Under the pieces are notes generated by a model. It did no database searches. It saw nothing but the letters and a program-made list of their open reading frames with translations, and had not been told where the DNA came from. Position numbers and translations under genes: made by a program. A stretch of 64,000 nt of DNA, taken from NCBI RefSeq assembly GCF_012932215.1, contig NZ_CP048788.1, positions 2,666,001-2,730,000 of the forward strand, read 5' to 3'. Within the stretch, counting starts at the first letter, position 1. Each line of letters opens with the position of its first letter. Shown here piece after piece: positions 1 through 64,000 of the stretch. This DNA is from Roseobacter ponti. GTDB lineage: Bacteria; Pseudomonadota; Alphaproteobacteria; Rhodobacterales; Rhodobacteraceae.

Positions 1-602
1 AGTTCCGGACCGTTTCTCTCACTGAGAAACTGCAGGATCTTTTCATGCTCAGCGATAGCCATGCGCCAGCGTTCTTCGGACATATTGGCGAGATAGCGCG
101 CGCGCTGCATGCGCAGCGACAGCGCCTGACAGGATGTGGTCAGCGTATCGTTGCCTGCAGCCAGCAGGATGGCGCGATGAATCCTCTGGTTGATCGCAAA
201 ATAGCCGTCAAGATCACGTGCGTTATACTTTTCGACCATCTCGTTATGAAGCGACCGGACCGCGTCGATCCCGGCGTCGGTGATATGCTCACAGGCAAGC
301 TCTCCTGACAGGGCTTCAAGCGCGCCAAGCACGGGAAAAACTTCGTTAACCTCGCTGACGGTCACTTGCGTGACCCAGGCCCCCCGGTTGGGTTCCAGCC
401 GGATCAGACCCTCGGAGGCCAGCACCTTGAGCGCTTCACGCATGGGCGTCCGCGACACGCCGAACTGCACGCACAGGTTTTTCTCCGGCACCTTGGTGCC
501 GGGCGACAGATCGCCGCTGATCAGCATCTGCTGCAGCCGGTCCACCAGTTCCTGGTGCAACGATTTGCGGGCGATGGCCCGGGGGGCTGCGTTCTCAAAC
601 AT
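1..602 (-). CDS. GntR/FadR-family transcriptional regulator (partial, C-terminus beyond window)
   Basis: Reading the minus strand from the ATG at 602 gives an open frame of 200 codons that runs off the left edge. The N-terminus holds a winged helix-turn-helix of GntR type: LHQELVDRLQQMLISGDLSPG, then VSRTPMREALKVLASEGLI and the wing motif EPNRGAWV. It is followed by the helical FCD effector domain with its metal-site-like pattern, including NQRIHRAI and the terminal EHEKIL helix. It is the last readable gene of a minus-strand pair; its ATG lies 8 bp inside the end of the upstream dehydrogenase gene, so the two are translationally coupled. Regulators of this class sense small organic acids, so it probably controls the flanking catabolic genes. 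The product is clear; the ligand is not known. Confidence 0.9.
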   Translation of the reverse strand, partial: MFENAAPRAIARKSLHQELVDRLQQMLISGDLSPGTKVPEKNLCVQFGVSRTPMREALKVLASEGLIRLEPNRGAWVTQVTVSEVNEVFPVLGALEALSGELACEHITDAGIDAVRSLHNEMVEKYNARDLDGYFAINQRIHRAILLAAGNDTLTTSCQALSLRMQRARYLANMSEERWRMAIAEHEKILQFLSERNGPE

Positions 603-3513
603 GATCAGTCTCGCTCTTTGGCGTCAGGGCCATTTCCAGCAGTCGCGCCACATGGATCGGTTGCCGGCCTGCTGTGTCGGCCACCTGGTGGCGGCATGAT
701 GTCCCGTCTGCGACGATCAGAGTTTCCCTGTCTGCCGCGCGCACAGCGGGCGCAAGATCCGCTTCGGCCATTCTGCGCGAGATTTCATGCGTTTCCACAC
801 CATAGCCGAATGCACCCGCCATGCCACAGCAACTTGTCTCGACGATCCCCACTTCCGTATCCGGCAGCCGCGCCAGCGTCTTTTCAATGCTGCTCATCAC
901 GCCCAGAGCCTTCTGGTGGCAATGACCGTGCAGGAGTACCTTTTGCGCCGGCGATTTCAGGGGCAGATCAAAGTCCGGATTATCCTCCTGATCGGCGATA
1001 TACTCCTCCAGCATACGCGCTTTTTCCGCCAGAAGTTCAGCATCTCTGCCCGGCAGGAGCCCCGGAATTTCATCTCTCAGGGTCAGCAGACAGCTGGGTT
1101 CGAGCCCTATTACGGGCAGGCCCTTTTCAACATAAGGCATCAGCGCATCCACCAGCCTCTGCGCCTCCGTGCGGGCCTCCTCTACGAGGCCTGCCGACAG
1201 AAAGGTGCGGCCGCAACACAAAGGGCGTTCGCCCTTCGGGGCCCGCGCCACGACAAAGGGAACACGGGCCGCGTCAAGCACCTTTACAGTGGAGCGCAGG
1301 TTTTCTGGCTCAAAATACCGGTTGAAACTATCGGCAAAAAGAACCGCCTGCGGATCGTCCGGCGCGGCCACTTCGCTGTCCTTAAAAGGCCTCGAACTCC
1401 ATAGAGGCAGATCCCGGGACGCGGTGAAACCTGTGGGCTTTTCCAGCAGTTTCGCGAGGCCCGGCACAGAATTGCGCAGGTTCACCAGAAACGACAGCCG
1501 TGAGGCCCAGGGCGCATAGCGCGGCAGCCAGGCCACCAGCCGGTCATGCAGGCTGATCCCATTCTTTGCCGCACGGGCCGCGAGCACCTCGATCTTCATG
1601 CGTGCCATATCGACACCCGTCGGACATTCCCGCTTGCAGCCCTTGCAGGATACACAAAGCTTCATCGTCTCAGCCATCTCGTCAGAGGCCAGCGCGTCCG
1701 GCCCGAGCTGGCCCGATATGGCGAGCCGCAAAGTGTTCGCCCGACCGCGCGTCAGATCCTGTTCCTTCCGCGTGACACGGAACGACGGGCACATAACGCC
1801 GCCTTTCAGCTTCCGGCAGGCGCCGTTGTTGTTGCACATCTCGACGGCACCCTGAAAGCCACCCGCACTACCCGGCCATTCGGACCAGTCGAGTGCGGTT
1901 TCAAAACCCGGCACGGTGTATTCCGGGCCATAGCGGAAGAGCGTCCGGTCATCCATCTTTGGCGGGTCAACGATTTTTCCGGGGTTAAACAGCCCCTCGG
2001 GGTCAAAGCGCTTTTTCACCTCGCCGAAATTTTCCACCATGCGTGCGCCAAACATCTTTTCGTGGAATTCAGAGCGCACAAGCCCGTCGCCGTGCTCTCC
2101 TGAATGAGACCCTTTGTACTTTGCGACCAGATCAAAGCATTCTTCGGCGATCGCGCGCATTTTGCCGACGTCCTGATCCAGCTTTAGGTTCAGCACGGGC
2201 CGCACATGCAGACATCCGACAGAAGCATGGGCATACCAGGTCCCCCTGGTGCCGTGTTTGTCAAAGACATCCGTCAGTTCTGCCGTGTACTCTGCCAGAT
2301 CGGGCAGTTCGACCGCGCAATCTTCGACAAAAGACACCGGTTTGCCCTCTGCCTTCATCGACATCATGATGTTCAGTCCGGATTTGCGGAACTCAGCGAT
2401 GGCGTTCTGCAATCCGGGTTCCGCCACGGGCGTCACGCCACCCCAGGATTTGCCGCTGCCGGTCCAGGAGAACCCCAGATCGCCCATCATGTCCTCAAGC
2501 TCTCTGAGCTTTGGCAGGTTCTGGCCAGGGTCTTCCTCGGCAAATTCCACCAGCAGCAGCGCTTCCGGCGTGCCGGTGACGAAATCCGAAATTGTCTGAC
2601 GAAAGAGCGGAATGTCCCGACCCAGAGCGATCATCGTGGAATCGATCAGTTCAACGCCCTGCGGCCTGAGCGTCACCAGATGCTGGGCTGCATCCATCGC
2701 CTGATAGAAGGTTGGAAAATGACACACCCCGAGGACCTTTTCCGGGATCAGAGGCGACAGTTTCAGTTCAATGGCTGTGGAATAGGCGAGCGTTCCCTCA
2801 GAGCCGACGAGCAGATGTGCAAGGTTGTTCGGTGTGTTCATCGGCACCAAAGCGTCGATGTTGTAGCCGCCTACCCGCCGCATCACCCTGGGGAAGCGGG
2901 CATCGATCTCATGTGCCTCCCGGGCACCAAGGCGCAGCAGGTCTTCGCAGAGGTCAGTGTAATCCGGCTCGTGATCGCCGCCTGTGGGGCCAAATCTGTG
3001 TTTGCTGCCATCCGCCATCAGGGCGTCGATGGACAGTACATTGTCGCGCGTCATGCCATACCGCAGGGATTTACCGCCGCAGGAGTTGTTGCCGGCCATG
3101 CCGCCGATCGTCGCCCGCGACGCGGTGGAAACATCGACCGGAAACCACAGGCCATGTGGCTTCAGCACGCGGTTAAGTTCATCGAGCACGATGCCCGGAC
3201 GCACTATGCAGCGTTGATTTTCGACATCGAGTTCGAGGATGTCATTGAAATACTGAGTGTTGTCGAGCACGAGGCCTGTATTGACAGTCTGGCCGCACTG
3301 CGACGTGCCTCCGCCACGTGCAAGAACCGGCACACCCTGTTCAGATGCGATATCCAGTGCCGCGCGGATGTCATCTTCTGATTTTGGCGAGAGCACACCC
3401 AGCGGCATCATCTGATAAAGCGACGCATCCGTGGCGTAGCGCCCACGCGAGAAGTCGTCAAACAGCAGATCTCCCTCAACGCGCTTTTCAAGACTTTCCA
3501 TAAGGTTAGGCAT
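595..3513 (-). CDS. FAD-linked oxidase / 4Fe-4S / CCG-domain dehydrogenase (YdiJ-like D-2-hydroxyacid dehydrogenase)
   Basis: A 972-residue fused flavoprotein. Residues about 35-260 form a PCMH-type FAD-binding domain (ARGGGTSQCGQ, GGMAGNNSCGGKSLRYG), followed by the FAD-oxidase C-terminal domain with GEHGDG near residue 480. A ferredoxin-like module with CVSCKGCKRECP lies near 630, and CCG-type cysteine motifs follow (PLCCGRTF, ETSCCGMAG). This order matches the YdiJ family, of which E. coli YdiJ (about 1018 residues) oxidises D-2-hydroxyglutarate; the single chain replaces separate GlcD/GlcF subunits. It would oxidise a D-2-hydroxyacid to a 2-oxoacid and pass electrons through Fe-S to the quinone pool. 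Its gene overlaps the GntR regulator and is divergent from the aminotransferase and TRAP genes, which suggests one pathway. The actual substrate is inferred only. Confidence 0.88.
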   Translation of the reverse strand: MPNLMESLEKRVEGDLLFDDFSRGRYATDASLYQMMPLGVLSPKSEDDIRAALDIASEQGVPVLARGGGTSQCGQTVNTGLVLDNTQYFNDILELDVENQRCIVRPGIVLDELNRVLKPHGLWFPVDVSTASRATIGGMAGNNSCGGKSLRYGMTRDNVLSIDALMADGSKHRFGPTGGDHEPDYTDLCEDLLRLGAREAHEIDARFPRVMRRVGGYNIDALVPMNTPNNLAHLLVGSEGTLAYSTAIELKLSPLIPEKVLGVCHFPTFYQAMDAAQHLVTLRPQGVELIDSTMIALGRDIPLFRQTISDFVTGTPEALLLVEFAEEDPGQNLPKLRELEDMMGDLGFSWTGSGKSWGGVTPVAEPGLQNAIAEFRKSGLNIMMSMKAEGKPVSFVEDCAVELPDLAEYTAELTDVFDKHGTRGTWYAHASVGCLHVRPVLNLKLDQDVGKMRAIAEECFDLVAKYKGSHSGEHGDGLVRSEFHEKMFGARMVENFGEVKKRFDPEGLFNPGKIVDPPKMDDRTLFRYGPEYTVPGFETALDWSEWPGSAGGFQGAVEMCNNNGACRKLKGGVMCPSFRVTRKEQDLTRGRANTLRLAISGQLGPDALASDEMAETMKLCVSCKGCKRECPTGVDMARMKIEVLAARAAKNGISLHDRLVAWLPRYAPWASRLSFLVNLRNSVPGLAKLLEKPTGFTASRDLPLWSSRPFKDSEVAAPDDPQAVLFADSFNRYFEPENLRSTVKVLDAARVPFVVARAPKGERPLCCGRTFLSAGLVEEARTEAQRLVDALMPYVEKGLPVIGLEPSCLLTLRDEIPGLLPGRDAELLAEKARMLEEYIADQEDNPDFDLPLKSPAQKVLLHGHCHQKALGVMSSIEKTLARLPDTEVGIVETSCCGMAGAFGYGVETHEISRRMAEADLAPAVRAADRETLIVADGTSCRHQVADTAGRQPIHVARLLEMALTPKSETDHV

Positions 3514-3554
3514 TCAGGCTCCAGTGCAGCTTCAACCGCGCGTTCGATTTTCTG

Positions 3555-3591
3555 TTGACATAATTATGAATTCAAAATTACGTTGTATCAA
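3555..3591. promoter_or_regulatory. Divergent overlapping promoters with palindromic operator candidates
   Basis: The 147-bp AT-rich gap separates two divergent operons. On the plus strand TTGACA (3555-3560) is followed after 17 bp by TTACGT (3578-3583). On the minus strand TTGATA (complement of 3586-3591) is followed after 17 bp by CATAAT (complement of 3563-3568). Between them lie the perfect palindrome TGAATTCA (3567-3574) and the small inverted repeat TTG-TAT-CAA (3583-3591), which resembles GntR-type half sites. A regulator bound here would block both directions, and the GntR gene at 1-602 is the obvious candidate. The boxes are seen; their function is inferred. Confidence 0.5.
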
Positions 3592-3660
3592 TAATTTTCT
3601 GGCCAGCCCGCCGGCTGAGACCGGCCATGCACCAGAAATCCGGGAGGAAAAAAACCTGAC

Positions 3661-4818
3661 ATGAGAAAAGCCGGACGCCACTTTCTGCAGATACCGGGCC
3701 CCAGCTCGGTGCCTGACAGAATACTTAGCGCGATTTCGCGTCAGACAATCGACCATCGCGGCCCCGAGTTTGCAAAAGTGGGCCTGAGGGCGCTGGAAGG
3801 CATGAAGGGCATTTTCAACACCCAAAGCCATGTCTTTATCTATCCCTCCTCGGGCACGGGGGCGTGGGAGGCTGCTCTGGTCAATTCGCTCTCTCCGGGC
3901 GACCGGGTGCTGATGTTTGAAACAGGGCATTTTGCAACCCTGTGGAAAAAGCTTGCTGAGAAACTTGGCCTTAAGGCGGAATTCATCGAAGGCGACTGGC
4001 GCGGCGGTGCAGACCCCGATCAGATCGAAGCCCGTCTGGCAGAGGACACCGCGCATGAAATCAAAGCTGTCTGTGTGGTGCATAATGAAACATCTACGGG
4101 CTCAGTATCACCGGTGGCCGCCGTCCGTCAGGCCATTGACAATGCCGGCCATCCGGCACTTTTTATGGTCGATACAATCTCCGGTCTGGCCTCGCTTGAG
4201 TATCAGCACGACGCCTGGGGGGTTGATGTCACCGTGTCCGGCTCGCAAAAGGGTCTGATGCTGCCACCGGGGCTGTCGTTCAACGCGGTGAGCGAAAAGG
4301 CCATGGTCGCCAACAGGACGGCAGGGCTGCAGCGCTCTTACTGGGACTGGGCGGAAATGGTCGGCCCGAACAGGACCGGCTATTTCCCTTACACGCCCGG
4401 TACGAACCTTCTCTATGGCCTCAATGAGGCGATCGATATGCTGCATGAAGAGGGTCTGGAGAATGTGTTCGCCCGCCATGCCCGTCACGGTGCTGCCGCG
4501 CGCAAAGCGGTCAGGACCTGGGGGCTCGATGTGCTCTGCGCGGCGCAGGGTCAGGAGAGCGGCGTTCTGACCGCTGTCGTTATGCCCGAAGGCCACAGCG
4601 CGGATGCGTTCCGGGCATCGACACTGGAGAATTTTGACATATCTTTAGGAAACGGTCTGTCAAAAGTCGCGGACAAAGTATTCCGCATCGGGCATCTGGG
4701 TGACTTCAACGATCTGATGCTCATCGGAACTCTCGCGGGTGTGGAGATGGGCCTGAAAAAGGCGAATGTCCCGCACCGGGAGGGCGGCGTACAGGCGGCG
4801 ATGGCGATGCTGGCCTGA
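3661..4818 (+). CDS. Serine-glyoxylate-type aminotransferase (class V)
   Basis: A 385-residue PLP enzyme of the alanine/serine-glyoxylate aminotransferase family, near the family's normal length. Family marks are IPGPSSVP at the N-terminus, TIDHRGPEF, the YPSSGTGAWEAA cofactor loop, HNETSTGS, MVDTISGLASL with the pyridine-binding Asp171, and the PLP lysine K197 in GSQKGLMLPPG. The same family includes serine-glyoxylate aminotransferase and BhcA, the aspartate-glyoxylate aminotransferase of the beta-hydroxyaspartate cycle, so glyoxylate is a likely amino acceptor. No BhcB/C/D homologs are next to it. The start follows a strong GGGAGG. It is the first gene after the divergent promoter and precedes the TRAP genes by 63 bp; a small GCCGT/ACGGC hairpin with no T-run sits in that gap at 4829-4844. 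Confidence 0.85.
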   Translation: MRKAGRHFLQIPGPSSVPDRILSAISRQTIDHRGPEFAKVGLRALEGMKGIFNTQSHVFIYPSSGTGAWEAALVNSLSPGDRVLMFETGHFATLWKKLAEKLGLKAEFIEGDWRGGADPDQIEARLAEDTAHEIKAVCVVHNETSTGSVSPVAAVRQAIDNAGHPALFMVDTISGLASLEYQHDAWGVDVTVSGSQKGLMLPPGLSFNAVSEKAMVANRTAGLQRSYWDWAEMVGPNRTGYFPYTPGTNLLYGLNEAIDMLHEEGLENVFARHARHGAAARKAVRTWGLDVLCAAQGQESGVLTAVVMPEGHSADAFRASTLENFDISLGNGLSKVADKVFRIGHLGDFNDLMLIGTLAGVEMGLKKANVPHREGGVQAAMAMLA

Positions 4819-4881
4819 AAGCAGATAAGCCGTGCAAAAACGGCATCTTAAGTAAAACAAATACTCTGGGAGGAGAAAACT

Positions 4882-5859
4882 TTGAAACATCTTGTAAAAC
4901 TTTTCGCGGCGACCGCGATCTGCGGCATGGCAACGTCGGTGTCTGCGGCTGAAACCATGAAATTCGGCCATGTCGGCGCACCCGGCTCGCTCTTTGAAGC
5001 GACCGTCAACAACTTTGCGGAATGCACCAACGCAGCGCTTGACGGCGAGGTCGAAGTGCAGACTTTCGGCTCGTCGCAGCTGGGCAAAGACAAAGAGCTT
5101 CTGCAGAAACTGAAGCTGGGACAGGTTGATTTCTCACTGCCGTCCTCGGTTATGTCGTCGGTCGATGACACCTTCGGCATCTTTGAGATGCCGTACATTA
5201 TATCTGACCGCGACCACATGCGCCGGGTTCAGGATGCGATGATGGACAAGTTCCAGTCTGCGGCCAATGACGCCGGCTATCATATTGTAGGGCTTGCAGA
5301 AAACGGCTTTCGCAACATCACCAACAACGTCCGCCCGATCAACGTGCCGGCGGACCTTGAAGGGATCAAACTGCGGACGCCCAACGGCGTCTGGCGTCTG
5401 AAAATGTTCCAGCAGTACGGTGCCAACCCGACACCGATGGCCTTCTCGGACGTTTTCACAGCGCTGCAGACCGGTGTGATCGACGGCCAGGAAAACCCCT
5501 ACGCTCAGATTGCTTCCGCCAAGTTCCAGGAAGTGCAGAAGTACCTCTCGGTGACCGGCCACGTTTACACGCCCGCCTATGTGCTGATGTCCAAAAAGAA
5601 GTATGACGGTCTTGCCGATAACGTCAAAGCTGCACTGGCAGACTGTGGCAGCAAGACCCAGGACTTTACCTATGAAAAAGCAGCAGAGCTGGAGACGAGC
5701 CTGCTGAAGGTGATCGAGGACGCCGGTGTGGAAGTAAACACTGCCGACAAAGCTGCGTTCATCGAAGCGTCCAAGCCGATCTATGAGCAGTTCGCTGACG
5801 AAGTTGAAGGCGGTCAGGAAATGATCGACACCGTGCTCGGCCTTGGCCAGTCCGGCTGA
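4882..5859 (+). CDS. dctP: TRAP transporter substrate-binding protein, DctP family
   Basis: A 325-residue periplasmic binding protein that captures a carboxylate for the TRAP permease encoded next to it. It starts at a TTG codon 8 bases after a strong GGGAGGAG ribosome site. A Sec signal peptide ends at about residue 22 (SVSAAE). DctP-family features include GSSQLGKDKELLQKLKLGQVD near 60, GFRNITNNVRPI near 135, IKLRTPNGVWRLKMFQ carrying the conserved Arg that normally binds substrate carboxylate, and ALQTGVIDGQENP near 200. Its position between the aminotransferase and the CoA-activating genes suggests import of the organic acid that the cluster consumes. The ligand cannot be read from sequence. 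Confidence 0.92.
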   Translation: MKHLVKLFAATAICGMATSVSAAETMKFGHVGAPGSLFEATVNNFAECTNAALDGEVEVQTFGSSQLGKDKELLQKLKLGQVDFSLPSSVMSSVDDTFGIFEMPYIISDRDHMRRVQDAMMDKFQSAANDAGYHIVGLAENGFRNITNNVRPINVPADLEGIKLRTPNGVWRLKMFQQYGANPTPMAFSDVFTALQTGVIDGQENPYAQIASAKFQEVQKYLSVTGHVYTPAYVLMSKKKYDGLADNVKAALADCGSKTQDFTYEKAAELETSLLKVIEDAGVEVNTADKAAFIEASKPIYEQFADEVEGGQEMIDTVLGLGQSG

Positions 5860-5871
5860 TCCGCACTTTCA

Positions 5872-5898
5872 GGGGGCGGTCGGCATCCTGGCCGCCCC
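5872..5898 (+). terminator. GC-rich hairpin between dctP and dctQ (attenuator or mRNA-stability element)
   Basis: GGGGCGG (5873-5879) pairs with CCGCCCC (5892-5898) around a 12-base loop, 13 bases after the dctP stop. No T-run follows, so it is not a canonical intrinsic terminator. Hairpins at this position commonly stabilise the binding-protein part of the message and lower expression of the membrane genes; that role is inferred. Confidence 0.4.
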
Positions 5899-5987
5899 TC
5901 TCGTGACGTCCACCTGACAACCACTGAAACCGGATACGTCGCGGCTCGCGCGGGCCGGAGCGTTGTCCCGAGCAGGTCTGCACTTTC

Positions 5988-6554
5988 ATGGAAAATTCCG
6001 CCTACCCGACGCTGTCGCGTATCAACCGGATTATCAGTACGGTACTGGAGTGGATCACAATCAGCCTGATGGTCCTGCTGACACTCACGGTGACGATGGC
6101 CGTCATCGCGCGCCTGATGGGCCAGAGTTTTTCCTGGTACGATGAAGTCGCCGCGATCATGCTTGCGTGGATCACATATTACGGCTCGGCGCTTGCGGCA
6201 CTGCACCGGCGCCACATCGGCTTTGACACGGTCCTGCTCGCCATTCCGGACAGGTACCGGATCCTGGCCGTTCTGGCGGGCGAACTGATTGTGCTGACCT
6301 TCTTCTTTCTGATGGCCCGGGCCGGACTTCAGGTGCTCGACGTGCTGGCCGGGGACACGCTGATCTCGCTGACCTGGGTGCCTATTCAGTTCACGCAATC
6401 GGTGATCCCGATCGGGGCCATTCTCTTCATGGCGTGCCAGTTGCTGAGCCTGCCGGCCTATCTGCGGCTGACCGCAGCGGGCATTTCGCTTGAGCACGCG
6501 GAAATCGAAGAAGAAGTCGAAACAGAACTCGAAAAAAACAAGGACAGGGTCTGA
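5988..6554 (+). CDS. dctQ: TRAP transporter small permease, DctQ family
   Basis: A 188-residue inner-membrane protein with four predicted hydrophobic segments, near residues 20-42, 56-76, 93-115 and 133-155. It contains the family pattern SWYDEVAAIMLAWITYYGSA and RRHIGFD. The C-terminus is a charged tail rich in Glu and Lys. It forms the TRAP membrane complex with DctM, whose ATG overlaps its TGA (TGATG at 6552-6556), so the two subunits are translationally coupled. The 128-bp gap from dctP carries a hairpin but no obvious separate promoter. Shine-Dalgarno support for the chosen ATG is weak; the start rests on the normal family N-terminus. Confidence 0.9.
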   Translation: MENSAYPTLSRINRIISTVLEWITISLMVLLTLTVTMAVIARLMGQSFSWYDEVAAIMLAWITYYGSALAALHRRHIGFDTVLLAIPDRYRILAVLAGELIVLTFFFLMARAGLQVLDVLAGDTLISLTWVPIQFTQSVIPIGAILFMACQLLSLPAYLRLTAAGISLEHAEIEEEVETELEKNKDRV

Positions 6555-7834
6555 TGCTGGTCGCTGCTATTTTCGCTGCCCTTATGTTGATGATCTGCAT
6601 CAACGTTCCCATTGCCGTGGCGCTCGCCATGTGCGGCGTTATCGGCCTGCTGGTCACCGAAGGCGCGGACAGCCTCGTGACCATTGCGCTGGACATGTAT
6701 GACGGTTCGACCAAATTCTCGCTCATCGCCATTCCGATGTTCGTGCTGGCCGGCGCAATTATGAATGCGGGCGGGATCACCGACAAGCTGATCAACTTCG
6801 TCTCGGCCATCATCGGATTCATCCGGGGCGGGCTCGCGATGGTGAACATCGGTGTGTCGCTCTTTTTTGCTGAAATCTCAGGCTCCGCTGTGGCGGATGT
6901 GGCGGCAATGGGCTCGATCCTGATCCCTCAGATGAAAAAGCGCGGTTACAGCAAGGAATTTTCCGCCGCCGTAACCTCGTCCTCAGCTTCGCTCGCGATC
7001 ATTATTCCGCCTTCGATCCCGATGATCCTATATGCTGCCTCCGCCAACACCTCCGTGGAGCAGCTTTTCGTCGCAGGGATCGTGCCAGGTCTCCTGGGGG
7101 CCGCGGGGCTGATGACTGTCGCCTATCTTTTCGCCAAACGGTATAACTTCCCGACCGAGGATGCTTTCAACATGAAGCGCCTGCGCCAGACATTTGTCGA
7201 GGCCCTGCCCGCCTTCACGCTGCCGGTGATTATTCTCGGCGGCATCTTTGGCGGCTATGTCACGGCCACTGAGGCTGCGGGCCTCGCGGTGCTGGCCTCT
7301 CTTGTGGTTTCCGCCTGGTACAAAAACCTCGATTTCGGCCACCTGCGCCGCGCGATGCTGGATGGCGGGATCCAGACGGCAGTTGTGATGCTCCTCGTTG
7401 CCGCATCGGTTCTGATGGGCGGCTTTCTGACCCGTGCGCAGATCCCGCAGCAGCTCGCCGAAGGCATCCTCTCGATCACCACACAGCAATGGGCGATTCT
7501 GCTGATCCTGAATTTCTTCTTTCTGATCGTGGGCTTCTTTCTGCACTCCGCGGCGGCCATTATCCTGGTCATTCCGATTGTAATCCCGCTGATCACTGCG
7601 GCAGGCATTGACCCGGTTCACTTCGGCCTTGTGGTTACGCTCAACCTCGCCATCGGACAGCAGACGCCCCCTGTGGCCTCAGTCCTGATCACCGCCTGTT
7701 CTGTGGCGCGGGCGAACATCTGGGAAGTGTCCAAGGTCAATATCTGGTTTGTCGGCGTGTTGCTGGCCGTGCTGATGCTCTGCACATATGTGCCTGCAGT
7801 GCCGATGTTCCTTGTGGAGTATTTTTACCGATGA
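6554..7834 (+). CDS. dctM: TRAP transporter large permease, DctM family
   Basis: A 426-residue, highly hydrophobic protein with about a dozen membrane spans, the catalytic ion-coupled subunit of the TRAP importer. Typical DctM stretches are present: IAIPMFVLAGAIMNAGGI near residue 60, GSAVADVAAMGSILIPQMKKRGY near 110, the helical hairpin SASLAIIIPPSIPMILYA near 145, and LNLAIGQQTPPVASVL near the C-terminus. Length is normal for the family. It overlaps dctQ by one base and the following crotonase gene by four (ATGA), which places transport and metabolism on one transcript. Transport is presumably sodium-driven, as in characterised TRAP systems. Confidence 0.93.
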   Translation: MLVAAIFAALMLMICINVPIAVALAMCGVIGLLVTEGADSLVTIALDMYDGSTKFSLIAIPMFVLAGAIMNAGGITDKLINFVSAIIGFIRGGLAMVNIGVSLFFAEISGSAVADVAAMGSILIPQMKKRGYSKEFSAAVTSSSASLAIIIPPSIPMILYAASANTSVEQLFVAGIVPGLLGAAGLMTVAYLFAKRYNFPTEDAFNMKRLRQTFVEALPAFTLPVIILGGIFGGYVTATEAAGLAVLASLVVSAWYKNLDFGHLRRAMLDGGIQTAVVMLLVAASVLMGGFLTRAQIPQQLAEGILSITTQQWAILLILNFFFLIVGFFLHSAAAIILVIPIVIPLITAAGIDPVHFGLVVTLNLAIGQQTPPVASVLITACSVARANIWEVSKVNIWFVGVLLAVLMLCTYVPAVPMFLVEYFYR

Positions 7835-8616
7835 CGGAGCAGACACCCGACCTGAGGGAAGAACTGCGCGACGGGATCCTTAGGCTGGAATTTAACCGCC
7901 CGGAAGCCCGGAATGCGCTGACCTTCGCCATGTACGAGCGGCTTGCCACCCTCTGTGCCGGTATGGCGACCGACGGATCGGTTCGTGCAGTGGTGATTTC
8001 CGGAGCGGGTGGAAAGGCCTTTGCGGCCGGCACGGACATGACCCAGTTCAGAGCATTCAGCACCGATCAGGACGCGCTCAAGTACGAAGGCCGCATTGAT
8101 GCCGTGCTTGAAGCTGTGGAACGGTGTCCGGTGCCGACCATCGCGGCCATCCATGGCGCCTGCACGGGCGGGGGGGCGTCGATTGCTGCGGCCTGCGATA
8201 TCCGGATCACTTCGGAGCGCCTGAAATTCGGGTTTCCGATTGCGCGGACCCTCGGCAACTGCCTTGCGGCAGGTAACCTGGCCCGGCTCACTGAACTCAT
8301 GGGCGCAGGCCGGGTTCGTGAGATGATCTTTACCGCGCGGCTCCTCGACGCAGAAGAAGCACTGCGCATCGGTCTTGTGAGTGAAGTTCTGAAAGACGAA
8401 GACAGTCTGATGACCCGCGCCACCGAACTTGCCCGGCACGTGGGATCAATGGCCCCGCTTACGCTCAGAGCCACAAAAGAAGCACTGCGGCGCAACCGAG
8501 CCGCCACCAGAGTGGACGACGATGATCTGATCATCTCGTGCTACATGAGCGATGATTTCAGAACCGGGATGGAAGCCTTTCTGTCAAAAACCAAACCTGA
8601 CTGGTCAGGCAGATGA
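7831..8616 (+). CDS. Crotonase-superfamily protein (enoyl-CoA hydratase-like, both catalytic Glu absent)
   Basis: A 261-residue crotonase-fold protein. The CoA and oxyanion-hole elements are present: NRPEARNALTF near residue 23, AFAAGTDMTQF near 63, and IHGACTGGGASIAAACD near 108. Aligned by eye to rat mitochondrial enoyl-CoA hydratase, the two catalytic glutamates fall at Ser117 (in GGGAS, usually GGGCE) and Ile137 (in FGFPIA, usually FGxPEI). Plain hydratase chemistry is therefore doubtful; other crotonase reactions such as isomerisation, hydrolysis or decarboxylation are possible. It is ATGA-coupled to dctM upstream and to the CoA-transferase downstream, so its substrate is probably the CoA ester that the transferase makes. 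Confidence 0.87.
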   Translation: MTEQTPDLREELRDGILRLEFNRPEARNALTFAMYERLATLCAGMATDGSVRAVVISGAGGKAFAAGTDMTQFRAFSTDQDALKYEGRIDAVLEAVERCPVPTIAAIHGACTGGGASIAAACDIRITSERLKFGFPIARTLGNCLAAGNLARLTELMGAGRVREMIFTARLLDAEEALRIGLVSEVLKDEDSLMTRATELARHVGSMAPLTLRATKEALRRNRAATRVDDDDLIISCYMSDDFRTGMEAFLSKTKPDWSGR

Positions 8617-9839
8617 CCGCGCCCGGCGGCCCCCTGAAAGGCATGCGCGTGATTGAGCTTGCTCACATCATGGCCGGTCCGGTCTGCGGGCTGATGCTGG
8701 CAGATATGGGTGCCGATGTCATCAAAGTGGAAAAGCCCGACGGCGACGACAGCCGACGCTTTGTGCCGCCCGATATCAACGGGGAGTCGGCGGCCTATAT
8801 GATGATGAACCGCAACAAGCGGGGCATCGCACTCAATCTCAAGGATGAAGCTGCGGTTGACGTGCTGCGCGAACTGCTGGCCGAAGCCGATGTGGTGATC
8901 GAAAACTACCGCAAAGGCACAATGGCCAGGCTCGGCCTCGGGTATGAAGACCTGGCCCGGGCAAACCCCAGGCTCATCTATTGCGAAATCTCCGGTTTCG
9001 GGCGCACCGGGCCCTATGCCGAACGCGGCGGGTTCGATCTGATAGCACAGGGCATGTCGGGTCTGATGTCTGTGACCGGTGAGGGGCCGGGGCGCCCCCC
9101 GGTAAAGGTCGCGGCACCGATCTCCGATATCAATGCGGGCATTCTTGCCGCAATGGGCATCTCCGCGGCCTATTCGAACATGCTCAGAACAGGCCTCGGT
9201 CAGAAGGTCGATACCTCGCTCTTTGAAGCTGCCATCGTTCAGACTTACTGGCAATCCGCCATTGCCCTTGCCACGGGCGAAAAACCCGAACCTCTGGGAT
9301 CGGCACATCCGCTGAACGCCCCGTATCAGTCGTTCAGGACAAGTGACGGCTGGATCAATGTGGGTGCTGCAAATCAGAGCAACTGGCTGCGGTTTCTCGA
9401 TGTCATCTCTGCGCCGGAACTGGATGATGATCCGCGTTTTGAGTCAAACCAGGCCCGCATTCAGAACCTGCCCGCGCTCGTTGAAATTCTCAACGGGTAT
9501 CTCATGCACGACAGCACGGAAAACTGGCTGGCCAGGATGGATGCCGCCCGCCTGCCTGCCGGACCGGTGAATGACATTCTTCAGATGCACAACGATCCGC
9601 AGGCCCGGGCCAGAGACATGCTTGTTGAAGTGGATCATCCCGCTGCCGGCACAATCGAAACGATCGGTCATCCGGTCAAGTTCAGTGAGACGCCGGCAAA
9701 AATTACCCGCGCGGCACCGCTTCTGGGCCAGCATACCAGGGCCATTCTGAGCGAAATGGGGTATGACAGCACGAAGATCGACGGCCTGTTCGCCTCGGGA
9801 GCGGCGATTGGCGCTGAGAGCTGCAGTACCGGTTCATAA
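8613..9839 (+). CDS. Class III CoA-transferase (CaiB/BaiF family)
   Basis: A 408-residue family III CoA-transferase, moving CoA between carboxylic acids. Diagnostic segments are GMRVIELAHIMAGPVCG at the N-terminus, LADMGADVIKVEKPDGDD near 30, NRNKRGIALNLK near 67, and PISDINAGILAA near 170. Asp172 in that last motif corresponds to the aspartyl-CoA nucleophile (Asp169 of formyl-CoA transferase). TGLGQKVDTSLFEA and WLARMDAARLPAGPVNDI follow as in the family. It probably activates the imported carboxylate with CoA from an internal donor such as succinyl-CoA, for the adjacent crotonase. It is the last gene of this operon. The substrate is unknown; formate/oxalate, carnitine-like and itaconate-like acids are all handled by this family. 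Confidence 0.9.
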   Translation: MTAPGGPLKGMRVIELAHIMAGPVCGLMLADMGADVIKVEKPDGDDSRRFVPPDINGESAAYMMMNRNKRGIALNLKDEAAVDVLRELLAEADVVIENYRKGTMARLGLGYEDLARANPRLIYCEISGFGRTGPYAERGGFDLIAQGMSGLMSVTGEGPGRPPVKVAAPISDINAGILAAMGISAAYSNMLRTGLGQKVDTSLFEAAIVQTYWQSAIALATGEKPEPLGSAHPLNAPYQSFRTSDGWINVGAANQSNWLRFLDVISAPELDDDPRFESNQARIQNLPALVEILNGYLMHDSTENWLARMDAARLPAGPVNDILQMHNDPQARARDMLVEVDHPAAGTIETIGHPVKFSETPAKITRAAPLLGQHTRAILSEMGYDSTKIDGLFASGAAIGAESCSTGS

Positions 9840-10588
9840 AGCTCGTTCCTGTAAGATAACCTGCCCCCTTCGTCAGCGCGACCCGTTCCTGGGTGATAAT
9901 GATGCCCTGCGCAGCCAGCGGGTGCTCCCTGCTCCCGGGCGGTGGCAGCGATCTTCGGCGCGAGTTAACGGCAGGGTAACCTCCCCGGGATGGCTGTCAA
10001 AACGGCTTCAGATGCGACGTTCCGCGGGGACCCGGGTCATGCATTCACCCTGTCCGTGCCGTCCATGTTTTCCTGGGGGACGCCCGTGATTCGTGTCCGG
10101 TGCAACTGAATTCCCGCTGCAGCGGCATCGGGCCGGCAGCGGATCATAATGCGATCATCAGTAAAACGTTTGAAATCAGGCGCGAACCCTGCCGCCCCGA
10201 CCCGGCTCTGATCGGTTCAGGCAGGAACGAATGGTGCCCCGTGTACTCCATAAAATCAAGCCCTGTCAGTCGCTTATCAGCTGTTTACAACAGACTCTTG
10301 TGCCACCTGCCCGCTATTAAGCGGGGGTGCAAAAGAAATGTGCGCTCAGCCGCACCGGTCTCTTTGCTGAAACTCATTTCTCTTGACGAATGGTCCGCAA
10401 CACCTGTTTGATTGAATGAATATTCAGTGAAACGGAGCGGGTGGTTCCGGCAGGACAGGGTGCGACAGTATCAGGTCTTTCACCGGGCCTAACCAAACCG
10501 GACGGCCTGCGGCTCACCAGAAGTTCTGCAGGGACAAAACAATCACTGCGGTCGTTCACACGACCCGACAACACGGGAGTTCAGAACC
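9840..10588. other. 749-bp intergenic region ahead of the amine-uptake operon
   Basis: No convincing gene is seen: the short open frames lack family motifs and ribosome sites. The right part is more AT-rich and holds the likely control region of the next operon, including a TTGACG hexamer (10384-10389) and the inverted repeat described at 10411-10428. The leader from that repeat to the first start codon is about 160 bases. The left part shows no recognisable structure. Confidence 0.5.
10411..10428. promoter_or_regulatory. Inverted-repeat operator ATTGAA-N6-TTCAGT, shared with 24881-24898
   Basis: The sequence ATTGAATGAATATTCAGT is an imperfect palindrome (ATTGAA ... TTCAGT) with a perfect TGAATATTCA core (10417-10426). 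It matches 15 of 18 bases of ATTGAACGGATATTCAAT ahead of the class III aminotransferase at 24881-24898. Dyads of this spacing and AT-rich half sites suit a TetR/BetI-type dimer. The BetI-like regulator at 14683-15369 inside this operon is the likely ligand-responsive binder. The repeat is directly seen; the binding assignment is inferred. Confidence 0.6.
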
Positions 10589-11713
10589 ATGGATATCAAG
10601 GACCAGCTGGGATCGATGCGCGCGGGAGAGATAAGCCGCCGTACCTTTACACGCAATCTTCTGGCCGCAGGCGTCGGCATCACAGCCGCGCCGCTGGCGA
10701 CGCGCAAAGCCATGGCCGCCGCCGGCGATCAGGCGACGTTTTTCACGTGGGGTGGATATGACATTCCGGAGCTTTTCGTGCCCTACAAAGAGAAAAACGG
10801 TGAACTGCCGAACTTCTCGATCTTTGGCGGATCAGAAGAGGCGCTTACAAAAATGCGCGGCGGGTTTGTCGTCGATGTCTCACATCCCTGCAACTCCGGC
10901 CTGCCCCGCTGGGTGCAGTCGGGTCTCTTTCAGCCCATCGATACCTCACGGCTGACGAACTGGGGAGATGTGATGCCGGAACTGGTCTCCCTGCCCGGCA
11001 ATGACGCCGACGCGGGCAACGTTTGGCTGGCACCTTTTGACTGGGGTCAGACGTCGATCACCTACCGCACGGATCTCTTTGAGGTCGAGGGCGAGGAAAG
11101 CTGGGACATGCTCTGGGATGAGCGGTATTCCGGACGGCTTGGTTCGCTTGCTTCCGGCGGCGACGCCTGGTGGTGCGGTGCGATCAAAGCCGGCGTGCCG
11201 ATGGATCAGATCCACACCGATGAAGCCTTTGAGAAAATCGCCGCGGTGATGCGCGAGCAGCGCCCGCTGCTGCGCACCTATACCGATGACACCACCACCC
11301 TTGAGCAGGCCCTGGCCTCCGGCGAGATGGTTGCCGCGATGACCTGGAACAGCTCCGCGACCGTGCTCAAAGCCGAAGGCGTGCCGGTGAAGTTCGCGAG
11401 CCCCAAAGAAGGCGCGCTGACATGGGTTTGCGGCCTCATGATCCACAAAGACGCGCCGAACATCGACAAGGCTTATGAGGTCATCGACAGCCTGCTCAGT
11501 GTGGACTCCGGAAAATTCATGATCAATGACTACGGATACGGACATTCCAACAACAAATCGTTTGAACAGTTCGATGCGGAAACGCTAGCAGGTCTTGGCC
11601 TGAGTGACACGCCGGCTGATATCCTCGGCGCAGGGCACTTCCAGGTTCCGCAGACCCAGGAGTGGGAGACGAAAATGAACACTGTCTTTGAGGAAATCAA
11701 AGCAGGCTTCTGA
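10589..11713 (+). CDS. Polyamine-type ABC transporter substrate-binding protein (PotD-like), Tat signal
   Basis: A 374-residue periplasmic solute-binding protein. The N-terminus carries a twin-arginine signal (SRRTFTRN, residues 15-22) followed by a hydrophobic stretch and a cleavage region near MAAA at about 46. The mature part starts with the PotD-family pattern FFTWGGYDIPELFVPY. Later come DVSHPCNSGLPRWVQSGLFQP near 95, LAPFDWGQTSITYR near 150, and TLEQALASGEMVAAMTWN near 235, where aspartate, tryptophan and tyrosine residues usually cage a cationic amine. It opens an operon with two permeases and an ATPase, and leads into three amine-dehydrogenase paralogs. The ligand is inferred to be a polyamine-like or N-methylated cation. 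Confidence 0.9.
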   Translation: MDIKDQLGSMRAGEISRRTFTRNLLAAGVGITAAPLATRKAMAAAGDQATFFTWGGYDIPELFVPYKEKNGELPNFSIFGGSEEALTKMRGGFVVDVSHPCNSGLPRWVQSGLFQPIDTSRLTNWGDVMPELVSLPGNDADAGNVWLAPFDWGQTSITYRTDLFEVEGEESWDMLWDERYSGRLGSLASGGDAWWCGAIKAGVPMDQIHTDEAFEKIAAVMREQRPLLRTYTDDTTTLEQALASGEMVAAMTWNSSATVLKAEGVPVKFASPKEGALTWVCGLMIHKDAPNIDKAYEVIDSLLSVDSGKFMINDYGYGHSNNKSFEQFDAETLAGLGLSDTPADILGAGHFQVPQTQEWETKMNTVFEEIKAGF

Positions 11714-11721
11714 CGACCGAT

Positions 11722-11748
11722 GCGACGCCGGGGCCCCTCCGGCGTCGC
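11722..11748 (+). terminator. Perfect 10-bp hairpin after the binding-protein gene
   Basis: GCGACGCCGG (11722-11731) pairs perfectly with CCGGCGTCGC (11739-11748) around a 7-base loop, 8 bases after the PotD-like stop codon. There is no T-tract, and the permease gene follows in the same direction. It most likely protects the binding-protein mRNA from 3' decay and lowers permease output; partial termination is the alternative. Confidence 0.5.
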
Positions 11749-11814
11749 CTGTCCACTCCCGCGTCAGCGATGCCCCGCGGGTATTCACCACTTCTTTTGA
11801 ACAGGTCGGACCCG

Positions 11815-12747
11815 ATGAGTGATCAGACCCTTCAGACGCGCAGCGCACCGGTCGCCACACCGGCCACGGCGGGGCGTTTCGGTCGCCTGATGCAGCGCTC
11901 TGAGGCGTCAAGAGGCTATGCCCTTCTTGCGCCCTCGCTGATCTTTCTCGGCGTGGTCATCCTTGTGCCGTTCGGCATTCTGCTGGTGATGAGTTTCTGG
12001 ACAGCGTCCGGGTTCGGCTTTGATACAAACTTTACGACCGCGAACTATCAGAAGTTTTTTGAGCGGCCGATCTATACCGCGCTGCTCAACCGGTCGCTTT
12101 TCATTTCCGGTATGGTGACAGTCTTTACTGTGCTCCTGTGCTATCCGATGGCCTATTATGTCGCGTTTCACGTGCACCGTCACAAGATGCTCTGGATCGT
12201 GCTGATGACGCTGCCCTTCTGGACAAGCTATCTGCTGCGCGTTTTCGCCTGGAAGGTCGTGCTCGGCTATGAGGGGGTGATTAATTCGGCGCTGATGAAT
12301 ATGGGCCTGATCGAGGCCCCGCTGGAATTTCTGCTCTACAGCCAGCAGGCGGTGATCATCACGCTTGCCCATGCCTGGGCTGCCTTTGCCATTCTGCCGC
12401 TGTATGTCTCGCTGGAGAAGATCGACAAATCCCTGCTGGAGGCGGCCACTGATCTGGGTGACGGTCCGGTGCGGCGGTTTTTCCGCATCACCCTGCCCCT
12501 GTCGCTGCCAGGCGTGATCTCTGCCAGTCTGCTGATCTTTATCCCCACCACCGGCGACTACATCACACCGGCACTTCTGGGCGGACCCGACGGCGCGATG
12601 ATCGGCAACCTCATCCAGAAACAGTTCGGCCCGATCAACAACTGGCCGATGGGGGCGGCGCTTTCGATTATTCTGATGCTGTGCATTGCGACCATCAGCC
12701 TTGTCTTCATCCTGCTAACCCTCTTCGTCAGAAAGCGCGTTTCATGA
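11815..12747 (+). CDS. ABC transporter permease (PotB-like)
   Basis: A roughly 310-residue inner-membrane permease with six predicted transmembrane helices. The first helix is YALLAPSLIFLGVVILVPFG. The cytoplasmic EAA loop that docks the ATPase reads EAATDLGDGPVRRFFRITLPLSLPG, near residue 205. The frame is open upstream to 11770, but the ATG at 11815 gives a conventional N-terminus with AGGTCGGA just before it. Order binding protein - permease - permease - ATPase is that of spermidine/putrescine-type importers. Its stop overlaps the next permease start (ATGA), so both membrane subunits are made in a coupled way. Confidence 0.92.
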   Translation: MSDQTLQTRSAPVATPATAGRFGRLMQRSEASRGYALLAPSLIFLGVVILVPFGILLVMSFWTASGFGFDTNFTTANYQKFFERPIYTALLNRSLFISGMVTVFTVLLCYPMAYYVAFHVHRHKMLWIVLMTLPFWTSYLLRVFAWKVVLGYEGVINSALMNMGLIEAPLEFLLYSQQAVIITLAHAWAAFAILPLYVSLEKIDKSLLEAATDLGDGPVRRFFRITLPLSLPGVISASLLIFIPTTGDYITPALLGGPDGAMIGNLIQKQFGPINNWPMGAALSIILMLCIATISLVFILLTLFVRKRVS

Positions 12748-13565
12748 GTGGCGAAAGCTATATCCGCCGGCCTAACCGTCCCCTGCAGATCTATGCGGTG
12801 GTGTTTCTGATCCTGCTTTACGTCCCGGTGATGTTCCTGCCGCTTTTCAGCTTCAACGACTCGCTTTATGTGCGCTTCCCGCTCGAGGGGTTCACCCTGC
12901 AATGGTACGGAGAGCTTTTTCAGCGCGACGCGGTCTGGAATGCGCTGTGGAACTCTGTGCGTGTCGGCGTGGTGGTAGCCGTTTTTTCAACCACGCTGGG
13001 GGTTTTCGCGGCCAAGGCCATCACCCGCTACCGGATGCCGGGCAAAGGGCCGATGGTCACCTTCATCATGCTGCCGCTGGTGGTGCCGCTGATCATCTTC
13101 GGCGTGGCGCTGCTGGTGCTGCTGAGCCAGCTTGGCATTGCGCTCTCACTCTATACCGTGGCGATCGGCCATATGATCGTCTGCCTGCCCTTCTCCATCG
13201 CCGTGCTGATCCCCCGGTTTGAAGGCTTTGACGCCTCTATCGAAGAGGCCTCCGCCGATCTGGGGGAAAATGCATTCTGGACCTTCTGGCGCGTGACGCT
13301 GCCGATGGTGGGGCCCGGTGTGGTGGCCAGTCTGATGCTCACCTTTACGGTTTCATTTGATGAATTCATTCTGGCGTTTTTCCTCAGCGGAACTGAGCCC
13401 ACACTGCCGATGTACATCTGGGGGCAGTTGCGCTTTCCACAGCAGTTCCCGTCCATTCTGGCGCTGTCATCGATCATTATCTTCGTCTCTTTCGTGCTGG
13501 TCTTCGCCGGTCAGTGGATCAACCGCGGTGCGCTTTCCGGCTCGGCAAAAAGGAGCGGCGCATGA
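12744..13565 (+). CDS. ABC transporter permease (PotC-like)
   Basis: A 273-residue permease with six predicted helices, forming the membrane channel together with the PotB-like subunit. The EAA loop reads IEEASADLGENAFWTFWRVTLP near residue 168, and the family stretch FTVSFDEFILAFFLSG follows. The start is the ATG that overlaps the upstream TGA (ATGA at 12744-12747); an earlier in-frame ATG at 12681 lies deep inside the upstream gene and is not preferred. The stop again overlaps the start of the ATPase gene (ATGA at 13562-13565). This tight coupling supports stoichiometric assembly of one importer. Confidence 0.92.
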   Translation: MSGESYIRRPNRPLQIYAVVFLILLYVPVMFLPLFSFNDSLYVRFPLEGFTLQWYGELFQRDAVWNALWNSVRVGVVVAVFSTTLGVFAAKAITRYRMPGKGPMVTFIMLPLVVPLIIFGVALLVLLSQLGIALSLYTVAIGHMIVCLPFSIAVLIPRFEGFDASIEEASADLGENAFWTFWRVTLPMVGPGVVASLMLTFTVSFDEFILAFFLSGTEPTLPMYIWGQLRFPQQFPSILALSSIIIFVSFVLVFAGQWINRGALSGSAKRSGA

Positions 13566-14662
13566 CCCCGCAGGACGCGTTCATTTCGATCCGCAATGTG
13601 GATAAATACTTCGGCAGTTTTCAGGCGATCAACAACGTCTCAATCGATATCGGGCACGGAGAGTTCTTTTCGCTGCTCGGCTCGTCGGGCTGCGGCAAGA
13701 CCACGCTGCTGCGCATGCTCGCGGGTTTTGAGAACCCCTCTTCGGGCGAGATCCTGATCGATGGTCAGCCGATGACGGACGTGCCACCGCACCTGCGCCC
13801 GGTCAACATGGTCTTTCAGAACTATGCGATTTTTCCGCATCTGAACGTTCTTGACAATATCGCCTACGGGCTGCGCAGGCAAAAGCTGTCAAAGGCGAAG
13901 GTGAACACAATGGTCGATGAGATGCTCGACCTGATCAAACTGCCCGGATACGGAAACCGCAAAGCCACCGAACTGTCCGGCGGTCAGCGCCAGCGCGTCG
14001 CCCTTGCACGTGCGCTGATCCTGCGGCCCAAAGTCCTGTTGCTGGATGAACCGCTGGGCGCGCTCGACAAGCAGCTGCGCGAACAGATGCAGCTTGAGCT
14101 CAGAGAGCTGCAACGCACGGTCGGCATTACCTTTGTTTTCGTGACCCACGATCAGGAAGAAGCGCTGACCCTGTCGGACCGGATCGCGGTAATGTCGCGC
14201 GGAGAGGTGTTGCAGCTTGATACACCCACCGGGCTCTATGAACGCCCGGTCAGCCGGGAGGTCGCGTCGTTCATCGGCACCATGAATTTCTTTGACGGGC
14301 GTGTGACGGGGTCGGATGCGACGGGGATGACAGTGGACGCCGCAGGCCTCGGGTCGCTGCATATCCCCGGACCCAAGCGCGCCTTTACCGATGGCGACAC
14401 AGTACATGTCGCGCTGCGTCCCGAACGGTTTGAGCTGGCCGCAGAGGCCCCGGCGGGCGAAAGCGGACACGCGCGCGGGGTTGTCAGAAACGCAGCCTAT
14501 CTGGGCGAGCGCAGTCATTACTATGTCGAGCTTGAGGGAGTTGAAGCGCCGGTTGCAGTCTCTGCGCAGAACGGTATCGGCGGCTCGTTTTCAGTAACCG
14601 AAGGCAGCCCGGTCTGGCTGAAGTGGCATAACGAGGCAGCCGTCGTGCTGCGCCCGGAATGA
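13562..14662 (+). CDS. ABC transporter ATP-binding protein (PotA-like)
   Basis: A 366-residue ATPase of the polyamine/opine importer class. The nucleotide-binding domain shows Walker A GSSGCGKTT near residue 39, the Q-loop VFQNYAIFPHL near 85, signature LSGGQRQR near 138, Walker B VLLLDEPLGALD near 158 and the switch His in FVTHDQEEA near 193. A C-terminal TOBE-type regulatory domain follows from about residue 270 (VHVALRPERFEL). The start is the ATG overlapping the upstream stop; the in-frame ATG 48 bases earlier is within the permease. It energises uptake through the two preceding permeases. The TetR regulator starts 20 bases downstream. Confidence 0.93.
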   Translation: MTPQDAFISIRNVDKYFGSFQAINNVSIDIGHGEFFSLLGSSGCGKTTLLRMLAGFENPSSGEILIDGQPMTDVPPHLRPVNMVFQNYAIFPHLNVLDNIAYGLRRQKLSKAKVNTMVDEMLDLIKLPGYGNRKATELSGGQRQRVALARALILRPKVLLLDEPLGALDKQLREQMQLELRELQRTVGITFVFVTHDQEEALTLSDRIAVMSRGEVLQLDTPTGLYERPVSREVASFIGTMNFFDGRVTGSDATGMTVDAAGLGSLHIPGPKRAFTDGDTVHVALRPERFELAAEAPAGESGHARGVVRNAAYLGERSHYYVELEGVEAPVAVSAQNGIGGSFSVTEGSPVWLKWHNEAAVVLRPE

Positions 14663-14682
14663 ACGCGGACGGGGAGTGATAA

Positions 14683-15369
14683 GTGGCAACGCCGGAAGCA
14701 ACCACAAAAGCCAGCAGAACGAATGCGCGCAGCGGACGCACGGCCCCCCGCGAGGTCCGGCGGCAGCAGCTGATTGAGGCCACGATCGAGTCGATCTCGA
14801 AATATGGCATTTCGGGCACCACGATGACGACCGTGACAGGCCTTGCGGGTCTCTCGCTGGGCATCGTCAACTTTTACTTTGAGAGCAAGGAAAACCTCTT
14901 TGAGGAGACCCTGCGCTTTCTGGCTGAAGAACACCGTGCTCTGTGGCGCAGAACGGTTATCACGGACAAGCCGACGGCTGCCGGCAAGCTGCTGGCCATT
15001 GTCGACGCCGAGTTTCATCCGAAGGTCTGCAGCCACAAAAAGCTGACCGTCTGGACGGCCTTTTACGGCGAGGCGGGGTATCGCAAATCCTATCGCGAGA
15101 TCATGTCGGGGATCGACACAGAACGCTGGCAGGCCTCCACGCGTCTGTGTCGTGAAATCATCGAACAGGGCAGTTACGAAGGCATGGAGGCCGAAAGCAT
15201 TGCGGAGACCCTTGAAGGGCTTTTTGACGGTTTTTGCCTCAACATTTTGATCTATCCCGGCGAATTCACCCGCGAAGATGCGAGAAACAGAATTCGCGAC
15301 TATCTCGCGACAGTGTTTCCTGCCCATTTTGCCGGCGGGACAACGCCGTGCTCCGGGACACCTGAATGA
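14683..15369 (+). CDS. TetR-family transcriptional regulator (BetI-like)
   Basis: A 228-residue repressor beginning at GTG. A basic 25-residue leader is followed by the TetR helix-turn-helix: RRQQLIEATIESISKYG, then GTTMTTVTGLAGLSLGIVNFYFESKENLF (residues about 28-72). The C-terminal ligand domain resembles BetI (WTAFYGEAGYRKSYREI, LEGLFDGFCLNILIYPGEF), and BetI regulators respond to choline/betaine-type quaternary amines. Its gene sits between the importer and the TMADH-like enzymes, and its stop overlaps the first enzyme start (ATGA). It probably represses this operon and the aminotransferase at 23425-24807 through the repeats at 10411 and 24881. The effector is inferred to be the imported methylated amine or a metabolite. 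Confidence 0.88.
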   Translation: MATPEATTKASRTNARSGRTAPREVRRQQLIEATIESISKYGISGTTMTTVTGLAGLSLGIVNFYFESKENLFEETLRFLAEEHRALWRRTVITDKPTAAGKLLAIVDAEFHPKVCSHKKLTVWTAFYGEAGYRKSYREIMSGIDTERWQASTRLCREIIEQGSYEGMEAESIAETLEGLFDGFCLNILIYPGEFTREDARNRIRDYLATVFPAHFAGGTTPCSGTPE

Positions 15370-17417
15370 GCAGAGATCCGCGGTATGACATCCTCTTTGA
15401 GCCGGTACAGATCGGGCCCGTCACGGCCCCGAACCGGTTTTTTCAGGTGCCCCATTGCAACGGCATGGGCCATCAGTATCCGTCGTCGATGGCCGAGATG
15501 CGCGCCATCAAAGCCGAGGGCGGATGGGGCGTGGTAAACACCGAAGAGGCCGAGATTTCACATACCTCGGAGCTCAGCGGTGTGATTGAGGCACGGCTCT
15601 GGGACGACAGCGATATTCCGGCTCTGGCCCGTATGGTCGAGAAGGTCCATGCGCACGGTGCTCTGGCAGGTATCGAGCCTGCCCATCTTGGTGCCGGGGC
15701 TGCCAATAACTACAGCCGCGAGATCCCTATGGGCCCGTCCGCGCGCCCCGTCGATCTGTCGGAGCCCGTTCAGGCACGCGCCATGGACAAGGCCGATATC
15801 CGCGCCTTTCGTAAAATGCATGTAGATGCGGCCCTGCGCGCCAGAAAGGCAGGGTTTGACATTGTCTATGTCTATGCCGGCCACGATATGACAACGCTGA
15901 TGCACTTCCTGTCGCACACCCGCAACGACCGAACCGATGAATACGGCGGCTCGCTGGAAAACCGGGTGCGGCTGATGCGCGAGGTGCTGACGGACACCAA
16001 AGAGGCAATTGGTGACACTACCGCAGTGGCGATCCGCCTCGCCGTGGACGAGATGAAGGGCAAAGATGGCATCGCCTCTGACGGTGAGGGTCGTGAGATT
16101 GTCGAAATGCTGGCTGAACTGCCCGACCTCTGGGACGTGAACGTCAGTGGCTGGGAGAATGACAGCCAGACCTCGCGGTTTTCCGAAGAGGGGTATCAGA
16201 CCGACTACATTTCCTTTGTCAAAAGCCTGACCAGCAAACCGGTAGTGGGCGTCGGGCGCTTCACCTCGCCCGACACGATGGTGTCTCTGGTGAAAAAGGG
16301 CGTGCTGGACCTTATCGGCGCGGCGCGCCCGTCGATTGCCGACCCGTTCCTGCCCAAAAAGATCGACGAGGGCCGGGTGGAGGACATCCGCGAGTGCATT
16401 GGCTGCAACATCTGCGTGACAGCGGATTTTCTGGCGCACCCGATGCGCTGCACCCAGAACCCGACCATGGGCGAGGAATGGCGCAGAGGCTGGCACCCGG
16501 AGTACATCGCCGACAAATCGAACAGCGAAACGGTGCTCATCGTGGGCGCGGGCCCTGCGGGGCTTGAGGCTGCACGCGCCCTGGGACAACGCGGCCATGC
16601 GGTGACTCTGTCCGAGGGCGCAGATCACGTGGGCGGCCGCGTGGCGCGCGAAGCCACTCTGCCCGGCCTCTCTGCCTGGAAGCGCGTGGCCGATTACCGC
16701 GCGTACCGGATCAGCCAGATGCCGCAGGTGGATCTTTATCTGCAAAGCCACCTGACCGCAGCACAGGTCATGGAATTTGAGGCCGATCATGTGGTGATTG
16801 CCACTGGCGCGCGCTGGTCGGCCACGGGCATCGGGCGCAGCAACCGCCAGGGTATTCCCGCCAGTGAGGGTGCCCGCGTCATGACCGCCGATGACATTAT
16901 CGCTGGCAAAACGCCCGAAGGACCGGTCGTCATTTTTGACGATGATTATTATTACATGGCCGGGCTCATCGCGGAGAAGCTGCGCGCTGACGGCCATGAC
17001 GTCACCTATGTCACGCCGGCGGCGGACGTTTCGCACTGGACCCACAACACCATGGAGCAGGAGCGGATCCAGACCCGGCTCATGGAAACCGGGGTGAAGA
17101 TCGTCCCGCTGCACAACGTCATTCGTGCGGGTGCCGGGGCGGTTGATCTTGAATGCGTCTATACCGGCCAGGTGACTTCCCTGCCCTGCGGGACTTTCAT
17201 CCCGGTGACGATGCGGACACCGACTGACGCGCTTTATCACGATCTGATCGCCGAAGGCATGCAACCGGAAAAGGTCACCCGTATCGGCGATTGTCTGGCC
17301 CCCGGCACCATTGCCGCCGCGGTCTATGCCGGGCACCGTTTTGCACGGGAGTTTGGCGAACCGCCTGCGACCGGCGTGCCCTTCCGACGCGAACTCCCCC
17401 GGCTGGCGGCTGAATGA
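15366..17417 (+). CDS. Trimethylamine dehydrogenase-like flavoprotein, paralog 1
   Basis: A 683-residue iron-sulfur flavoprotein colinear with Methylophilus trimethylamine dehydrogenase (TMADH). An FMN TIM barrel comes first, then a 4Fe-4S site, then a dinucleotide-binding half (GAGPAG at 394-399). Cys31 in VPHC matches TMADH Cys30, which binds FMN covalently as 6-S-cysteinyl-FMN. Cys344, 347, 350 and 362 match the cluster ligands. Active-site Tyr170, His173, Trp263 and Asp266 match Tyr169, His172, Trp264 and Asp267. The aromatic cage differs: TMADH Tyr60 is Glu61 here, and Trp355 is replaced by Asp. It should oxidatively demethylate or deaminate an amine other than trimethylamine. It is coupled to the TetR gene and to paralog 2. 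Confidence 0.88.
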   Translation: MSRDPRYDILFEPVQIGPVTAPNRFFQVPHCNGMGHQYPSSMAEMRAIKAEGGWGVVNTEEAEISHTSELSGVIEARLWDDSDIPALARMVEKVHAHGALAGIEPAHLGAGAANNYSREIPMGPSARPVDLSEPVQARAMDKADIRAFRKMHVDAALRARKAGFDIVYVYAGHDMTTLMHFLSHTRNDRTDEYGGSLENRVRLMREVLTDTKEAIGDTTAVAIRLAVDEMKGKDGIASDGEGREIVEMLAELPDLWDVNVSGWENDSQTSRFSEEGYQTDYISFVKSLTSKPVVGVGRFTSPDTMVSLVKKGVLDLIGAARPSIADPFLPKKIDEGRVEDIRECIGCNICVTADFLAHPMRCTQNPTMGEEWRRGWHPEYIADKSNSETVLIVGAGPAGLEAARALGQRGHAVTLSEGADHVGGRVAREATLPGLSAWKRVADYRAYRISQMPQVDLYLQSHLTAAQVMEFEADHVVIATGARWSATGIGRSNRQGIPASEGARVMTADDIIAGKTPEGPVVIFDDDYYYMAGLIAEKLRADGHDVTYVTPAADVSHWTHNTMEQERIQTRLMETGVKIVPLHNVIRAGAGAVDLECVYTGQVTSLPCGTFIPVTMRTPTDALYHDLIAEGMQPEKVTRIGDCLAPGTIAAAVYAGHRFAREFGEPPATGVPFRRELPRLAAE

Positions 17418-17418
17418 C

Positions 17419-19449
17419 ATGACCCGTGATCCGCGATATGATGTGCTCTTTCAGCCGGTGAAAATCGGCCCGGTAACCGCGCGCAACCGTTTTTATCAGG
17501 TGCCGCACTGCAACGGCATGGGCCGCAGTTTCCCGTCGTCGATGGCAGAGATGCGCCGCACAAAGGCCGAGGGCGGCTGGGCTGTGATCTGCACCGAGGA
17601 GATTGAAATCCACCCCTCAGGGGATCACTCACCATGGGCCGGCGGACGGCTCTGGGACGACAGCGATATCCCGGTGCTGGCGAAGATGTGCGAGGGCATT
17701 CACGAATTTGGCAGCCTCGCCGGCGCCGAGATCAATCACGCAGGGCAGATGGCCGCCAACCGCTACAGCCGCGACGTGCCGCTGGCGCCATCGCACCTGC
17801 CCGTGGCGCTGCATGACCCGGTGCAGGCCCGCGCCATGGACCACGAGGACATCCGCAATCTGCGCCGCTGGCACCGCGATGCGGCGCTGCGCGCGAAAAA
17901 GGCGGGCTTTGATCTGGTTTATGTCTATGCCGGGCATCAGCTGTCGACGATTTCGCACTTCCTCTCGCCCTACCGCAACCGGCGCTCGGACGAGTACGGC
18001 GGATCGCTTGAAAACCGCACACGGCTGTTGCGTGAAATACTGGCGGATACCAAAGACGCCGTGGGCGACACCTGTGCCGTCGCCCTGCGCTTTGCCGTCG
18101 ATGAACTGATGGGGGATCTGGGGTTCACTAGCACCGGCGAGGGTCGCGATCTGATCGAAATGCTGGCCGAGGAGCCGGACCTCTGGGACGTGAACATCAG
18201 CGCCTGGGAACATGACAGCGCCACCTCACGCTTCAAGGCCCAGGGGTTTCAGGATGACTACGTGGCTTTCGTCAAAGAGGTCACCAGCAAACCCGTCGTC
18301 GGTGTCGGCCGCTATACTTCGCCCGATGCGATGGTTTCTCTGATCAACAAGGGTCGGCTCGATATGATTGGCGCGGCGCGGCCTTCGATTGCCGATCCCT
18401 TCCTGCCCAGGAAGATCGAAGAGGGCCGCATCGAGGACATCCGTGAGTGTATCGGGTGCAATATCTGTGTCTCCGGTGACAACCATTTCACGCCGATCCG
18501 CTGCACTCAGAACCCGACGATGGGCGAAGAATGGCGTAAAGGATGGCACCCCGAGCGGATCGCCCCGCGGACGGCGGATGAAACGGTGCTGATCATCGGC
18601 GCCGGACCCGCAGGTCTTGAGGCCGCGCGCGCGCTGGGACAACGCGGCTATCACGTGACGCTGGCCGATAAAGCCGGTGAGGCCGGCGGCCGTGTGACCC
18701 TCGAACGAAAGCTGCCTGGCCTCGCGGAATGGGGCCGTGTTGCGGACTACCGGACGTATCAGATCAGCCAGATGGCCAATGTGGATTTCTTTCCGGAGAG
18801 CGCCATGACGCCCGATACCATCGCCGAATTTGACGCCGATCATGTGGCAATCGCCACAGGCGCGCGCTGGACAGCGGACGGGATCGGCCGGCAGAACCCG
18901 CTGGGCATTGATTGCGCGGACGGCGCGCAGGTTCTGACGCCCGACGATGTGATGACGGGCACGGTACCCGAGGGGCCGGTTGTGGTGTTTGACGACGATC
19001 ATTTTTACATGGGCGGCGTGATTGCCGAAAAGCTCCGGCGCGACGGCTGCGATGTGACGCTGGTGACCCCCGCCGGCGAGGTCTCCTCCTGGACGCACAA
19101 CACTCTTGATCAGCACGCCATTCAGAAGCAGTTGCTGGAACTTGGGGTCCGCATCATCACCTCCCATAATCTCACTGCGATCCGCGCAGGCGAGGCCGAT
19201 ATCGGCTGCGTCTTCACCGATGCGCCGCGCAGCATTTCCTGCGAGACTGCCGTGCTCGTGACCATGCGCCGCCCGGTGGATGATCTCTGGCACGCGCGTC
19301 CGGCACTGACCCGCATAGGCGATGCGCTCGGCCCTTCGACGATCGCTGCCGCCGTCTACAGCGGGCACCGCTATGCCCGCGAACTGGGCGCACCTGACGA
19401 GGGCAACGTGCCCTTCCGCCGCGAACTCATCAACCTGTCCCCGAACTGA
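17419..19449 (+). CDS. Trimethylamine dehydrogenase-like flavoprotein, paralog 2
   Basis: A 676-residue paralog of the preceding protein, starting one base after its stop codon; an in-frame ATG at 17311 lies inside gene 1 and is rejected. FMN-linking Cys31 (VPHCNGMG), Tyr170, His173, Trp263 and Asp266 (SAWEHDSATSRF) are all present, as are the cluster cysteines of CIGCNIC at 344-350. As in paralog 1 the TMADH cage residue Tyr60 is a glutamate (CTEE) and Trp355 is Asp. The nucleotide-binding half has GAGPAGLEAARALG. Shared Glu61 and the near-identical numbering suggest paralogs 1 and 2 act on related substrates, or form a hetero-oligomer, while paralog 3 differs. Electrons would go to an ETF-like acceptor, not encoded here. 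Confidence 0.88.
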   Translation: MTRDPRYDVLFQPVKIGPVTARNRFYQVPHCNGMGRSFPSSMAEMRRTKAEGGWAVICTEEIEIHPSGDHSPWAGGRLWDDSDIPVLAKMCEGIHEFGSLAGAEINHAGQMAANRYSRDVPLAPSHLPVALHDPVQARAMDHEDIRNLRRWHRDAALRAKKAGFDLVYVYAGHQLSTISHFLSPYRNRRSDEYGGSLENRTRLLREILADTKDAVGDTCAVALRFAVDELMGDLGFTSTGEGRDLIEMLAEEPDLWDVNISAWEHDSATSRFKAQGFQDDYVAFVKEVTSKPVVGVGRYTSPDAMVSLINKGRLDMIGAARPSIADPFLPRKIEEGRIEDIRECIGCNICVSGDNHFTPIRCTQNPTMGEEWRKGWHPERIAPRTADETVLIIGAGPAGLEAARALGQRGYHVTLADKAGEAGGRVTLERKLPGLAEWGRVADYRTYQISQMANVDFFPESAMTPDTIAEFDADHVAIATGARWTADGIGRQNPLGIDCADGAQVLTPDDVMTGTVPEGPVVVFDDDHFYMGGVIAEKLRRDGCDVTLVTPAGEVSSWTHNTLDQHAIQKQLLELGVRIITSHNLTAIRAGEADIGCVFTDAPRSISCETAVLVTMRRPVDDLWHARPALTRIGDALGPSTIAAAVYSGHRYARELGAPDEGNVPFRRELINLSPN

Positions 19450-19464
19450 TCAGAGGCTCATCCA

Positions 19465-22017
19465 GTGTCCCGAGACCCGCGTTACGACATCCTTTTCCAG
19501 CCGCAGAAAATCGGCCCGGTCACAGCCAAAAACCGGTTCTATCAGGTGCCGCACTGCACGGGCATGGGCTATCTGCGGCCCCGTATGCTGGCCGATCTGC
19601 GCGCCACTAAGGCCGAAGGCGGCTGGGGCGTGGTCTGCACGGAATATAACTCGATCCACCCCTCCTCTGACGATCTCACCCATGTCTCCGCCTCGCTCTG
19701 GGATGACAGCGACGTGCGCGCGCATTCGCTGATGACCGACAAGGTGCATGAACACGGGGCGCTGGCCGGTGCGGAGCTGTGGTATGGCGGGGCGCGCACG
19801 GCCAATATGCTGACACGTGAGATCGCGCTGGATCTCGACAGCATGCCCAACGCTGTGGGCCACCCGTTCCAGACCCGCGCCATGGACAAACAGGACATAC
19901 GCGATCTGCGCCGCTGGCACCGCCGCGCCGCACTGCGCGCGCGCGAGGCAGGATTTGACGTGGTCTACGTTTACGCCACGCATACCTATCTGCTCTCCAA
20001 TTTCCTCAGCCCCAAAGCCAACACGCGCAGCGACGAATATGGCGGCAGCCTCGCCAACCGCGTGCGGCTGGTGCGTGAACTCATCGAAGAGACCAAAGAG
20101 GCCGTGGGCGACCGCTGCGCAGTCGCTGTGCGCTTTTCCGCAGATGAACAGATCGGCGAGGACGGGGTGCCCATCCACGGTGAGCGGCGCGATATGTTCG
20201 GCATGCTTGCCGGCCTGCCTGACCTCTGGGACATCAACATCGCCAGTTATTTTGTCGAGATGGGGGTGTCGCGCTTTACCAAAGAGGCCGCTCTGGAGCC
20301 CTATATGGACTTCGTCAAAAGCCAGACGGATAAGCCGGTGGTCACCGTCGGACGCTTTACCTCGCCCGATACGATGGTGAGCCAGATCCGGCGCGGTATC
20401 ACTGATTTCATCGGCGCAGCACGCCCCTCCATCGCAGATCCGTTCCTGCCAAAGAAAATCGAAGAGGGCCGCTTCGAAGACATCCGCGAATGCATCGGCT
20501 GCAACGTCTGCTATTCCGGCGACAGCATCGGCGTGGCCATCCGCTGCACGCAGAACCCGACAATGGGAGAAGAGTGGCGCAAAGGCTGGCATCCCGAAGA
20601 GATGAACCCGGCACGCTCTGAGGCTTCGGTGCTCGTGGTGGGCGCCGGTCCGGCGGGTCTTGAAGCCACGCGCGCGCTTGGCAGGCGCGGCTATAAGGTC
20701 ACCCTGGCAGATGCCGGGCGCGAGCCGGGCGGCCGCCTGCCGCGCGAAGCCGCTCTGCCCGGCATGAACGAATACATCCGCGTGCGCGATTACCGCGTCC
20801 AGCAGTTTCACAAGATGACCAATGTCGAGGTCTTTGCCGAAAGCTCGCTGACCGCCAGAGACGTTATCGATTTCGGCGCGGATCACGTGGCCCTGGCCAC
20901 CGGCGCGCGCTGGCGCAAAGACCGCTTTGACGGTGAGACCTATGTCTCTGTCGTGGCCCCGGGAAGCGATCCGGAAATTCTCACCGCCGACGACATCATG
21001 GATGGCCGGCTGCCGGATGGCCCGACGCTCGTCTATGACGAGGACGGCTATTACATGGGCGGTGTGATCGCCGAAAAGCTGAAGGCGGCGGGGCTCGCGG
21101 TCACGCTGTGCACACCCTCCGAAGTGGTCTCGGAATGGGCCGGCAAAACCTCCGAGCGGTGGACGATTCGCACCCATCTGATGAAACTCGGGATTGATCT
21201 TGAGCTTTCGCAGTCGCTCACCTTCTTTGACGGGCAGAACGCAGTGCTCTCCTGTCAGTTCACCGGCGCGGAAAAACAGCTCGCTGTGAGCGCGGTCGTC
21301 ATGGTCACCCAGCGCCGCCCCGATGACGCGCTTTATCACGAGATCCTCGCGACGGTGGACGGCGATGCCGATGCCCTGCCCTTCACGCTCACGCGGATCG
21401 GGGACTGCAATGCACCCTCGATTGTGGCCGGTGCCACCTATGCTGGGCACCGCTACGCGCGAGAACTCGAAGAGGTCACAGATAAGGACATGCCGCTCAG
21501 ACACGACCGTGTGGACGTGGGTCTGGTGGCGCCGTCCTCATCCACAACGCCTTCACCGGAATACCTTGAAACGCTGCTGCGGTATTACGAGGAAGAGGTT
21601 GAGGGGGAAGCTTATTTTGCAGGTCTTGCCGCGCGGATGGCTGACGAGGGCCTGCGCGAAAAGATGCAGCTTCTGGCAGATGTGGAGACATATACCGCCG
21701 CCGCTATGCGCCCGCTTGTAGAGAAATACGGCCTGACGCCCCGCGCAACGGAAAAGCTTGAGGCCAGTGGCCGGGCGCAGGCCGCTGAGGCATCAACCGA
21801 CTGGGAGAAGATCATCGGAGAGATGCACCGGACCTACCCTGGCTATATTGCTGAATTTGAGCGGCTTGAGGCCATGGCCCCGCCCGAAGACCTGGCCGCG
21901 CTCCGGATAGCTACCGCACATGAAGTGGTGGCAGTTGAATTCCTGAAGCGTGAAAGCGCCGGGCGCCCGGACAGCCCCGACCCGCTGCGGCAGTTCCTGC
22001 AGACCGGCGCGGCCTGA
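19465..22017 (+). CDS. Trimethylamine dehydrogenase-like flavoprotein, paralog 3, fused to a ferritin-like helical domain
   Basis: An 850-residue protein starting at GTG, 15 bases after paralog 2. Residues 1 to about 685 are TMADH-like: FMN-linking Cys31, Tyr170, His173, and cluster Cys343, 346, 349 and 361. Unlike its neighbours it keeps Tyr61 (the TMADH Tyr60 cage residue), but Trp264 becomes Tyr262 and Asp267 becomes Glu265. After a Ser/Thr/Pro linker (SSSTTPSP) an extra region of about 165 residues appears, with four predicted amphipathic helices rich in Glu. Patterns such as YYEEEVEGEAYF, LADVETYTAAAM and ATAHEVVAVEFL resemble ferritin/rubrerythrin-like bundles. TMADH itself (about 730 residues) lacks this. 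The extra domain may bind metal or serve docking; that is inference. Confidence 0.85.
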   Translation: MSRDPRYDILFQPQKIGPVTAKNRFYQVPHCTGMGYLRPRMLADLRATKAEGGWGVVCTEYNSIHPSSDDLTHVSASLWDDSDVRAHSLMTDKVHEHGALAGAELWYGGARTANMLTREIALDLDSMPNAVGHPFQTRAMDKQDIRDLRRWHRRAALRAREAGFDVVYVYATHTYLLSNFLSPKANTRSDEYGGSLANRVRLVRELIEETKEAVGDRCAVAVRFSADEQIGEDGVPIHGERRDMFGMLAGLPDLWDINIASYFVEMGVSRFTKEAALEPYMDFVKSQTDKPVVTVGRFTSPDTMVSQIRRGITDFIGAARPSIADPFLPKKIEEGRFEDIRECIGCNVCYSGDSIGVAIRCTQNPTMGEEWRKGWHPEEMNPARSEASVLVVGAGPAGLEATRALGRRGYKVTLADAGREPGGRLPREAALPGMNEYIRVRDYRVQQFHKMTNVEVFAESSLTARDVIDFGADHVALATGARWRKDRFDGETYVSVVAPGSDPEILTADDIMDGRLPDGPTLVYDEDGYYMGGVIAEKLKAAGLAVTLCTPSEVVSEWAGKTSERWTIRTHLMKLGIDLELSQSLTFFDGQNAVLSCQFTGAEKQLAVSAVVMVTQRRPDDALYHEILATVDGDADALPFTLTRIGDCNAPSIVAGATYAGHRYARELEEVTDKDMPLRHDRVDVGLVAPSSSTTPSPEYLETLLRYYEEEVEGEAYFAGLAARMADEGLREKMQLLADVETYTAAAMRPLVEKYGLTPRATEKLEASGRAQAAEASTDWEKIIGEMHRTYPGYIAEFERLEAMAPPEDLAALRIATAHEVVAVEFLKRESAGRPDSPDPLRQFLQTGAA

Positions 22018-22019
22018 GA

Positions 22020-22223
22020 ATGCGCGCCCGGTGGATCACAGCGGGGGTTCTTCTGTCCACGTTAGGTGCGGCGGGCGCTTTTTATGCGCTCACCGGCTTG
22101 TCAGAACCTCCGCCCACAGCCATCGCGGAGGCCCCTGACTGCGACAGCTGCAGCGCGCGTAAACAGAACATAAAGCGCGTGCAGCAGGCGCTTAATCCTG
22201 CTCCGGCACCCGGGTCTGATTGA
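22020..22223 (+). CDS. Small membrane-anchored or secreted CxxC protein
   Basis: A 67-residue frame beginning two bases after the paralog 3 stop codon, in the same direction. The N-terminus is Arg-rich and followed by a hydrophobic segment (WITAGVLLSTLGAAGAFYAL), a signal anchor or signal peptide. The remaining 40 residues are polar and contain a CDSCSA motif (CxxC) followed by a short basic helix. No family is recognised. Operon position and the clear export signal argue for a real gene; it could bind a metal or haem, or act as a redox helper of the neighbouring enzymes. It has no strong ribosome site and may rely on coupling. Confidence 0.5.
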   Translation: MRARWITAGVLLSTLGAAGAFYALTGLSEPPPTAIAEAPDCDSCSARKQNIKRVQQALNPAPAPGSD

Positions 22224-22361
22224 GCCTGTGGCAGCTGCGGTTCCTCATGTTCTCTCCGCACCGCAGATATGCGGTCAGACTGTGAGAAACTGCGTTCCGG
22301 ACCCGGGGCACAGGTCGGCCATGCCCCGGTTGCTGCCCGCCGGAACCACGCTCCGAGGACG

Positions 22362-22715
22362 ATGATGATACACATGCTCTCCAGTTTTGATCTGCGTCCC
22401 GGAGAAGATTTCGCCACCTTTGCCGGTGACTACGATGTCTTTCTCGCGGATCTGCGCGCGGCCGGCATGATCGCCGGGGCCGGCCCTCTCGGGCGGCGTG
22501 TGAACGACACGCCTATGGATACCGATGAAGCTCATACCCAGACCTGTTTTTCGGTGATGCAGTTTCGTGACCGTGCCCCGCTTGATGCCGCCTATGCGCA
22601 TATCGACGCGCGCGCCCGCCCCGGAACCTCAAGCCACCTGCGGATGTACCGCCGCCTGACCAACACCGTTTTTCTGTGCTGGGAAGACGCAAGCCATGAA
22701 AAGGAAACGCCATGA
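22362..22715 (+). CDS. DUF6614-like family protein
   Basis: A protein of about 117 residues recognised as the family containing HMLSSFDLRPGEDFATF, GAGPLGRRVNDTPMDTD and LRMYRRLTNTVFLCWED, common in Rhodobacterales next to amine and methyl-compound catabolic genes. The fold is probably ferredoxin-like (dimeric alpha-beta barrel). The open frame extends upstream to 22269, but GAGGA at 22355-22359 points to the ATG at 22362, which is immediately followed by a second ATG. Its stop overlaps the bicupin start (ATGA at 22712). The biochemical role is unknown; context suggests a step downstream of demethylation. Confidence 0.75.
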   Translation: MMIHMLSSFDLRPGEDFATFAGDYDVFLADLRAAGMIAGAGPLGRRVNDTPMDTDEAHTQTCFSVMQFRDRAPLDAAYAHIDARARPGTSSHLRMYRRLTNTVFLCWEDASHEKETP

Positions 22716-23488
22716 CGAAGACCGCCACAATCATCCGTTTTGATCCGCAGGGGCCTGACGGCCTCGAGACCTGGGAGGAGATGAACTACGCGAGCCTCGT
22801 CTCAGGTGAGCCCGTGCAGCGCGGTCACATCTATCACGAGATCGAGGCGCAGGGCTATCTCGCCGGGGTCTGGGACTGCACCGCCTTTACCGATCAGATG
22901 ATGCCCTATCCGGTTGATGAATATATGCTTTTCCTCAAAGGTGATCTGTCGATGGTGCTGCCCGACGGGCGGGAGATTGATATCCGGGCAGGTGATGCTT
23001 TCGTGATCCCGAAAGGGTTCATGTGCCAGTGGAAACAGCCGGGTCCGGTGCACAAGATTTTCATGATCCTCGACGGGCCTGTGCCCGATGCAGAGAATGC
23101 CTCGCTCAGACGGATCACCGTGCCGGACCTCTCTGCACCCGACGGTGCGGATGTGACGGCTTCGCGCACCGATTTTCTGAACGCCGCAGGTACCATGCGC
23201 GTCGAGGTGCAGAGCTTTGGCGCAACGACGCAGCCTGGCAAGAAGGCCTCTGAAAACATGCTGATCTCTGTGCTGGAGGGCCGTCTGAGCCTGCATGACG
23301 GGCTGGAAGCGCATGAATTTCTGCCCGGTGATACGGCCTATATCCACCAGAATGACAGTGTGAGCTGGGAAACGGACGCCGGCACCCGGGTGATCACCGC
23401 CAGCTATATCGACATGGCTGAAGCTCAGGTCTCGGCAAACTCCTCTTCAACCTCGGATATGGCATCGGTCAGAATGTCGAACATCTGA
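22712..23488 (+). CDS. Bicupin-domain protein
   Basis: A 258-residue protein with two cupin barrels. The first includes [33 protein letters not shown] (about 70-105) and the segment [16 protein letters not shown], typical of Cupin_3-type domains. The second spans about 160-240 ([30 protein letters not shown]). The first barrel lacks an obvious His-His metal pair. It is coupled to the DUF6614 gene and ends the plus-strand operon; its last 64 bases overlap the convergent aminotransferase gene. Proteins of this type can be isomerases, aminohydrolases or ligand-binding proteins, and no specific reaction can be assigned. Confidence 0.8.
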
Positions 23489-24807
23489 TCGACCTGCTCA
23501 GGCGAGATCGTCAGCGGCGGTGAGAAGACGCACATGTTAATGAGCGGCCGCACAATCAGCCCGCGCGCCTCACAGGCCTCGTCGAGGCGTGCCCCGAGCG
23601 TGCGCTGCACATCAAGCGGCGTATTGCGGCCGTCGATGAGTCCCTCAAGGCAGCCCAGAAGCCCCATGCCGCGCGCGTCCCCGATGATCGGCGAGGACTC
23701 GAGCGCCGTCAGCCGCTCCTGAAACTGCGGCGCGATCGCCCGGACGTGTTCCAGCAACCCGTCGCGTTCGATGATTTCAATGTTTTTCAGCGCAGCGGCA
23801 CAGCACACAGGATGCGCCGAATAGGTATATCCGTTGGGAAAGAGCACATCGTGATCGGCGCCTGTCATGCGCTCCATCACCCGGTCGGAGATGATGCAGG
23901 CCCCCAGCGGCAGATAGCCCGACGTAATCCCCTTGGCGCAGGTGATGATATCGGGCTCGATCCCGAAGACCTCTTCAGACGCAAACCAGTGCCCGAGACG
24001 TCCGAACGCCGTAACGACCTCGTCTGAGATATACAGGATATCGTGCCTGCGGCAGAGCTCCAGCGTGCGGCGGTGATAGCCTTCGGGCGGGATGATCACG
24101 CCGCCGGAACAAAGCACCGGTTCGGCGATAAAGGCACCGATGTACTCCGGGCCCACATCGGCGATCAAGCGTTCAAGGTCATCGACCTTGGCGTCACACC
24201 AGGCCGCCTCAGACATGCCCTCCGGTCGGATGTAAGGATTGACGTCCGGCAGAAACCGCACGAGCCGGTCCTCAAAATCGAAACAGCTTTTGTCGCGTTC
24301 TTTGCCCGTCACGCTTGCGGCAAGATAGGTGGACCCGTGATAGCCCTTTTCCCGGGCGATGATAATCTTTTTCCCGGGCCGCCCGAGCCGGTTGTTCATG
24401 AACTGCATCGTGCGCAGCGCGGTATCCACCGCCGTTGAGCCACCGGTGGTGAACATCACAGTGTTGAGGTTTTCGGGCGCCATGGCCGCAACTTTTTCCG
24501 CAAGTGCTGCAGCCGGTGCGGTGGTCGAAGACCAGGGCGAGGCATAGGGCAATTCCATTACCTGGGCTGCAATGGCATCGGCCATTTCCTTGCGGCCATA
24601 GCCGATCTGCACCGCCCACATGCCCGCCGGCCCGTCGATCAGGCGACGCCCGGCGCCGTCATAGACGTATATCCCGTCGCCCCGGGTGAATGCATACCGC
24701 TCGCCTTCCTTCCAGGATCCCATATGCTCCCAGGGGTGCAGATGGTGCTTCTGATCGACGTCCAGCATATGGTCGATTGCGCGGTTGTGGCCTGCTTTCG
24801 GTGTCAC
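23425..24807 (-). CDS. Class III omega-aminotransferase (SpuC-like)
   Basis: A 460-residue PLP enzyme that moves a terminal amino group from a diamine or amino acid to pyruvate or a 2-oxoacid. Landmarks are HPWEHMGSW at the N-terminus, [13 protein letters not shown] near 59, the phosphate-binding GGSTAVDTA near 122, GYHGST at 155, [15 protein letters not shown] with Asp262, and the PLP lysine Lys292 in [14 protein letters not shown]. Putrescine- and omega-amino-acid-pyruvate transaminases have this form. It is transcribed toward the TMADH operon and overlaps the bicupin 3' end by 64 bp. The operator-like repeat at 24881-24898 ahead of it matches the one ahead of the importer, so it likely belongs to the same regulon. 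Confidence 0.88.
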
Positions 24808-24880
24808 GTGGTCATCTCCTCGTGCCGCGTCAGAGCAGGCACCTGGTGCTGTTTTTAAGAAGTGCCGTCAGTATGGCACG

Positions 24881-24898
24881 ATTGAACGGATATTCAAT
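24881..24898. promoter_or_regulatory. Inverted-repeat operator ATTGAA-N6-TTCAAT overlapping the aminotransferase promoter
   Basis: ATTGAACGGATATTCAAT has perfect 6-bp arms and matches the site at 10411-10428 at 15 of 18 positions. On the minus strand it overlaps a promoter reading TTGAAT, 16 bp, CATACT, which lies upstream of the aminotransferase start at 24807. A bound TetR-type dimer would cover the -35 box and part of the spacer and so repress transcription. The match between two distant promoters around one TetR gene is the main evidence. Confidence 0.6.
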
Positions 24899-25058
24899 CG
24901 CCAGGGCAGCACTCCGGGCCGTGCGGGCGCGCACACGGGCGACACAGCACAAAAATCAGACCACAGGTGCCGATCTCCTGGCAGAATGGTTGCGCAGTCA
25001 GGGCCGGCGCCAGCTCAGACCCCGCCCGGCCTGCACGGGCGGCCCCTGCCCGGCCGGC

Positions 25059-25838
25059 TCACACCGGTTTGCGCCCGCGAATGTGATGCGGGCAATGCTC
25101 TGCGCTCTCAAGGACACCCACGAGCTTGCTCCAGATTGCGATCTGATGATCAATGAAAGCCTGCCCGTGCCGTTCACTCAGTCGGCCGCGTTCCGCGCCT
25201 GTGAGCCATGCCAGTTCTTCGCGGGCAACGCCGCTGTACCAGGGGTTGCGGTTGACCAGTTCGACGTCGGTGAACCCTGCCGCCTGCATCGCTTTGGCAT
25301 AGGCCGAGGGCGATGCCATGGCAAAATCGAGCCCTTCCTCCCTGATGTAGTCCGCCATCTCCGGCGAGGGAGCTTCATCATGGCTGATCAGCCAGTCCGA
25401 TACGGCAAACCGGCCTCCGGGCCGCAGCACGCGGAAGGCATCTGCGGTCAGTGCCGCTTTGTCCGGGATGTGGATGATCGAGTCTTTCGAAAAAACCAGA
25501 TCAAATGTGCCATCTCCGAAAGGAAACGGGCCGGGGCTGACTTTCACGATTTCGACTTTATCCGACAGGACCTCGCGCGCGACACGCGCCCGCGCAGCGT
25601 CACAGACGGGATCCTCCACGTCTATTCCCGTCACCTTTGCCGCGCCGTAGTCGCGCGCCAGCAGGACCGCACAGGCTCCCGAGCCGGATCCGATATCCAG
25701 CACGTGTTTGCCGGCCACGTCGACGCCGGTCAGAACCCGCCCGACTTCATCCGCGCCGCCAGGGGAGAGAAAGCCATCGCCCCAGATGTCTTCAAGGAAA
25801 TCAATATGCTGTTTGTCGTATAAAATATCGTCGCTCAT
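25059..25838 (-). CDS. SAM-dependent methyltransferase (sarcosine/dimethylglycine or phosphoethanolamine N-methyltransferase-like)
   Basis: A 259-residue class I methyltransferase. The frame is open to 25958, but GGAGGG lies just ahead of the ATG at 25838, giving the start MSDDILYDKQHIDFLEDIWG. FLSPGG near 23 and the SAM-binding motif VLDIGSGSGACAVLLA near 45 are followed by VTGIDVEDPVCDAARARV (acidic ribose-binding loop), LVFSKDSIIHIPDK and VLRPGGRFAVSDWLIS. The FLSPGG start resembles small-molecule N-methyltransferases of the glycine betaine and phosphoethanolamine type. It is a single gene; proximity to the methylated-amine cluster is suggestive but no shared control element was seen at its own start. 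An arsenite or other small-molecule methyltransferase cannot be excluded. Confidence 0.78.
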   Translation of the reverse strand: MSDDILYDKQHIDFLEDIWGDGFLSPGGADEVGRVLTGVDVAGKHVLDIGSGSGACAVLLARDYGAAKVTGIDVEDPVCDAARARVAREVLSDKVEIVKVSPGPFPFGDGTFDLVFSKDSIIHIPDKAALTADAFRVLRPGGRFAVSDWLISHDEAPSPEMADYIREEGLDFAMASPSAYAKAMQAAGFTDVELVNRNPWYSGVAREELAWLTGAERGRLSERHGQAFIDHQIAIWSKLVGVLESAEHCPHHIRGRKPV

Positions 25839-26068
25839 CAGAACCCTCCGTGCCCCTTCCAGTGAACAGGCAAAGCTGCTGATCTGGCAAGCAGGTTTGG
25901 CAGGAGCACCGCAAATTCGGCCCGACCGGAGCACGAAGGACAGTAAATCGTGCGGCATCGCTCAGCGGTTCGATGAATCGTCGCGGCACTGTAAACGCCC
26001 GGAAGGGCCCATTGCCCGAGGCGACCGGCCCGCCGCGACCAGCCGTGGGCGCAGCGATCCGCCCGTCG

Positions 26069-27073
26069 TTATGGCCTCCGGCGTTTTGCTGACCATATCA
26101 TCGCGGTCCGGTATCCGGCGTCCTCCAGCAGAACACGCCTTGAGTACCACCCCGCCGGACAGACGACAAAAGCAGCGTCTCTGCCCCGGCGCGCAAAGGC
26201 CGCCTCAGCCGCGCGCAGGAGTGCAAGTGCGCCGTCACCTCCGCTGCCCGGCAGAGCAGCGTCAGCGAGACCGGTATGGTACCAGTCGTCAATAACGCCT
26301 GTCGCGCCAGTGTCATGCGCGGGCGGAAAGTGAAGCCGCGACGCCGGTTGCGCAATCACATAGCCGTCGGGTATTTCGGCTGGTCCCGTCACCATCATGT
26401 CGCGGTCGGAAAGAGTCAGGCTGCGCGTCATCCAGCCTGAAAACCTTGTATCCGCCTCAGGGTGAACTTCCCAGAACGGGTCGATCTCAGACAGAACCTG
26501 CCGGTTTTCGGCGCTTCGGCTGACGATACCGGGGACATCCGCCGGCGTTGCGGAGCGGACGCCAGGCGGCATCTCCGTGTCGGTCAGACCGGTGCTTGAG
26601 AGATAGAGTGTCAGGGGGTCATAGCCCGCCCCCTCAAAGACATCCCGCCAGCCCCCTGCCGGCACAAAAGAGGCCAGGATGATCTCTGCGCCGGCCTCCT
26701 GCAGTGCCTTTTCCGCAGCATCAACAAGTGCTGCGGCCGTCTCCTCCGACGCACCCGGGGCGACGAAACAGTCCGGCAGGATCAGCCCGGGATCACCCTT
26801 TGCACCCACATAAACAGGCGGTACCGGCAGCAGCATGGAATGCGCCACACCTGTGATCCTGTCTCCGGACTCCGCGACCTGCCAGATTTGCCGGAAAGGC
26901 TGCTGCGCATCCGACAGCGCACCGGTCAGGGCCGTTTTGATCTGCTGTGGCGCATCACGGGCAATTTTCCACAGCACCGGGTCGACGGCCTGACGCTCCG
27001 CCGCATCCAGCATCAGAAGATCAGTCATTCGGGGAATGTCAGCGGGCGTGGCCGGGCGGATGATCTGCGTCAT
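26069..27073 (-). CDS. Tandem GNAT-family N-acetyltransferase
   Basis: A 334-residue protein with two GNAT-like halves. The first begins IIRPATPADIPRMTDLL and the second VRSATPADVPGIVSRSAEN near residue 175, with a matching C-terminal strand-helix VVCPAGWYSRRVLLEDAGYRTAMIW. The canonical acetyl-CoA loop Q/R-x-x-G-x-G/A is not clear in either half; GSGGDGALALLRAAEAAFARRG near 280 is the closest match. The substrate is unknown. It is divergent from the LysR gene at 27193, which may control it. The ATG at 27073 lacks a strong ribosome site but opens directly at the domain. Confidence 0.72.
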   Translation of the reverse strand: MTQIIRPATPADIPRMTDLLMLDAAERQAVDPVLWKIARDAPQQIKTALTGALSDAQQPFRQIWQVAESGDRITGVAHSMLLPVPPVYVGAKGDPGLILPDCFVAPGASEETAAALVDAAEKALQEAGAEIILASFVPAGGWRDVFEGAGYDPLTLYLSSTGLTDTEMPPGVRSATPADVPGIVSRSAENRQVLSEIDPFWEVHPEADTRFSGWMTRSLTLSDRDMMVTGPAEIPDGYVIAQPASRLHFPPAHDTGATGVIDDWYHTGLADAALPGSGGDGALALLRAAEAAFARRGRDAAFVVCPAGWYSRRVLLEDAGYRTAMIWSAKRRRP

Positions 27074-27192
27074 ATCTCTTTTCTCAGGTCAGTCAGTTAA
27101 ACGGGTGCAACACCAGTATCAACGGCCCGCACGTATTTGACAAAGCAGGACTTTTGCACAAGCGTTCAGAAAAACTATCGGCCGGGAGCGCG

Positions 27193-28116
27193 ATGATGAA
27201 GCACCTTAACCTCAATGCTCTGAGGGTTTTCACAATCGTGGCGCGACATGGCAACCTCCGGCACGCCGCGAACGAGCTGAATATCTCACGCGGAGCCGTC
27301 TCCCAGCGGATCAGGCAGCTTGAAACCGACCTCGGCGTGGCGTTGCTGGTCCGGCAGGCGCGCGGCGTGTCGCTTACGACCGAAGGGGAGCGGTGGCAGG
27401 CGGCGGCAGATGACGCCCTCGCTATTCTGGAAACGGCCTTTGCAGGCAGTGCTGAGGCGGACGACAGCGTGACCTTTCACCTTGGTTCATCGACCGCATC
27501 CAAATGGCTGATGCCCCGGATGAACCGCTTTGCCGCCAGGTTTCCGGATATCTCTTTGCGGACGGAAGTCCACGAGCGCATGCTCTCGCGCAGCCTTGGG
27601 CGCAACGAGATCGCCATCTGGCCCGGCTCTTCACCGGACCCTGATCGCGCTCATAATTCGCGACCTCTGACCGACATCCGCCTGGTGGCCGTGTGCAGTC
27701 CGGATTTTCCTCGACCGGAAAGCCCCCTCGGGACGGACACTCTGCTGACGCTGCCCCTGCTTCAGGATGCGCATCTCAGATGGGAACGGCTGATCGGAGC
27801 GACAGGACACAGTGCCAGCCACAGGCTGCTCAATTTCGACCGGTCTGCTCTGGCACTTGAGGCGGCCATCGGGGGACACGGGGTCGCCATGGCACCCGAT
27901 TACATGATCGCAGACGATCTGCGCGCGAAAAGACTGGTGCAGATCTGGGCCAGCCCGGTACCATCCGGTGAAAAGCTTTACGTCTCCTGGTCGCGGCACC
28001 ATCAGGGACAACGACAGACGGGTCGGATCGCTGACTGGATCGCATCCGAATTTGACATCGAAGAAACGCTCAGCCCGGCAAACAAGAAACTGACCGACAC
28101 CTCTTGGTCAGACTGA
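27193..28116 (+). CDS. LysR-family transcriptional regulator (GcvA-like)
   Basis: About 307 residues. The N-terminal winged helix is typical: LNALRVFTIVARHGNLRHAANELNISRGAVSQRIRQLE, with FxLLxR replaced by VALLVRQARGVSLTTEG. A periplasmic-binding-like effector domain follows (VTFHLGSSTASKWLMPRM onwards), with GGHGVAMAPDYMIADDL near 230 as in GcvA-type members. The open frame extends to a TTG at 27154, but GGGAG at 27183-27187 supports the ATG at 27193. The gene is divergent from the GNAT gene, the usual arrangement for a LysR regulator and its target. Confidence 0.88.
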   Translation: MMKHLNLNALRVFTIVARHGNLRHAANELNISRGAVSQRIRQLETDLGVALLVRQARGVSLTTEGERWQAAADDALAILETAFAGSAEADDSVTFHLGSSTASKWLMPRMNRFAARFPDISLRTEVHERMLSRSLGRNEIAIWPGSSPDPDRAHNSRPLTDIRLVAVCSPDFPRPESPLGTDTLLTLPLLQDAHLRWERLIGATGHSASHRLLNFDRSALALEAAIGGHGVAMAPDYMIADDLRAKRLVQIWASPVPSGEKLYVSWSRHHQGQRQTGRIADWIASEFDIEETLSPANKKLTDTSWSD

Positions 28117-28363
28117 TCCTGATGCACTGATACCCGCCTGTCACAAGGCCGGATCACCCGATGTGGCGAGACAGGTCGGGCAGCGGCGCTGTAAACCCGC
28201 CCGTAACTGCGGCCTTCCCGCACAACGTGCACGCAATCGGGACAAAACCGTTGACGCAACCGCCCTGCCGCGCAATGCCTGCGCTGAGCGGCGGGCAGGT
28301 TAAGATCTGCCGGGCGCAGCACGCAGCACTGTCTGATGTTCATCAGACGCATGAGGTTCACCA

Positions 28364-29341
28364 ATGGCGACACTTACCCCGAACCTCAAAGGTGCGCTGC
28401 TGGGCCTCGCCGGCTTTGCAATCTACGCGACCAATGATGTCATCGTGAAAGTGCTTGGCCAGACATACGCACCGATTCAGACCCTGTTTTTCCTTGTGCT
28501 CTTCGGCTTTCCGGTTGCTCTGGTGATGCTTGTGAGCGACCCGACCGAGGCGAGCCTGCGCGCAAGGCGTCCGCTGTGGGTTGGCGTTCGGGTCGTGGGC
28601 TATCTCGTGAATTCGCTGTGCGGGTTCTATGCTTTTGCGGTGCTTCCGCTGGCGCAGGTCTACAGTCTTCTCTTTACAGGTCCGCTGATGATCACGCTGC
28701 TTGCGGTGCCGATCCTCGGCGAGCGCCTTGGTATCCAGCGTCTCGGTGCGGTTCTGGTTGGATTTGCCGGCGTTCTGGTGGTGCTGCGTCCGGGTGGTGA
28801 TGCCGGGCTGGGTCCCGGTCACCTGGCGGCATTCGGCGCGGCCTTTGGCGGGGCGCTGGCGGCCGTAGCAGGCCGGAAAGTGGGAGAGGTTGAGCGCAGC
28901 GCAGTCCTGCTGCTCTATCCGATGCTGGCGGCTTTCGTGCTCACGGGCGCAGCACTCCCGTCTGTTTATATACCTGTGCCCCTCGACCATCTGGCGCTTT
29001 TTGCCCTCGTCGCGGCCCTCAACTTCGCAGCCTCTCTTACCGTGATTGCCGCGTTCCGCTCCGGCGAAGCGGCGGTTGTCTCGCCGATGAATTACAGCCA
29101 GATCCTGTGGGCGACGGCGTTCGGCGCATTGCTGTTCGGCGAGTTTCCCGACCTGGGGACGCTGCTGGGCAGCGCAATCATCATTTCTTCCGGAATTTAC
29201 ATCCTTATACGCGAACAGACTGGTACACGTTCAGTTATGCGCCCGGTGCTCACGACCCTATCCAGAGTTCCTATTGCGCCGGCAGCCTGGCGCGCGGCCG
29301 GTCTGAGGCGACGGTCAGGACGGCCTTCGGGGGACAGCTGA
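28364..29341 (+). CDS. EamA/DMT-family membrane transporter
   Basis: A 325-residue protein with ten predicted membrane helices in two EamA repeats, starting LKGALLGLAGFAIYATNDVIVKVLG and ending with the second repeat MNYSQILWATAFGALLFGEFPDLGTLLGSAIIISSGIYI. Such proteins are inner-membrane exporters or importers of amino acids, nucleotides and other metabolites; the substrate is not predictable. The C-terminal 35 residues are Arg-rich and cytoplasmic. The 247-bp gap before it contains no motif that could be assigned, and no clear partner gene is nearby. Confidence 0.88.
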   Translation: MATLTPNLKGALLGLAGFAIYATNDVIVKVLGQTYAPIQTLFFLVLFGFPVALVMLVSDPTEASLRARRPLWVGVRVVGYLVNSLCGFYAFAVLPLAQVYSLLFTGPLMITLLAVPILGERLGIQRLGAVLVGFAGVLVVLRPGGDAGLGPGHLAAFGAAFGGALAAVAGRKVGEVERSAVLLLYPMLAAFVLTGAALPSVYIPVPLDHLALFALVAALNFAASLTVIAAFRSGEAAVVSPMNYSQILWATAFGALLFGEFPDLGTLLGSAIIISSGIYILIREQTGTRSVMRPVLTTLSRVPIAPAAWRAAGLRRRSGRPSGDS

Positions 29342-29528
29342 GAATAAACACAAAATCACAGGCCGTGGCCTGATCGCGCCAGGGTCACCAGTGAGCCTGC
29401 CGGATTGCCGGATCAACTGCTCCGATAGCTCAAGTTTTATTCAACAAACAGGTTTCTGATCGCTGCGGCTTAAAAGTTCCTAACCTTTTCGGTGCCATAG
29501 AAAGGTGGAACAAAAGAAGACCCCGACA

Positions 29529-31388
29529 ATGATCCCTGCTCAGATATTCAATCAAATCAAGGACAAATGCACCGAAGGTCTGGTTCTTGCACTGGCATCG
29601 GAGGATGACGGTGCGGTGATGGAAGTCCGGTGGTGCAACAGGGCCTTCACGGGGATTACAGGGTATGATTTTTCCGAGGCTCTGGGACAGCGGGGAACCG
29701 TTCTGATCGGTCCGGATCTCGAACAGGGCGTTCATCTCTTCATCATCGAAAAACTGATGAACTGGGAAAATTTTTCGATCAGGACCCGCAACAATCGAAA
29801 GAACGGCGAACTCTACCGGCAGCGCATGACCTGGACGCATCTGTCCGATCCCGACACGGGAAACCACTGGTGGCTCTGTTCGATTATCGAACTGGGTGAC
29901 GAACGCACCGGACTTGCAAAGCCTGCGAGTAAAGACCCTGAGATCGCGGATCAGGAAAGCTACGAACGCGCGATCGCGCGGGTCCTGCGTCTGGAGAAAG
30001 AGAACACCCGCCTGCACGAGCTTGCAAAGGCAGTTGCACGTGACGCAAACGAAGACGCGCTGACAGGTCTGTCGAACCGGCGGCACTTTGAAGTCGAGCT
30101 GAAAACCTGGATCAATAACCTGAAAGATCACGGAACCGAATTTGCCGTGCTTTACATAGATCTGGATCGTTTCAAGTTCGTAAATGACACGCTCGGACAC
30201 GATGCAGGGGACCGTCTCCTGGTATCTGTCGCTGCGATGTTGCGGGATCTGACCAGCGAATCTGATCTGGTGGCGCGACTGGGTGGTGACGAATTCGTCA
30301 TTCTGAAGCCACTCGGGACGAGCGCGCTCAATATCAGCAATCTGGCGGATGAAATTGTCGGTCGCATGCAGGCGCCGGTCACCTGCGAGGGCAAATCAAC
30401 GGCCTGCAGCGCGAGTGTCGGCGTAGCAATTGCCAAAGCAAATATGGAAGATCCCGAACAGGTGGTCGCCGATTCCGATGCCGCGCTCTATCATGCCAAG
30501 TCACAGGGTAAGGGGCGGTGGTCCTTTTTCACCGAAGAGATGCATGCAAGTTCCATCGCGACCAAGCAGCTGGCATCGGACCTGCTGATTGCATGCGAAA
30601 GACGAGAGTTTATACCGTATTTTCAGCCTCTCATTGATGCCTCGACAGGCCGGATTGCGAGTGCGGAGATGCTGGTAAGGTGGGCGCATCCGACAAAAGG
30701 GGTGCTCGCACCGGCTGCATTTCTTGATACCGCGGCGAACATGGGCATCCTGAAAAGGGTCGATGAAATCATCTTTGACAGCCTGCACGGGGCTCTTTCA
30801 AACTTTGATGAGGCCGGCGTCGATCTTCCCCGGGTCGCCGTAAATGTCTCGGCCGGGAGGCTGGCAGATCCTTCTTTCGTCCATGATATCAAAAGCTCCG
30901 GCATCGACCCCGGAAGGCTGACGGTCGAAATCCTCGAGTCGGTTTATCTCGACCGGATGGGCGACGTCGTCCGCTGGACGATCGACGAGCTTGACGAACT
31001 GGGTGTTACGATCGCGCTCGACGACTTCGGAACAGGTCATGCGTCAGTGCAGGGCCTCCTGCAGATCAGACCCTCTATCCTGAAGATCGATCGCAGTTTC
31101 ATCCAGCCTGTTGTGAGTAATGTGAGTGCGAGGTCGCTGGTTGCGTCAATTATCGGCATCGGAAAGAGCCTGGGAATGCGCGTCGTTGCGGAAGGCGTCG
31201 AATCCGAAGAGCACGCAGTGATCGTCACGAAAATGGGGTGTGATTACCTGCAGGGTTTCTTTTTCGGAAAACCTATGAGCGAGGAAGATCTGCGCAACAG
31301 GCTTCTTGAGACAGGGGGCATTTTCTGGTCCCGCGCACTATCGGAAACCGACGGCAACACAGGCCGCCGCGCCGGGGGCGCGATCTGA
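29529..31388 (+). CDS. PAS-GGDEF-EAL cyclic-di-GMP signalling protein
   Basis: About 619 residues, no membrane segment. An N-terminal PAS-like sensor (residues about 5-125, WCNRAFTGITGYDFSEALGQR) and a short coiled coil (LRLEKENTRLHELAKAVA) precede a GGDEF domain with intact LGGDEFVIL near 252. The usual RxxD inhibitory site just before it reads SESD, so the first Arg is lost. An EAL-type phosphodiesterase domain follows, with the signature as EMLVRW near 380 and intact DDFGTGHASVQGL and KIDRSFI. Both activities could be present. The frame also opens at a GTG at 29505, but AGAAGA lies 8 bases before the ATG at 29529. It is monocistronic; the sensed signal is unknown. Confidence 0.9.
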   Translation: MIPAQIFNQIKDKCTEGLVLALASEDDGAVMEVRWCNRAFTGITGYDFSEALGQRGTVLIGPDLEQGVHLFIIEKLMNWENFSIRTRNNRKNGELYRQRMTWTHLSDPDTGNHWWLCSIIELGDERTGLAKPASKDPEIADQESYERAIARVLRLEKENTRLHELAKAVARDANEDALTGLSNRRHFEVELKTWINNLKDHGTEFAVLYIDLDRFKFVNDTLGHDAGDRLLVSVAAMLRDLTSESDLVARLGGDEFVILKPLGTSALNISNLADEIVGRMQAPVTCEGKSTACSASVGVAIAKANMEDPEQVVADSDAALYHAKSQGKGRWSFFTEEMHASSIATKQLASDLLIACERREFIPYFQPLIDASTGRIASAEMLVRWAHPTKGVLAPAAFLDTAANMGILKRVDEIIFDSLHGALSNFDEAGVDLPRVAVNVSAGRLADPSFVHDIKSSGIDPGRLTVEILESVYLDRMGDVVRWTIDELDELGVTIALDDFGTGHASVQGLLQIRPSILKIDRSFIQPVVSNVSARSLVASIIGIGKSLGMRVVAEGVESEEHAVIVTKMGCDYLQGFFFGKPMSEEDLRNRLLETGGIFWSRALSETDGNTGRRAGGAI

Positions 31389-31528
31389 GGTTTCAGTTCG
31401 CTGTGAATACGCGGGCCCCGGGTGCTACCGGCGCAATTCTGAAACGACATGGCTTCAGAACGGCGGGCGCGGTCGGACCCGGGGAATGGGTCTGGTCCGG
31501 CACAGAAGTACTCTTCGGAACCGCCGGT

Positions 31529-31795
31529 CTACGCGGCAGCGGTCTCAGCGAGTTCAATCGCGCGGGAAAGCGCCTTCGCGGAGCAGGTCTCTGGTGGGAG
31601 TGCAGCACATACCTGCCGACGACCAGGCCCGGTTTCAAAGACGCAGGACACATATGCGCCTTCAGCGACGACCGAGGCACAGGGGATCCACCGGCCTCCC
31701 GGGCCTTCGACGGCCTTTCCGGTAATCGCGTTGACGGATCCTGCCGGCGGACAGGACAAAAGAACAGACGTTTCAAACAGTTTGTCGAGACTCAT
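31529..31795 (-). CDS. Small hypothetical protein, 88 residues
   Basis: An open minus-strand frame starting MSLDKLFETSVLLSCPPAGS with AAAGGGGG a few bases before its ATG at 31795, which is why this start is preferred over the longer frame to 31948. It contains four cysteines (Cys15, 39, 51, 63, counted by eye) and an Ala/Glu-rich C-terminal helix. No family is recognised and it lacks a signal peptide. It is convergent with the GGDEF-EAL gene. A competing plus-strand frame covers the same bases, so the call is tentative. Confidence 0.4.
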   Translation of the reverse strand: MSLDKLFETSVLLSCPPAGSVNAITGKAVEGPGGRWIPCASVVAEGAYVSCVFETGPGRRQVCAALPPETCSAKALSRAIELAETAAA

Positions 31796-32348
31796 GATGC
31801 CCCCTTTCGCTGCCCGATAGTCGGTCCCCGGTCTGACCAAAATATGGCTCACCCCGCGTTTCTGCCCTGCTCGTGCCGTATATGAGGCCCCGAACGAAAC
31901 CGGATCAGACCCTGGCCATGCTTCAGCACCTGCATCCGCCCTCAGCATCCCGCCTTAAATAAATTGATTTCAAATACTTAACGCACCCCGAATGCCATGG
32001 CTGATATGCCTCCAATTCTATGAGTTTTCCTCAGTTTTGTCACTTTTCCCGCAGGGTGCCCCGGATCGGGCAGCGCTTTGCGGACCGGTAAGTCGTACAG
32101 CGCCAGACAAACATAACCGGGACAATTCCTGCTATCATTGCGTTCGTTTCTGGTGACCACGACCACGTCCTAAAGAGCTCCGGCCGGTCAGGAATTCGCC
32201 TAAAAGCGCGCGACCGGCCAGCACGGCAGTCCTGGCATAAAATAGGCCCACGAAACCGGGTAAAACTTTACGGACAAAAAAGGTGGCTAACCCATCATTA
32301 ACCAATTGATGGGAACCTGCATCTGAATAAGCAGAAAGGGGCGGTTGG
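31796..32348. other. 553-bp intergenic region without a supported gene
   Basis: Short frames are present on both strands (for example a 62-codon minus frame starting at GTG near 32166) but none has a ribosome site or recognisable motif. The right end is AT-richer and likely holds the promoter of the gene at 32349. No repeat or RNA structure was noticed. Confidence 0.4.
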
Positions 32349-33137
32349 ATGGGAATGTCACCAGGCAGGCTGTTTGAAATGATGACACGGCTCGCGGGTA
32401 TCCTTCGTGTTCTGGAGGATGCGGGGATCCGGGTCGAAACCGGTGATGATTTTGCGCGATATCGCGTTTACCGCAGCCAGCAATCCGATCGCGGCCCGAT
32501 CTACCCGATGTTCGATGTGGCAAGTTCATATATTGACCGGACGAACGGATTCTGGATCTGCGGATTCAATGCAGACGACGAACTGATCCACACGCAGGCA
32601 GTGCGCCTTCTCGACCTTTCCGTCGGTTCACTGGGCGACCACCTGAACAGCCACCGTCACAAATACATAACCCCCGATACCACGCCCGACCCGGACCTGA
32701 CGTTTTACTCAGGCCCGGAAGCACTCCGAACGATACACGGAAAGGTCTGTTATCACGGTGATTTCTGGCTCCGCGCCGGTGGTCTTGGCGGCCCACGCAG
32801 TCAGGGCGTGACATCTCTTTTGTCACGCATACTGCTCGAAATCATGGTCAGTGCCTGGAAGCCATCTTTCGTTTTTGCACTGGTCCCCAAACAACTGGCG
32901 GCCAAAGGCGCCCACCTTCGGTATGGCTACTGCCATTGTGAACCGGGCCGGTGGCTGGGCCCCGACCAGCAGGTGACCGAAGAAGACTATCTGATCTGGA
33001 TGAGCGAAAAAGACATGGTTAATCTTGTGGCGCGGTCGCCGCAAAGCAACCGACGCGACGAAAGGTTTCCGGTCGTCCGGTCGAACAAAAATACCTCTGA
33101 TGCAGAGACCGAACTGAACGCACGAGCAAATGCCTGA
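32349..33137 (+). CDS. Conserved-looking hypothetical protein, 262 residues
   Basis: A soluble protein of 262 residues that I do not recognise. It starts MGMSPGRLFEMMTRLAGIL and has a compact alpha/beta look, with a central Gly/His-rich stretch VCYHGDFWLRAGGLGGPRSQG near 136, a helix LLSRILLEIMVSAWKPS, and a strand-loop FALVPKQLAAKGAHLRYGYCHCEPGRW near 176. The order strand, helix, FVFALVPK and a late aromatic strand is reminiscent of a GNAT-like fold, but no acetyl-CoA loop is clear. It lies 9 bases before an MFS transporter and is probably co-transcribed with it. Confidence 0.65.
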   Translation: MGMSPGRLFEMMTRLAGILRVLEDAGIRVETGDDFARYRVYRSQQSDRGPIYPMFDVASSYIDRTNGFWICGFNADDELIHTQAVRLLDLSVGSLGDHLNSHRHKYITPDTTPDPDLTFYSGPEALRTIHGKVCYHGDFWLRAGGLGGPRSQGVTSLLSRILLEIMVSAWKPSFVFALVPKQLAAKGAHLRYGYCHCEPGRWLGPDQQVTEEDYLIWMSEKDMVNLVARSPQSNRRDERFPVVRSNKNTSDAETELNARANA

Positions 33138-33146
33138 GAGACGGTC

Positions 33147-34337
33147 GTGGAACTGAGGCCCCATACGCCGGAAATTGAACGCGCCCGCCCGGTCTCCCTG
33201 GCAGCGCGCACAGCAATCACAGGACCAATCGCGGCAAACATCGCCTTCGTCATGGAGTTGACGCTGGTACCCCTGCTATTGCCGGCGATCCGAATGCATT
33301 TCGGTCTTGCCATCAGCGATCTTGTCTGGGTCTTCAACGCCTATGGGATCGCAGTGGCTGTCGGCGTTCTTTTCGGGGGCTGGTTCGGCGACGCATATAG
33401 TATCCGGAAAGTTTTCGCCTGCGGGGTCGCCTTTTTCGCTGCCGGAGCGCTCCTCGTGGCCGCCGCCGGTAGTTTCGAGACTCTCATTCTGGGCCGCGCT
33501 CTGCAGGGCCTGGGCGGTGGGATCTTTTCCCCTCTCATTCCCGTTCTGCTGACGCGGGCCGCGCCGCTGAAACCGGGTCGGATGCTGATCGTCTGGGGCA
33601 GCATAGCGGGATACGTCGCCGCCTTCGCGCCGCTGTTTTACGGCAGCCTCCTTGGCGACTTCAGCTGGAATCTTGCTTTTGTGCTGAATGCTGTGATTGC
33701 GGGTATCGCACTGGTGATCCTCTTTGGTTCGCCCGATGCCGTCGATCCCGCGCGGCCTGCCGGCGCGCCACAAAACTATATGCTGCTCTTTCGGGAAAGC
33801 GAGCTCTGGATAACCTTCCTTTATGTATTCTGTACCTACGGGGCCATCACTTATTATCTTTTCCGGCTGCCGGTCTGGCTTTCGGGCAATGACGTCAGAA
33901 CGGCGAGTGTGGGTATGGTGCTGTCGATCATGTGGCTGACCTTTTGCGGTTCCAGCACTCTGTTGCGAAACCTCGTGGACAAGCCGCACATCCGGACGAT
34001 CATGCTGGCGGCGCCTTTCCTCATCTCCGCTGCATTTCTATTTTTATTTTACAACGACAGCACTGTGCTGGTGATTTTATCTGCGATTCTTGTCGGGGTG
34101 GGCCTCGCGTGCAGCAACGCACCATCGACACAACTTATACTGAAATTTGCCCCTCCGGGCATGAGCGCGGTCTCGACGAGCCTCGACATAACCTTCGCAC
34201 GGCTCGGTGGCATTATGACGATAGCCTTACTCGCCGAGACGGAGTTTGTAACTGCCGCTTTTTGGATCTGTCTGTTGTGTATTCCGGGAGCACTCTGTGC
34301 GCTCAGGCTGGGCAGGAAAATCACCGTTAGTATGTGA
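33147..34337 (+). CDS. Major facilitator superfamily transporter
   Basis: A 396-residue protein starting at GTG with about 11-12 predicted membrane helices. Family motifs include GGWFGDAYSIRKVFACG (motif A, loop 2-3) near residue 73 and LGRALQGLGGGIFSPLIPVL (motif B-like Arg in helix 4) near 115. This resembles drug/proton antiporters, though the protein is shorter than 14-helix DHA2 members. It follows the hypothetical gene by 9 bp. The downstream side carries the decayed IS6 copy at 34480-34952; the reading frame is intact. Substrate unknown. Confidence 0.85.
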   Translation: MELRPHTPEIERARPVSLAARTAITGPIAANIAFVMELTLVPLLLPAIRMHFGLAISDLVWVFNAYGIAVAVGVLFGGWFGDAYSIRKVFACGVAFFAAGALLVAAAGSFETLILGRALQGLGGGIFSPLIPVLLTRAAPLKPGRMLIVWGSIAGYVAAFAPLFYGSLLGDFSWNLAFVLNAVIAGIALVILFGSPDAVDPARPAGAPQNYMLLFRESELWITFLYVFCTYGAITYYLFRLPVWLSGNDVRTASVGMVLSIMWLTFCGSSTLLRNLVDKPHIRTIMLAAPFLISAAFLFLFYNDSTVLVILSAILVGVGLACSNAPSTQLILKFAPPGMSAVSTSLDITFARLGGIMTIALLAETEFVTAAFWICLLCIPGALCALRLGRKITVSM

Positions 34338-34479
34338 CAGACTGGGAAGGAAACAGATTTCAGTCCGGAGAGGCGTCATCCTGGCCGCATTGCGGTGATG
34401 CGGGTGAAGCGCGCAACCCGCAGAACGGCCGTGGCAGATTAATTCGAACCAGTCTCAGGTTACCGTCGAATTTTCAAAT

Positions 34480-34952
34480 CTATGCCGAACGAAGCTGGCG
34501 CCGCTCGGCGAGGGCGGCGGTTCGCCCGGTCTTGAAATGATCTCTCCTGTAGAGGGCGCCTCCCTGATTGAAATAGCTTTAAGCTGAGGAGCGGGCGGCG
34601 GCGAATTTCTGCAAACGTTGCATACGTCGGGAACTCTGTACGGACCGCTCCCTTCATCGGAAAGACAGGTGAGAATTCTCAGGTCTGTTGTTCGTCCTGC
34701 GGCCCGCTTCCTGCCTTTCCACGTTGCCGATGTCCTTGCTTGCAGCTCTGTAAAACCGGAGTTTATCAGTTACCAGAAAATGAGGGCGATCCTGGCGCTT
34801 TATCGATCTTCTGAGAAATTTCGATGCCGCGCTTGTGCAGCAGGCCCTCAGAATTGCGCAGCGAAAGCGGGGACCGAATATACAGCATGACCGCCGGTCA
34901 GATGATTTCGGAACAGCTGTGAGAGTCCCTGAATGCGTCGGACCACGGTCAT
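34480..34952 (-). pseudogene. IS6-family transposase remnant, left copy
   Basis: Minus-strand translation recovers fragments of an IS6-type DDE transposase in order: VMLYIRSPLSLRNSEGLL and HKRGIEIS from the N-terminal region, then after an internal deletion LVTDKLRFYRAASKDIGN, a degenerate ERQEAGRRTNNRPENSHLSF, and a C-terminus RRMQRLQKFAAARSS. In-frame stop codons interrupt it twice (after HLSFR and after AAARSSA), and frames shift near the start at 34952. It is clearly dead. A second decayed copy in the same orientation lies at 45955-46551, and the bases beyond the two C-termini are similar, which suggests one kind of element was inserted at both places. Confidence 0.8.
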
Positions 34953-35322
34953 GTTCTGAAGCAAAGAAAGCGGCCTGCGCGCCTCAACCCAACCCCTTCT
35001 GATAAGGCCATAGCGCGAACTCTTTCGGGAAATTCTCTTAAAAACTGACAGCGCTGATTTCAAATCCGTACAGAACCGGCTTTCTTTTAAGGCCCACCAT
35101 AGCGGCCTGAAATGGCCGAACCTTCTTTCAATCTCTGCTTGTCGGGTCGTTTGCCCAGGCACAGGCAGTAAGCTCAATTACTCAGTATCGCCTCGGAGCC
35201 CCGCTACAATCGGGATGCTTCAGACAGTGCGTTTCACGTCGGAGCAGGAGACCAAGTGATAAACGCCTAAAGGTTCGAAGTTTTAAGCAAAGCGCAGGCA
35301 AACGACACTCAATACTCCGTAA
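34953..35322. other. 370-bp region between IS6 remnant and truncated amidohydrolase
   Basis: A minus-strand frame from 35177 covers part of it and continues out of frame into the IS6 remnant, so it is not taken as a gene. Its encoded peptide (Arg/Lys-rich) shows no family. This is probably scar sequence from the event that removed the C-terminal half of the neighbouring amidohydrolase gene. Confidence 0.4.
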
Positions 35323-36291
35323 TCACACCCCCACTGCCCGGGTCCACACGGTGTCAGGATACTCATCATCGGGCCTTCCGTGAAAATCTGATGCTGACGA
35401 ATGTGGCCATGCCAGACTGTTTTGGAAGATGCATGGGACCTGACAGCCGCCCTCAATAACTGCGCGCAGGAGTCCGATATCGTTGCCGCTGTTGGTCAGG
35501 GCCCCGACACTCATATCCTGCACTGCGGTCAAACCAAGGGCCGCGCCCTGATCGAAAAGACCCCTGACCGCTGCCATCATTGCGCTTTGCGTCGGCGTCG
35601 GGGTCTTCGAAAGGAATGGCATATAAGCCGGGGGCTCCTCTATGCGACCCGTCAGATCACCATTGGCATCGCGGACATACCGCGCCGTTGCAGGATCCGG
35701 CGTGTCACGGGTGATCCCCAATTCCGCAAAACCCATCGAATTTGAATATGCGACATGCCCATTGCTTTCGAGCATGAAGAAGGGATTGTCGGGCGACAGC
35801 GCATTCAGATCCGACAATGTGGGAATCTGGGCACCGGGCGTCAGCATCGGATCAAAATTCGCGACAAAGACCCATTCACCCGGCGCCGTTTGTCCGACGG
35901 CCGCGCGCAGTTTCGCCAGCACCTCATCAAACGAATTGACCGCAAAGATGCTCACATCCGTGAACGACAACAGCGTTGTCAGTGAGGTGTGCATATGGGG
36001 TTCAATCAGGCCGGGCATCAGAGTTCTACCATCAAGGTCGACAACCTGCGTGGAAGGGCCGCGCAAACCATCGATTTCATCGCGACCGCCGACGGCCAGG
36101 ATGCGTCCGCCCGTTACAGCAACAGCTTCGGCGCGCGGCATGTTCGGATCCATCGTGATGATCGGGCCACCTGAAAAGATGATCTCAGCGGCCTCCCGGG
36201 CCCATGCGCCGGTCGGAACGAGCCCCGCAAGGCAGGCGGCCGAGCTGCCTGCCAGGAACCCGCGTCGGTCAGAGTGAGGTGATAATGCCAT
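35323..36291 (-). pseudogene. YtcJ-like amidohydrolase, C-terminally truncated
   Basis: The readable part has 322 residues, against about 540-600 for intact YtcJ-type (amidohydrolase_3) enzymes. A Tat-type leader (DRRGFLAGSSAACLAGL) is followed by the beta-sandwich EIIFSGGPIITMDP and the first metal motif LMPGLIEPHMHT (HxH). The reading ends at VWTRAVGV, about where family members continue into the K-x-x-x-DGS segment; the later metal ligands are missing. The ATG at 36291 has AAAGGAAA ahead of it; the frame is open to 36531 but that part overlaps the upstream serine hydrolase gene. Loss of the 3' half beside an IS6 remnant suggests a deletion. The protein is very unlikely to be an active hydrolase. 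Confidence 0.75.
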
Positions 36292-36386
36292 TCTGATTTC
36301 CTTTTCATTGTATCCCGGGGCCTGACGACGGCACCCCCTGTGAAAGTTATTCGTGCAGAAAAGACGTTCGAGTATCCGGCCTTTGC

Positions 36387-37691
36387 CTACTCCGCGAACA
36401 GCCCTGATGTCGCGATGGGACGCAGATACCGATGAAACGAGTCGTCCGGAACGTTCGTCGAGAAGAAAGCAATCACGAGGTCCTTGCCTGGCGACACATA
36501 GAGCGCCTGCGATTGCAGTCCTGCTTTCCAAAGATCACCATCCGGCCAGACTGCATCCCACTGCCGGCTGTTGGTGATCATCGTGTCATCATTCAGCCTG
36601 TCGATGAAGACAGGTCCGTCAAATCCATTTCGGTAGAACTCCGGCGCGCGGACGCCGCCCTGAATGCGCGAGATCACCTCTTCACTGACAACCCTTTCGG
36701 TGGCGGTCTTGTCCCAGCTTGGCGTATAGAGCATCCCGAACCGGGCCAGAACGCGCAGACTGCCGGACACCACGCCATGGGCGGTTGCTGTCCCATAGGG
36801 CGAGAGGTGGACCATCAGCGGCCCTTCGGCGCCTACCCTCGACCATACGTATTTATCAAGCAGCTGCGCCCACGGCTCGCCACCGACGGCTTCGGCAATC
36901 AGGACAAGCATCTCGGTCGTCGGCGAGCCATATTCTAGCTTTTCTCCCGGCGGGCTGACCGACACTGCATCCTGCAGCACCTGAGGCACGGTTTCATTGC
37001 GTTTGTTATATTGAAAACCGAACTCAGCGTTGAAAAGCCGCGTCGCGATCGAATTAGGATCGGCACGGGTTTTGTCGTTTTCCTCGGAGTTCATGCCGGG
37101 CGTCATATCCAGAATGTCGATCAGCCTGATCGGCGCCCATCCTGTATGCGCCCAGTCCGGCATGATCTCACCCACGGTCTGATCCTGTGACAAAAGCCCC
37201 TCGTCAATGAGGTGGTCTATTACGATGCTGGTCAGCGGTTTTGCCGTCGACATCCAGACATGTGCGTCCCACGGGTTCAGACCGGGGTATTCTTCAAAAA
37301 CGACGCGGCCCTTATGAATGATAATGATGGCCTTGGCATAGCTTTCAGGGTGCGCCAGCCAGTCATTCAGGGAAAGCGTTCCGAAATTTTTGGTGTCTGC
37401 CGTGATCTCGCCGATTTCGGGCATGATGGCCTCTTCCAGCGGCATATAGGGCACCTGAACGGGAAGATACGCGGTATTCATGACCTCCGATGTGCGCTGA
37501 GACCACCAGACCGAAGCGTCGCCGCCGCTCAACAGGTTTGGAAGATTGTAGTTGGAACGGAAGTTCTCAACCTGCTCAAGGGTAAATCCGTTCTTGAATT
37601 CAGCGACCGGCGTTCGGTCCTGAGCGCTGGCACTCAACGGCATGGTCAATGCTGCTCCCAGGGCAATGGTTTTTAAAGTGGTATCTTTCAA
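36387..37691 (-). CDS. Exported serine hydrolase, class C beta-lactamase fold
   Basis: A 434-residue protein starting at TTG with AAGGAG 8 bases upstream. The signal peptide ends at SASAQD near residue 24. The beta-lactamase/esterase (PF00144-type) core follows: nucleophile motif S148-T-A-K151 in VWMSTAKPLTSIV, the second motif as YGSP near 252, and long helical segments typical of EstB/D-aminopeptidase relatives. It would cleave an ester or amide bond in the periplasm. It belongs to a minus-strand run of exported hydrolases, all with signal peptides, which may together degrade one class of extracellular amide or peptide-like compound. Substrate not known. Confidence 0.82.
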   Translation of the reverse strand: MKDTTLKTIALGAALTMPLSASAQDRTPVAEFKNGFTLEQVENFRSNYNLPNLLSGGDASVWWSQRTSEVMNTAYLPVQVPYMPLEEAIMPEIGEITADTKNFGTLSLNDWLAHPESYAKAIIIIHKGRVVFEEYPGLNPWDAHVWMSTAKPLTSIVIDHLIDEGLLSQDQTVGEIMPDWAHTGWAPIRLIDILDMTPGMNSEENDKTRADPNSIATRLFNAEFGFQYNKRNETVPQVLQDAVSVSPPGEKLEYGSPTTEMLVLIAEAVGGEPWAQLLDKYVWSRVGAEGPLMVHLSPYGTATAHGVVSGSLRVLARFGMLYTPSWDKTATERVVSEEVISRIQGGVRAPEFYRNGFDGPVFIDRLNDDTMITNSRQWDAVWPDGDLWKAGLQSQALYVSPGKDLVIAFFSTNVPDDSFHRYLRPIATSGLFAE

Positions 37692-37775
37692 AACGTCACT
37701 CCTTTTTTGTTTTCGTTCAATCGGTCATTTCCATCGAAGGGCGGGCCTTGGTTTCAACTGCGCGACATACAATCG

Positions 37776-38024
37776 TCAGGCTGGTTCTTTGCGGATGGTC
37801 CACGCCATAAACCCAATCGAAAACCCTTCGGCCAGGAATTGTACGCCCATGAAAATACGGGGGAAAAGCAAACTCATACCCGGATTTGCGAGAAGCCAGA
37901 CAGAAATAAGCACACCCAGGATGCCGCTACCCGGCACCCACCCCCAACAAGGGAAGGGGCGGATGCTGAGCGAAAACACGATTTCGGCAATGCCCTGGAT
38001 CATAAAAAAGACGACCATGAACAA
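37776..38024 (-). pseudogene. HdeD/DUF308-type membrane protein fragment
   Basis: 82 residues with about three membrane segments matching the second half of HdeD-like proteins: FFMIQGIAEIVFSLSIRPFPCWGW, then GSGILGVLISVWLLANPGMSLLF and a final helix before FMAWTIRKEPA. Intact members have about 180-200 residues and six helices, so the N-terminal half is missing. The fragment begins five codons after the TGA of the amidohydrolase gene and is in the same frame, so the boundary looks like a recombination join. A short protein could still be made from TTG or ATG, but an independent function is doubtful. Confidence 0.6.
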
Positions 38025-38039
38025 GGCACGGCCCGCGCG

Positions 38040-39392
38040 TCAGTTCATCTCGTCTTTGTAGATCACGCCGCCCTTCATAATCAGGTCGAGCGTTTCTTCG
38101 TAATCCTGTAGAATTGAGATGTCTTCAAGCGGGTTGCCGTCGATGAGAAGCAGGTCGGCGTGCGCGCCTTCTTCAATCTTTCCGACCACGCCGGGGTAAG
38201 GGCTGCGGTCGCCTGACAACTGCAGCAACTCGCCCGACAATGACGTTGCCTGTTCCAGCACTTCGGCCGGTGTAAACCACTTTGTCCGCTCTACAAATTC
38301 GCGATTCTGGTCTGCGCAGGCTTCCGGGTTAACGACGACATCGGTGCCAAAAGCGATCTTGATGTCATACTGCTTTGCCAATGCAAACATCTGGTCAAGA
38401 CCAGCGGTAACCATCCGCCCCTTGGCCAGTCGCACCGGGCCAAGATCCGGCGAAAACGTCAGATAAACCACAACCTGCGGACTCAGCCAAACACCGTTAT
38501 CCGCCATCATCTGTGCGATTTCGTCATCAATGAGATTGCCGTGTTCGATTGACTTGATCCCATTCTCGATGGCCTGTTTGATGCCGTCGATGGTGTAGAC
38601 ATGTGCAGTGACGTAGGTGCCGAAACCTTCCGCCACCTCAACTGCAGCCCGGATTTCATCTGCGGTGAACTGGCGCCCGTCAATCGGATCGAATTCCGTG
38701 CCGACACCGCCGGCAAGGTGCATTTTCAACTGGCTTGCCCCGCGCTTGAGCTGCTCTCTGGCGGCGGCAAGCACGTCGTCACGGCCATTGACGATCCGGC
38801 TGTACCCGAGACGCTCCAGATTGTTTTCCGGCCCGCCGAACTCACGCGGGTTCATGAAGCGGGGGTTTGCGTCGCCATGGCCGCCAAACTGAGAAATCGC
38901 GCGCAGCGAGGGCCAGACGCGTGGTCCGGCGATCAGGCCCCGATCTGACGCAAGTTTCGCCCCCCAGGACGCGCCCCCCACATCCCGGATGCTGGTGAAA
39001 CCACGCATAAGCAGACGTTCCGCTTCCTGCCCCGCAATGATCCCGATGTAGTCGAGGTCGGGCGCATTCGACCCGGCCATATCCATGACAGGCACGCTGC
39101 ACAGGCTGAGATGGTAGTGGACGTCGGTGAAGCCGGGCGACATAACCCGCCCACCAGCATCGATGATGGTCGCGCCCTCTGGTGCTGTCAGTGACGCACC
39201 AACCTCGGCGATCATGCCATTTTGGATCAACACATCCTGGTTATCGATCAAATCCGGCCCTACGCCATCAAAAATGCGCGCGCCGGTAATAAGGGTACCG
39301 GGGTCTTCTGCTGCGTCCTGGCCCATAGCCATGCTCGCCGCAAGAATGCCGGCCACCAGCGGGAAGGTAAAACTTCTTTTCCGAAATTTCAT
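38040..39392 (-). CDS. Exported metal-dependent amidohydrolase (imidazolonepropionase-like), copy 1
   Basis: A 450-residue secreted enzyme with a signal peptide (LVAGILAASMAMGQD). It has the amidohydrolase scaffold: ITGARIFDGVG near 35, the metal HxH in GFTDVHYHLS near 93, GGHGD near 170, a carboxylated-lysine candidate in QLKMHLAGG near 226, further His ligands in VTAHVYT and IEHGN, and the catalytic Asp in FGTDVVV near 343. This set matches the Xaa-Pro dipeptidase-like subgroup (Sgx9260-type) that cleaves N-acyl or dipeptide amides. TGGAGA precedes the ATG. It is one of two full paralogs in the segment (the other at 41321). Substrate inferred only. Confidence 0.87.
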   Translation of the reverse strand: MKFRKRSFTFPLVAGILAASMAMGQDAAEDPGTLITGARIFDGVGPDLIDNQDVLIQNGMIAEVGASLTAPEGATIIDAGGRVMSPGFTDVHYHLSLCSVPVMDMAGSNAPDLDYIGIIAGQEAERLLMRGFTSIRDVGGASWGAKLASDRGLIAGPRVWPSLRAISQFGGHGDANPRFMNPREFGGPENNLERLGYSRIVNGRDDVLAAAREQLKRGASQLKMHLAGGVGTEFDPIDGRQFTADEIRAAVEVAEGFGTYVTAHVYTIDGIKQAIENGIKSIEHGNLIDDEIAQMMADNGVWLSPQVVVYLTFSPDLGPVRLAKGRMVTAGLDQMFALAKQYDIKIAFGTDVVVNPEACADQNREFVERTKWFTPAEVLEQATSLSGELLQLSGDRSPYPGVVGKIEEGAHADLLLIDGNPLEDISILQDYEETLDLIMKGGVIYKDEMN

Positions 39393-39491
39393 TTGAATCT
39401 CCAGTTGATTAATTGTTGAGGTAAATCGTCCGGATGACGATGTTGCATTAGACGCAGCCCCAAACGCTGCCTTTCATGTTCTGGCCACCAG

Positions 39492-40735
39492 TTATGGTAC
39501 AGGCTCTTCACGCCGGTTGGCGCCAGTCTGGCGCATCATCACCATAGTTTCGGCATCAAGCAGTTGTAGCACGCGCTCGACACCCTTCTGGCCGAATACC
39601 GCCAGACCCCGTATGTACAAGCGTCCGACACAAACCGCATCAGCCCCCATACACAGCGCTTTCACGATGTCCGCGCCCCGTCGAAAACCGGAATCCACAA
39701 TGACAGGGACCGCTCCGTTAACCTCGCGGATAACTTCGGGCAGCGCATCGATTACAACCAGACCCGCCTCATCCGCACGTCCGCCGTGGTTGGAAACCAC
39801 GATGCCGTCAAAGCCCCGCCTGACCGCGATCGCTGCGTCCTGCCCGGACAGCAGCCCCTTGACGACAACTTTCATGCTGGTGGTGTCCCGGAGACGCCCG
39901 AGTTTGTCCCATATCATTTCCGGGTCCATCGGATTCGTAACACCCGTCAGGTCAAAGTCCCGGTACATTGGCAGAAACCTGGCTTTCTCCTGCAGCATTG
40001 TCCCGCCATGGCACATCGCGCAGTTCCGCGTGTCTGACCGGCGCAGAATTCCCCTGGTTTCCGGAACCCGCTGCCCCACAGGCTCAACAGTCACACCCGG
40101 GACCGGGCAGCCAGCCTCTTCAGCTCTTTTTATCCGCTGCTGAGCCCGGTAAAATACATTACTCTCGCAGAGCTGAAACCAATCGGGTTTGCCTCTTGCT
40201 TCATTCACCTTGTCCGGCGGCGTTTTGGTCTGAATGGAGAGGATCTGCAGGTGATTTTGAGATTTTGCCGCGCGTGCAACCGCTGCTTCGGCGTCGCGAT
40301 GGAACACATTTTGAGAGCAGACCGGCGCCAACCCGACCGGCGAGGAAAACTGTTCGCCCAACAGAGTTGTCGATAAATCGGGTGTGCTGACATCCACCGG
40401 CCGCTGCGGTCGAAGATGACAGTCCTTTAGTGCAGCCCGGTTCGCATGCAGCGTCTCGTCGCCCGAAACGCCGGACTGAAGGCAACCCGAATGTGACGGA
40501 GGCAACCGCACTTTTGTGATCGCCTCAAAATTAAATACGTTCACGGCCTCCTCCGGCGAGCAATCAATCCCTCAGCAACGTTCAACCACATCTGATCGGC
40601 GGGCAGGTCGTCCGTCCGCATGATAAGCTCAGCCAGCGCCGGACCAGCACCGGCCGCAAGAAGCGGAGATGCAGCTGGATACTTCATGAACCGGCGCCTA
40701 CCGCGTGCCTCACTGTGATCACAGACACTGGTCAT
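39492..40735 (-). pseudogene. Tat-exported FMN-dependent alpha-hydroxyacid dehydrogenase, frameshifted
   Basis: Two overlapping minus frames together make one gene. The first (40735 to 40541) encodes a Tat leader, RGRRRFMKYPAASPLLAAG, and ends in GLIARRRRP. The second (from 40544) begins VNVFNFEAITK and runs to the end of the enzyme. In the second frame the bases just upstream read SPEEAVNVF, the expected continuation, so a small indel near 40545-40557 splits the gene. The FMN barrel has GLAPVCSQNVFHRDAE, LQILSIQTKT, VVKGLLSG, the active-site SNHGG and DSGFRRGADIVKAL. It would oxidise an L-2-hydroxyacid in the periplasm. Either a true pseudogene or a sequencing error; without the leader the second frame might still make a cytoplasmic protein. 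Confidence 0.75.
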
Positions 40736-40764
40736 TCCGATTCTCCCCTCAAGCGCAACAACTT

Positions 40765-41169
40765 TCAGTCGCCGTGACCGGGTAGGTCAGTACGAAACAG
40801 GCCGAGCAGTGCGATAATGTTCAGCACGGTCCCAAATGCGTTGATGGCAACGGCAGTGGCCCAGGCGCCGAAGCCGGCATAAAATTCGAGCCCTGTTTGC
40901 AGATAGCGGGTGATGTTTCCAACCACGCCACCGAATCCGAAGAGTAAAATGGCGAGGATCATCATGATGCGGTACAGGCCGATGCGACCCGCACGCGCCA
41001 GGTACAACACGGCCGCATAGACAACAAACATCAGAATGGACGGGATGATGGCCGCGGCACTCAGTGGCTCACCGGTCGTCGCCTGCAGCACCCAGCTGAC
41101 AGAAAGATACGTCAAGGACGCTGCGGCAAAGACGTATTGCAGCAAAATGAGTTTTGAGAGGTCTATCAC
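40765..41169 (-). CDS. Small four-helix integral membrane protein
   Basis: A 134-residue protein starting at GTG with a strong AGGAGG 8 bases ahead; an in-frame ATG at 41220 is less well supported. It has four predicted transmembrane helices (ILLQYVFAAASLTYLSVSWV, AAIIPSILMFVVYAAVLYLA, IMMILAILLFGFGGVVGNI, and AINAFGTVLNIIALLGLF). No family is recognised. It lies between the hydroxyacid dehydrogenase and an amidohydrolase, all on the minus strand, and may be a membrane partner or transporter subunit of this hydrolytic pathway; that is inference. Confidence 0.65.
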   Translation of the reverse strand: MIDLSKLILLQYVFAAASLTYLSVSWVLQATTGEPLSAAAIIPSILMFVVYAAVLYLARAGRIGLYRIMMILAILLFGFGGVVGNITRYLQTGLEFYAGFGAWATAVAINAFGTVLNIIALLGLFRTDLPGHGD

Positions 41170-41320
41170 GCGTTCCTCCTGTTTTGCGCGCGCACACTGG
41201 CCGACCCTCTGCCCTTGCACGTGACACCGTCCCGGGTCCGCCGCGCAACATCAGACAAAATAGGCCGCGCAGACAGGCGAAGGCCTGAACACCACAAAAG
41301 CATTCAGGCCACCGCAGTGA

Positions 41321-42664
41321 TCATTCAATTTCGTTTTTGAAAATTTCCCCGTCTTTCATGATGAGATCGAAGTTCTCATGCGGGTCTGAGATCAGGTCGA
41401 TGTCTTCCAGCGGGTTTCCATCTACGAGGATCAGATCGGCATAAGCGCCCTCGGCGATCACACCAAGCGGTCCGTCCTGGTAAGGGTGGCGCGGGCCGGA
41501 CAATTCCAGAAGTTCGGCGTTGGTCGAGGTTGCCATCTTCAGCACCTCATAGGGCGTGTACCAGCGCTGCAGCTTGGCGAGGAAAGCACCCTGGCGCTCT
41601 GCCAGAGCGGGATCAAAGAGGATATCGGTCCCGAAGGCGACTTTGACACCCACCTCTTTTGCATTGGTATAGGTGGCGTCGGTGCCGTTGGTCACCTGGA
41701 TCCATTTTCGCTGGCTGCCGGGGTCGTCGAACGTGAACCCGTCTTCGTCATCCAGAAGCGGCTGGACCGAGAGCCAGACGTCATTGTCACGCATCATTTC
41801 CATCGTTTCACGGCTCATCAGGAAACCGTGCTCGACGGATTTAATCCCGGCTTCGATCGCAATCTGAACCGCTTCATCGGTAAAAATGTGCGAGGCAACA
41901 TATGTGTTATAGGTATCGGCCACCTCTACGAAGGCTTCGATTTCGGCCCGCGTGTACTGACGCACGTCCAGCGGATCATAAACCGACGACACTCCGCCTC
42001 CGGTCGAAATCTTCAGCTGCGTGGCGCCCATCCGCATCACTTCACGGGCACGTTTGGTTACTTCCGGCACGCCGTCGGCCTGCGCCATCAGGCCGACGCT
42101 GTACCAGTACCACTGCGAATCTGCGGCATTCGTCGGCACCGCCTGATAGGGTCTGTAATCAAAGTGACCGCCGGTCTGCGTGATGGGCGGGCCGGAGGGC
42201 AGGATCCGGGGCCCTTTCAGTTCGCCGCTGTCGATCATCTTTTTGATGGAGAAGGAATTGCCGCCAACGTCGCGTACGGAGGTGAACCCGCGCATCAGCG
42301 TGCCTTCGGACCCGGTGGCCCCGCGGATCGCCACCTCGAGGATGTCGCCGGTCGCCACCACGCTCTGCGGGTTACAGCAGTAAAGCGTGTGCCAGTGCAC
42401 GTCGATCAGACCGGGGATCAGCGTGCGCCCGCCGCCGTCGATGACTGTGCCACCGGCTACCGCCAGATCTTCGCTCGAAACGGCGGTGATCAGATTGCCG
42501 GTGATCACCACATTTGCGCCTTCGATCAGGGTCTCGTTCACCCCGTCGAAAACATTCACATTGGTGATCAGTGTAACGGTCGGGTCATCCTGTGCCCATG
42601 CCGGTGCAGTCGAGAGTGTCGCGGTGGCCAGGGCGATCGAGGCCGCTGTGCCTTTCAGAAATTT
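41321..42664 (-). CDS. Exported metal-dependent amidohydrolase (imidazolonepropionase-like), copy 2
   Basis: A 447-residue secreted paralog of the enzyme at 38040. The start at 42664 has AAAGGAGA upstream; the signal peptide runs to TAPAWAQDD. Metal and catalytic motifs are in order: LIPGLIDVHWHTLY (HxH), TGGHFDYR, QLKISTGGG (lysine), VASHIFT, VEHGF and VAFGTDILF (Asp). The C-terminus repeats ILVDGNPLEDI, which is nearly the same as LLIDGNPLEDI of copy 1. Two such paralogs plus a serine hydrolase suggest stepwise hydrolysis of an N-acylated or peptide-like substrate in the periplasm. It reads toward copy 1 and is probably in one transcript with the genes between them. Confidence 0.87.
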   Translation of the reverse strand, partial: KFLKGTAASIALATATLSTAPAWAQDDPTVTLITNVNVFDGVNETLIEGANVVITGNLITAVSSEDLAVAGGTVIDGGGRTLIPGLIDVHWHTLYCCNPQSVVATGDILEVAIRGATGSEGTLMRGFTSVRDVGGNSFSIKKMIDSGELKGPRILPSGPPITQTGGHFDYRPYQAVPTNAADSQWYWYSVGLMAQADGVPEVTKRAREVMRMGATQLKISTGGGVSSVYDPLDVRQYTRAEIEAFVEVADTYNTYVASHIFTDEAVQIAIEAGIKSVEHGFLMSRETMEMMRDNDVWLSVQPLLDDEDGFTFDDPGSQRKWIQVTNGTDATYTNAKEVGVKVAFGTDILFDPALAERQGAFLAKLQRWYTPYEVLKMATSTNAELLELSGPRHPYQDGPLGVIAEGAYADLILVDGNPLEDIDLISDPHENFDLIMKDGEIFKNEIE

Positions 42665-42715
42665 CATTTGTCGTGTCTCCTTTAAATATTTCACATTTCC
42701 GCCCTGTGCCGGAGG

Positions 42716-43534
42716 CTAAAAGTTCAGGACCTTGTACCCCACCTGAAGGGACCAGTCGGCCGGCGCATCGCCGCCGAACAGCACCCCGGGTTTGACGAAA
42801 ACCTGACTGTCGCCGCCAAAAGCTTTGCCGGTCAGCATCCCCAGTGTCACCTGCAGGCTACCAAAGGTGTTATCGTTCTCCCAGTCATGAATTATGGCCG
42901 GATCGAAGGTCATGAAGTATTTTGGATTGGGCAGTTTGGGCACGTAGTAGAAATCAAAAGTTGTCTGGTTCAGTTTTTCGTCATCGTCGTTTCCACCTTC
43001 CAGACCGAATGTCTGCACCCAGGCCGGCGCAAAGATTGCGCCGCTTTTCAGGAAGAATGCGTAAAAGACCGATGTTTCCAGCGCGAACTGGCCGTAGCCG
43101 TTGTCATCTCTTGCGGCGGTATCGAGGAACAGCTCGGCCGTGTAGGCTGCGCCGTTCTGTTTCGTCAGATAAAAAACATCAACAAAGGTGATGCTTATGT
43201 CCCCTATGTCCAGATCATTGTCGAACGGGCTGTTGCCGAAGGGAAGCGTGAACCGGAACGCTTTGTTCCCGTCACCGATCGGTTGTGTGTACTGAAATTC
43301 GAGCAGGTCCGAATCCAGATTAGTATCTATCTCATTGTACTGAAACTGGATCACCGCCTGGGTCGTCAGAAGCGTCGGGTTGGTGCCGTTGTTGATCGCT
43401 TCCTCATTGGCCGCAGAGGTGCCATCCGCCCTGTTCTGAGCGATCTGGCCACTTGCGGTGTCCTGTGCGTGCACCTGCGATGCACACAACGCCAGCATGG
43501 CGCCCCCCAAAAAACCGAATTTTTGATTCTTCAT
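42716..43534 (-). CDS. Probable outer-membrane beta-barrel protein
   Basis: 272 residues with a signal peptide (MLALCASQVHAQD). The mature part alternates polar and aromatic residues in short strands (AVIQFQYNEI, DLLEFQYTQPIG, KAFRFTLPFG, ISITFVDVFYLT, TFDFYYVPKL) and ends in WSLQVGYKVLNF, a C-terminal aromatic strand typical of outer-membrane barrels. It may be a diffusion channel for the substrate of the exported hydrolases. The ATG at 43534 follows GCAGGA. It is 52 bp upstream of amidohydrolase copy 2 in the same direction. Confidence 0.7.
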   Translation of the reverse strand: MKNQKFGFLGGAMLALCASQVHAQDTASGQIAQNRADGTSAANEEAINNGTNPTLLTTQAVIQFQYNEIDTNLDSDLLEFQYTQPIGDGNKAFRFTLPFGNSPFDNDLDIGDISITFVDVFYLTKQNGAAYTAELFLDTAARDDNGYGQFALETSVFYAFFLKSGAIFAPAWVQTFGLEGGNDDDEKLNQTTFDFYYVPKLPNPKYFMTFDPAIIHDWENDNTFGSLQVTLGMLTGKAFGGDSQVFVKPGVLFGGDAPADWSLQVGYKVLNF

Positions 43535-43590
43535 TAAGTCCTGCTTTCCATTTTTTAATGTAACGACACGCGCAAAGCGCGCCGAACAGA

Positions 43591-44085
43591 TCACGCTGTC
43601 TCTTCAAGCAGCGCCCCGAGTTCTTCCTCTGATGTCCTGCTCAGTGACGTCTGGATGATATGCCCGGCCCCGGCGAAGTCTTTCAATCGCTCAATCACCT
43701 TGTCGCCGGTCACCCTGCGCACAAGCACAAACTGCGCGGCATGGCCGGGCTTGAGGCTTTCGCCCACGGATTTCATAAAGTCATCACTGACACCCAGATC
43801 GGTCATGTAGCCGGACAACGCGCCCGTCCCCGCGCCCACCGCTGCACCCGGAAGCGGATTCAAAAACAACATGCCGATCAGCATGCCCCAGAACGTGCCC
43901 CCCACGGCGCCGGCCGCCGTCAGGTTGCTCGCCTGATGCAGCTTGACCTTGCCATTGTCCTCGTGGGTAACCACCACGACATCCTCCATGTCGATCAGAT
44001 ACTCGGTCTGAAGCTCCGCAAGGCGTGCGCGCATGTCGAAAGCTTTGGTTGGCTGATCAAATCCAATTGCAATCAGGTCAGCCAT
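43591..44085 (-). CDS. DUF1269-family membrane-associated protein
   Basis: A 164-residue protein. It opens MADLIAIGFDQPTKAFDMRA, continues with an alpha/beta domain around DMEDVVVVTHEDNGKVKLHQ, then a Gly/Ala-rich hydrophobic stretch (GAVGGTFWGMLIGMLFLNPLPGAAVGAGTGALSGYMTDLG) as in glycine-zipper proteins, and closes with a second alpha/beta strand set (AAQFVLVRRV). This is the DUF1269 arrangement. GAGGAAGG precedes the ATG at 44085; the longer frame to 44178 lacks a ribosome site. Function unknown; such proteins are often stress-associated. Confidence 0.78.
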   Translation of the reverse strand: MADLIAIGFDQPTKAFDMRARLAELQTEYLIDMEDVVVVTHEDNGKVKLHQASNLTAAGAVGGTFWGMLIGMLFLNPLPGAAVGAGTGALSGYMTDLGVSDDFMKSVGESLKPGHAAQFVLVRRVTGDKVIERLKDFAGAGHIIQTSLSRTSEEELGALLEETA

Positions 44086-44339
44086 TTTTCCTTCCTCGTC
44101 CATGACCTTGATGAGAGTCCCGGAGCAGAGGTCTGGCAGAGTGCCTGCAACTTCTGCAGTGCCGCCTCGTCCCGACAAATCCAGAACCCGGGAATATCAA
44201 AATGCCAGGTTTTCCACAGAAAAGCTGTCACAAAAGCGTGAGCAACCGCACAGCAGGCACCGGTCTGGTACAAACCTGGAATAAATCGTTACTGATTAGT
44301 TAAAATTCGATATCCGATTCTTTCGCAACCAGGAGTTTA

Positions 44340-45347
44340 GTGCCCTTGAGCAGCAGTTTGCCTGTGAATCGACCTCAAGAAACTGAGAATTTCGGCGCTG
44401 CGCCCGGTTGGCGCAGCGCTGTCTCTCATGCCGACCACGCCAGATCGGTAGCGGTGCGCGACTCGGCAATGGTGCAACTGGGACGCGGGTCGGCGAATTG
44501 TGACTCGATCCGGGCAATGGGAGCGGACTGTTCAATCGTCCGCCTGAAATCAGCGCCACGGATGAGCGGGTATCTGGTACCAGATCCGGCCTGGGCCGTC
44601 ATCACGATGCCGCTTGGCTGGAGCGGGGACTATGTTTTAAACGGACGCCCTGTGCGACCGGGTGACGTTAATGTTGTGACCAGCGCGAATGGTTATGCGT
44701 CAACGGGTCAGGACCGCAACATTCTGGGTGTTGGACTGCGTGCGGAACGTCTGAGACGCACGATCGCCACCCATCTTGGCAAGCCCGGCGATGAGGTCTC
44801 GCCGGGCGACTGTGTTCTGGAACTCGGCGAAGCTGCCGGTGCCAGGTTCGCGCAGGGCATTCTCAGCATATTGAATGCAACCGTGCAGGCGGCTCCGGGC
44901 TATGCAGTCGTTTCATCGATCGACGAGGACTTGCTGTTTGAACATATCGCCCGGACACTTTGCCTGTCCCTGCCATCAAAACACGCCTGGGATTACAGCG
45001 CATCCGGCGACCTGTCGATTGTTCGCTCCGCGCGAGAGATGATCACCGCTTCACGCGAAGTTCCAACCCTCGCAGATCTGTGCGCCCGGCTCAACATCGG
45101 ACAGACGCGCCTGAACGCATGCTTTCGCTCTGTCCATGGAATGCCGCCAGCCAGGTTTATCCGTCGCCTGCAATTGTCCCGTGTCCACAAAAAGCTGACA
45201 GATGCACAGGCCCCGCCACGCTCCGTCAAATGCGTGGCACTTGCGCACGGGTTTACACATGGTGGTCGTTTTGCTGCTGAATATCGCAGCGTTTTTGGTG
45301 AGCTGCCTTCTGAGACCTGCCAAAAGCTCAAGAAACGTTTTACTTAG
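44340..45347 (+). CDS. AraC-family transcriptional regulator
   Basis: A 335-residue protein starting at GTG with CAGGAG 5 bases upstream. The C-terminal AraC domain has two helix-turn-helix units: VPTLADLCARLNIGQTRLNACFRSVHGMPPARFIRRLQL and VKCVALAHGFTHGGRFAAEYRSVFGELPSE. The N-terminal 200 residues form a cupin-like sensing region (WAVITMPLGWSGDYVLNGRPVRPGDVNVV). It is divergent from the minus-strand run beginning with the DUF1269 gene, so it is a candidate activator of the exported-hydrolase genes. The ligand is unknown. Confidence 0.85.
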   Translation: MPLSSSLPVNRPQETENFGAAPGWRSAVSHADHARSVAVRDSAMVQLGRGSANCDSIRAMGADCSIVRLKSAPRMSGYLVPDPAWAVITMPLGWSGDYVLNGRPVRPGDVNVVTSANGYASTGQDRNILGVGLRAERLRRTIATHLGKPGDEVSPGDCVLELGEAAGARFAQGILSILNATVQAAPGYAVVSSIDEDLLFEHIARTLCLSLPSKHAWDYSASGDLSIVRSAREMITASREVPTLADLCARLNIGQTRLNACFRSVHGMPPARFIRRLQLSRVHKKLTDAQAPPRSVKCVALAHGFTHGGRFAAEYRSVFGELPSETCQKLKKRFT

Positions 45348-45513
45348 GTCCTGCAACGCATCGGGTCACGTCAGATCAGCTGATCCCGCGTTTCCAGTGA
45401 TCATCTTTGCCCGGACCCGAACTGTATCTGACCGACGGGCAGTCGTCTGTTGTCAAAATGATATGTTGCGCCGTACAGAATGGCACCGACCTGTAGTCAT
45501 GAGGCAATTTGAC

Positions 45514-45879
45514 ATGTTTCCTTTCGCACTCACCACTCTGCGCCTGCTCAAGGCAATCATCCGGTCATGGAGCATACCGACTTTCCGCGCAGGGCTGGCA
45601 CTTGCCGTGCTCCTGTTACTTTCGGGAACACTTTTTTACAGAAGCATAGAGGGCTGGTCGTGGGTGGACTCTCTTTATTTCAGCGCCACGACAATGTCGA
45701 CGGTGGGCTTTGGAGATCTGTCGCCTCAGACCGATGCCGGAAAGCTGTTTACCGTCCTCTACATCTTCGTTGGCGTCGGTGTCTTTGTCGCTCTGTTTGC
45801 ACAATTCGCCCGCGCGCTTCTGCACATCGAAGACAATGACAAATCAGATAAAACGGCAGGTCAGAACAAGGAGAAATGA
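45514..45879 (+). CDS. Two-helix potassium channel (Ion_trans_2)
   Basis: About 121 residues. Two transmembrane helices (FRAGLALAVLLLLSGTLFY and FTVLYIFVGVGVFVALFAQ) flank a pore loop with the selectivity filter TVGFGD, in the context SLYFSATTMSTVGFGDLSP. This is the minimal KcsA-like channel architecture, and the short C-terminus is charged. The frame is open back to 45202 within the AraC gene, but the ATG at 45514, preceded by GAGG, or the one at 45499, gives a normal length. No regulatory RCK domain is attached. It borders the right IS6 remnant. Confidence 0.75.
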   Translation: MFPFALTTLRLLKAIIRSWSIPTFRAGLALAVLLLLSGTLFYRSIEGWSWVDSLYFSATTMSTVGFGDLSPQTDAGKLFTVLYIFVGVGVFVALFAQFARALLHIEDNDKSDKTAGQNKEK

Positions 45880-45954
45880 CGCAGCGCCGGTGAGGCGGGG
45901 CGATGCTGCCAGACGAATTCAAACCAGTCTTCAGAAGGACAGTGACACTGTCTG

Positions 45955-46551
45955 TCAATGCGCGCCGGGACCGCGCCACGCAGCCACAGCGACGGCACGG
46001 TTCAGTTTATAGCCGGGTCTGGAGCAGAGGCTTCTTTCCGAATTGAACAGGTTGTAAATCGAAGCAGGAACGAAGGCGAATTGCTGCAAACTTCGCATGC
46101 GCCGAAAGCTATGCATGGCTCGTTCCCGTCGTCGAAACGGCAGATGGGAACTCTCCGCTCCGTTGTTCAGCCACGGGCGGGCTTCGTGCCTGTATGCTGA
46201 ACCGGTCTCTTTGAGCGCTGCTCCGTGTGAGCGCAGCAGATCCGTGACGATAACTTCCGGGGGGCCGTGTTTACGCAATGCTTTCTGAAGGGATTTCAAG
46301 ACGGCTTTCTTATCGCGTGTCCTGGTGGCGTAGGTTTCCCAAATTCACCTTCGTGATCCAGCGCATTCCAAAGATTGTGCCGCCCGCCGTTGATTTTCAC
46401 GAACATCTCATCCAGATGCCCGCACCACTTGCTCGATTTCATGCCGGCAATCCGCCGCTTGTGTATCTCCGCAGCAAACATCGGGCCGAACCGATGCCAT
46501 CACTATCTCACAGCTCTTTTTGAACCAGCGAAAGGGATCAGGTCTGGTCAT
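45955..46551 (-). pseudogene. IS6-family transposase remnant, right copy
   Basis: The transposase start is readable at 46551 (MTRPDPFRWFKKSCEIVM), followed by an internal deletion of about 40 codons and a frame change into WHRFGPMFAAEIHKRRIAG. Then MKSSKWCGHLDEMFVKINGG is read until a further frameshift near 46300. The C-terminal part (45955-46299) is open: HGPPEVIVTDLLRSHGAALKE, WLNNGAESSHLPFRRRERAM and a final YKLNRAVAVAAWRG. These are hallmarks of IS6/IS26-type DDE transposases, which normally have about 230-240 residues. The copy is inactive but better preserved than that at 34480-34952, and both point the same way. Confidence 0.85.
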
Positions 46552-46968
46552 CTGCAAAGGCTACGAAACTGCCCTGCCCGCCTCACGACAGTTTTCTTTG
46601 ACAGAACCGTCCCGTAGCGTCGAGGCTGTTCGGGCCTTTCTGAGTGAAGACCGGCGCCGCACGGCTGGGATCGTGATCCATTTCCATGGCGTGCGCTGAA
46701 AAATTGCAACCTGTGCATTACACGCGAAGTTCTGGAGGTATCCCTTAACTCTGCGCTGGTATGACATGCACCTGTGGGCCAGAAATTACTTTATCAGACA
46801 TTTCTGTTCTCCTGAGCAACCGAGCGCGACAATTCGGATATTTCGGATCGACGGCGATGAACTGACTTCCGCTAACCGCTGGTTTATCACAGCATTGGCA
46901 AAACAGTTGCATGTCATCATACCCGTCCGGAGACAATCTTTTGGTGATTGGCCGCAGCGAGTGTAATG
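46552..46968. other. 417-bp region between IS6 remnant and GntR gene
   Basis: No supported gene. A minus-strand 63-codon frame starting at TTG (46936) contains CQCCDKP and a later cysteine and could be a zinc-ribbon remnant, but it lacks a ribosome site. The IS6 left end should lie in the first 60 bases, where GGGCAGTTTCG reads on the minus strand; a matching terminal repeat could not be fixed with confidence. Confidence 0.4.
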
Positions 46969-47640
46969 TCAGTCCGTCTCCGTGACGCTATCTGGCAGAA
47001 CACGCGCGTAGACCGAGTGCAGGTGACGGCGCATCGCATCAGCAGCAAGTTCGTCATCTCCGGCAGAGATTGCGGCAACGATCTCATCATGCTGCGAGAA
47101 GCTGGAGTAGTCGGCAGACGGACCGCGCGTGTCGCGCGGCTGTCCCCAGACTATGGACCGCCGAACGGAATTCAGCGTTTCAAAGAAGTAGAGGAACAGT
47201 TGGTTTTTTGTGGCACGCGCAATAGCGTGGTGCAGGTTGTTGTCCCAGGCTTCGTAAGTGCGCCAGTCTTCAGCCTTCCGGCACCGGGTGGCACAGAATT
47301 TCATCCGTTCACAATCGGTTTTGCTGGCCCGGCGCGCGGCCAGCCGGCTTAACTCGGGTTCGATATTAAAACGTACCGCCACGACCTGCTCGGGCTTTAT
47401 CTGATCACGCAGGTAGGTGACATCCTGAAGGTTTAATACGGGGCGCGCACCGACAAAAGTACCACGTCCGACATGGCGCCAGATACGGCCTTGTGCCTCG
47501 AGTTCTGACAGCGCCTTTCGGAGTTGATTGCGCGTTGTTCCCAGACTCGCACACAGCTCGCGTTCCGGAGGAATGCGGTCATTGTGCCGGTATCCAGCAT
47601 TGTCGATCAGGGCGCGTAGTCTGCGCGACAGGTCATCCAT
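46969..47640 (-). CDS. GntR-family regulator with FCD domain
   Basis: About 223 residues. The winged helix reads RIPPERELCASLGTTRNQLRKALSELEAQGRIWRHVGRGTFVG near residues 20-65. The FCD domain follows, with the helix RFNIEPELSRLAARRAS, a metal-type NLHHAIARATKN, and the C-terminal HDEIVAAISAGDDELAADAMRRHL. The ATG at 47640 gives a conventional N-terminus; the frame begins at a TTG 21 bases earlier. The gene is divergent from the FAH/ABC/Ldh2 operon and almost certainly regulates it in response to an organic acid. Confidence 0.88.
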   Translation of the reverse strand: MDDLSRRLRALIDNAGYRHNDRIPPERELCASLGTTRNQLRKALSELEAQGRIWRHVGRGTFVGARPVLNLQDVTYLRDQIKPEQVVAVRFNIEPELSRLAARRASKTDCERMKFCATRCRKAEDWRTYEAWDNNLHHAIARATKNQLFLYFFETLNSVRRSIVWGQPRDTRGPSADYSSFSQHDEIVAAISAGDDELAADAMRRHLHSVYARVLPDSVTETD

Positions 47641-47784
47641 CTCAGTTACATTTCCGCCCAATTTGACGATTGGTTGATTGATCCTACCGCAAACTGAGTC
47701 ACACTGGAAAGGAGGGAATTAGGCAGTGAGTCGCAGGTTGGACTTGTTTGATAACTGCTGAAATCAACAGGGGAGGAACGACGA

Positions 47785-48711
47785 GTGCGACTGGCAACTG
47801 TTTCAGCGGGCGGACAAGACGTTTGTGTTGCATTTTTAAGTGATGGCAGGCTTATGGACGTCTCAAAGGCAGCGCAAAGCCTTTCGGGTTCCAGTGCCGG
47901 TGCACTTAAAGCAGGCTCTATGCTGCACCTCATCGAGGGCGGCGCAGACGCGCTCGCAGCACTCAGCGGATTAATAGCGGATGCCGAGGCTGGCAAACAT
48001 TCCCATGCGATTGTTGCTTCGAACGCGTCTTTGCGTGCGCCGATCCCCACGCCCAGAAAGAACGTCTTTTGCGTCGGTCGGAATTATGCAGAGCACATCG
48101 CCGAAGGTAATCGGGCGCAAAAGCAGAATATCGGCGTAACAGAACACCCGGTATTTTTCACTAAACCGCCGACCTCGATTGTGCCGCCAGATGGACATGT
48201 ACTTATTTTTCCGACAGTCTCTGAGAGCACCGACTATGAGGTCGAGCTGGCTGTCATAATAGGCTCGGCTGGTCGCAATATCCCAAAAGCGTCGGCCATG
48301 GATCATGTCTTTGGCTACACGATCCTGAACGATATTACCGCGCGTGACGTGCAGCGTCGGCACGGCGGCCAGTACTTCAAGGGCAAGGGATTCGACGGTT
48401 CTTGTCCGCTCGGCCCGTGGATCGAAACTGCAGACGCAATTCCTGATCCGCACGCCTTGTCAATCGGCCTCAAGGTAAATGGCGAACAGCGACAGGACGG
48501 CAATACTGCAGATATGATCTTCGATATTCCGACACTTATCTCTTCGCTTTCCGAGGGGATGACGCTGGAGCCCGGTGACATCATCGCGACGGGCACACCA
48601 TCAGGCGTCGGCTATGCAATGGAACCGCCGAGGTTTCTTAAGGATGGCGACACGGTCGTTTGTGAAATTCAAGGAATTGGCACGCTCAGCAATAATGTGC
48701 GCGCTATTTAA
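47785..48711 (+). CDS. Fumarylacetoacetate hydrolase (FAH)-family protein
   Basis: A 308-residue protein starting at GTG after GGGGAGGA. The C-terminal FAH catalytic domain is well preserved: CVGRNYAEHIAEGN near 94, HPVFFTKPPTSIVPP near 120, DYEVELAVIIG with the metal-binding Glu pair near 150, VFGYTILNDITARDVQRRHG near 173, KGFDGSCPLGPW near 195, and LEPGDIIATGTPSGVG near 270. Family members hydrolyse or decarboxylate beta-diketo acids, or hydrate 2-oxo-pentenoates; ureidoglycolate-lyase and lyxonate-type sugar-acid enzymes are related. It leads an operon with an ABC importer and an Ldh2 dehydrogenase, consistent with breakdown of an imported hydroxy- or oxo-acid. Confidence 0.88.
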   Translation: MRLATVSAGGQDVCVAFLSDGRLMDVSKAAQSLSGSSAGALKAGSMLHLIEGGADALAALSGLIADAEAGKHSHAIVASNASLRAPIPTPRKNVFCVGRNYAEHIAEGNRAQKQNIGVTEHPVFFTKPPTSIVPPDGHVLIFPTVSESTDYEVELAVIIGSAGRNIPKASAMDHVFGYTILNDITARDVQRRHGGQYFKGKGFDGSCPLGPWIETADAIPDPHALSIGLKVNGEQRQDGNTADMIFDIPTLISSLSEGMTLEPGDIIATGTPSGVGYAMEPPRFLKDGDTVVCEIQGIGTLSNNVRAI

Positions 48712-48770
48712 GGCCCCGCCGGCAAACGACAGGTGCTAACGGGTAAAACACTTCAGGGAGGAAGAACACC

Positions 48771-49799
48771 ATGATCAACAGAAGAGCATTTACCACCTCA
48801 TTGCTTGCTGCCATTCCGGCTACAGGCGCGTTCGGAACTTCGGTACTGGCGCAGAGCCTGCGCGACATTACGTTTGTGCAGCCGAGCCCGTCCGCCATCA
48901 ACTCTTTTCCGGTATTCGTCGCCATCGGCGAGGGATATTTCGAGGAAGAGGGCCTGAACGTGACTGTCGAGGCCATCAACGGCTCAGGCGCGGTGCTTCA
49001 GGCGCTTTCCGCAGGCCAGGCGTCCTTTGGCCGTCCCGGTCCTGGCCCCATGATTGCGGCAAAGACGCGCGGCGTGGATGCGGTCCACATCTACAACGTG
49101 GCTGCCCGCAGCAATTTTGGCATCGCTGTACAGCAGGATTCCGCGATTCAGAATATTGAAGAACTGCGCGGCAAAGTGATCGGTACCGGCACAGCCGATG
49201 GCGCCGAAGTTGGTTTCGCGAAGAACGTAATGAGCAGCGCGGGTATGACAGACGGTGTAGATTTCGAATTTCTGACCGTCGGTGATGGTGGCCCGGCAAC
49301 GGCAGCATTCCTGAACGGTGAGATTGATGCCTATTCGGCTTCGACTGCTGATACTGCGATTTTGAATCAGCGCGGTATTGCTGTGCGCGACATTACACCT
49401 GCGGAATTCGGTCGTTTCTTCGGCAACGGGATTGCGACGATGGCGGACACAATCGCCAATGACCGGGAGCTGGTCGAGAGCTGGAGCCGTGCCTTTGCAC
49501 GCGGCCATGCATTTGCGCTTGATGATGCCAACCGTGATGCGGTGCTCAAACACCTGGCAGATGGCAACCCGCAGGAAGGCGAAGACAAAGAGTTCCAGTC
49601 TGCGCTGTTTGATGCCGTCCGCTCCAAGACCATACCGAGCGACGACGCACCGCACCTTGGCTGGTATCCCGCAGAGGTCTGGGAGGAATGGCAGGATGCG
49701 CTTGTGGCCAGTGGCGATATTTCAGGTCCGCTTGAAGACCTGAGTGCGGTCTGGACCAATGAGTTTGCGGCCATTGGCGCTGAGGCTGTTGGCGGATGA
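48771..49799 (+). CDS. ABC transporter substrate-binding protein, NitT/TauT (SsuA/THI5-like) family
   Basis: A 342-residue periplasmic protein. The signal is Tat- or Sec-like (NRRAFTTSLLAAIPATGAFG, cleavage near VLAQS). The mature part has the SsuA/THI5 pattern: INSFPVFVAIGEGYFEEEGLNVTVEAINGSG near 42, LSAGQASFGRPGPGPMIAAKTRG near 80, LRGKVIGTGTADGAEVGFAKNVM near 130, and FLNGEIDAYSASTADTAILN near 180. AGGGAGGAA precedes the ATG. It is followed without a gap by its ATPase and permease. Ligands of this family range from sulfonates and nitrate to pyrimidine derivatives and aromatic acids; the neighbours favour a carboxylic acid. Confidence 0.9.
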   Translation: MINRRAFTTSLLAAIPATGAFGTSVLAQSLRDITFVQPSPSAINSFPVFVAIGEGYFEEEGLNVTVEAINGSGAVLQALSAGQASFGRPGPGPMIAAKTRGVDAVHIYNVAARSNFGIAVQQDSAIQNIEELRGKVIGTGTADGAEVGFAKNVMSSAGMTDGVDFEFLTVGDGGPATAAFLNGEIDAYSASTADTAILNQRGIAVRDITPAEFGRFFGNGIATMADTIANDRELVESWSRAFARGHAFALDDANRDAVLKHLADGNPQEGEDKEFQSALFDAVRSKTIPSDDAPHLGWYPAEVWEEWQDALVASGDISGPLEDLSAVWTNEFAAIGAEAVGG

Positions 49800-50605
49800 A
49801 CACCGCCGCGGTGCATGACTATTCCGGCGCGTCTGCGGGCGCGCCGGTCTACGAGCTGGCGCGTGTCAGCAAAACCTACGCACGCAACAAGGTGGTAGCG
49901 CTTAAAGATGTCGACCTGACCTTGCGCAAGGGTAGTTTTACGTCTGTCATCGGGTCAAGCGGATGCGGGAAATCAACGCTTCTCAAGATCATGGCGGGAC
50001 TTATCCCGCCTTCGAAAGGGCGCGTTGTTCTGCAGGGCGAGCCGGTGACCGGCCCCCGGCGCGATATCGGAATGATGTTCCAGCAAGCGACCCTTTTTCC
50101 ATGGAAGACTGCAGTAGAGAACATCGTGCTGCCCATCGAAATCCGTGACGGCAAAGCCGCGGCCAGGAAAGCCCTCGACAAGGCCCATGAGCTGCTTGAG
50201 ATCGTCGGTCTCGAGGGGTTTGAGAACGTCTACCCGAATGAACTCTCGGGCGGGATGGCTCAGCGTGCCTCAATTTGCCGGATGCTGATCACTGAGCCTG
50301 CAGTCCTCCTGCTGGATGAGCCCTTCAGTGCACTCGACGAGTTGTCGCGCGACATGATGAACATGGAACTGCAGCGGATTTGTCGCGAACAGAACGCGAC
50401 CGCCTTTCTTGTTACTCACTCGATTCAGGAAGCGGTCATTCTGTCCGACGAGATCGTTGTTATGAAGCCACGGCCCGGGCGGGTGGCGGAGATTATTGAG
50501 GTTGACCTGCCGCGCCCGCGAACGCTCGACATGGTGACCACACCGAAATTCGGCGAAATCGTAGACCACATCCGCGGCATGCTCGACAAGGGAGAGGACA
50601 TGTGA
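49796..50605 (+). CDS. ABC transporter ATP-binding protein, NitT/TauT family
   Basis: A 269-residue ATPase with Walker A GSSGCGKST near residue 59, Q-loop MMFQQATLFPW near 99, signature LSGGMAQR near 151, Walker B VLLLDEPFSALDE near 170 and switch His in FLVTHSIQEAV near 205. It lacks a C-terminal regulatory domain, as expected for this class. Its ATG overlaps the binding-protein stop (ATGA), and its own stop overlaps the permease GTG start (GTGA). It energises the importer of this operon. Confidence 0.92.
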   Translation: MNTAAVHDYSGASAGAPVYELARVSKTYARNKVVALKDVDLTLRKGSFTSVIGSSGCGKSTLLKIMAGLIPPSKGRVVLQGEPVTGPRRDIGMMFQQATLFPWKTAVENIVLPIEIRDGKAAARKALDKAHELLEIVGLEGFENVYPNELSGGMAQRASICRMLITEPAVLLLDEPFSALDELSRDMMNMELQRICREQNATAFLVTHSIQEAVILSDEIVVMKPRPGRVAEIIEVDLPRPRTLDMVTTPKFGEIVDHIRGMLDKGEDM

Positions 50606-51468
50606 CCGACCTTCAGGCAAACCATTCTTCAACGTCTCAAACAGAAGAAGATACTGTTTGGACACAGGATGTTTCTTTCATCGACTCCGTTCCGCGGTCG
50701 ATCGCCATGACATTTGTTTTTGTTGTTTTCATCGGCACCTGGCAGCTGGTGACAAGCTTCGGTCTTGTTTCGCCGATTATCCTGCCCACTCCGATGGAAA
50801 CGCTGAATGACATGATCTTCGTTGGCAGGAACCTGATCAGCGGCGGCTATATGCTTGGCTCTCTCTGGATCACCATACTTGAGGTGATCTACGGCTTCGC
50901 GCTGGCCATTGCGATCGGGTTTTCTCTTGGCGTGCTCGTGGGTGAAACGGCCTTTGGCGAGAAAGCCGTGATGCCTTACCTCGTCGCGATTGACACGATG
51001 CCAAAGGTTGCTTTTGCTCCGCTCTTTGTCGCCTGGCTCGGATTTGGCATAGAATCCAAAGTGGCACTGGCCGCGTTTATTGCGACATTTCCCATCGTTG
51101 TTGGTACCGCAGCCGGGCTCCACGCGGCAGATGAAAACGCGCGAATGCTTTTCAAAACGATGGGTGCCAGCCGCATGCAGACCCTGATCAAAATGAAGCT
51201 GCCGATGGGATTGCCGCAGATTTTCACCGGGCTCAAGATCGGTGCTGTCGGCGTGATGGCAGGTGCGATCACCGGCGAATTCCTGGGCGGCGGCAAAGGC
51301 TTTGGCGAGTTGATCCGGGTGGCGGCCTCTCAGCTCAACACGCCGCGTGTCTTTTCGCTGATCCTGTATCTCAGCCTCGTTGGTCTGGCGCTTTACCTGA
51401 TCGTTCAATGGACGCAGCGCAAAGTTGTTTTCTGGCAGAAGGAAACCGTGGGTTCATACGATGCGTGA
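50602..51468 (+). CDS. ABC transporter permease, NitT/TauT family
   Basis: A 288-residue inner-membrane protein starting at GTG, overlapping the ATPase stop. After a polar N-terminus of about 35 residues it has six predicted helices. The loop LPTPMETLNDMIFVGRNLIS, the EAA-type motif KTMGASRMQTLIKMKLPMGLPQIFTGLKIG near 190 and TGEFLGGGKGFGELIRVAASQL near 225 are typical of SsuC/TauC permeases. It forms the channel of the importer. The last eight bases overlap the start region of the dehydrogenase gene. Confidence 0.92.
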   Translation: MTDLQANHSSTSQTEEDTVWTQDVSFIDSVPRSIAMTFVFVVFIGTWQLVTSFGLVSPIILPTPMETLNDMIFVGRNLISGGYMLGSLWITILEVIYGFALAIAIGFSLGVLVGETAFGEKAVMPYLVAIDTMPKVAFAPLFVAWLGFGIESKVALAAFIATFPIVVGTAAGLHAADENARMLFKTMGASRMQTLIKMKLPMGLPQIFTGLKIGAVGVMAGAITGEFLGGGKGFGELIRVAASQLNTPRVFSLILYLSLVGLALYLIVQWTQRKVVFWQKETVGSYDA

Positions 51469-52534
51469 CCCGGGGACAATTGCCGTCGACGAACTCCAAT
51501 CCTTCGTCGCAAGCGCCCTTGCCGAAAATGGCGTCCAAGCGACTGACGCCGCCAAAGTGGCCGGATTGATGGTGGAAGCCGATATATACGGCTACGAAAC
51601 ACATGGTGTCTTTCGTCTTCGGCAGTATCTGGCACGGCTGGAAGGTGGTGGATGCAATCCCAAGCCCGACATCAAGGTTGCACAGGAGACTGCCGCCACA
51701 GCCGTTATAGACGGCGATGACGGGCTTGGGCACCTCGCCATGTCTGCCGCGCGCGATCTGGCCATGGAGAAAGCGCAGGCGGTCGGTATCGGATGGGTGG
51801 GTGTGCGGCGCGGAAACCACGCAGGGCCTCTGGCGCTTTATGTGCGCCCGCAGGCCGAGGCAAGGATGCTTGGCATCGCAGCAGCTGTCGGAAGCGCGAA
51901 CCATGTACCCCCTTATGGCGGTACGGACCTGCTGATTGGCACCAACCCCATCGCATTTTCCGCTCCGACCAAAGGCCAGGACCCGTTCGTTTTCGATATG
52001 GCAACGACCGTTGCCGCAATGGGCAAGATAAAAACAATGCTGCAACAGGGCCAACCGATGCCCGAAGGTTGGATGGTAGGCCGCGACGGCAAACCACTGA
52101 CCGATCCTGCGCGCAGATCGGAAGGATATCTTCTGCCGATCGGAGGACCCAAAGGCTTTGGTCTTTCCGTTGCGATCGGGCTGCTCGCCGGCGTTCTCAA
52201 TGGGGCCGCCTTCGGGTCAAACGTCGTCGATTTTACCAAAGATACTTCTTCGGCCACAAACACCGGACAGTTTGTCGTAGCACTCAATCCGGCAGCTTTC
52301 GGCATTGGTGACGACTTCCCGGAGATCGCGGCGCAAGTGTTTGCAGAGATGCGCGCGTCGCAGCCGCTACCCGGTCATGATCCGGTCAGACTGCCGGGGG
52401 ATGGAAAAACCAGCGCAGCAGAAACACGCCGCGCCATCGGTTTGACACTCAATCCTGCGTTACGCCGGGATTTGAATGAGTTGGCAGCACATTCCGGGTT
52501 AATCCCGCCATTTCCTGACGACAAAACTTCCTGA
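51461..52534 (+). CDS. Ldh2-family malate/L-lactate (ureidoglycolate-type) dehydrogenase
   Basis: About 357 residues of the NAD(P)-dependent Ldh2 family, distinct from classic Rossmann lactate dehydrogenases. Motifs are ADIYGYETHGVFRLRQYL (catalytic His) near 42, IDGDDGLGHLAMSAARDLAMEKA near 83, VRRGNHAGPLALYV near 117, PPYGGTDLLIGTNPIAF near 153, and GPKGFGLSVAIGLLAGVLNGAAFG near 230. Characterised members reduce or oxidise 2-hydroxy acids such as malate, ureidoglycolate or 2,3-diketogulonate. The ATG at 51461 overlaps the permease end; the frame is open 36 bases earlier inside that gene. It closes the operon and probably interconverts the imported acid with its 2-oxo form. Confidence 0.88.
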   Translation: MRDPGTIAVDELQSFVASALAENGVQATDAAKVAGLMVEADIYGYETHGVFRLRQYLARLEGGGCNPKPDIKVAQETAATAVIDGDDGLGHLAMSAARDLAMEKAQAVGIGWVGVRRGNHAGPLALYVRPQAEARMLGIAAAVGSANHVPPYGGTDLLIGTNPIAFSAPTKGQDPFVFDMATTVAAMGKIKTMLQQGQPMPEGWMVGRDGKPLTDPARRSEGYLLPIGGPKGFGLSVAIGLLAGVLNGAAFGSNVVDFTKDTSSATNTGQFVVALNPAAFGIGDDFPEIAAQVFAEMRASQPLPGHDPVRLPGDGKTSAAETRRAIGLTLNPALRRDLNELAAHSGLIPPFPDDKTS

Positions 52535-52597
52535 TATAAGTTCTCTCGGATTTTCAATCGCAAGCTCCGACGATCGAAACCTGAGTGTTTCGCGCGG

Positions 52598-53179
52598 TTG
52601 TCTCAGACCGGTTCGAACTCGTCGCTGCAAGGACAGTATACCCGTGCCGACACACCGGCCCTCCTGAAAGGGCTGCTCTACGGCCCGGATGGTGCCGCGT
52701 TCTCACCGACCCACACGCGCAAGGGCGGCAAGCTCTATCGGTATTATGTCAGCCGGACGGTCCTGAAGCATGGTGCTGGATCATGCCCGGTGGGCCGCGT
52801 CCCGGCAGGCGAAATCGAGACTGCCGTCGTCGATCAGCTCAGCGCGGTGTTTCGCCAGCCCGAGATCGTGGCGGGGACACGGAAGGCGGCACGCGTACAG
52901 GACGGCGAGATCACCGAAGCCGACGCCCACGACGCACTGATCCGTCTCGAACCGCTGTAGGATAAACTCTTCCCGGCCGAGCAGGCGCGCATCACGACAC
53001 TGCTGGTCGAGCGGATCGACATCGGCATCGGCATCGGCATCGGCATCGGCATCGGCATCGGCATCGGCATCGGCATCGGCATCGGCATCGGCATCGATGG
53101 TTTGCATGTCCGGATCCGGATGGAAGGTCTGACCGGGCTTGCGCACGAAATGATGACTTATCACGGAGCAGCAGCATGA
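52598..53179 (+). pseudogene. Serine site-specific recombinase, C-terminal remnant
   Basis: The frame begins abruptly at SQTGSNSSLQGQYTRADTPA and lacks the N-terminal resolvase catalytic domain. It encodes the recombinase and zinc-ribbon-like part: ALLKGLLYGPDGAAFSPTHT, KGGKLYRYYVSRTVLKHG and GRVPAGEIETAVVDQLSAVF. A TAG at 52958-52960, after ALIRLEPL, interrupts it where relatives usually have Trp. The same frame then continues with DKLFPAEQARITTLLVERIDIG, an expanded Ile-Gly repeat, and DGLHVRIRMEGLTGLAHEM to a TGA that overlaps the next gene (ATGA). So this is a truncated and interrupted pseudogene that also suffered a repeat expansion. Confidence 0.82.
53021..53095 (+). repeat. Perfect hexanucleotide tandem repeat, (ATCGGC)x12 plus ATC
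   Basis: Seventy-five bases consist of 12 uninterrupted ATCGGC units and a final ATC. In the recombinase frame this reads as alternating Ile-Gly, starting from the native ...ERIDIG and returning to DGLHVRI. Being a multiple of three it keeps the frame. No spacers separate the units, so it is a simple satellite produced by slippage and not a CRISPR. Such perfect hexamer runs are rare in bacterial genomes and can vary between isolates. Confidence 0.97.
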
Positions 53180-53559
53180 CCCGCGCGAAGCCCGTCCCAG
53201 AGACCGTGACAGTGCGCATCCCGTTCCGCCTCGTGAAGAGCGGCGGGCGGAAGGAGATGCAGTTGCCGGAGGGAGCAGTGCGGCCGCGCCGGACAGACAA
53301 CACCCTCGTCAAGGCGCTGGCCCGTGCGTTTCGCTGGAAGCGCATGCTGGAGTCGGGCGAGTATGCGACAATCGCCGAACTGGCAGAGCGCGAGAGGATC
53401 GCGCCATCCTACATGACACGCGTCCTGCGGCTCACGCTGCTCGCGCCCGCCATCGTCGAGGCGATCCTGAACGAGAAGCAGGGGCCGGAGGTGACGTTGG
53501 CAAGGGTCCTGGAGACTTTCCCGCTGGAGTGGGCAGAGCAAAGGGAATTGATTCGCTAG
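53176..53559 (+). CDS. Recombinase-associated hypothetical protein with HTH
   Basis: A 127-residue basic protein, starting at the ATG that overlaps the recombinase stop. The sequence shows VTVRIPFRLVKSGGRKEMQLPEG, then a helical half LVKALARAFRWKRMLESGEYATIAELAERERIAPSYMTRVLRLTLLAP, which contains a helix-turn-helix of the ParB/KorB-like type. Proteins of this form are regularly found directly after large serine recombinases on mobile elements. It probably binds DNA as an accessory or control factor. It looks intact although its partner recombinase is not. Confidence 0.72.
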   Translation: MTRAKPVPETVTVRIPFRLVKSGGRKEMQLPEGAVRPRRTDNTLVKALARAFRWKRMLESGEYATIAELAERERIAPSYMTRVLRLTLLAPAIVEAILNEKQGPEVTLARVLETFPLEWAEQRELIR

Positions 53560-53715
53560 TCGTCGATCACGGCTCAAAGCTGCCGTTCACAGAAATATTC
53601 AATTCTGCTATGCAATTGCGATATGCGGTCATTGCAGTGTTTTTACCTGCAGATTTGATACGACGTCCGCCATGCGGGCGACCCCCACGCATCAGAGAGT
53701 AGGATACGAAAATTT

Positions 53716-54195
53716 GTGACACTGTTTCTTGGCCATGACCCCGGCGGAGCTGAGAAGAATGGTGTAGCGGCGATCAGGGTGAAATCTGAAGCTCTGGAGA
53801 TCGTAGAGACAGCGACTGTCCTCAATGCTTCTGAGGCATTATCACGGCTTGAGAATTACGCGGATGACGCCCAAGCACTCGGCATTGATACTCTCCTTGC
53901 CTGGTCACCGAAGGGCGGGCGCGCGTGTGATGACGCACTGCGTCGCAAGTATGGTGGAAACTCCGTCGTCGCTCAGAACTCGCTGTATAGCGCGATGACG
54001 CTGAATGGAGCCATCGTCGCGAGGCGCATCAAAATGCCAGTATATGAGAGCCACCCCAAATTGCTTCTGAAGTTGCCCGCTGGTGGGGCAATACGCCCTG
54101 CTTATGATACGGCAATTGCTCGGGCCGGATCCGACCATGAAGGCGATGCATTCGTTGCGGCATGGTGTGCAGCTATGGGCCACAGTAGGGAATAG
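53716..54195 (+). CDS. RNase H-fold (DUF429-like) hypothetical protein
   Basis: A 159-residue protein starting at GTG without a clear ribosome site. The opening LFLGHDPGGAEKNGVAAI matches the first strand and Gly-rich turn of RNase H-like folds with its acidic residue; IDTLLAWSPKGGRACDDALRR and the C-terminal GDAFVAAWCAAMG, with further acidic residues, resemble DUF429-type predicted nucleases. The similarity is judged by eye. It stands alone between two mobile-element remnants and may be cargo of the same element. Function unknown. Confidence 0.55.
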   Translation: MTLFLGHDPGGAEKNGVAAIRVKSEALEIVETATVLNASEALSRLENYADDAQALGIDTLLAWSPKGGRACDDALRRKYGGNSVVAQNSLYSAMTLNGAIVARRIKMPVYESHPKLLLKLPAGGAIRPAYDTAIARAGSDHEGDAFVAAWCAAMGHSRE

Positions 54196-54377
54196 ACCGT
54201 CGAGCTATACTCCGATATTGCCGATGACATTGAAAGGGTAGTCCCGGGCGCTCGATACCAGTGGCCTGAAGAGGTCTGAAGCTTGCCCTTGCGCTTATCG
54301 CAGCAACACACGTGCATGGTGAACCCGCCAAGCTTCATAAGCTGATGATGAAGATGATCGCAGACGTGTGATCCCGA

Positions 54378-54779
54378 GTGAACGGGCTGCCCCCGCTGGT
54401 GATTGGGGTAACGAAAAGCGGACGGGTGGTCGAGCACGGGAAGCTGATCCAGCCCCTGCTGCTCGAGCATTTCCCTGGAGGCCGAACCGTGCTGATCCCG
54501 ATCAGCGATGAGTATCGGTATCGTTACATCGACTTCGGTGCAAAGAATCCGGCCTCTGACTTCGGGAACGACACACACTATGGTCAGGTGTTCCTGGTAC
54601 GCAGCGCGCGCGATCGGATCTTCGAACTGAACATCGCCTACCCGTTCGCGGAGAAAGGTGCCGACTTCCAGAACCGGAAAGTCGAACTCACCGCCTATGG
54701 AGCCGACATCGGCCGCGCGATTGGGATCTTGGAGCTGTTCGAGACTGAACTCTACGCGGACGCTAACCCAGGCCCTTGA
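54378..54779 (+). CDS. Hypothetical protein fragment, possibly the C-terminal part of a NurA-like nuclease
   Basis: A 133-residue frame starting at GTG (54378). The segments PLVIGVTKSGRVVEHGKLIQPLL, TVLIPISDEYRYRYIDFG and YGQVFLVRSARDRIFELNIAYP recall the later half of NurA-type or related DNA-processing proteins. The same frame reads upstream through a TGA at about 54369 into LALALIAATHVHGEPAKLHKLMMKMIADV, which looks like the preceding part of the same protein. It is therefore probably the end of a larger gene that has been broken, not an independent gene. Assignment is weak. Confidence 0.35.
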   Translation: MNGLPPLVIGVTKSGRVVEHGKLIQPLLLEHFPGGRTVLIPISDEYRYRYIDFGAKNPASDFGNDTHYGQVFLVRSARDRIFELNIAYPFAEKGADFQNRKVELTAYGADIGRAIGILELFETELYADANPGP

Positions 54780-55144
54780 CTTCAACGCAAACGGAGAACC
54801 GCTTCCCGCCCTTCGTGCAAAGTGTCGCGAAATGCGGCACCGCAGAAAGCCGAGCGCTGCGCTGTTACCGAATGTCGGCGAAAATTCGATTTCTGTTCCC
54901 TCTCAACCGAACGCGACTCTGGTCGAAGTGTTCAGGTTGGTCACCTGACAAACCGCCCCGAAACAGTGCCTTGCAAAAAATTCACCAAATCCACGCAGTC
55001 ATCAGGTCCGGAGAATATTCGGCCGAGAGAACGATTTTGGCCCACCTGGCATCGAGTTCGGTGAATAGCCCGCCCCGCATAACCTTTGAAAAAAGGTGAA
55101 ATCCGGCCGCAGCCGGATCGGGAGAAGGCTTTATCTGCGGCAAG
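54780..55144. other. 365-bp non-coding stretch left of the genomic island
   Basis: No frame with a ribosome site or family motif is seen on either strand. It ends at the 14-bp repeat that marks the left border of the tRNA-Ser island. It is probably the worn edge of older mobile-element debris (52.6-55.1 kb). Confidence 0.4.
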
Positions 55145-55158
55145 TGGCGGAGGAGGTG
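55145..55158 (+). repeat. Left attachment-site core of the tRNA-Ser island
   Basis: TGGCGGAGGAGGTG is identical to the 14 bases forming the 3' end of the tRNA-Ser gene at 62239-62252. The match stops on both sides (G versus A before, T versus G after). It sits about 120 bases upstream of the integrase start, as expected for an att site beside its integrase gene. Confidence 0.78.
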
Positions 55159-55265
55159 TCCGCCTGCACCAATTCCAAGGCAATCCAATGGAGTATAAAA
55201 TACAGGAACTTAATATGCATTAGTGTCTTGCACGTTCCAATGCCGCCCCCCATATTCCTATAATG

Positions 55266-55278
55266 AATGGGGGATAGA
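55266..55278 (+). repeat. 13-bp subterminal repeat AATGGGGGATAGA, left copy
   Basis: This 13-mer ends directly at the integrase ATG and recurs in the same orientation at 62173-62185, about 55 bp inside the right att core. G-rich AATGGGGGAT-type motifs near both ends of P4-type elements are plausible arm-type integrase or AlpA sites. The GGGGGA part may also serve as ribosome site for the integrase. Confidence 0.55.
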
Positions 55279-56499
55279 ATGGCGGGCGAATTTTTGGCAT
55301 CTGATGAAAAGCAAGCGAGCAAACATCCTGACAAAGCTTTGTCAGCGGCCTTTGTTCGCACGGTTTCGAACCCCGGCAAGTACACGGATGGTCACGGCCT
55401 TATTCTCAAGGTGGACAAGTCAGGCGCAAAGCGGTGGATTCAGCGCATTGTCATTCGCGGCAAGCGGACAGAGATGGGCTTGGGGTCCGCTTCACTGGTA
55501 AGCCTCGCAGAAGCCCGTGAAGCGGCCTTAGAAAACCGGAAACTGGCGCGGGCGGGTGGTGACCCCCTACAGGCCAAGCGCGTTGCACAGGCACTTTTGT
55601 CGTTTGAGGAAGCAGCTAGGAAGGTCCACGCGATCCACGAACCGACATGGCGCAACAAGAAACACGCGGCACAGTTTATATCGACATTGGAAACCTACAC
55701 ATTCCCGCGCATGGGCAACCTCAAGGTGTCAGAGGTCACAACGGCTGATGTTCTAGCCGTGCTCCAACCTATCTGGCTTGAAAAGCCTGAGACAGCGCGC
55801 CGTGTCAGGCAACGTATTGGCACCGTTATGAAATGGGCGGTGGCGAACGGTTGGCGGCAAGACAACCCGGCGGAAGCGATTGCGCAAGCCCTACCAAAAC
55901 AGGGCAAGACCCAAAAGCACCGTAAGGCGTTGCCCTATGACAAGGTGCCAGAGTTCATTGAAACCTTGACAGCATCTAACGCAGGCGATGCAACGAAACT
56001 GGCGCTTGAACTGTTGATATTGACCGCTTCCCGGTCGGGCGAAGTCAGATTGGCGGAGTGGTCAGAATTTGACTTGGACAAAGCTATCTGGACCCGGCCA
56101 GCATCGCGCATGAAGGCCAAGAAAGAACACCGCGTCCCATTGTCAAAACGCGCCGTTGAAATCTTGACCGGAGCCAAGGCGCTGAGTGACGGCACCGGCT
56201 TGGTGTTCCCCGGCACAAAGTTTGGAAAACCGCTTTCTGACATGACGCTATCAAAGCTGGTGAAGGGTTTGGGCTATGATGTGGACGTGCATGGGTTCCG
56301 CACCTCGTTTAAGACATGGGCGCAGGAGCGCACTAACGCGCCACGCGATGTTTCGGAAGCCGCGCTAGCGCATTCTGTCAAAGATAAAGCAGAAGCAGCT
56401 TATGCTCGGTCCGACTTCTTCGAAAAGCGCCGCAGTATTATGAATAAGTGGGAACAGTACATGCTGGCGACAAACGCCACTGTTGCTAGGGTAGGATAA
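55279..56499 (+). CDS. Tyrosine-type integrase (P4-like, DUF4102 arm domain)
   Basis: About 406 residues. The N-terminal arm-binding domain fits P4 integrases: SAAFVRTVSNPGKYTDGHGLILKVDKSGAKRWIQR, then GLGSASLVSLAEAREAALENRKLARAGGDP. A SAM-like core-binding domain follows (about 95-190). The catalytic domain has Arg in TASRSGEVRLAEW, the HGFR box near 340, a second His in ALAHSVKDKAEAAYARSDFFEKRR, where the Tyr of AAYARSD is the likely nucleophile. GGGGGA 5 bases before the ATG at 55279 favours that start over the ATG at 55267. It catalyses integration at the tRNA-Ser gene. Its TAA overlaps the next gene start (TAATG). Confidence 0.92.
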   Translation: MAGEFLASDEKQASKHPDKALSAAFVRTVSNPGKYTDGHGLILKVDKSGAKRWIQRIVIRGKRTEMGLGSASLVSLAEAREAALENRKLARAGGDPLQAKRVAQALLSFEEAARKVHAIHEPTWRNKKHAAQFISTLETYTFPRMGNLKVSEVTTADVLAVLQPIWLEKPETARRVRQRIGTVMKWAVANGWRQDNPAEAIAQALPKQGKTQKHRKALPYDKVPEFIETLTASNAGDATKLALELLILTASRSGEVRLAEWSEFDLDKAIWTRPASRMKAKKEHRVPLSKRAVEILTGAKALSDGTGLVFPGTKFGKPLSDMTLSKLVKGLGYDVDVHGFRTSFKTWAQERTNAPRDVSEAALAHSVKDKAEAAYARSDFFEKRRSIMNKWEQYMLATNATVARVG

Positions 56500-57386
56500 T
56501 GTTCTCTCCTGAAGGGTATTGGTCTTGGGACGAGATTGTTACAGCCTCGGCCCAATGGACCCGAGATTTAATAATCGCCAAAAACTGTCCATCATTGTTG
56601 AGTGAAAAAGAAGCCTCAAGCAATTGGGAAACAGAACGGAAAATTCAAGACATTCTTGTTGAAGATGGCTTCGTCGAAACGGCGTCTCATGTTCGCTTCG
56701 CCGTCGATGTCGCGCATCTATGGTTGCTGGCAAATTTCTTAGACGTGCATGATGCGGTTCTTTGCTCACCAGAGGGAGTAAGAATGCGATGTCCGCCTAT
56801 AATGAAGGCACATGGCGACGCACTAGACTGGTGGTCTTGGCCGCTTTCTAGCAAACCATTTGGCCGCGCGGAAACGTGGGCTTACTTAAACTACTTTACC
56901 AAAGGAAATTTCCGTATAACCGATGCCCAATCCCGATTTTGTGCGATTGACTACTTGAGCGGGACTATTCAACTTAAACCTAATTCCAAGAACCTATTGC
57001 TCGGCAGTTCATATGGCCACGGTTGCGAGGAAATATACGTAGAAAAGTTCATCGACGTTCAACTGCGGCCCGTTTTGGGATGGGCCGTCTGTTGGAATCC
57101 ATCTGATTTACCTGAAACTGAAAGTGAAATTTTTCAGTCGCTCGGCTTTTCTGATTTGGATTGGAACGCTATCGATTTTGACGGAGGAAACTTGACCGCA
57201 AGCCCACCACATCAACAAAACATTTTAGACTGTATTTTGGCGGTTTTTCCGGAGGGCAAGCAGGGTGCGACCTGGGCCGTGGTTGAAAGCAAAGTAGGCT
57301 ACTCAAGAAGAAGTATCGTACGCGCACTAAAGCAAAATAATTTGTGGTCAGATTGGTCAGAAAGCGGGCAAGAGAATAAAGGCTGA
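56499..57386 (+). CDS. Hypothetical island protein, 295 residues, with possible C-terminal HTH
   Basis: I do not recognise this 295-residue protein. It is translationally coupled to the integrase (TAATG). The N-terminus is mixed alpha/beta and tryptophan-rich (YWSWDEIVTASAQWTRDLI; GDALDWWSWPLSSKPFGRAETW). The C-terminus (about 245-290) reads ILDCILAVFPEGKQGATWAVVESKVGYSRRSIVRALKQNNLW, which looks like a winged or simple helix-turn-helix. Codon use is AT-richer than the integrase. Coupling suggests a role in integration, excision control or an anti-phage cargo function; nothing decides between these. Confidence 0.7.
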   Translation: MFSPEGYWSWDEIVTASAQWTRDLIIAKNCPSLLSEKEASSNWETERKIQDILVEDGFVETASHVRFAVDVAHLWLLANFLDVHDAVLCSPEGVRMRCPPIMKAHGDALDWWSWPLSSKPFGRAETWAYLNYFTKGNFRITDAQSRFCAIDYLSGTIQLKPNSKNLLLGSSYGHGCEEIYVEKFIDVQLRPVLGWAVCWNPSDLPETESEIFQSLGFSDLDWNAIDFDGGNLTASPPHQQNILDCILAVFPEGKQGATWAVVESKVGYSRRSIVRALKQNNLWSDWSESGQENKG

Positions 57387-57478
57387 GCGCCCACCTAACG
57401 CCCAGTTGCCCACCTTTCCAAGCAAGAGGCATTCCTTCAAGGTCTTGAAGAAACTCAAGAAAGCCGAAAGGAATCACT

Positions 57479-57670
57479 ATGCCAGACACGCATCTAAGAC
57501 GCCCCGCAGTTCAGGCGGTCACCGGTCTTAGCCGCTCCAGTATCTATGAAATGATGGACAAGGGTGAATTCCCTCGCCCCGTACGCATCGGCAAGCGCGC
57601 TGTGGCATGGCCGCAAAGTGCTGTTGAAGCATGGCTTGCGGAACGCCCCGTTTCGACTGGTGCGAAATAG
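57479..57670 (+). CDS. AlpA-family excisionase/transcriptional activator
   Basis: A 63-residue protein with the AlpA (MerR-like winged-helix) pattern: LRRPAVQAVTGLSRSSIYEMMDKGEFPRPVRIGKRAVAWPQSAVEAWLAERP, nearly the whole protein. AlpA of prophage CP4-57 activates the integrase and promotes excision, so this is probably the island's recombination directionality factor. GAAAGGA lies a few bases ahead of the ATG. It stands between the unknown 295-residue gene and the small DNA-binding genes. Confidence 0.88.
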   Translation: MPDTHLRRPAVQAVTGLSRSSIYEMMDKGEFPRPVRIGKRAVAWPQSAVEAWLAERPVSTGAK

Positions 57671-57767
57671 GTAACGCCCACGCAGTAACAAAACTGGCGC
57701 GGGCGCTGGGTAGCTTCAAGAACTCACTCATACCGCGCTGCAATCCAAAAAACAAAAGGATTCAGTG

Positions 57768-58043
57768 ATGAAAATTCACGTAACGCTCAATTTGGGCGAA
57801 CAACCCCGCTCATTCAATCTCAATGGCCGTTTAGGTTGGGCTTTTTTCGAGCTCCACAAGGCAGGCAAACGCGGAGTGACGCCAATTGAACGCCCTGCGC
57901 CCCGTTGGTCTGGATACGTCCACGACCTGCGCGGCATGGGTATAGCCATTGATACAGAGATGGTTCCCCACGGCGGCACATACTCAGGCCACCACGCGCG
58001 CTACAGGCTTGCTTGCGACGCAGCAGTGCGGGTGTTGGCATGA
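57768..58043 (+). CDS. Small winged-helix-domain protein
   Basis: A 91-residue protein starting at the ATG at 57768 (a GTG lies one codon earlier), with AAAGGA at 57755-57760. The sequence GRLGWAFFELHKAGKRGVTPIERPAPRWSGYVHDLRGMGIAIDTEMVPHGG has the spacing of the winged-helix proteins often found on alphaproteobacterial prophages and islands: helix, recognition helix, and a wing ending in a strand (RYRLACDAAVRVL). It probably binds DNA. Its TGA overlaps the next ATG (ATGA). Confidence 0.65.
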   Translation: MKIHVTLNLGEQPRSFNLNGRLGWAFFELHKAGKRGVTPIERPAPRWSGYVHDLRGMGIAIDTEMVPHGGTYSGHHARYRLACDAAVRVLA

Positions 58044-58183
58044 GTGGGCTTATCGACGTTGAAAGCCGCTCTACCCCGCCCTCACAAGCCGTCAGACGCA
58101 TTATGCGCAAGCACGGCCTACCAGAGCCTTCAGCGCGCTCCTACGCGCTTATAGTCTACGGAGTATCAGCACTCGATGGGTAG
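58040..58183 (+). CDS. Very short hypothetical island protein, 47 residues
   Basis: Starting at the ATG that overlaps the preceding stop (ATGA at 58040) the frame encodes 47 residues: MSGLIDVESRSTPPSQAVRR, then a basic middle part and ALIVYGVSALDG at the C-terminus. Its last eight bases overlap the next gene. Overlaps on both sides are the main evidence; the product has no recognised family. It may act mainly to couple translation of its neighbours. Confidence 0.45.
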   Translation: MSGLIDVESRSTPPSQAVRRIMRKHGLPEPSARSYALIVYGVSALDG

Positions 58184-58613
58184 AACAGGCAGCAACAATG
58201 GCAAAAGGTCGGAGGGCCAATACATCCCCTTGCCTTATGCCATCCTGAAATCAGAAGCGTGGCGGTCCCTTTCGGGGGCCGCCATCAAAGTCTTCTTTGA
58301 GCTTCATACCCGATACAACGGAGGCAACAATGGGAAGGTGCGCTTGTCCATGAACGAGGCGGCAAGCGCGCTTGGTATCGGCAAGGCTACGGCACAGCGC
58401 GCGTTTCTCGAACTACAGGACAAAGGGATGATTGTGTTGATGACCCCCGGCAACTGGTATCACAGGCGCGCGCACGAATGGCGGCTGACACACAAGCCGA
58501 TGCAGACAATCAAAGGCAAAGAGTCCGCCACAAACGATTGGAAAAAATGGGGCGAAAAAACAAAACGCGGTTCTGACACGGACCCGTCAGGTGTTCCGGT
58601 GGTTCCACCTTGA
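58176..58613 (+). CDS. Replication-initiator-like helix-turn-helix protein
   Basis: A 145-residue protein that opens MGRTGSNNGKRSEGQYIPLP. The middle has a winged helix-turn-helix, LSGAAIKVFFELHTRYNGGNNGKVRLSMNEAASALGIGKATAQRAFLELQDKGMIVL, of the type found in plasmid/phage replication initiators and helper proteins (helix-turn-helix with a preceding IPLPYAIL segment). A polar, Lys-rich C-terminus follows. The gene overlaps the 47-residue gene by 8 bases. It probably acts at an origin or promoter on the island; the 10-bp repeat ACCCGTCAGG at 58582 and 58646 near its end could be such a site. Confidence 0.65.
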   Translation: MGRTGSNNGKRSEGQYIPLPYAILKSEAWRSLSGAAIKVFFELHTRYNGGNNGKVRLSMNEAASALGIGKATAQRAFLELQDKGMIVLMTPGNWYHRRAHEWRLTHKPMQTIKGKESATNDWKKWGEKTKRGSDTDPSGVPVVPP

Positions 58614-58885
58614 AACCCAAGGCCCTTTTGTGGGTCCGAACCAGAACCCGTCAGGACCGTTTTGCATGGTTCGCTTGGGTCCTGAAATGGAACACTAATA
58701 TAAACCACTCCCTGCAAGGAGCGCGCATGTAACCGGGGGGGGGAGGTTCATTCCTTGGGCGACCCGGTTTAGGGACCGGTGGGGAAACCCAAAAACGCGC
58801 ATCCACAATTGAGACATTTCAAAGCAGGCAACGCGAATACCCTAAACTTCGCTAATGATTTCGGAAAATATCAGGAGGCACAAAC
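58614..58885 (+). other. Island non-coding segment with short repeats and a 9-G tract
   Basis: ACCCGTCAGG occurs at 58582-58591 (inside the preceding gene's end) and again at 58646-58655, with related GGTCC and GGTTCC words between. A run of nine G lies at 58735-58743. No frame with a ribosome site is seen until the gene at 58886. The short repeats after a replication-type gene could be initiator binding sites, but they are few and irregular. Confidence 0.35.
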
Positions 58886-59527
58886 ATGGGCGGATATGGC
58901 TCAGGACGCACAAGCTATCACCAAAAGGCAGAGGATTGCAGGTCGCTGGAAGTGAACCGCTTTCACCGCGAAGGCATTTTGACAGAAGACAGGAGCGGCG
59001 CGTGGGTCTGGTCATGCGAAGGCGAAGAAGTGGCGCGCATTGGCTACCATATGACGTCTGGTGGCTTGGTTCTGGATTACCGTATCAGGCTCTATGGCGA
59101 CGACTGGGAGCCGATAAAGGAAACCGTGCCGATAACCTACGTGCCATGCAACTACGGCGGCACACGCCCCTATTTTCAATGCCCCGGCTACGTGGATGGC
59201 AGGCGGTGCGGTCGGCGGGTCGGAAAGCTATTCGGAGGCGGGCGATACTTTCTATGCCGCCACTGCTATTCCGTCGCCTACGGTAGCCAGTCCGAAGGCC
59301 GCTACGAACGCGCTTTGAGACGCGCCAACAAAACCCGCATGGCGCTGGGCGGTGAACCCGGTACGGCCAAATGGATAGCCCCAAGGCCAAAGGGCATGTG
59401 GCACCGAACATATGAGCGACATTGTGAACAGATTGCGCGCGACGAAGGCCAAGCAGACTTCATGTTTCTACGCAAATATGCGCGCCTTCTCAGCCCGGAA
59501 GACCGTGAGATGTTTTTCGGTGAATAG
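58886..59527 (+). CDS. Zinc-ribbon-containing hypothetical island protein
   Basis: A 213-residue protein with a very good ribosome site (AGGAGG 7 bases ahead). It begins MGGYGSGRTSYHQKAEDCRSL, a start I associate with a family common on alphaproteobacterial mobile elements. The central region has a four-cysteine zinc ribbon: FQCPGYVDGRRCGRRV and YFLCRHCYSVAYGSQ (Cys at about 98, 107, 122, 125). The C-terminal helical part is rich in Arg and acidic residues. A nucleic-acid-binding role is plausible but not established. Confidence 0.7.
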   Translation: MGGYGSGRTSYHQKAEDCRSLEVNRFHREGILTEDRSGAWVWSCEGEEVARIGYHMTSGGLVLDYRIRLYGDDWEPIKETVPITYVPCNYGGTRPYFQCPGYVDGRRCGRRVGKLFGGGRYFLCRHCYSVAYGSQSEGRYERALRRANKTRMALGGEPGTAKWIAPRPKGMWHRTYERHCEQIARDEGQADFMFLRKYARLLSPEDREMFFGE

Positions 59528-59698
59528 TGCAACAGCACGTTGGTAGACATATGGCGCGCTCAAAATAGGTTAAGGCGCGGCGGCAGGTGGCAACAATTCT
59601 AAGCAAATAAACCTGCAAAAACACATTTCCATGCCCCAATGCAGTCATTGTTTTGAGAGACAATCGCGCGGCACCAACGAGTCTGCAAATGGGTATCC

Positions 59699-60247
59699 AT
59701 GACCACTGAAACCATTTCTCTAAGCGAAGCAAGGCTGGCAAAGCGTAGCCAGCCAAGACGGAAAGTAGCGCTCGCCTTTTTGGGTTTAAGCGGCATTGTT
59801 TTAATGGCATGCGCGGCGACTGGGTTGAGCGTTGTCTCCAGCGGCAGTTTTGGTGGCGCTCAATCAGGTGCGCGCCAGATAACCGGCTACCCAACCCTTT
59901 CACGTGTCATTGATGCTGATACCATTGTGGTAGAAGAAACCCGTGTGCGTCTAGACGGTATTTCAGCACCGGAGCGCGGCCATGAAGCATACACCAAAGG
60001 CAAATGGTTTGTTGCCGATCTAATGCGTGAAGCGAAATCAATCGAGTGTGATTTAGAGGGCCGCAAATCTTATGACCGGGAGGTTGCTGCATGTTTCTTC
60101 ATCATGCAGGATGGCACACGCATAGACCCGCAAGCGGAAGCTGTGAAGGCTGGTCTTGCTCGTGATTGCCCACGTTATTCAGGTGGGCGCTACAAGCAAT
60201 TTGAAACCGACGATAGTCGCGCGTTGCCTTTGCCGGGTTATTGTTAG
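59699..60247 (+). CDS. Membrane-anchored or exported thermonuclease-family (SNase-like) protein
   Basis: 182 residues. An N-terminal polar stretch of about 22 residues is followed by a hydrophobic helix (VALAFLGLSGIVLMACAATGLSVV), so the catalytic domain lies outside the cytoplasm. The SNase fold shows SRVIDADTIVVEETRVRLDGISAPE (catalytic Asp and Arg of the staphylococcal nuclease pattern) near 75-100, then YDREVAACFF, an Arg after YD as in family members, and EAVKAGLARDCPRYSGGRY near the end. It likely cleaves DNA or RNA in the periplasm. On a small island this could give defence, or nutrient nuclease function. It is monocistronic and convergent with the kinase operon. Confidence 0.82.
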   Translation: MTTETISLSEARLAKRSQPRRKVALAFLGLSGIVLMACAATGLSVVSSGSFGGAQSGARQITGYPTLSRVIDADTIVVEETRVRLDGISAPERGHEAYTKGKWFVADLMREAKSIECDLEGRKSYDREVAACFFIMQDGTRIDPQAEAVKAGLARDCPRYSGGRYKQFETDDSRALPLPGYC

Positions 60248-60260
60248 GCTGGAAATTCGA

Positions 60261-61187
60261 CTACACTGATTCCTTGTGTAAGATGTGCTCACCGATTTGA
60301 TTTGGGCCAGACATCGTTCTTAAGCGAATTTGCTCACTGTCCGCTTGTTCAGTCAATTCTCGTACATGTTCCTGAATGCGTGCAATTGAGCTCGGTTGCT
60401 TATCAGCAATTCGGTATTGTGGGAAATCCACAAGCATCTCAAAATCATTAATTGCCTTAGAACTTTGCGCGACACGTTCTCTCTGAATAGAGAGGTCCCA
60501 CATTCGCTGTTTCAAAACCCCGACAGTTCTTGCTGGTGCATCAACGTTGAAGTCGTCAATATTCGCAGACAGCTTTCGGCCATTGTAGTCAATTTTGATA
60601 CGAGCGTTAGCTCTTAAACGCCTAAAGCTTTTGTTACGTACATCCTCATGAAAATACTCGAGTAGGCTAGGCTCTTGCCTCTCTATCACGGTCAATACCC
60701 GGACCGGGAGCCGTAGCTTTTGCGCCTGCAATTCTTCTTTAGCGTTTGCGACCACAGATTGCGCTGATGAGTAAACGGCGTTTTCCGGTTTTTCGTAAAA
60801 AGAGGAGAGTGTTGCCATCCATTCCTGAGCGACTTCTTCTCGCTCTACGCCAATCGCGCTCTCGCACTTGCCCAAAAAGATGTTGGTAACTGGGAAGCGC
60901 AAATCCAAAAGAGACGTGTCACCATCGGCAAAGACTTCTTCTAGCCAAGCGACGGCGATTTCAATAGACAGTGCAATCGGCATTGCGTTGTCGCCGTAAA
61001 GGCATCCCAGTCGAGATAACTGATTAGCGACTTCTATGTGATATCCGTCCTTGTCTACGGCAACGATGCCCACAATAAACTTTTCAAGTGATGCCTCTTT
61101 GGGACGGCAGACAATCGGAGCCCATTTCGTCGCCTTGGACGGGTCCAGCGACGGAAAATCTTCGAGACGGATATTCATGGGGTTCAT
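60261..61187 (-). CDS. Unknown partner of the HipA-like kinase, 308 residues
   Basis: A soluble 308-residue protein I do not recognise. The first half is alpha/beta (KFIVGIVAVDKDGYHIEVANQLSRLGCLYGDNAM; ALSIEIAVAWLEEVF). The second half begins with a conserved-looking ANARIKIDYNGRKLSANIDDFNV, then a long helical region (VGVLKQRMWDLSIQRERVAQSSKAINDFEML) likely to form a coiled coil. Its ATG overlaps the kinase stop by four bases, so the two are made together. HipA-like kinases of this class often have a DUF3037-type neighbour; the N-terminal half here may be a divergent version, but this is not certain. AT-rich codon use marks it as recently acquired. Confidence 0.7.
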   Translation of the reverse strand: MNPMNIRLEDFPSLDPSKATKWAPIVCRPKEASLEKFIVGIVAVDKDGYHIEVANQLSRLGCLYGDNAMPIALSIEIAVAWLEEVFADGDTSLLDLRFPVTNIFLGKCESAIGVEREEVAQEWMATLSSFYEKPENAVYSSAQSVVANAKEELQAQKLRLPVRVLTVIERQEPSLLEYFHEDVRNKSFRRLRANARIKIDYNGRKLSANIDDFNVDAPARTVGVLKQRMWDLSIQRERVAQSSKAINDFEMLVDFPQYRIADKQPSSIARIQEHVRELTEQADSEQIRLRTMSGPNQIGEHILHKESV

Positions 61188-62017
61188 ACTATTCCTCCCA
61201 TTAGCAGCGCATCCTTAGAATTTTCTTCAACCTTGTCTAGGCGGTCTCTAAGGAAGGCCTTTACGGCGTGCTTGTCTGTGTCTTCCAGATTAAACAACTT
61301 AGCGAGATAGTCTATCTTTGCCTCTCGGTCCAAGGCATCTGCCTTGCTCTTAAAGGCAGATGCCGAAGCAAGACAAGTAGCTCGCTGAGGGTCTGATAAG
61401 CGCGGCGACGCCCAATTCTTAAGTTTGTTAGCATACGATTTATCGGGAATTAAATGTGTGGAGCTCCAATGTTCGGACGTGAACGCTTTTCCATGATCAA
61501 TCAACCAAATGTCCGGTGATCCATTCGAAGAGCGCCGGCCAAACAAGATGTTGCCAAGATTTCTATCAACGTTGGCTATCCAACCGTCAAACGCGTAAAG
61601 TTCACCGAGTTGAGGCCAAGTTGCCAAAAGAGGGACAACACGATCCAAGCAAACATCAATTAGATGTTTAGATGGTTTTCCTTGCAGTCCAGCTGCTATC
61701 TTAAGGCTCGGCGAAGGAACCTCCGTTGTCAAAAAAGCTAATCGTTGCCCATTTGGCATAACAGGTGACTTCTTCAATTGCCCTTCTGCAATCGGTATCA
61801 AACCCAAGTAGGCTTTCGGAACCGGCAATCCGAGTTCCCGCAAAACGAGAAAAGAAAACAATTCGTTGAATAACTCGCGTGGCTGTAGGTCCTTTACGAT
61901 GGCTGCAAAAGGGCCGGATTCATCGACGGGTTTTGCTAGCGCCTTGAAAGTCGCGTTAATATTTTGCTCATGAAATGGAAGAAGACTGCTAACAACAGAA
62001 GCAAAATCGATCATCAA
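61184..62017 (-). CDS. HipA-like kinase domain protein
   Basis: A 277-residue protein with a HipA-type kinase fold lacking the usual N-terminal HipA subdomain. The ATP-lysine is in FAAIVKDL near 43. The catalytic loop reads FDGWIANVDRNLGNILF near 145 (Asp and Asn as in HipA/PI4K-like kinases), and the metal motif is LIDHGKAF near 172 (DHG for DFG). NELFSFLVLRELGLPVP fits the HipA-core helix. Such kinases phosphorylate a translation or other host factor, or act inside toxin-antitoxin and defence operons. It is the first gene of a two-gene minus-strand operon directly beside the right att site. Confidence 0.78.
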   Translation of the reverse strand: MMIDFASVVSSLLPFHEQNINATFKALAKPVDESGPFAAIVKDLQPRELFNELFSFLVLRELGLPVPKAYLGLIPIAEGQLKKSPVMPNGQRLAFLTTEVPSPSLKIAAGLQGKPSKHLIDVCLDRVVPLLATWPQLGELYAFDGWIANVDRNLGNILFGRRSSNGSPDIWLIDHGKAFTSEHWSSTHLIPDKSYANKLKNWASPRLSDPQRATCLASASAFKSKADALDREAKIDYLAKLFNLEDTDKHAVKAFLRDRLDKVEENSKDALLMGGIV

Positions 62018-62172
62018 AAGTCACGTTCTTCGAGGTGCTGGAACATTCAAGAAGCGTAAGGCAAGCTAGGGCATTGGTCTACCTTTTGGCGAAGTCGAAG
62101 GAAAAAATCTATTTTTTGCTTGATGTCAGAGACGCACCATACAGGCTTACCATTGCATATTATGGCGGCCAA

Positions 62173-62185
62173 AATGGGGGATAGA
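62173..62185 (+). repeat. 13-bp subterminal repeat AATGGGGGATAGA, right copy
   Basis: Identical and in the same orientation to 55266-55278. It lies in the AT-rich 221-bp gap between the kinase operon and the tRNA gene, 54 bp from the right att core. Its presence near both island ends suggests integrase or AlpA binding. Confidence 0.55.
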
Positions 62186-62238
62186 TAAGCATATATGTTC
62201 GGTAAATATCTAATTTAATTATAAAAATAAGAGTCTAA

Positions 62239-62252
62239 TGGCGGAGGAGGTG
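62239..62252 (-). repeat. Right attachment-site core (3' end of tRNA-Ser)
   Basis: TGGCGGAGGAGGTG (plus-strand reading) forms the 3' CCA, discriminator and acceptor end of the tRNA and is repeated at 55145-55158. The duplication is the expected scar of tyrosine-integrase insertion at a tRNA 3' end. Confidence 0.78.
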
Positions 62253-62328
62253 GGATTCGAACCCACGGTACGCTTTCACGCACGCCGGTTTTCAAGACCG
62301 GTGCATTCGACCACTCTGCCACTCCTCC
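62239..62328 (-). tRNA. tRNA-Ser(UGA)
   Basis: The minus strand folds as a 90-base class II tRNA: acceptor GGAGGAG at the 5' end pairing with CTCCTCC, D-arm GGC...GGTCGAA, anticodon arm CCGGT-CTTGAAA-ACCGG with anticodon TGA, a long variable arm (CGTGCGTGAAAGCGTACG region), T-loop GGTTCGAATCC, and encoded CCA. TGA and the long variable arm identify serine. Its 3' end is the integration site of the adjacent island and remains complete. Confidence 0.95.
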
Positions 62329-62616
62329 GTGTCATGTGGTGTTGTGGCTTTTGAACGATGCCCGCGCGGTCTGCAAGTAATTTTGAAGCGCCCGGCCTCT
62401 TTAGCGCACGGAATTCCGCCACAACCCCCGCACCGCAACCGGACTACAATGCGACACTGTCCCGACAAAGGTGCCGCAGGGCACAGAGGAATATTGCTGA
62501 TCAGGGACGCCACACCTTCCCTCGCCCCTCATCTCGGGCTAATGTAGCGGCAAAACCCCCGTGAAAGAGGGTCAAAGGGCGGCCGGCGTTCCGGCTCACA
62601 GGCAAGGACGACAGGA

Positions 62617-63540
62617 ATGAACAGCAAACGCAGTTCCCGGATATCCCGTTGCGGACGCGGTGTCGCAGCAGGCTTCGCAGCACTTCTCACACTCGCGGCA
62701 TGTGACGAAACGGGCTCTTTCAGTCTTGGCGGGACACCATCCGCAACCGGATCCGCAGGCGGGTCCGTCTCGCGCACAACCGGCAAAGATGTGGAATCTC
62801 CGGAGGTTTTCTACGCACTGGAAAAGGCACTCTGGGACGGACGGCCCTCTCTCGGGGGCGTCTGGGTGGCCTATCCCAATGTTGAAACGCCCGAGCGGGT
62901 GATTATCCGCAATAAGGAAAACGGCAAATTCGTGATCGGCGCTCTTTTCCGCCGCATCAGCAATCAGCCCGGCCCGCAACTGCAACTCTCGTCAGATGCG
63001 GCTGCGGCGATCGATGTGCTGGCCGGCGCACCTGTGGACCTCGAAGTTGTGGCCCTGCGCAAAGAGGTCATCGTGGAAGAGCCCCCGGAAGAAGAAGTGC
63101 CGGAAGAGACGACAGAAGAAACACCGGACGAGGGTAGTGAAGACGGTTCAGCAGCGACGGCGTCAGCAGCACCAGCCACGGCCGCGACGGCGGCCGGTGA
63201 TCCGGTTGTCGCAGCCGCCGAAACTGCCATTGCCGCACCTGAAAAGGAAACCGCAACTGCTGTGCCTTCGACCGATATCGTTGCATCGACCCTGCCGGTG
63301 AGCACGCTCAGCAAACCCTTTTTACAGGCAGCCACCGTCAGCAGTCAGAAAAACGCTGACCGGGCCGTCAGCGATCTGGGGAAAGCCGGGCTGAACGCCA
63401 GTTTCAAATCTGAATCTGACGGCGACAGCACGCTGTGGCGTATTCTGGTTGGTCCTGCCGCCAGTGAGGCAGAGCGCGATACCATGCTCGCCACGCTGAA
63501 AGAAGCGGGCTTTACCGACGCCTATGCCGTATCGAAATGA
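62617..63540 (+). CDS. SPOR-domain lipoprotein (RlpA/DedD-like cell-envelope protein)
   Basis: 307 residues. The N-terminus has a lipoprotein signal, FAALLTLAACDE (lipobox LAAC, Cys29). A compact domain follows (YALEKALWDGRPSLGGVWVAYPNV, ERVIIRNKENGKFVIGALF), then a long low-complexity linker rich in Glu, Thr, Ala and Pro (about 150-235), and a C-terminal SPOR domain (PFLQAATVSSQKNADRAVSDLGKAGLNASFK, WRILVGPAASEAERDTML). SPOR domains bind denuded peptidoglycan at division sites. Its stop overlaps the next gene (ATGA), a D-Ala-D-Ala carboxypeptidase, which fits a peptidoglycan-maintenance pair of the core genome. Confidence 0.85.
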   Translation: MNSKRSSRISRCGRGVAAGFAALLTLAACDETGSFSLGGTPSATGSAGGSVSRTTGKDVESPEVFYALEKALWDGRPSLGGVWVAYPNVETPERVIIRNKENGKFVIGALFRRISNQPGPQLQLSSDAAAAIDVLAGAPVDLEVVALRKEVIVEEPPEEEVPEETTEETPDEGSEDGSAATASAAPATAATAAGDPVVAAAETAIAAPEKETATAVPSTDIVASTLPVSTLSKPFLQAATVSSQKNADRAVSDLGKAGLNASFKSESDGDSTLWRILVGPAASEAERDTMLATLKEAGFTDAYAVSK

Positions 63541-64000
63541 TTACAATGATCTCAAGCAGGAGCCCGAAACACGTGATCCGACTTGCCATCGCACTGATTG
63601 CGCTCATGTCCTGGACAGTGAGTGCCGCAGCCTTTGAGACCAAAGCCACATCGGCCTTTGTCATCGACCAGAGCACAGGCACTGTGCTTCTGAACAAAAA
63701 CGCCGATCTGCCACTGCCGCCGGCGTCCATGTCGAAACTTATGACGCTTTACATGGCGTTTGAGGCGATCCGGCGCGGTAAATCGGACGGCGGACTGGAT
63801 CTGAATGAAGAGCTGCCGGTCTCCGAGCACGCGCAGTCTTTCGGGGGATCAAGCATGTTTCTGCGCTCGGGCGAATCTGTCTCTGTCGAAGACCTGATCC
63901 GCGGCATTATCGTGCTCTCTGGCAACGATTCCTGCGTCGTGATCGCCGAAGCTCTGTCGCCTGACGGCACGGAAGCCGGGTTCGCGCGGCTGATGACGCA
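63537..64000 (+). CDS. dacC: D-alanyl-D-alanine carboxypeptidase (PBP5/6-like), N-terminal part
   Basis: The gene starts at the ATG overlapping the SPOR stop and runs off the right edge after about 154 codons. The signal peptide (RLAIALIALMSWTVSAAAFE) precedes the S11-peptidase domain. Nucleophile motif S-M-S-K is in PLPPASMSKLMTLYMAFEAI (about residue 64), and the second motif S-G-N is in IRGIIVLSGNDSCVVIAEAL. FGGSSMFLRSGE between them is typical of DacA/DacC. It trims the terminal D-Ala of peptidoglycan stem peptides in the periplasm. The KTG motif and membrane anchor lie outside the window. The symbol follows family usage and is tentative. Confidence 0.88.
   Translation, partial: MITMISSRSPKHVIRLAIALIALMSWTVSAAAFETKATSAFVIDQSTGTVLLNKNADLPLPPASMSKLMTLYMAFEAIRRGKSDGGLDLNEELPVSEHAQSFGGSSMFLRSGESVSVEDLIRGIIVLSGNDSCVVIAEALSPDGTEAGFARLMT

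Follow-up and report, generated by a model that had tools for sequence, protein, structure and literature searches.

The closest described relatives of the enzymes analyzed here belong to the trimethylamine dehydrogenase (TMADH) family. TMADH itself (PDB 1djn/2tmd) has a Cys-linked FMN site, four 4Fe-4S cysteines, a Tyr-His-acid triad and an aromatic bowl, namely Tyr60, Trp264 and Trp355, and oxidative N-demethylation is the chemistry that we take over from its family. The histamine dehydrogenases (HADH; PDB 3k30 and 6de6) accept putrescine and agmatine, and the active clones of an Asp354 library carried no substitution, according to the excerpt of PMC10180351. The family also includes 6-hydroxypseudooxynicotine oxidase, i.e., NdpC (by annotation) and 6L6J (placed by its clade with NdpC), which differs from the proteins below in its Ala31 for the FMN-linking Cys, its Val at column 354 and its nicotine gene cluster; Pno is described in the excerpt of PMC5500553 as acting on an N-methylamine. 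A further close system is a module on the Parasedimentitalea plasmid pW43C (locus L093), with its counterparts L056, L057, L090 and L091. These modules combine a TMADH-like enzyme, a FADa/FADb pair and a PotABCD-type importer, with GcvT and an aminotransferase in four and a Rieske gene in three. As far as our literature and database search found, they are uncharacterized.

In the window, i.e., the whole 64,000-nucleotide stretch of Roseobacter ponti DNA that was analyzed, three TMADH-family genes (P1, P2 and P3) lie adjacent as intact reading frames on the + strand at 15366-22017. The original prediction had placed them beside a PotABCD-type importer, and this was confirmed, together with a BetI-like regulator. 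The importer genes, in the order potDBCA on the + strand, encode a solute receptor (10589..11713), a potB-like permease (11770..12747, as listed; the true start may be further in), a potC-like permease (12744..13565; the frame opens at 12681, and the ATG at 12744 is the likely start) and a potA-like ATPase (13562..14662, above the TIGR01187 cut-off); both permeases have orthologues beside P3 elsewhere. The TetR/BetI-like regulator follows (14683..15369, +), scoring above the cut-off for PF13977 and below those of both BetI models, and overlaps P1 by 4 nt. P1 (15366..17417, +; 683 aa) and P2 (17419..19449, +; 676 aa) are separated by 1 nt, and P2 and P3 (19465..22017, +; 850 aa) by 15 nt. P3 exceeds P1 and P2 in length by about 165 aa, and its C-terminal part is a ferritin-like helical-bundle domain (21535..22014, +) that several relatives carry as a separate neighboring gene.

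Further downstream on the + strand are a 67-aa putative membrane-anchored peptide with a CxxC motif (22020..22223), a small protein with sub-threshold likeness to DUF6614 (22362..22715) and a EutQ-like cupin (22712..23488). The peptide also occurs in the near relative L006, and occupies the place of a fourth OYE-type gene found in 7 of 36 relatives and absent from the window. Relatives of the small protein lie near P3 in 6 of the 36 other P3 loci, and cupins of that group (at least 26% identity) in 17. The − strand encodes a class III aminotransferase (23425..24807; it passes the PRK07036 cut-off), which shares 69% identity with its counterpart in the Rieske-associated module, and a SAM methyltransferase (25059..25844), whose orthologue is near P3 in 3/36 loci and whose link is uncertain. 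TRAP, enoyl-CoA and CoA-transferase genes upstream are partly present in L006; because they were seen in none of the other P3 loci drawn, we left them out of the system.

Cys31, Tyr170 and His173 are common to the three enzymes, and the cluster cysteines are at 344/347/350/362 in P1 and P2 and at 343/346/349/361 in P3. All three thus have the FMN-linking Cys and the four 4Fe-4S Cys of TMADH, to which identity is 45% over 548 columns. The aromatic bowl is not matched, being Glu/Trp/Asp in P1 and P2 and Tyr/Tyr/Asp in P3. Specifically, P1 and P2 carry Glu61, Trp263, Asp266 and an Asp in column 354 (Asp354 in P1), and P3 carries Tyr61, Tyr262, Glu265 and Asp353 (P1 column 354), so that TMADH Tyr60 is replaced by Glu in P1 and P2, Trp264 by Tyr and Asp267 by Glu in P3, and Trp355 by Asp in all. 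P3 retains Tyr61, Trp106 and Tyr175 of TMADH; P1 has Met175, and P2 has Asn106 and Leu175. Positions 61, 263, 266 and 354 are nearly fixed inside each orthologous group (the exceptions are Gln61 in the P1 orthologue L017 and Trp at 263 in the distant P3-like L027), and the residue pattern is therefore not due to chance. The residues named in the original prediction, which had drawn its comparison with TMADH alone, were reproduced. Its Asp opposite Trp355 was recovered in pairwise alignments, but one extra TMADH residue in the multiple alignment leaves the W355/E356 assignment ambiguous by one place; nor is this Asp distinctive, since both solved HADHs carry it. A predicted full-length model of P3 (mean pLDDT 71.5, 197 residues below 50) was of too low quality to draw conclusions on the pocket or on docking.

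In an IQ-TREE phylogeny, P1 and P2 are sisters (64% identical) in a clade with UFBoot 100, and P3 lies in a separate clade, also with UFBoot 100. The sister group of P3 comprises eight rows (support 97; 100 when joined with P3), six of which keep the P3-type signature. The HADHs form a clade (UFBoot 100) with P1-P3 outside it, and NdpC and 6L6J pair (UFBoot 100) in another separate clade. TMADH falls on the P3 side (UFBoot 78), and the deep nodes are weak (13-60). An earlier FastTree run had P1/P2 adjoining HADH with support 0.53; we take their placement from the IQ-TREE run, which used other rows and puts them in an MTTB/Rieske-linked clade (UFBoot 100). Judged from this tree, P1/P2 and P3 are two old lineages and not one triplication, which revises the view of the three genes as one set of diverged paralogues. 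One relative was found on S. meliloti pSymA, in a record without annotation.

P3 is the core gene of the system. All three genes occur together in only 3 of the 36 other P3 loci; five have P1 and P3, four P2 and P3, and 24 neither P1 nor P2, so the triple does not hold up as a functional unit. Among 11 same-genus genomes compared, the triple was seen in this one alone. DAO-GcvT type genes lie near P3 in 11/36 loci. The ferritin-like domain, which like the relatives' fourth OYE-type gene the original prediction had missed, occurs in the window and in 12/36 P3 loci (six fused, six as separate genes). Invariant in it are Glu19-21, Glu51, His129 and Glu130 (domain numbering). Sequence searches of Pfam, NCBIfam and PDB gave no substantial match to the domain, apart from weak hits to DUF2202 for 3 of 14 members (E at best 0.092), and its top Foldseek matches were to the ferritin superfamily, with E no better than 0.013.

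The neighbors of relatives point to demethylases. In the P1/P2 clade, four of the seven members outside P3 operons adjoin an MTTB gene (L061-L063) or a Rieske gene (L070); neither was seen beside L092, L107 and L111, nor at any of ten HADH-clade loci. The P3 sister group has Rieske genes in three of eight cases (L056, L090 and L093), FADa/FADb pairs in five and a class III aminotransferase of the window type in four; it is partly accompanied by GcvT-like genes. At five P3 loci (L081, L082, L083, L085 and L087) the adjoining genes include Rieske-module types of FADb (75-81%) and TetR (53-60%), and one aminotransferase type accompanies both P1/P2-type and P3-type relatives. Since the search of the 36 P3 loci found no Rieske gene and one MTTB-like gene (L011, 41%), the link to quaternary-amine demethylases runs via the sister groups. 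No Rieske or MTTB gene adjoins the window operon; the genome has two PF00848 and four PF06253 genes elsewhere. The pW43C-type modules share with the window P3 sister enzymes of identical or near-identical signature, the receptor pocket type and the aminotransferase, but lack P1/P2, yielded no ferritin-like domain by BLAST at any of the five loci, and have a TetR only 32% identical to that of the window.

In E. coli PotD, Glu36, Glu171 and Asp257 contact spermidine (excerpt of PMC4096761). The window receptor has Gly, Asp and Cys there, i.e., it lacks two of the three carboxylates. Gly at 36 is found in 18/18 of this receptor and its orthologues and Cys at 257 in 17/17 readable ones, and both residues in 9/9 receptors that belong to Rieske, MTTB or FAD/GcvT modules, whereas five receptors adjoining HADH-clade enzymes keep all three acids; the two types correspond to two receptor families and do not amount to independent events. 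Four P3 loci (L009, L020, L077 and L089) have receptors with PotD-like acids at both 36 and 257, as do the P3-sister locus L055 and locus L067, the last of which also has a Rieske gene and a window-type aminotransferase; the pocket thus separates the systems uncleanly. Some P3 loci employ another receptor type.

We consider it somewhat probable (roughly 55%) that the operon imports an N-methylated amine, demethylates it by oxidation, and then transaminates the product. Gene order, residues, phylogeny, relatives' neighbors and receptor pocket residues are observed, whereas the chemistry, taken over from the family, the step order and the substrate class are inferred. The PotABCD-type importer would take up a small N-methylated amine. 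The TMADH-family enzymes would oxidize an N-CH3 group at 6-S-cysteinyl FMN (Cys31) to an iminium, with a relay through Tyr170, His173 and Asp266 (Glu265 in P3); water would hydrolyze the iminium to formaldehyde and the demethylated amine, and electrons would exit via the 4Fe-4S cluster to ETF. P3, whose pocket is more TMADH-like, may handle a tertiary amine, and P1 and P2, with Glu61/Trp263/Asp354, less methylated or related amines, after which the adjoining aminotransferase would remove the resulting primary amine. Because P3 is usually found in the absence of P1 and P2, a strict three-step succession is not required. Overall, the original interpretation is partly supported: successive or alternative oxidations of an imported N-methylated cation other than trimethylamine agree with the Rieske/MttB and aminotransferase genes beside relatives of both lineages, and with a receptor pocket matching most Rieske-, MTTB- or FAD-module receptors rather than PotD. 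The substrate is undescribed as far as our searches went, and for homarine, one candidate considered, they gave no gene set for comparison.

The enzymes might instead be alternatives rather than steps, each demethylating another member of an N-methylated amine family supplied by one importer. This variant, whose odds overlap with those of the reading above, is a tentative possibility: gain and loss of P1/P2 are common across the P3 loci, and L006 lacks P1 and has a junction resembling P1/P2 recombination, but P1-P3 are tightly packed under one regulator and one receptor, and both types of relatives share an aminotransferase type. That a polyamine or histamine-like diamine is imported, with P1-P3 deaminating primary amines and Asp354 holding the distal cation, was our starting hypothesis, given how the search matches ranked. 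For P1, the best solved matches are HADHs, at 786 and 781 bits against 547 bits for TMADH; their identities are 54-55% to P1, 54% to P2 and 48-49% to P3. Asp354 is shared with P1-P3 and Trp263 with P1 and P2, and the unsubstituted Asp354 of active clones and the use of putrescine and agmatine by HADH (excerpt of PMC10180351) are in line with it, as are the PotD-like acids in the receptors of some P3 loci. Polyamine-oxidase-like genes lie near P3 in 14/36 loci, that of L009 having spermine oxidase and LSD1 as solved relatives. The tree, with its weak deeper nodes, the neighbors and the receptor pocket lowered this reading: HADH Gln61 is replaced by Glu in P1/P2 and Tyr in P3, and RidA, present at 8/10 HADH-clade loci, turned up neither at any of the 36 P3 loci nor in the window. 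The lack of Rieske genes at P3 loci and the PotD-like acids at L055 and L067 then raised it slightly and lowered that of N-demethylation slightly. We regard it as rather unlikely.

A known betaine route, i.e., that of dimethylglycine (DgcA), stachydrine/proline betaine or a comparable characterized demethylase, would share the chemistry and, by description, the family, and would suit a BetI-like regulator. It is improbable, as dgcB and fixAB, reported alongside dgcA in the excerpt of PMC12093977, were not among ten window proteins scanned, and a class III aminotransferase would have no evident role with glycine or proline products. A flavin cannot attack a quaternary ammonium. P3 and its ferritin-like domain could conceivably form a two-center N-demethylase, in which a putative di-iron site would remove the first methyl of a quaternary ammonium and the flavin the next, the fusion replacing Rieske/MttB; we give this very little credence.

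The ferritin-like domain fused to a TMADH-family enzyme is a testable oddity in its own right. If the reading of import, oxidative N-demethylation and transamination is true, Glu61-Trp263-Asp354 in P1/P2 and Tyr61-Tyr262-Glu265-Asp354 in P3 would distinguish N-demethylating TMADH relatives from histamine dehydrogenase, and the operon would represent an uncharacterized methylated-amine route in Rhodobacterales and some gammaproteobacteria.

The three neighbouring genes of the trimethylamine dehydrogenase (TMADH) family, P1 (15366-17417), P2 (17419-19449) and P3 (19465-22017), are intact open reading frames on the plus strand, separated by 1 nt (P1-P2) and 15 nt (P2-P3), and the end of the regulator gene overlaps P1 by 4 nt. 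Each includes PF00724 and the Pyr_redox_2 half of the TMADH/FadH architecture; the pairwise identities are 64% (P1-P2), 52% (P1-P3) and 54% (P2-P3). A PF00724 search of the same genome returned two more genes, each 27% identical to P2, and thus no further close gene of the TMADH type turned up there. The cofactor-binding and active-site residues listed in the original prediction were all found in P1-P3 by sequence alignment. The solved chains closest to P1 are the histamine dehydrogenases (HADHs) 6de6 (786 bits) and 3k30 (781), followed by 6l6j (718) and TMADH (547); the corresponding scores for P3 are 683, 657, 647 and 542 bits. Identity to the HADHs is 53.6-54.5% for P1, 53.6-54.1% for P2 and 47.9-49.0% for P3, whereas TMADH is about 45% identical to each over 548 columns. 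Both solved HADHs also have Asp in place of TMADH Trp355, and so this residue does not set P1-P3 apart. In saturation mutagenesis of the equivalent HADH Asp354, only clones that kept this residue were active (PMC10180351).

To place the three enzymes, a tree was calculated from 63 rows and 676 columns (LG+R4, 1000 UFBoot). P1 and P2 are sister groups (UFBoot 100), in a clade (UFBoot 100) that also takes in L061, L062, L063, L070, L092, L107 and L111, comparison loci from other genomes, and that is separate from the HADH clade (UFBoot 100). P3 and its orthologues group, with support of 100, with L052, L055-L057, L068, L090, L091 and L093, a sister group whose own support is 97; TMADH falls on the P3 side (support 78). 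The deep nodes, on which the attachment point of the HADH clade depends, are weak (13-60); an earlier FastTree of 94 rows put P1/P2 beside HADH with support of 0.53.

Residue signatures, read at P1 positions 31, 61, 105, 106, 170, 173, 175, 263, 266 and 354, sort by group. That of P3, CYLWYHYYED, is shared by six of the eight sister-group loci (exceptions: Phe61 in L093, Glu354 in L056), and L027 and L089 deviate among the P3-like rows. The P1 group has mostly CEPAYHMWDD (exceptions: CELA... in L086, CQPCYHLWDD in L017), the P2 group CE(I/L)NYHLWDD, and the HADH clade CQLAYH(F/Y/I)W(C/D)D, in which C appears because the catalytic Asp265 of the Rhizobium HADH is placed one position earlier (PMC10180351). 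A further TMADH-like clade has Ala for the FMN-linking Cys (AYLWYHYLDN; L054, L058, L065, L094); an annotated trimethylamine methyltransferase family gene adjoins L094, and the other three have weak matches (25-27%) to MttB-type methyltransferases (MTTB).

The distribution of the genes was surveyed at 36 loci outside the window whose P3 orthologue is 58% identical or more, with counts based on identity cut-offs of our choosing. P1 and P2 are both present at three (L007, L008, L077), P1 only at five, P2 only at four and neither at 24, including L089, whose Glu61 enzyme is more distantly related (55% identical to P1). Among the 32 loci with at least 5 kb of upstream sequence, 21 have neither. 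Genes near P3 include tetR (26 of 36), potD (17), a cupin (17), a polyamine-oxidase-like gene (14), a DAO-GcvT-type gene (11), DAO (c12; 10), the class III aminotransferase (7), a fourth OYE/TMADH-family gene, P4 (7), the FAD-enzyme gene FADb (5) and MTTB (1; L011, 41%); Rieske and RidA genes were found at 0/36. A P3 match of at least 63% identity occurs in 19 of 295 family genomes, R. ponti included, the next best being at most 57%. Among 11 same-genus genomes, the triple was found in R. ponti and pairs in three. Among the matches listed by full-text searches of open-licence PMC papers, preprints excluded, there was no description of this gene set, although one may exist.

The operon genes carried by L006 are 93-99% identical to those of the window at the protein level, and P1 is absent. 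The first 100 alignment columns there (the end of tetR and about 45 nt of the gene) share 86% identity with the P1 region and 59% with the P2 region, after which the sequence turns P2-like, so that in this part of the locus (L006:7900-9990) the start of P2 resembles a P1/P2 recombinant. This junction would fit a loss or gain of P1 through recombination; L006 being a metagenome-assembled genome, an assembly error is a possible alternative. Just upstream in the window (5988-9839) lie TRAP transporter, enoyl-CoA hydratase-like and CaiB-like CoA transferase genes, assigned by eye, part of which is present in L006 and in no other locus drawn.

P4 follows P3 in L007-L011, L073 and L076, and has no FMN-linking Cys (MALSVHYSLM in L009). 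The search gave no such gene for the window or for L006, its matches being cross-matches to P1-P3 and, in L006, one of 58 residues (E 0.29). Its place is taken by a 67-codon ORF directly behind P3 (22020-22223), with a membrane-like start, a CxxC motif and a counterpart in L006. P3 itself carries a ferritin-like domain (residues 691-850; 21535-22014) fused to its C-terminal end. This fusion is also seen in L006-L009, L017 and L074; the domain is a separate small gene adjoining P3 in L010, L013, L073, L078, L084 and L087, and lies about 7 kb from the P3-sister gene at L055. The fusion argues for a joint role of domain and enzyme. For the predicted domain model (pLDDT 95.8), ferritins and Dps-like proteins make up most of the best ten Foldseek matches (probability 1.00, TM 0.61-0.67, E 0.013-0.027); Glu19-21, Glu51, His129 and Glu130 are among its invariant residues.

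In E. coli PotD, the spermidine amines are held by Glu36, Glu171 and Asp257 (PMC4096761); in the receptor of the window these positions are occupied by Gly, Asp and Cys. Gly36 is found in 18/18 rows of the receptor alignment, and Cys257 in all 17 that reach the site. Gly36, Cys83 and Cys257 recur in 9/9 receptors that belong to modules of the Rieske, MTTB or FAD/GcvT type, with Asp171 in five and Ser or Asn in four. Five HADH-adjoining receptors (L028, L031, L060, L064, L069) have acids at all three positions. The receptor types are not cleanly split, since receptors with an acid at both 36 and 257 are likewise found at the P3 loci L009, L020, L077 and L089, at L055 and at L067, which has a Rieske gene and an aminotransferase (79%). 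We infer that the window does not encode a canonical importer of polyamines, but that certain related systems may rely on a different importer. At L059, a window-type receptor (78%) adjoins a TMADH-like enzyme from a different group (CQLVYHGWDN).

The proposed association with N-demethylation comes from relatives. On a Parasedimentitalea marina plasmid (pW43C, L093), a P3-like enzyme (55%) is accompanied by proteins annotated as alpha subunits of aromatic ring-hydroxylating dioxygenases, by two FAD enzymes, a TetR and a PotABCD-type importer, and by an aminotransferase and an aminomethyltransferase. L056, L057, L090 and L091 have related modules; of these four, only L056 and L090 gave Rieske matches, and L091 showed neither GcvT nor the aminotransferase. 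The aminotransferase of this module type and the one in the window share 69% identity; the best solved matches of the latter are 3i5t (no stated function) and 6gwi (putrescine aminotransferase). The module's FADb (75-81%) adjoins P3 at L081, L082, L083, L085 and L087. In the P1/P2 clade, MTTB-family genes, a family that includes glycine betaine methyltransferases (PMC12478193), are found at L061-L063 (Pfam-confirmed in L063, to which L061 and L062 are 85% and 77% identical) and a Rieske gene at L070; neither was seen at L092, L107 or L111. A weak point is that no Rieske gene was found at the P3 loci themselves, so the link concerns sister groups. The ten HADH-clade loci (L028-L031, L060, L064, L069, L071, L108, L109; L030 and L031 placed by the FastTree run only) gave no Rieske or MTTB match. 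RidA recurs at eight (L028, L030, L031, L060, L069, L071, L108, L109), several also with LysR or a PotABCD-type importer, and L028 and L031 with a histone-deacetylase-like gene; these are likely amine deamination operons.

The chemistry established for TMADH is flavin oxidation of a C-N bond and hydrolysis of the iminium, with electrons passed to ETF. The R. ponti genome has eleven GcvT-type matches, six of them in open frames of 818-829 residues, a size matching that of DAO-GcvT proteins. Elsewhere it carries two Rieske and four MTTB genes, which could provide the initial step if the substrate is quaternary.
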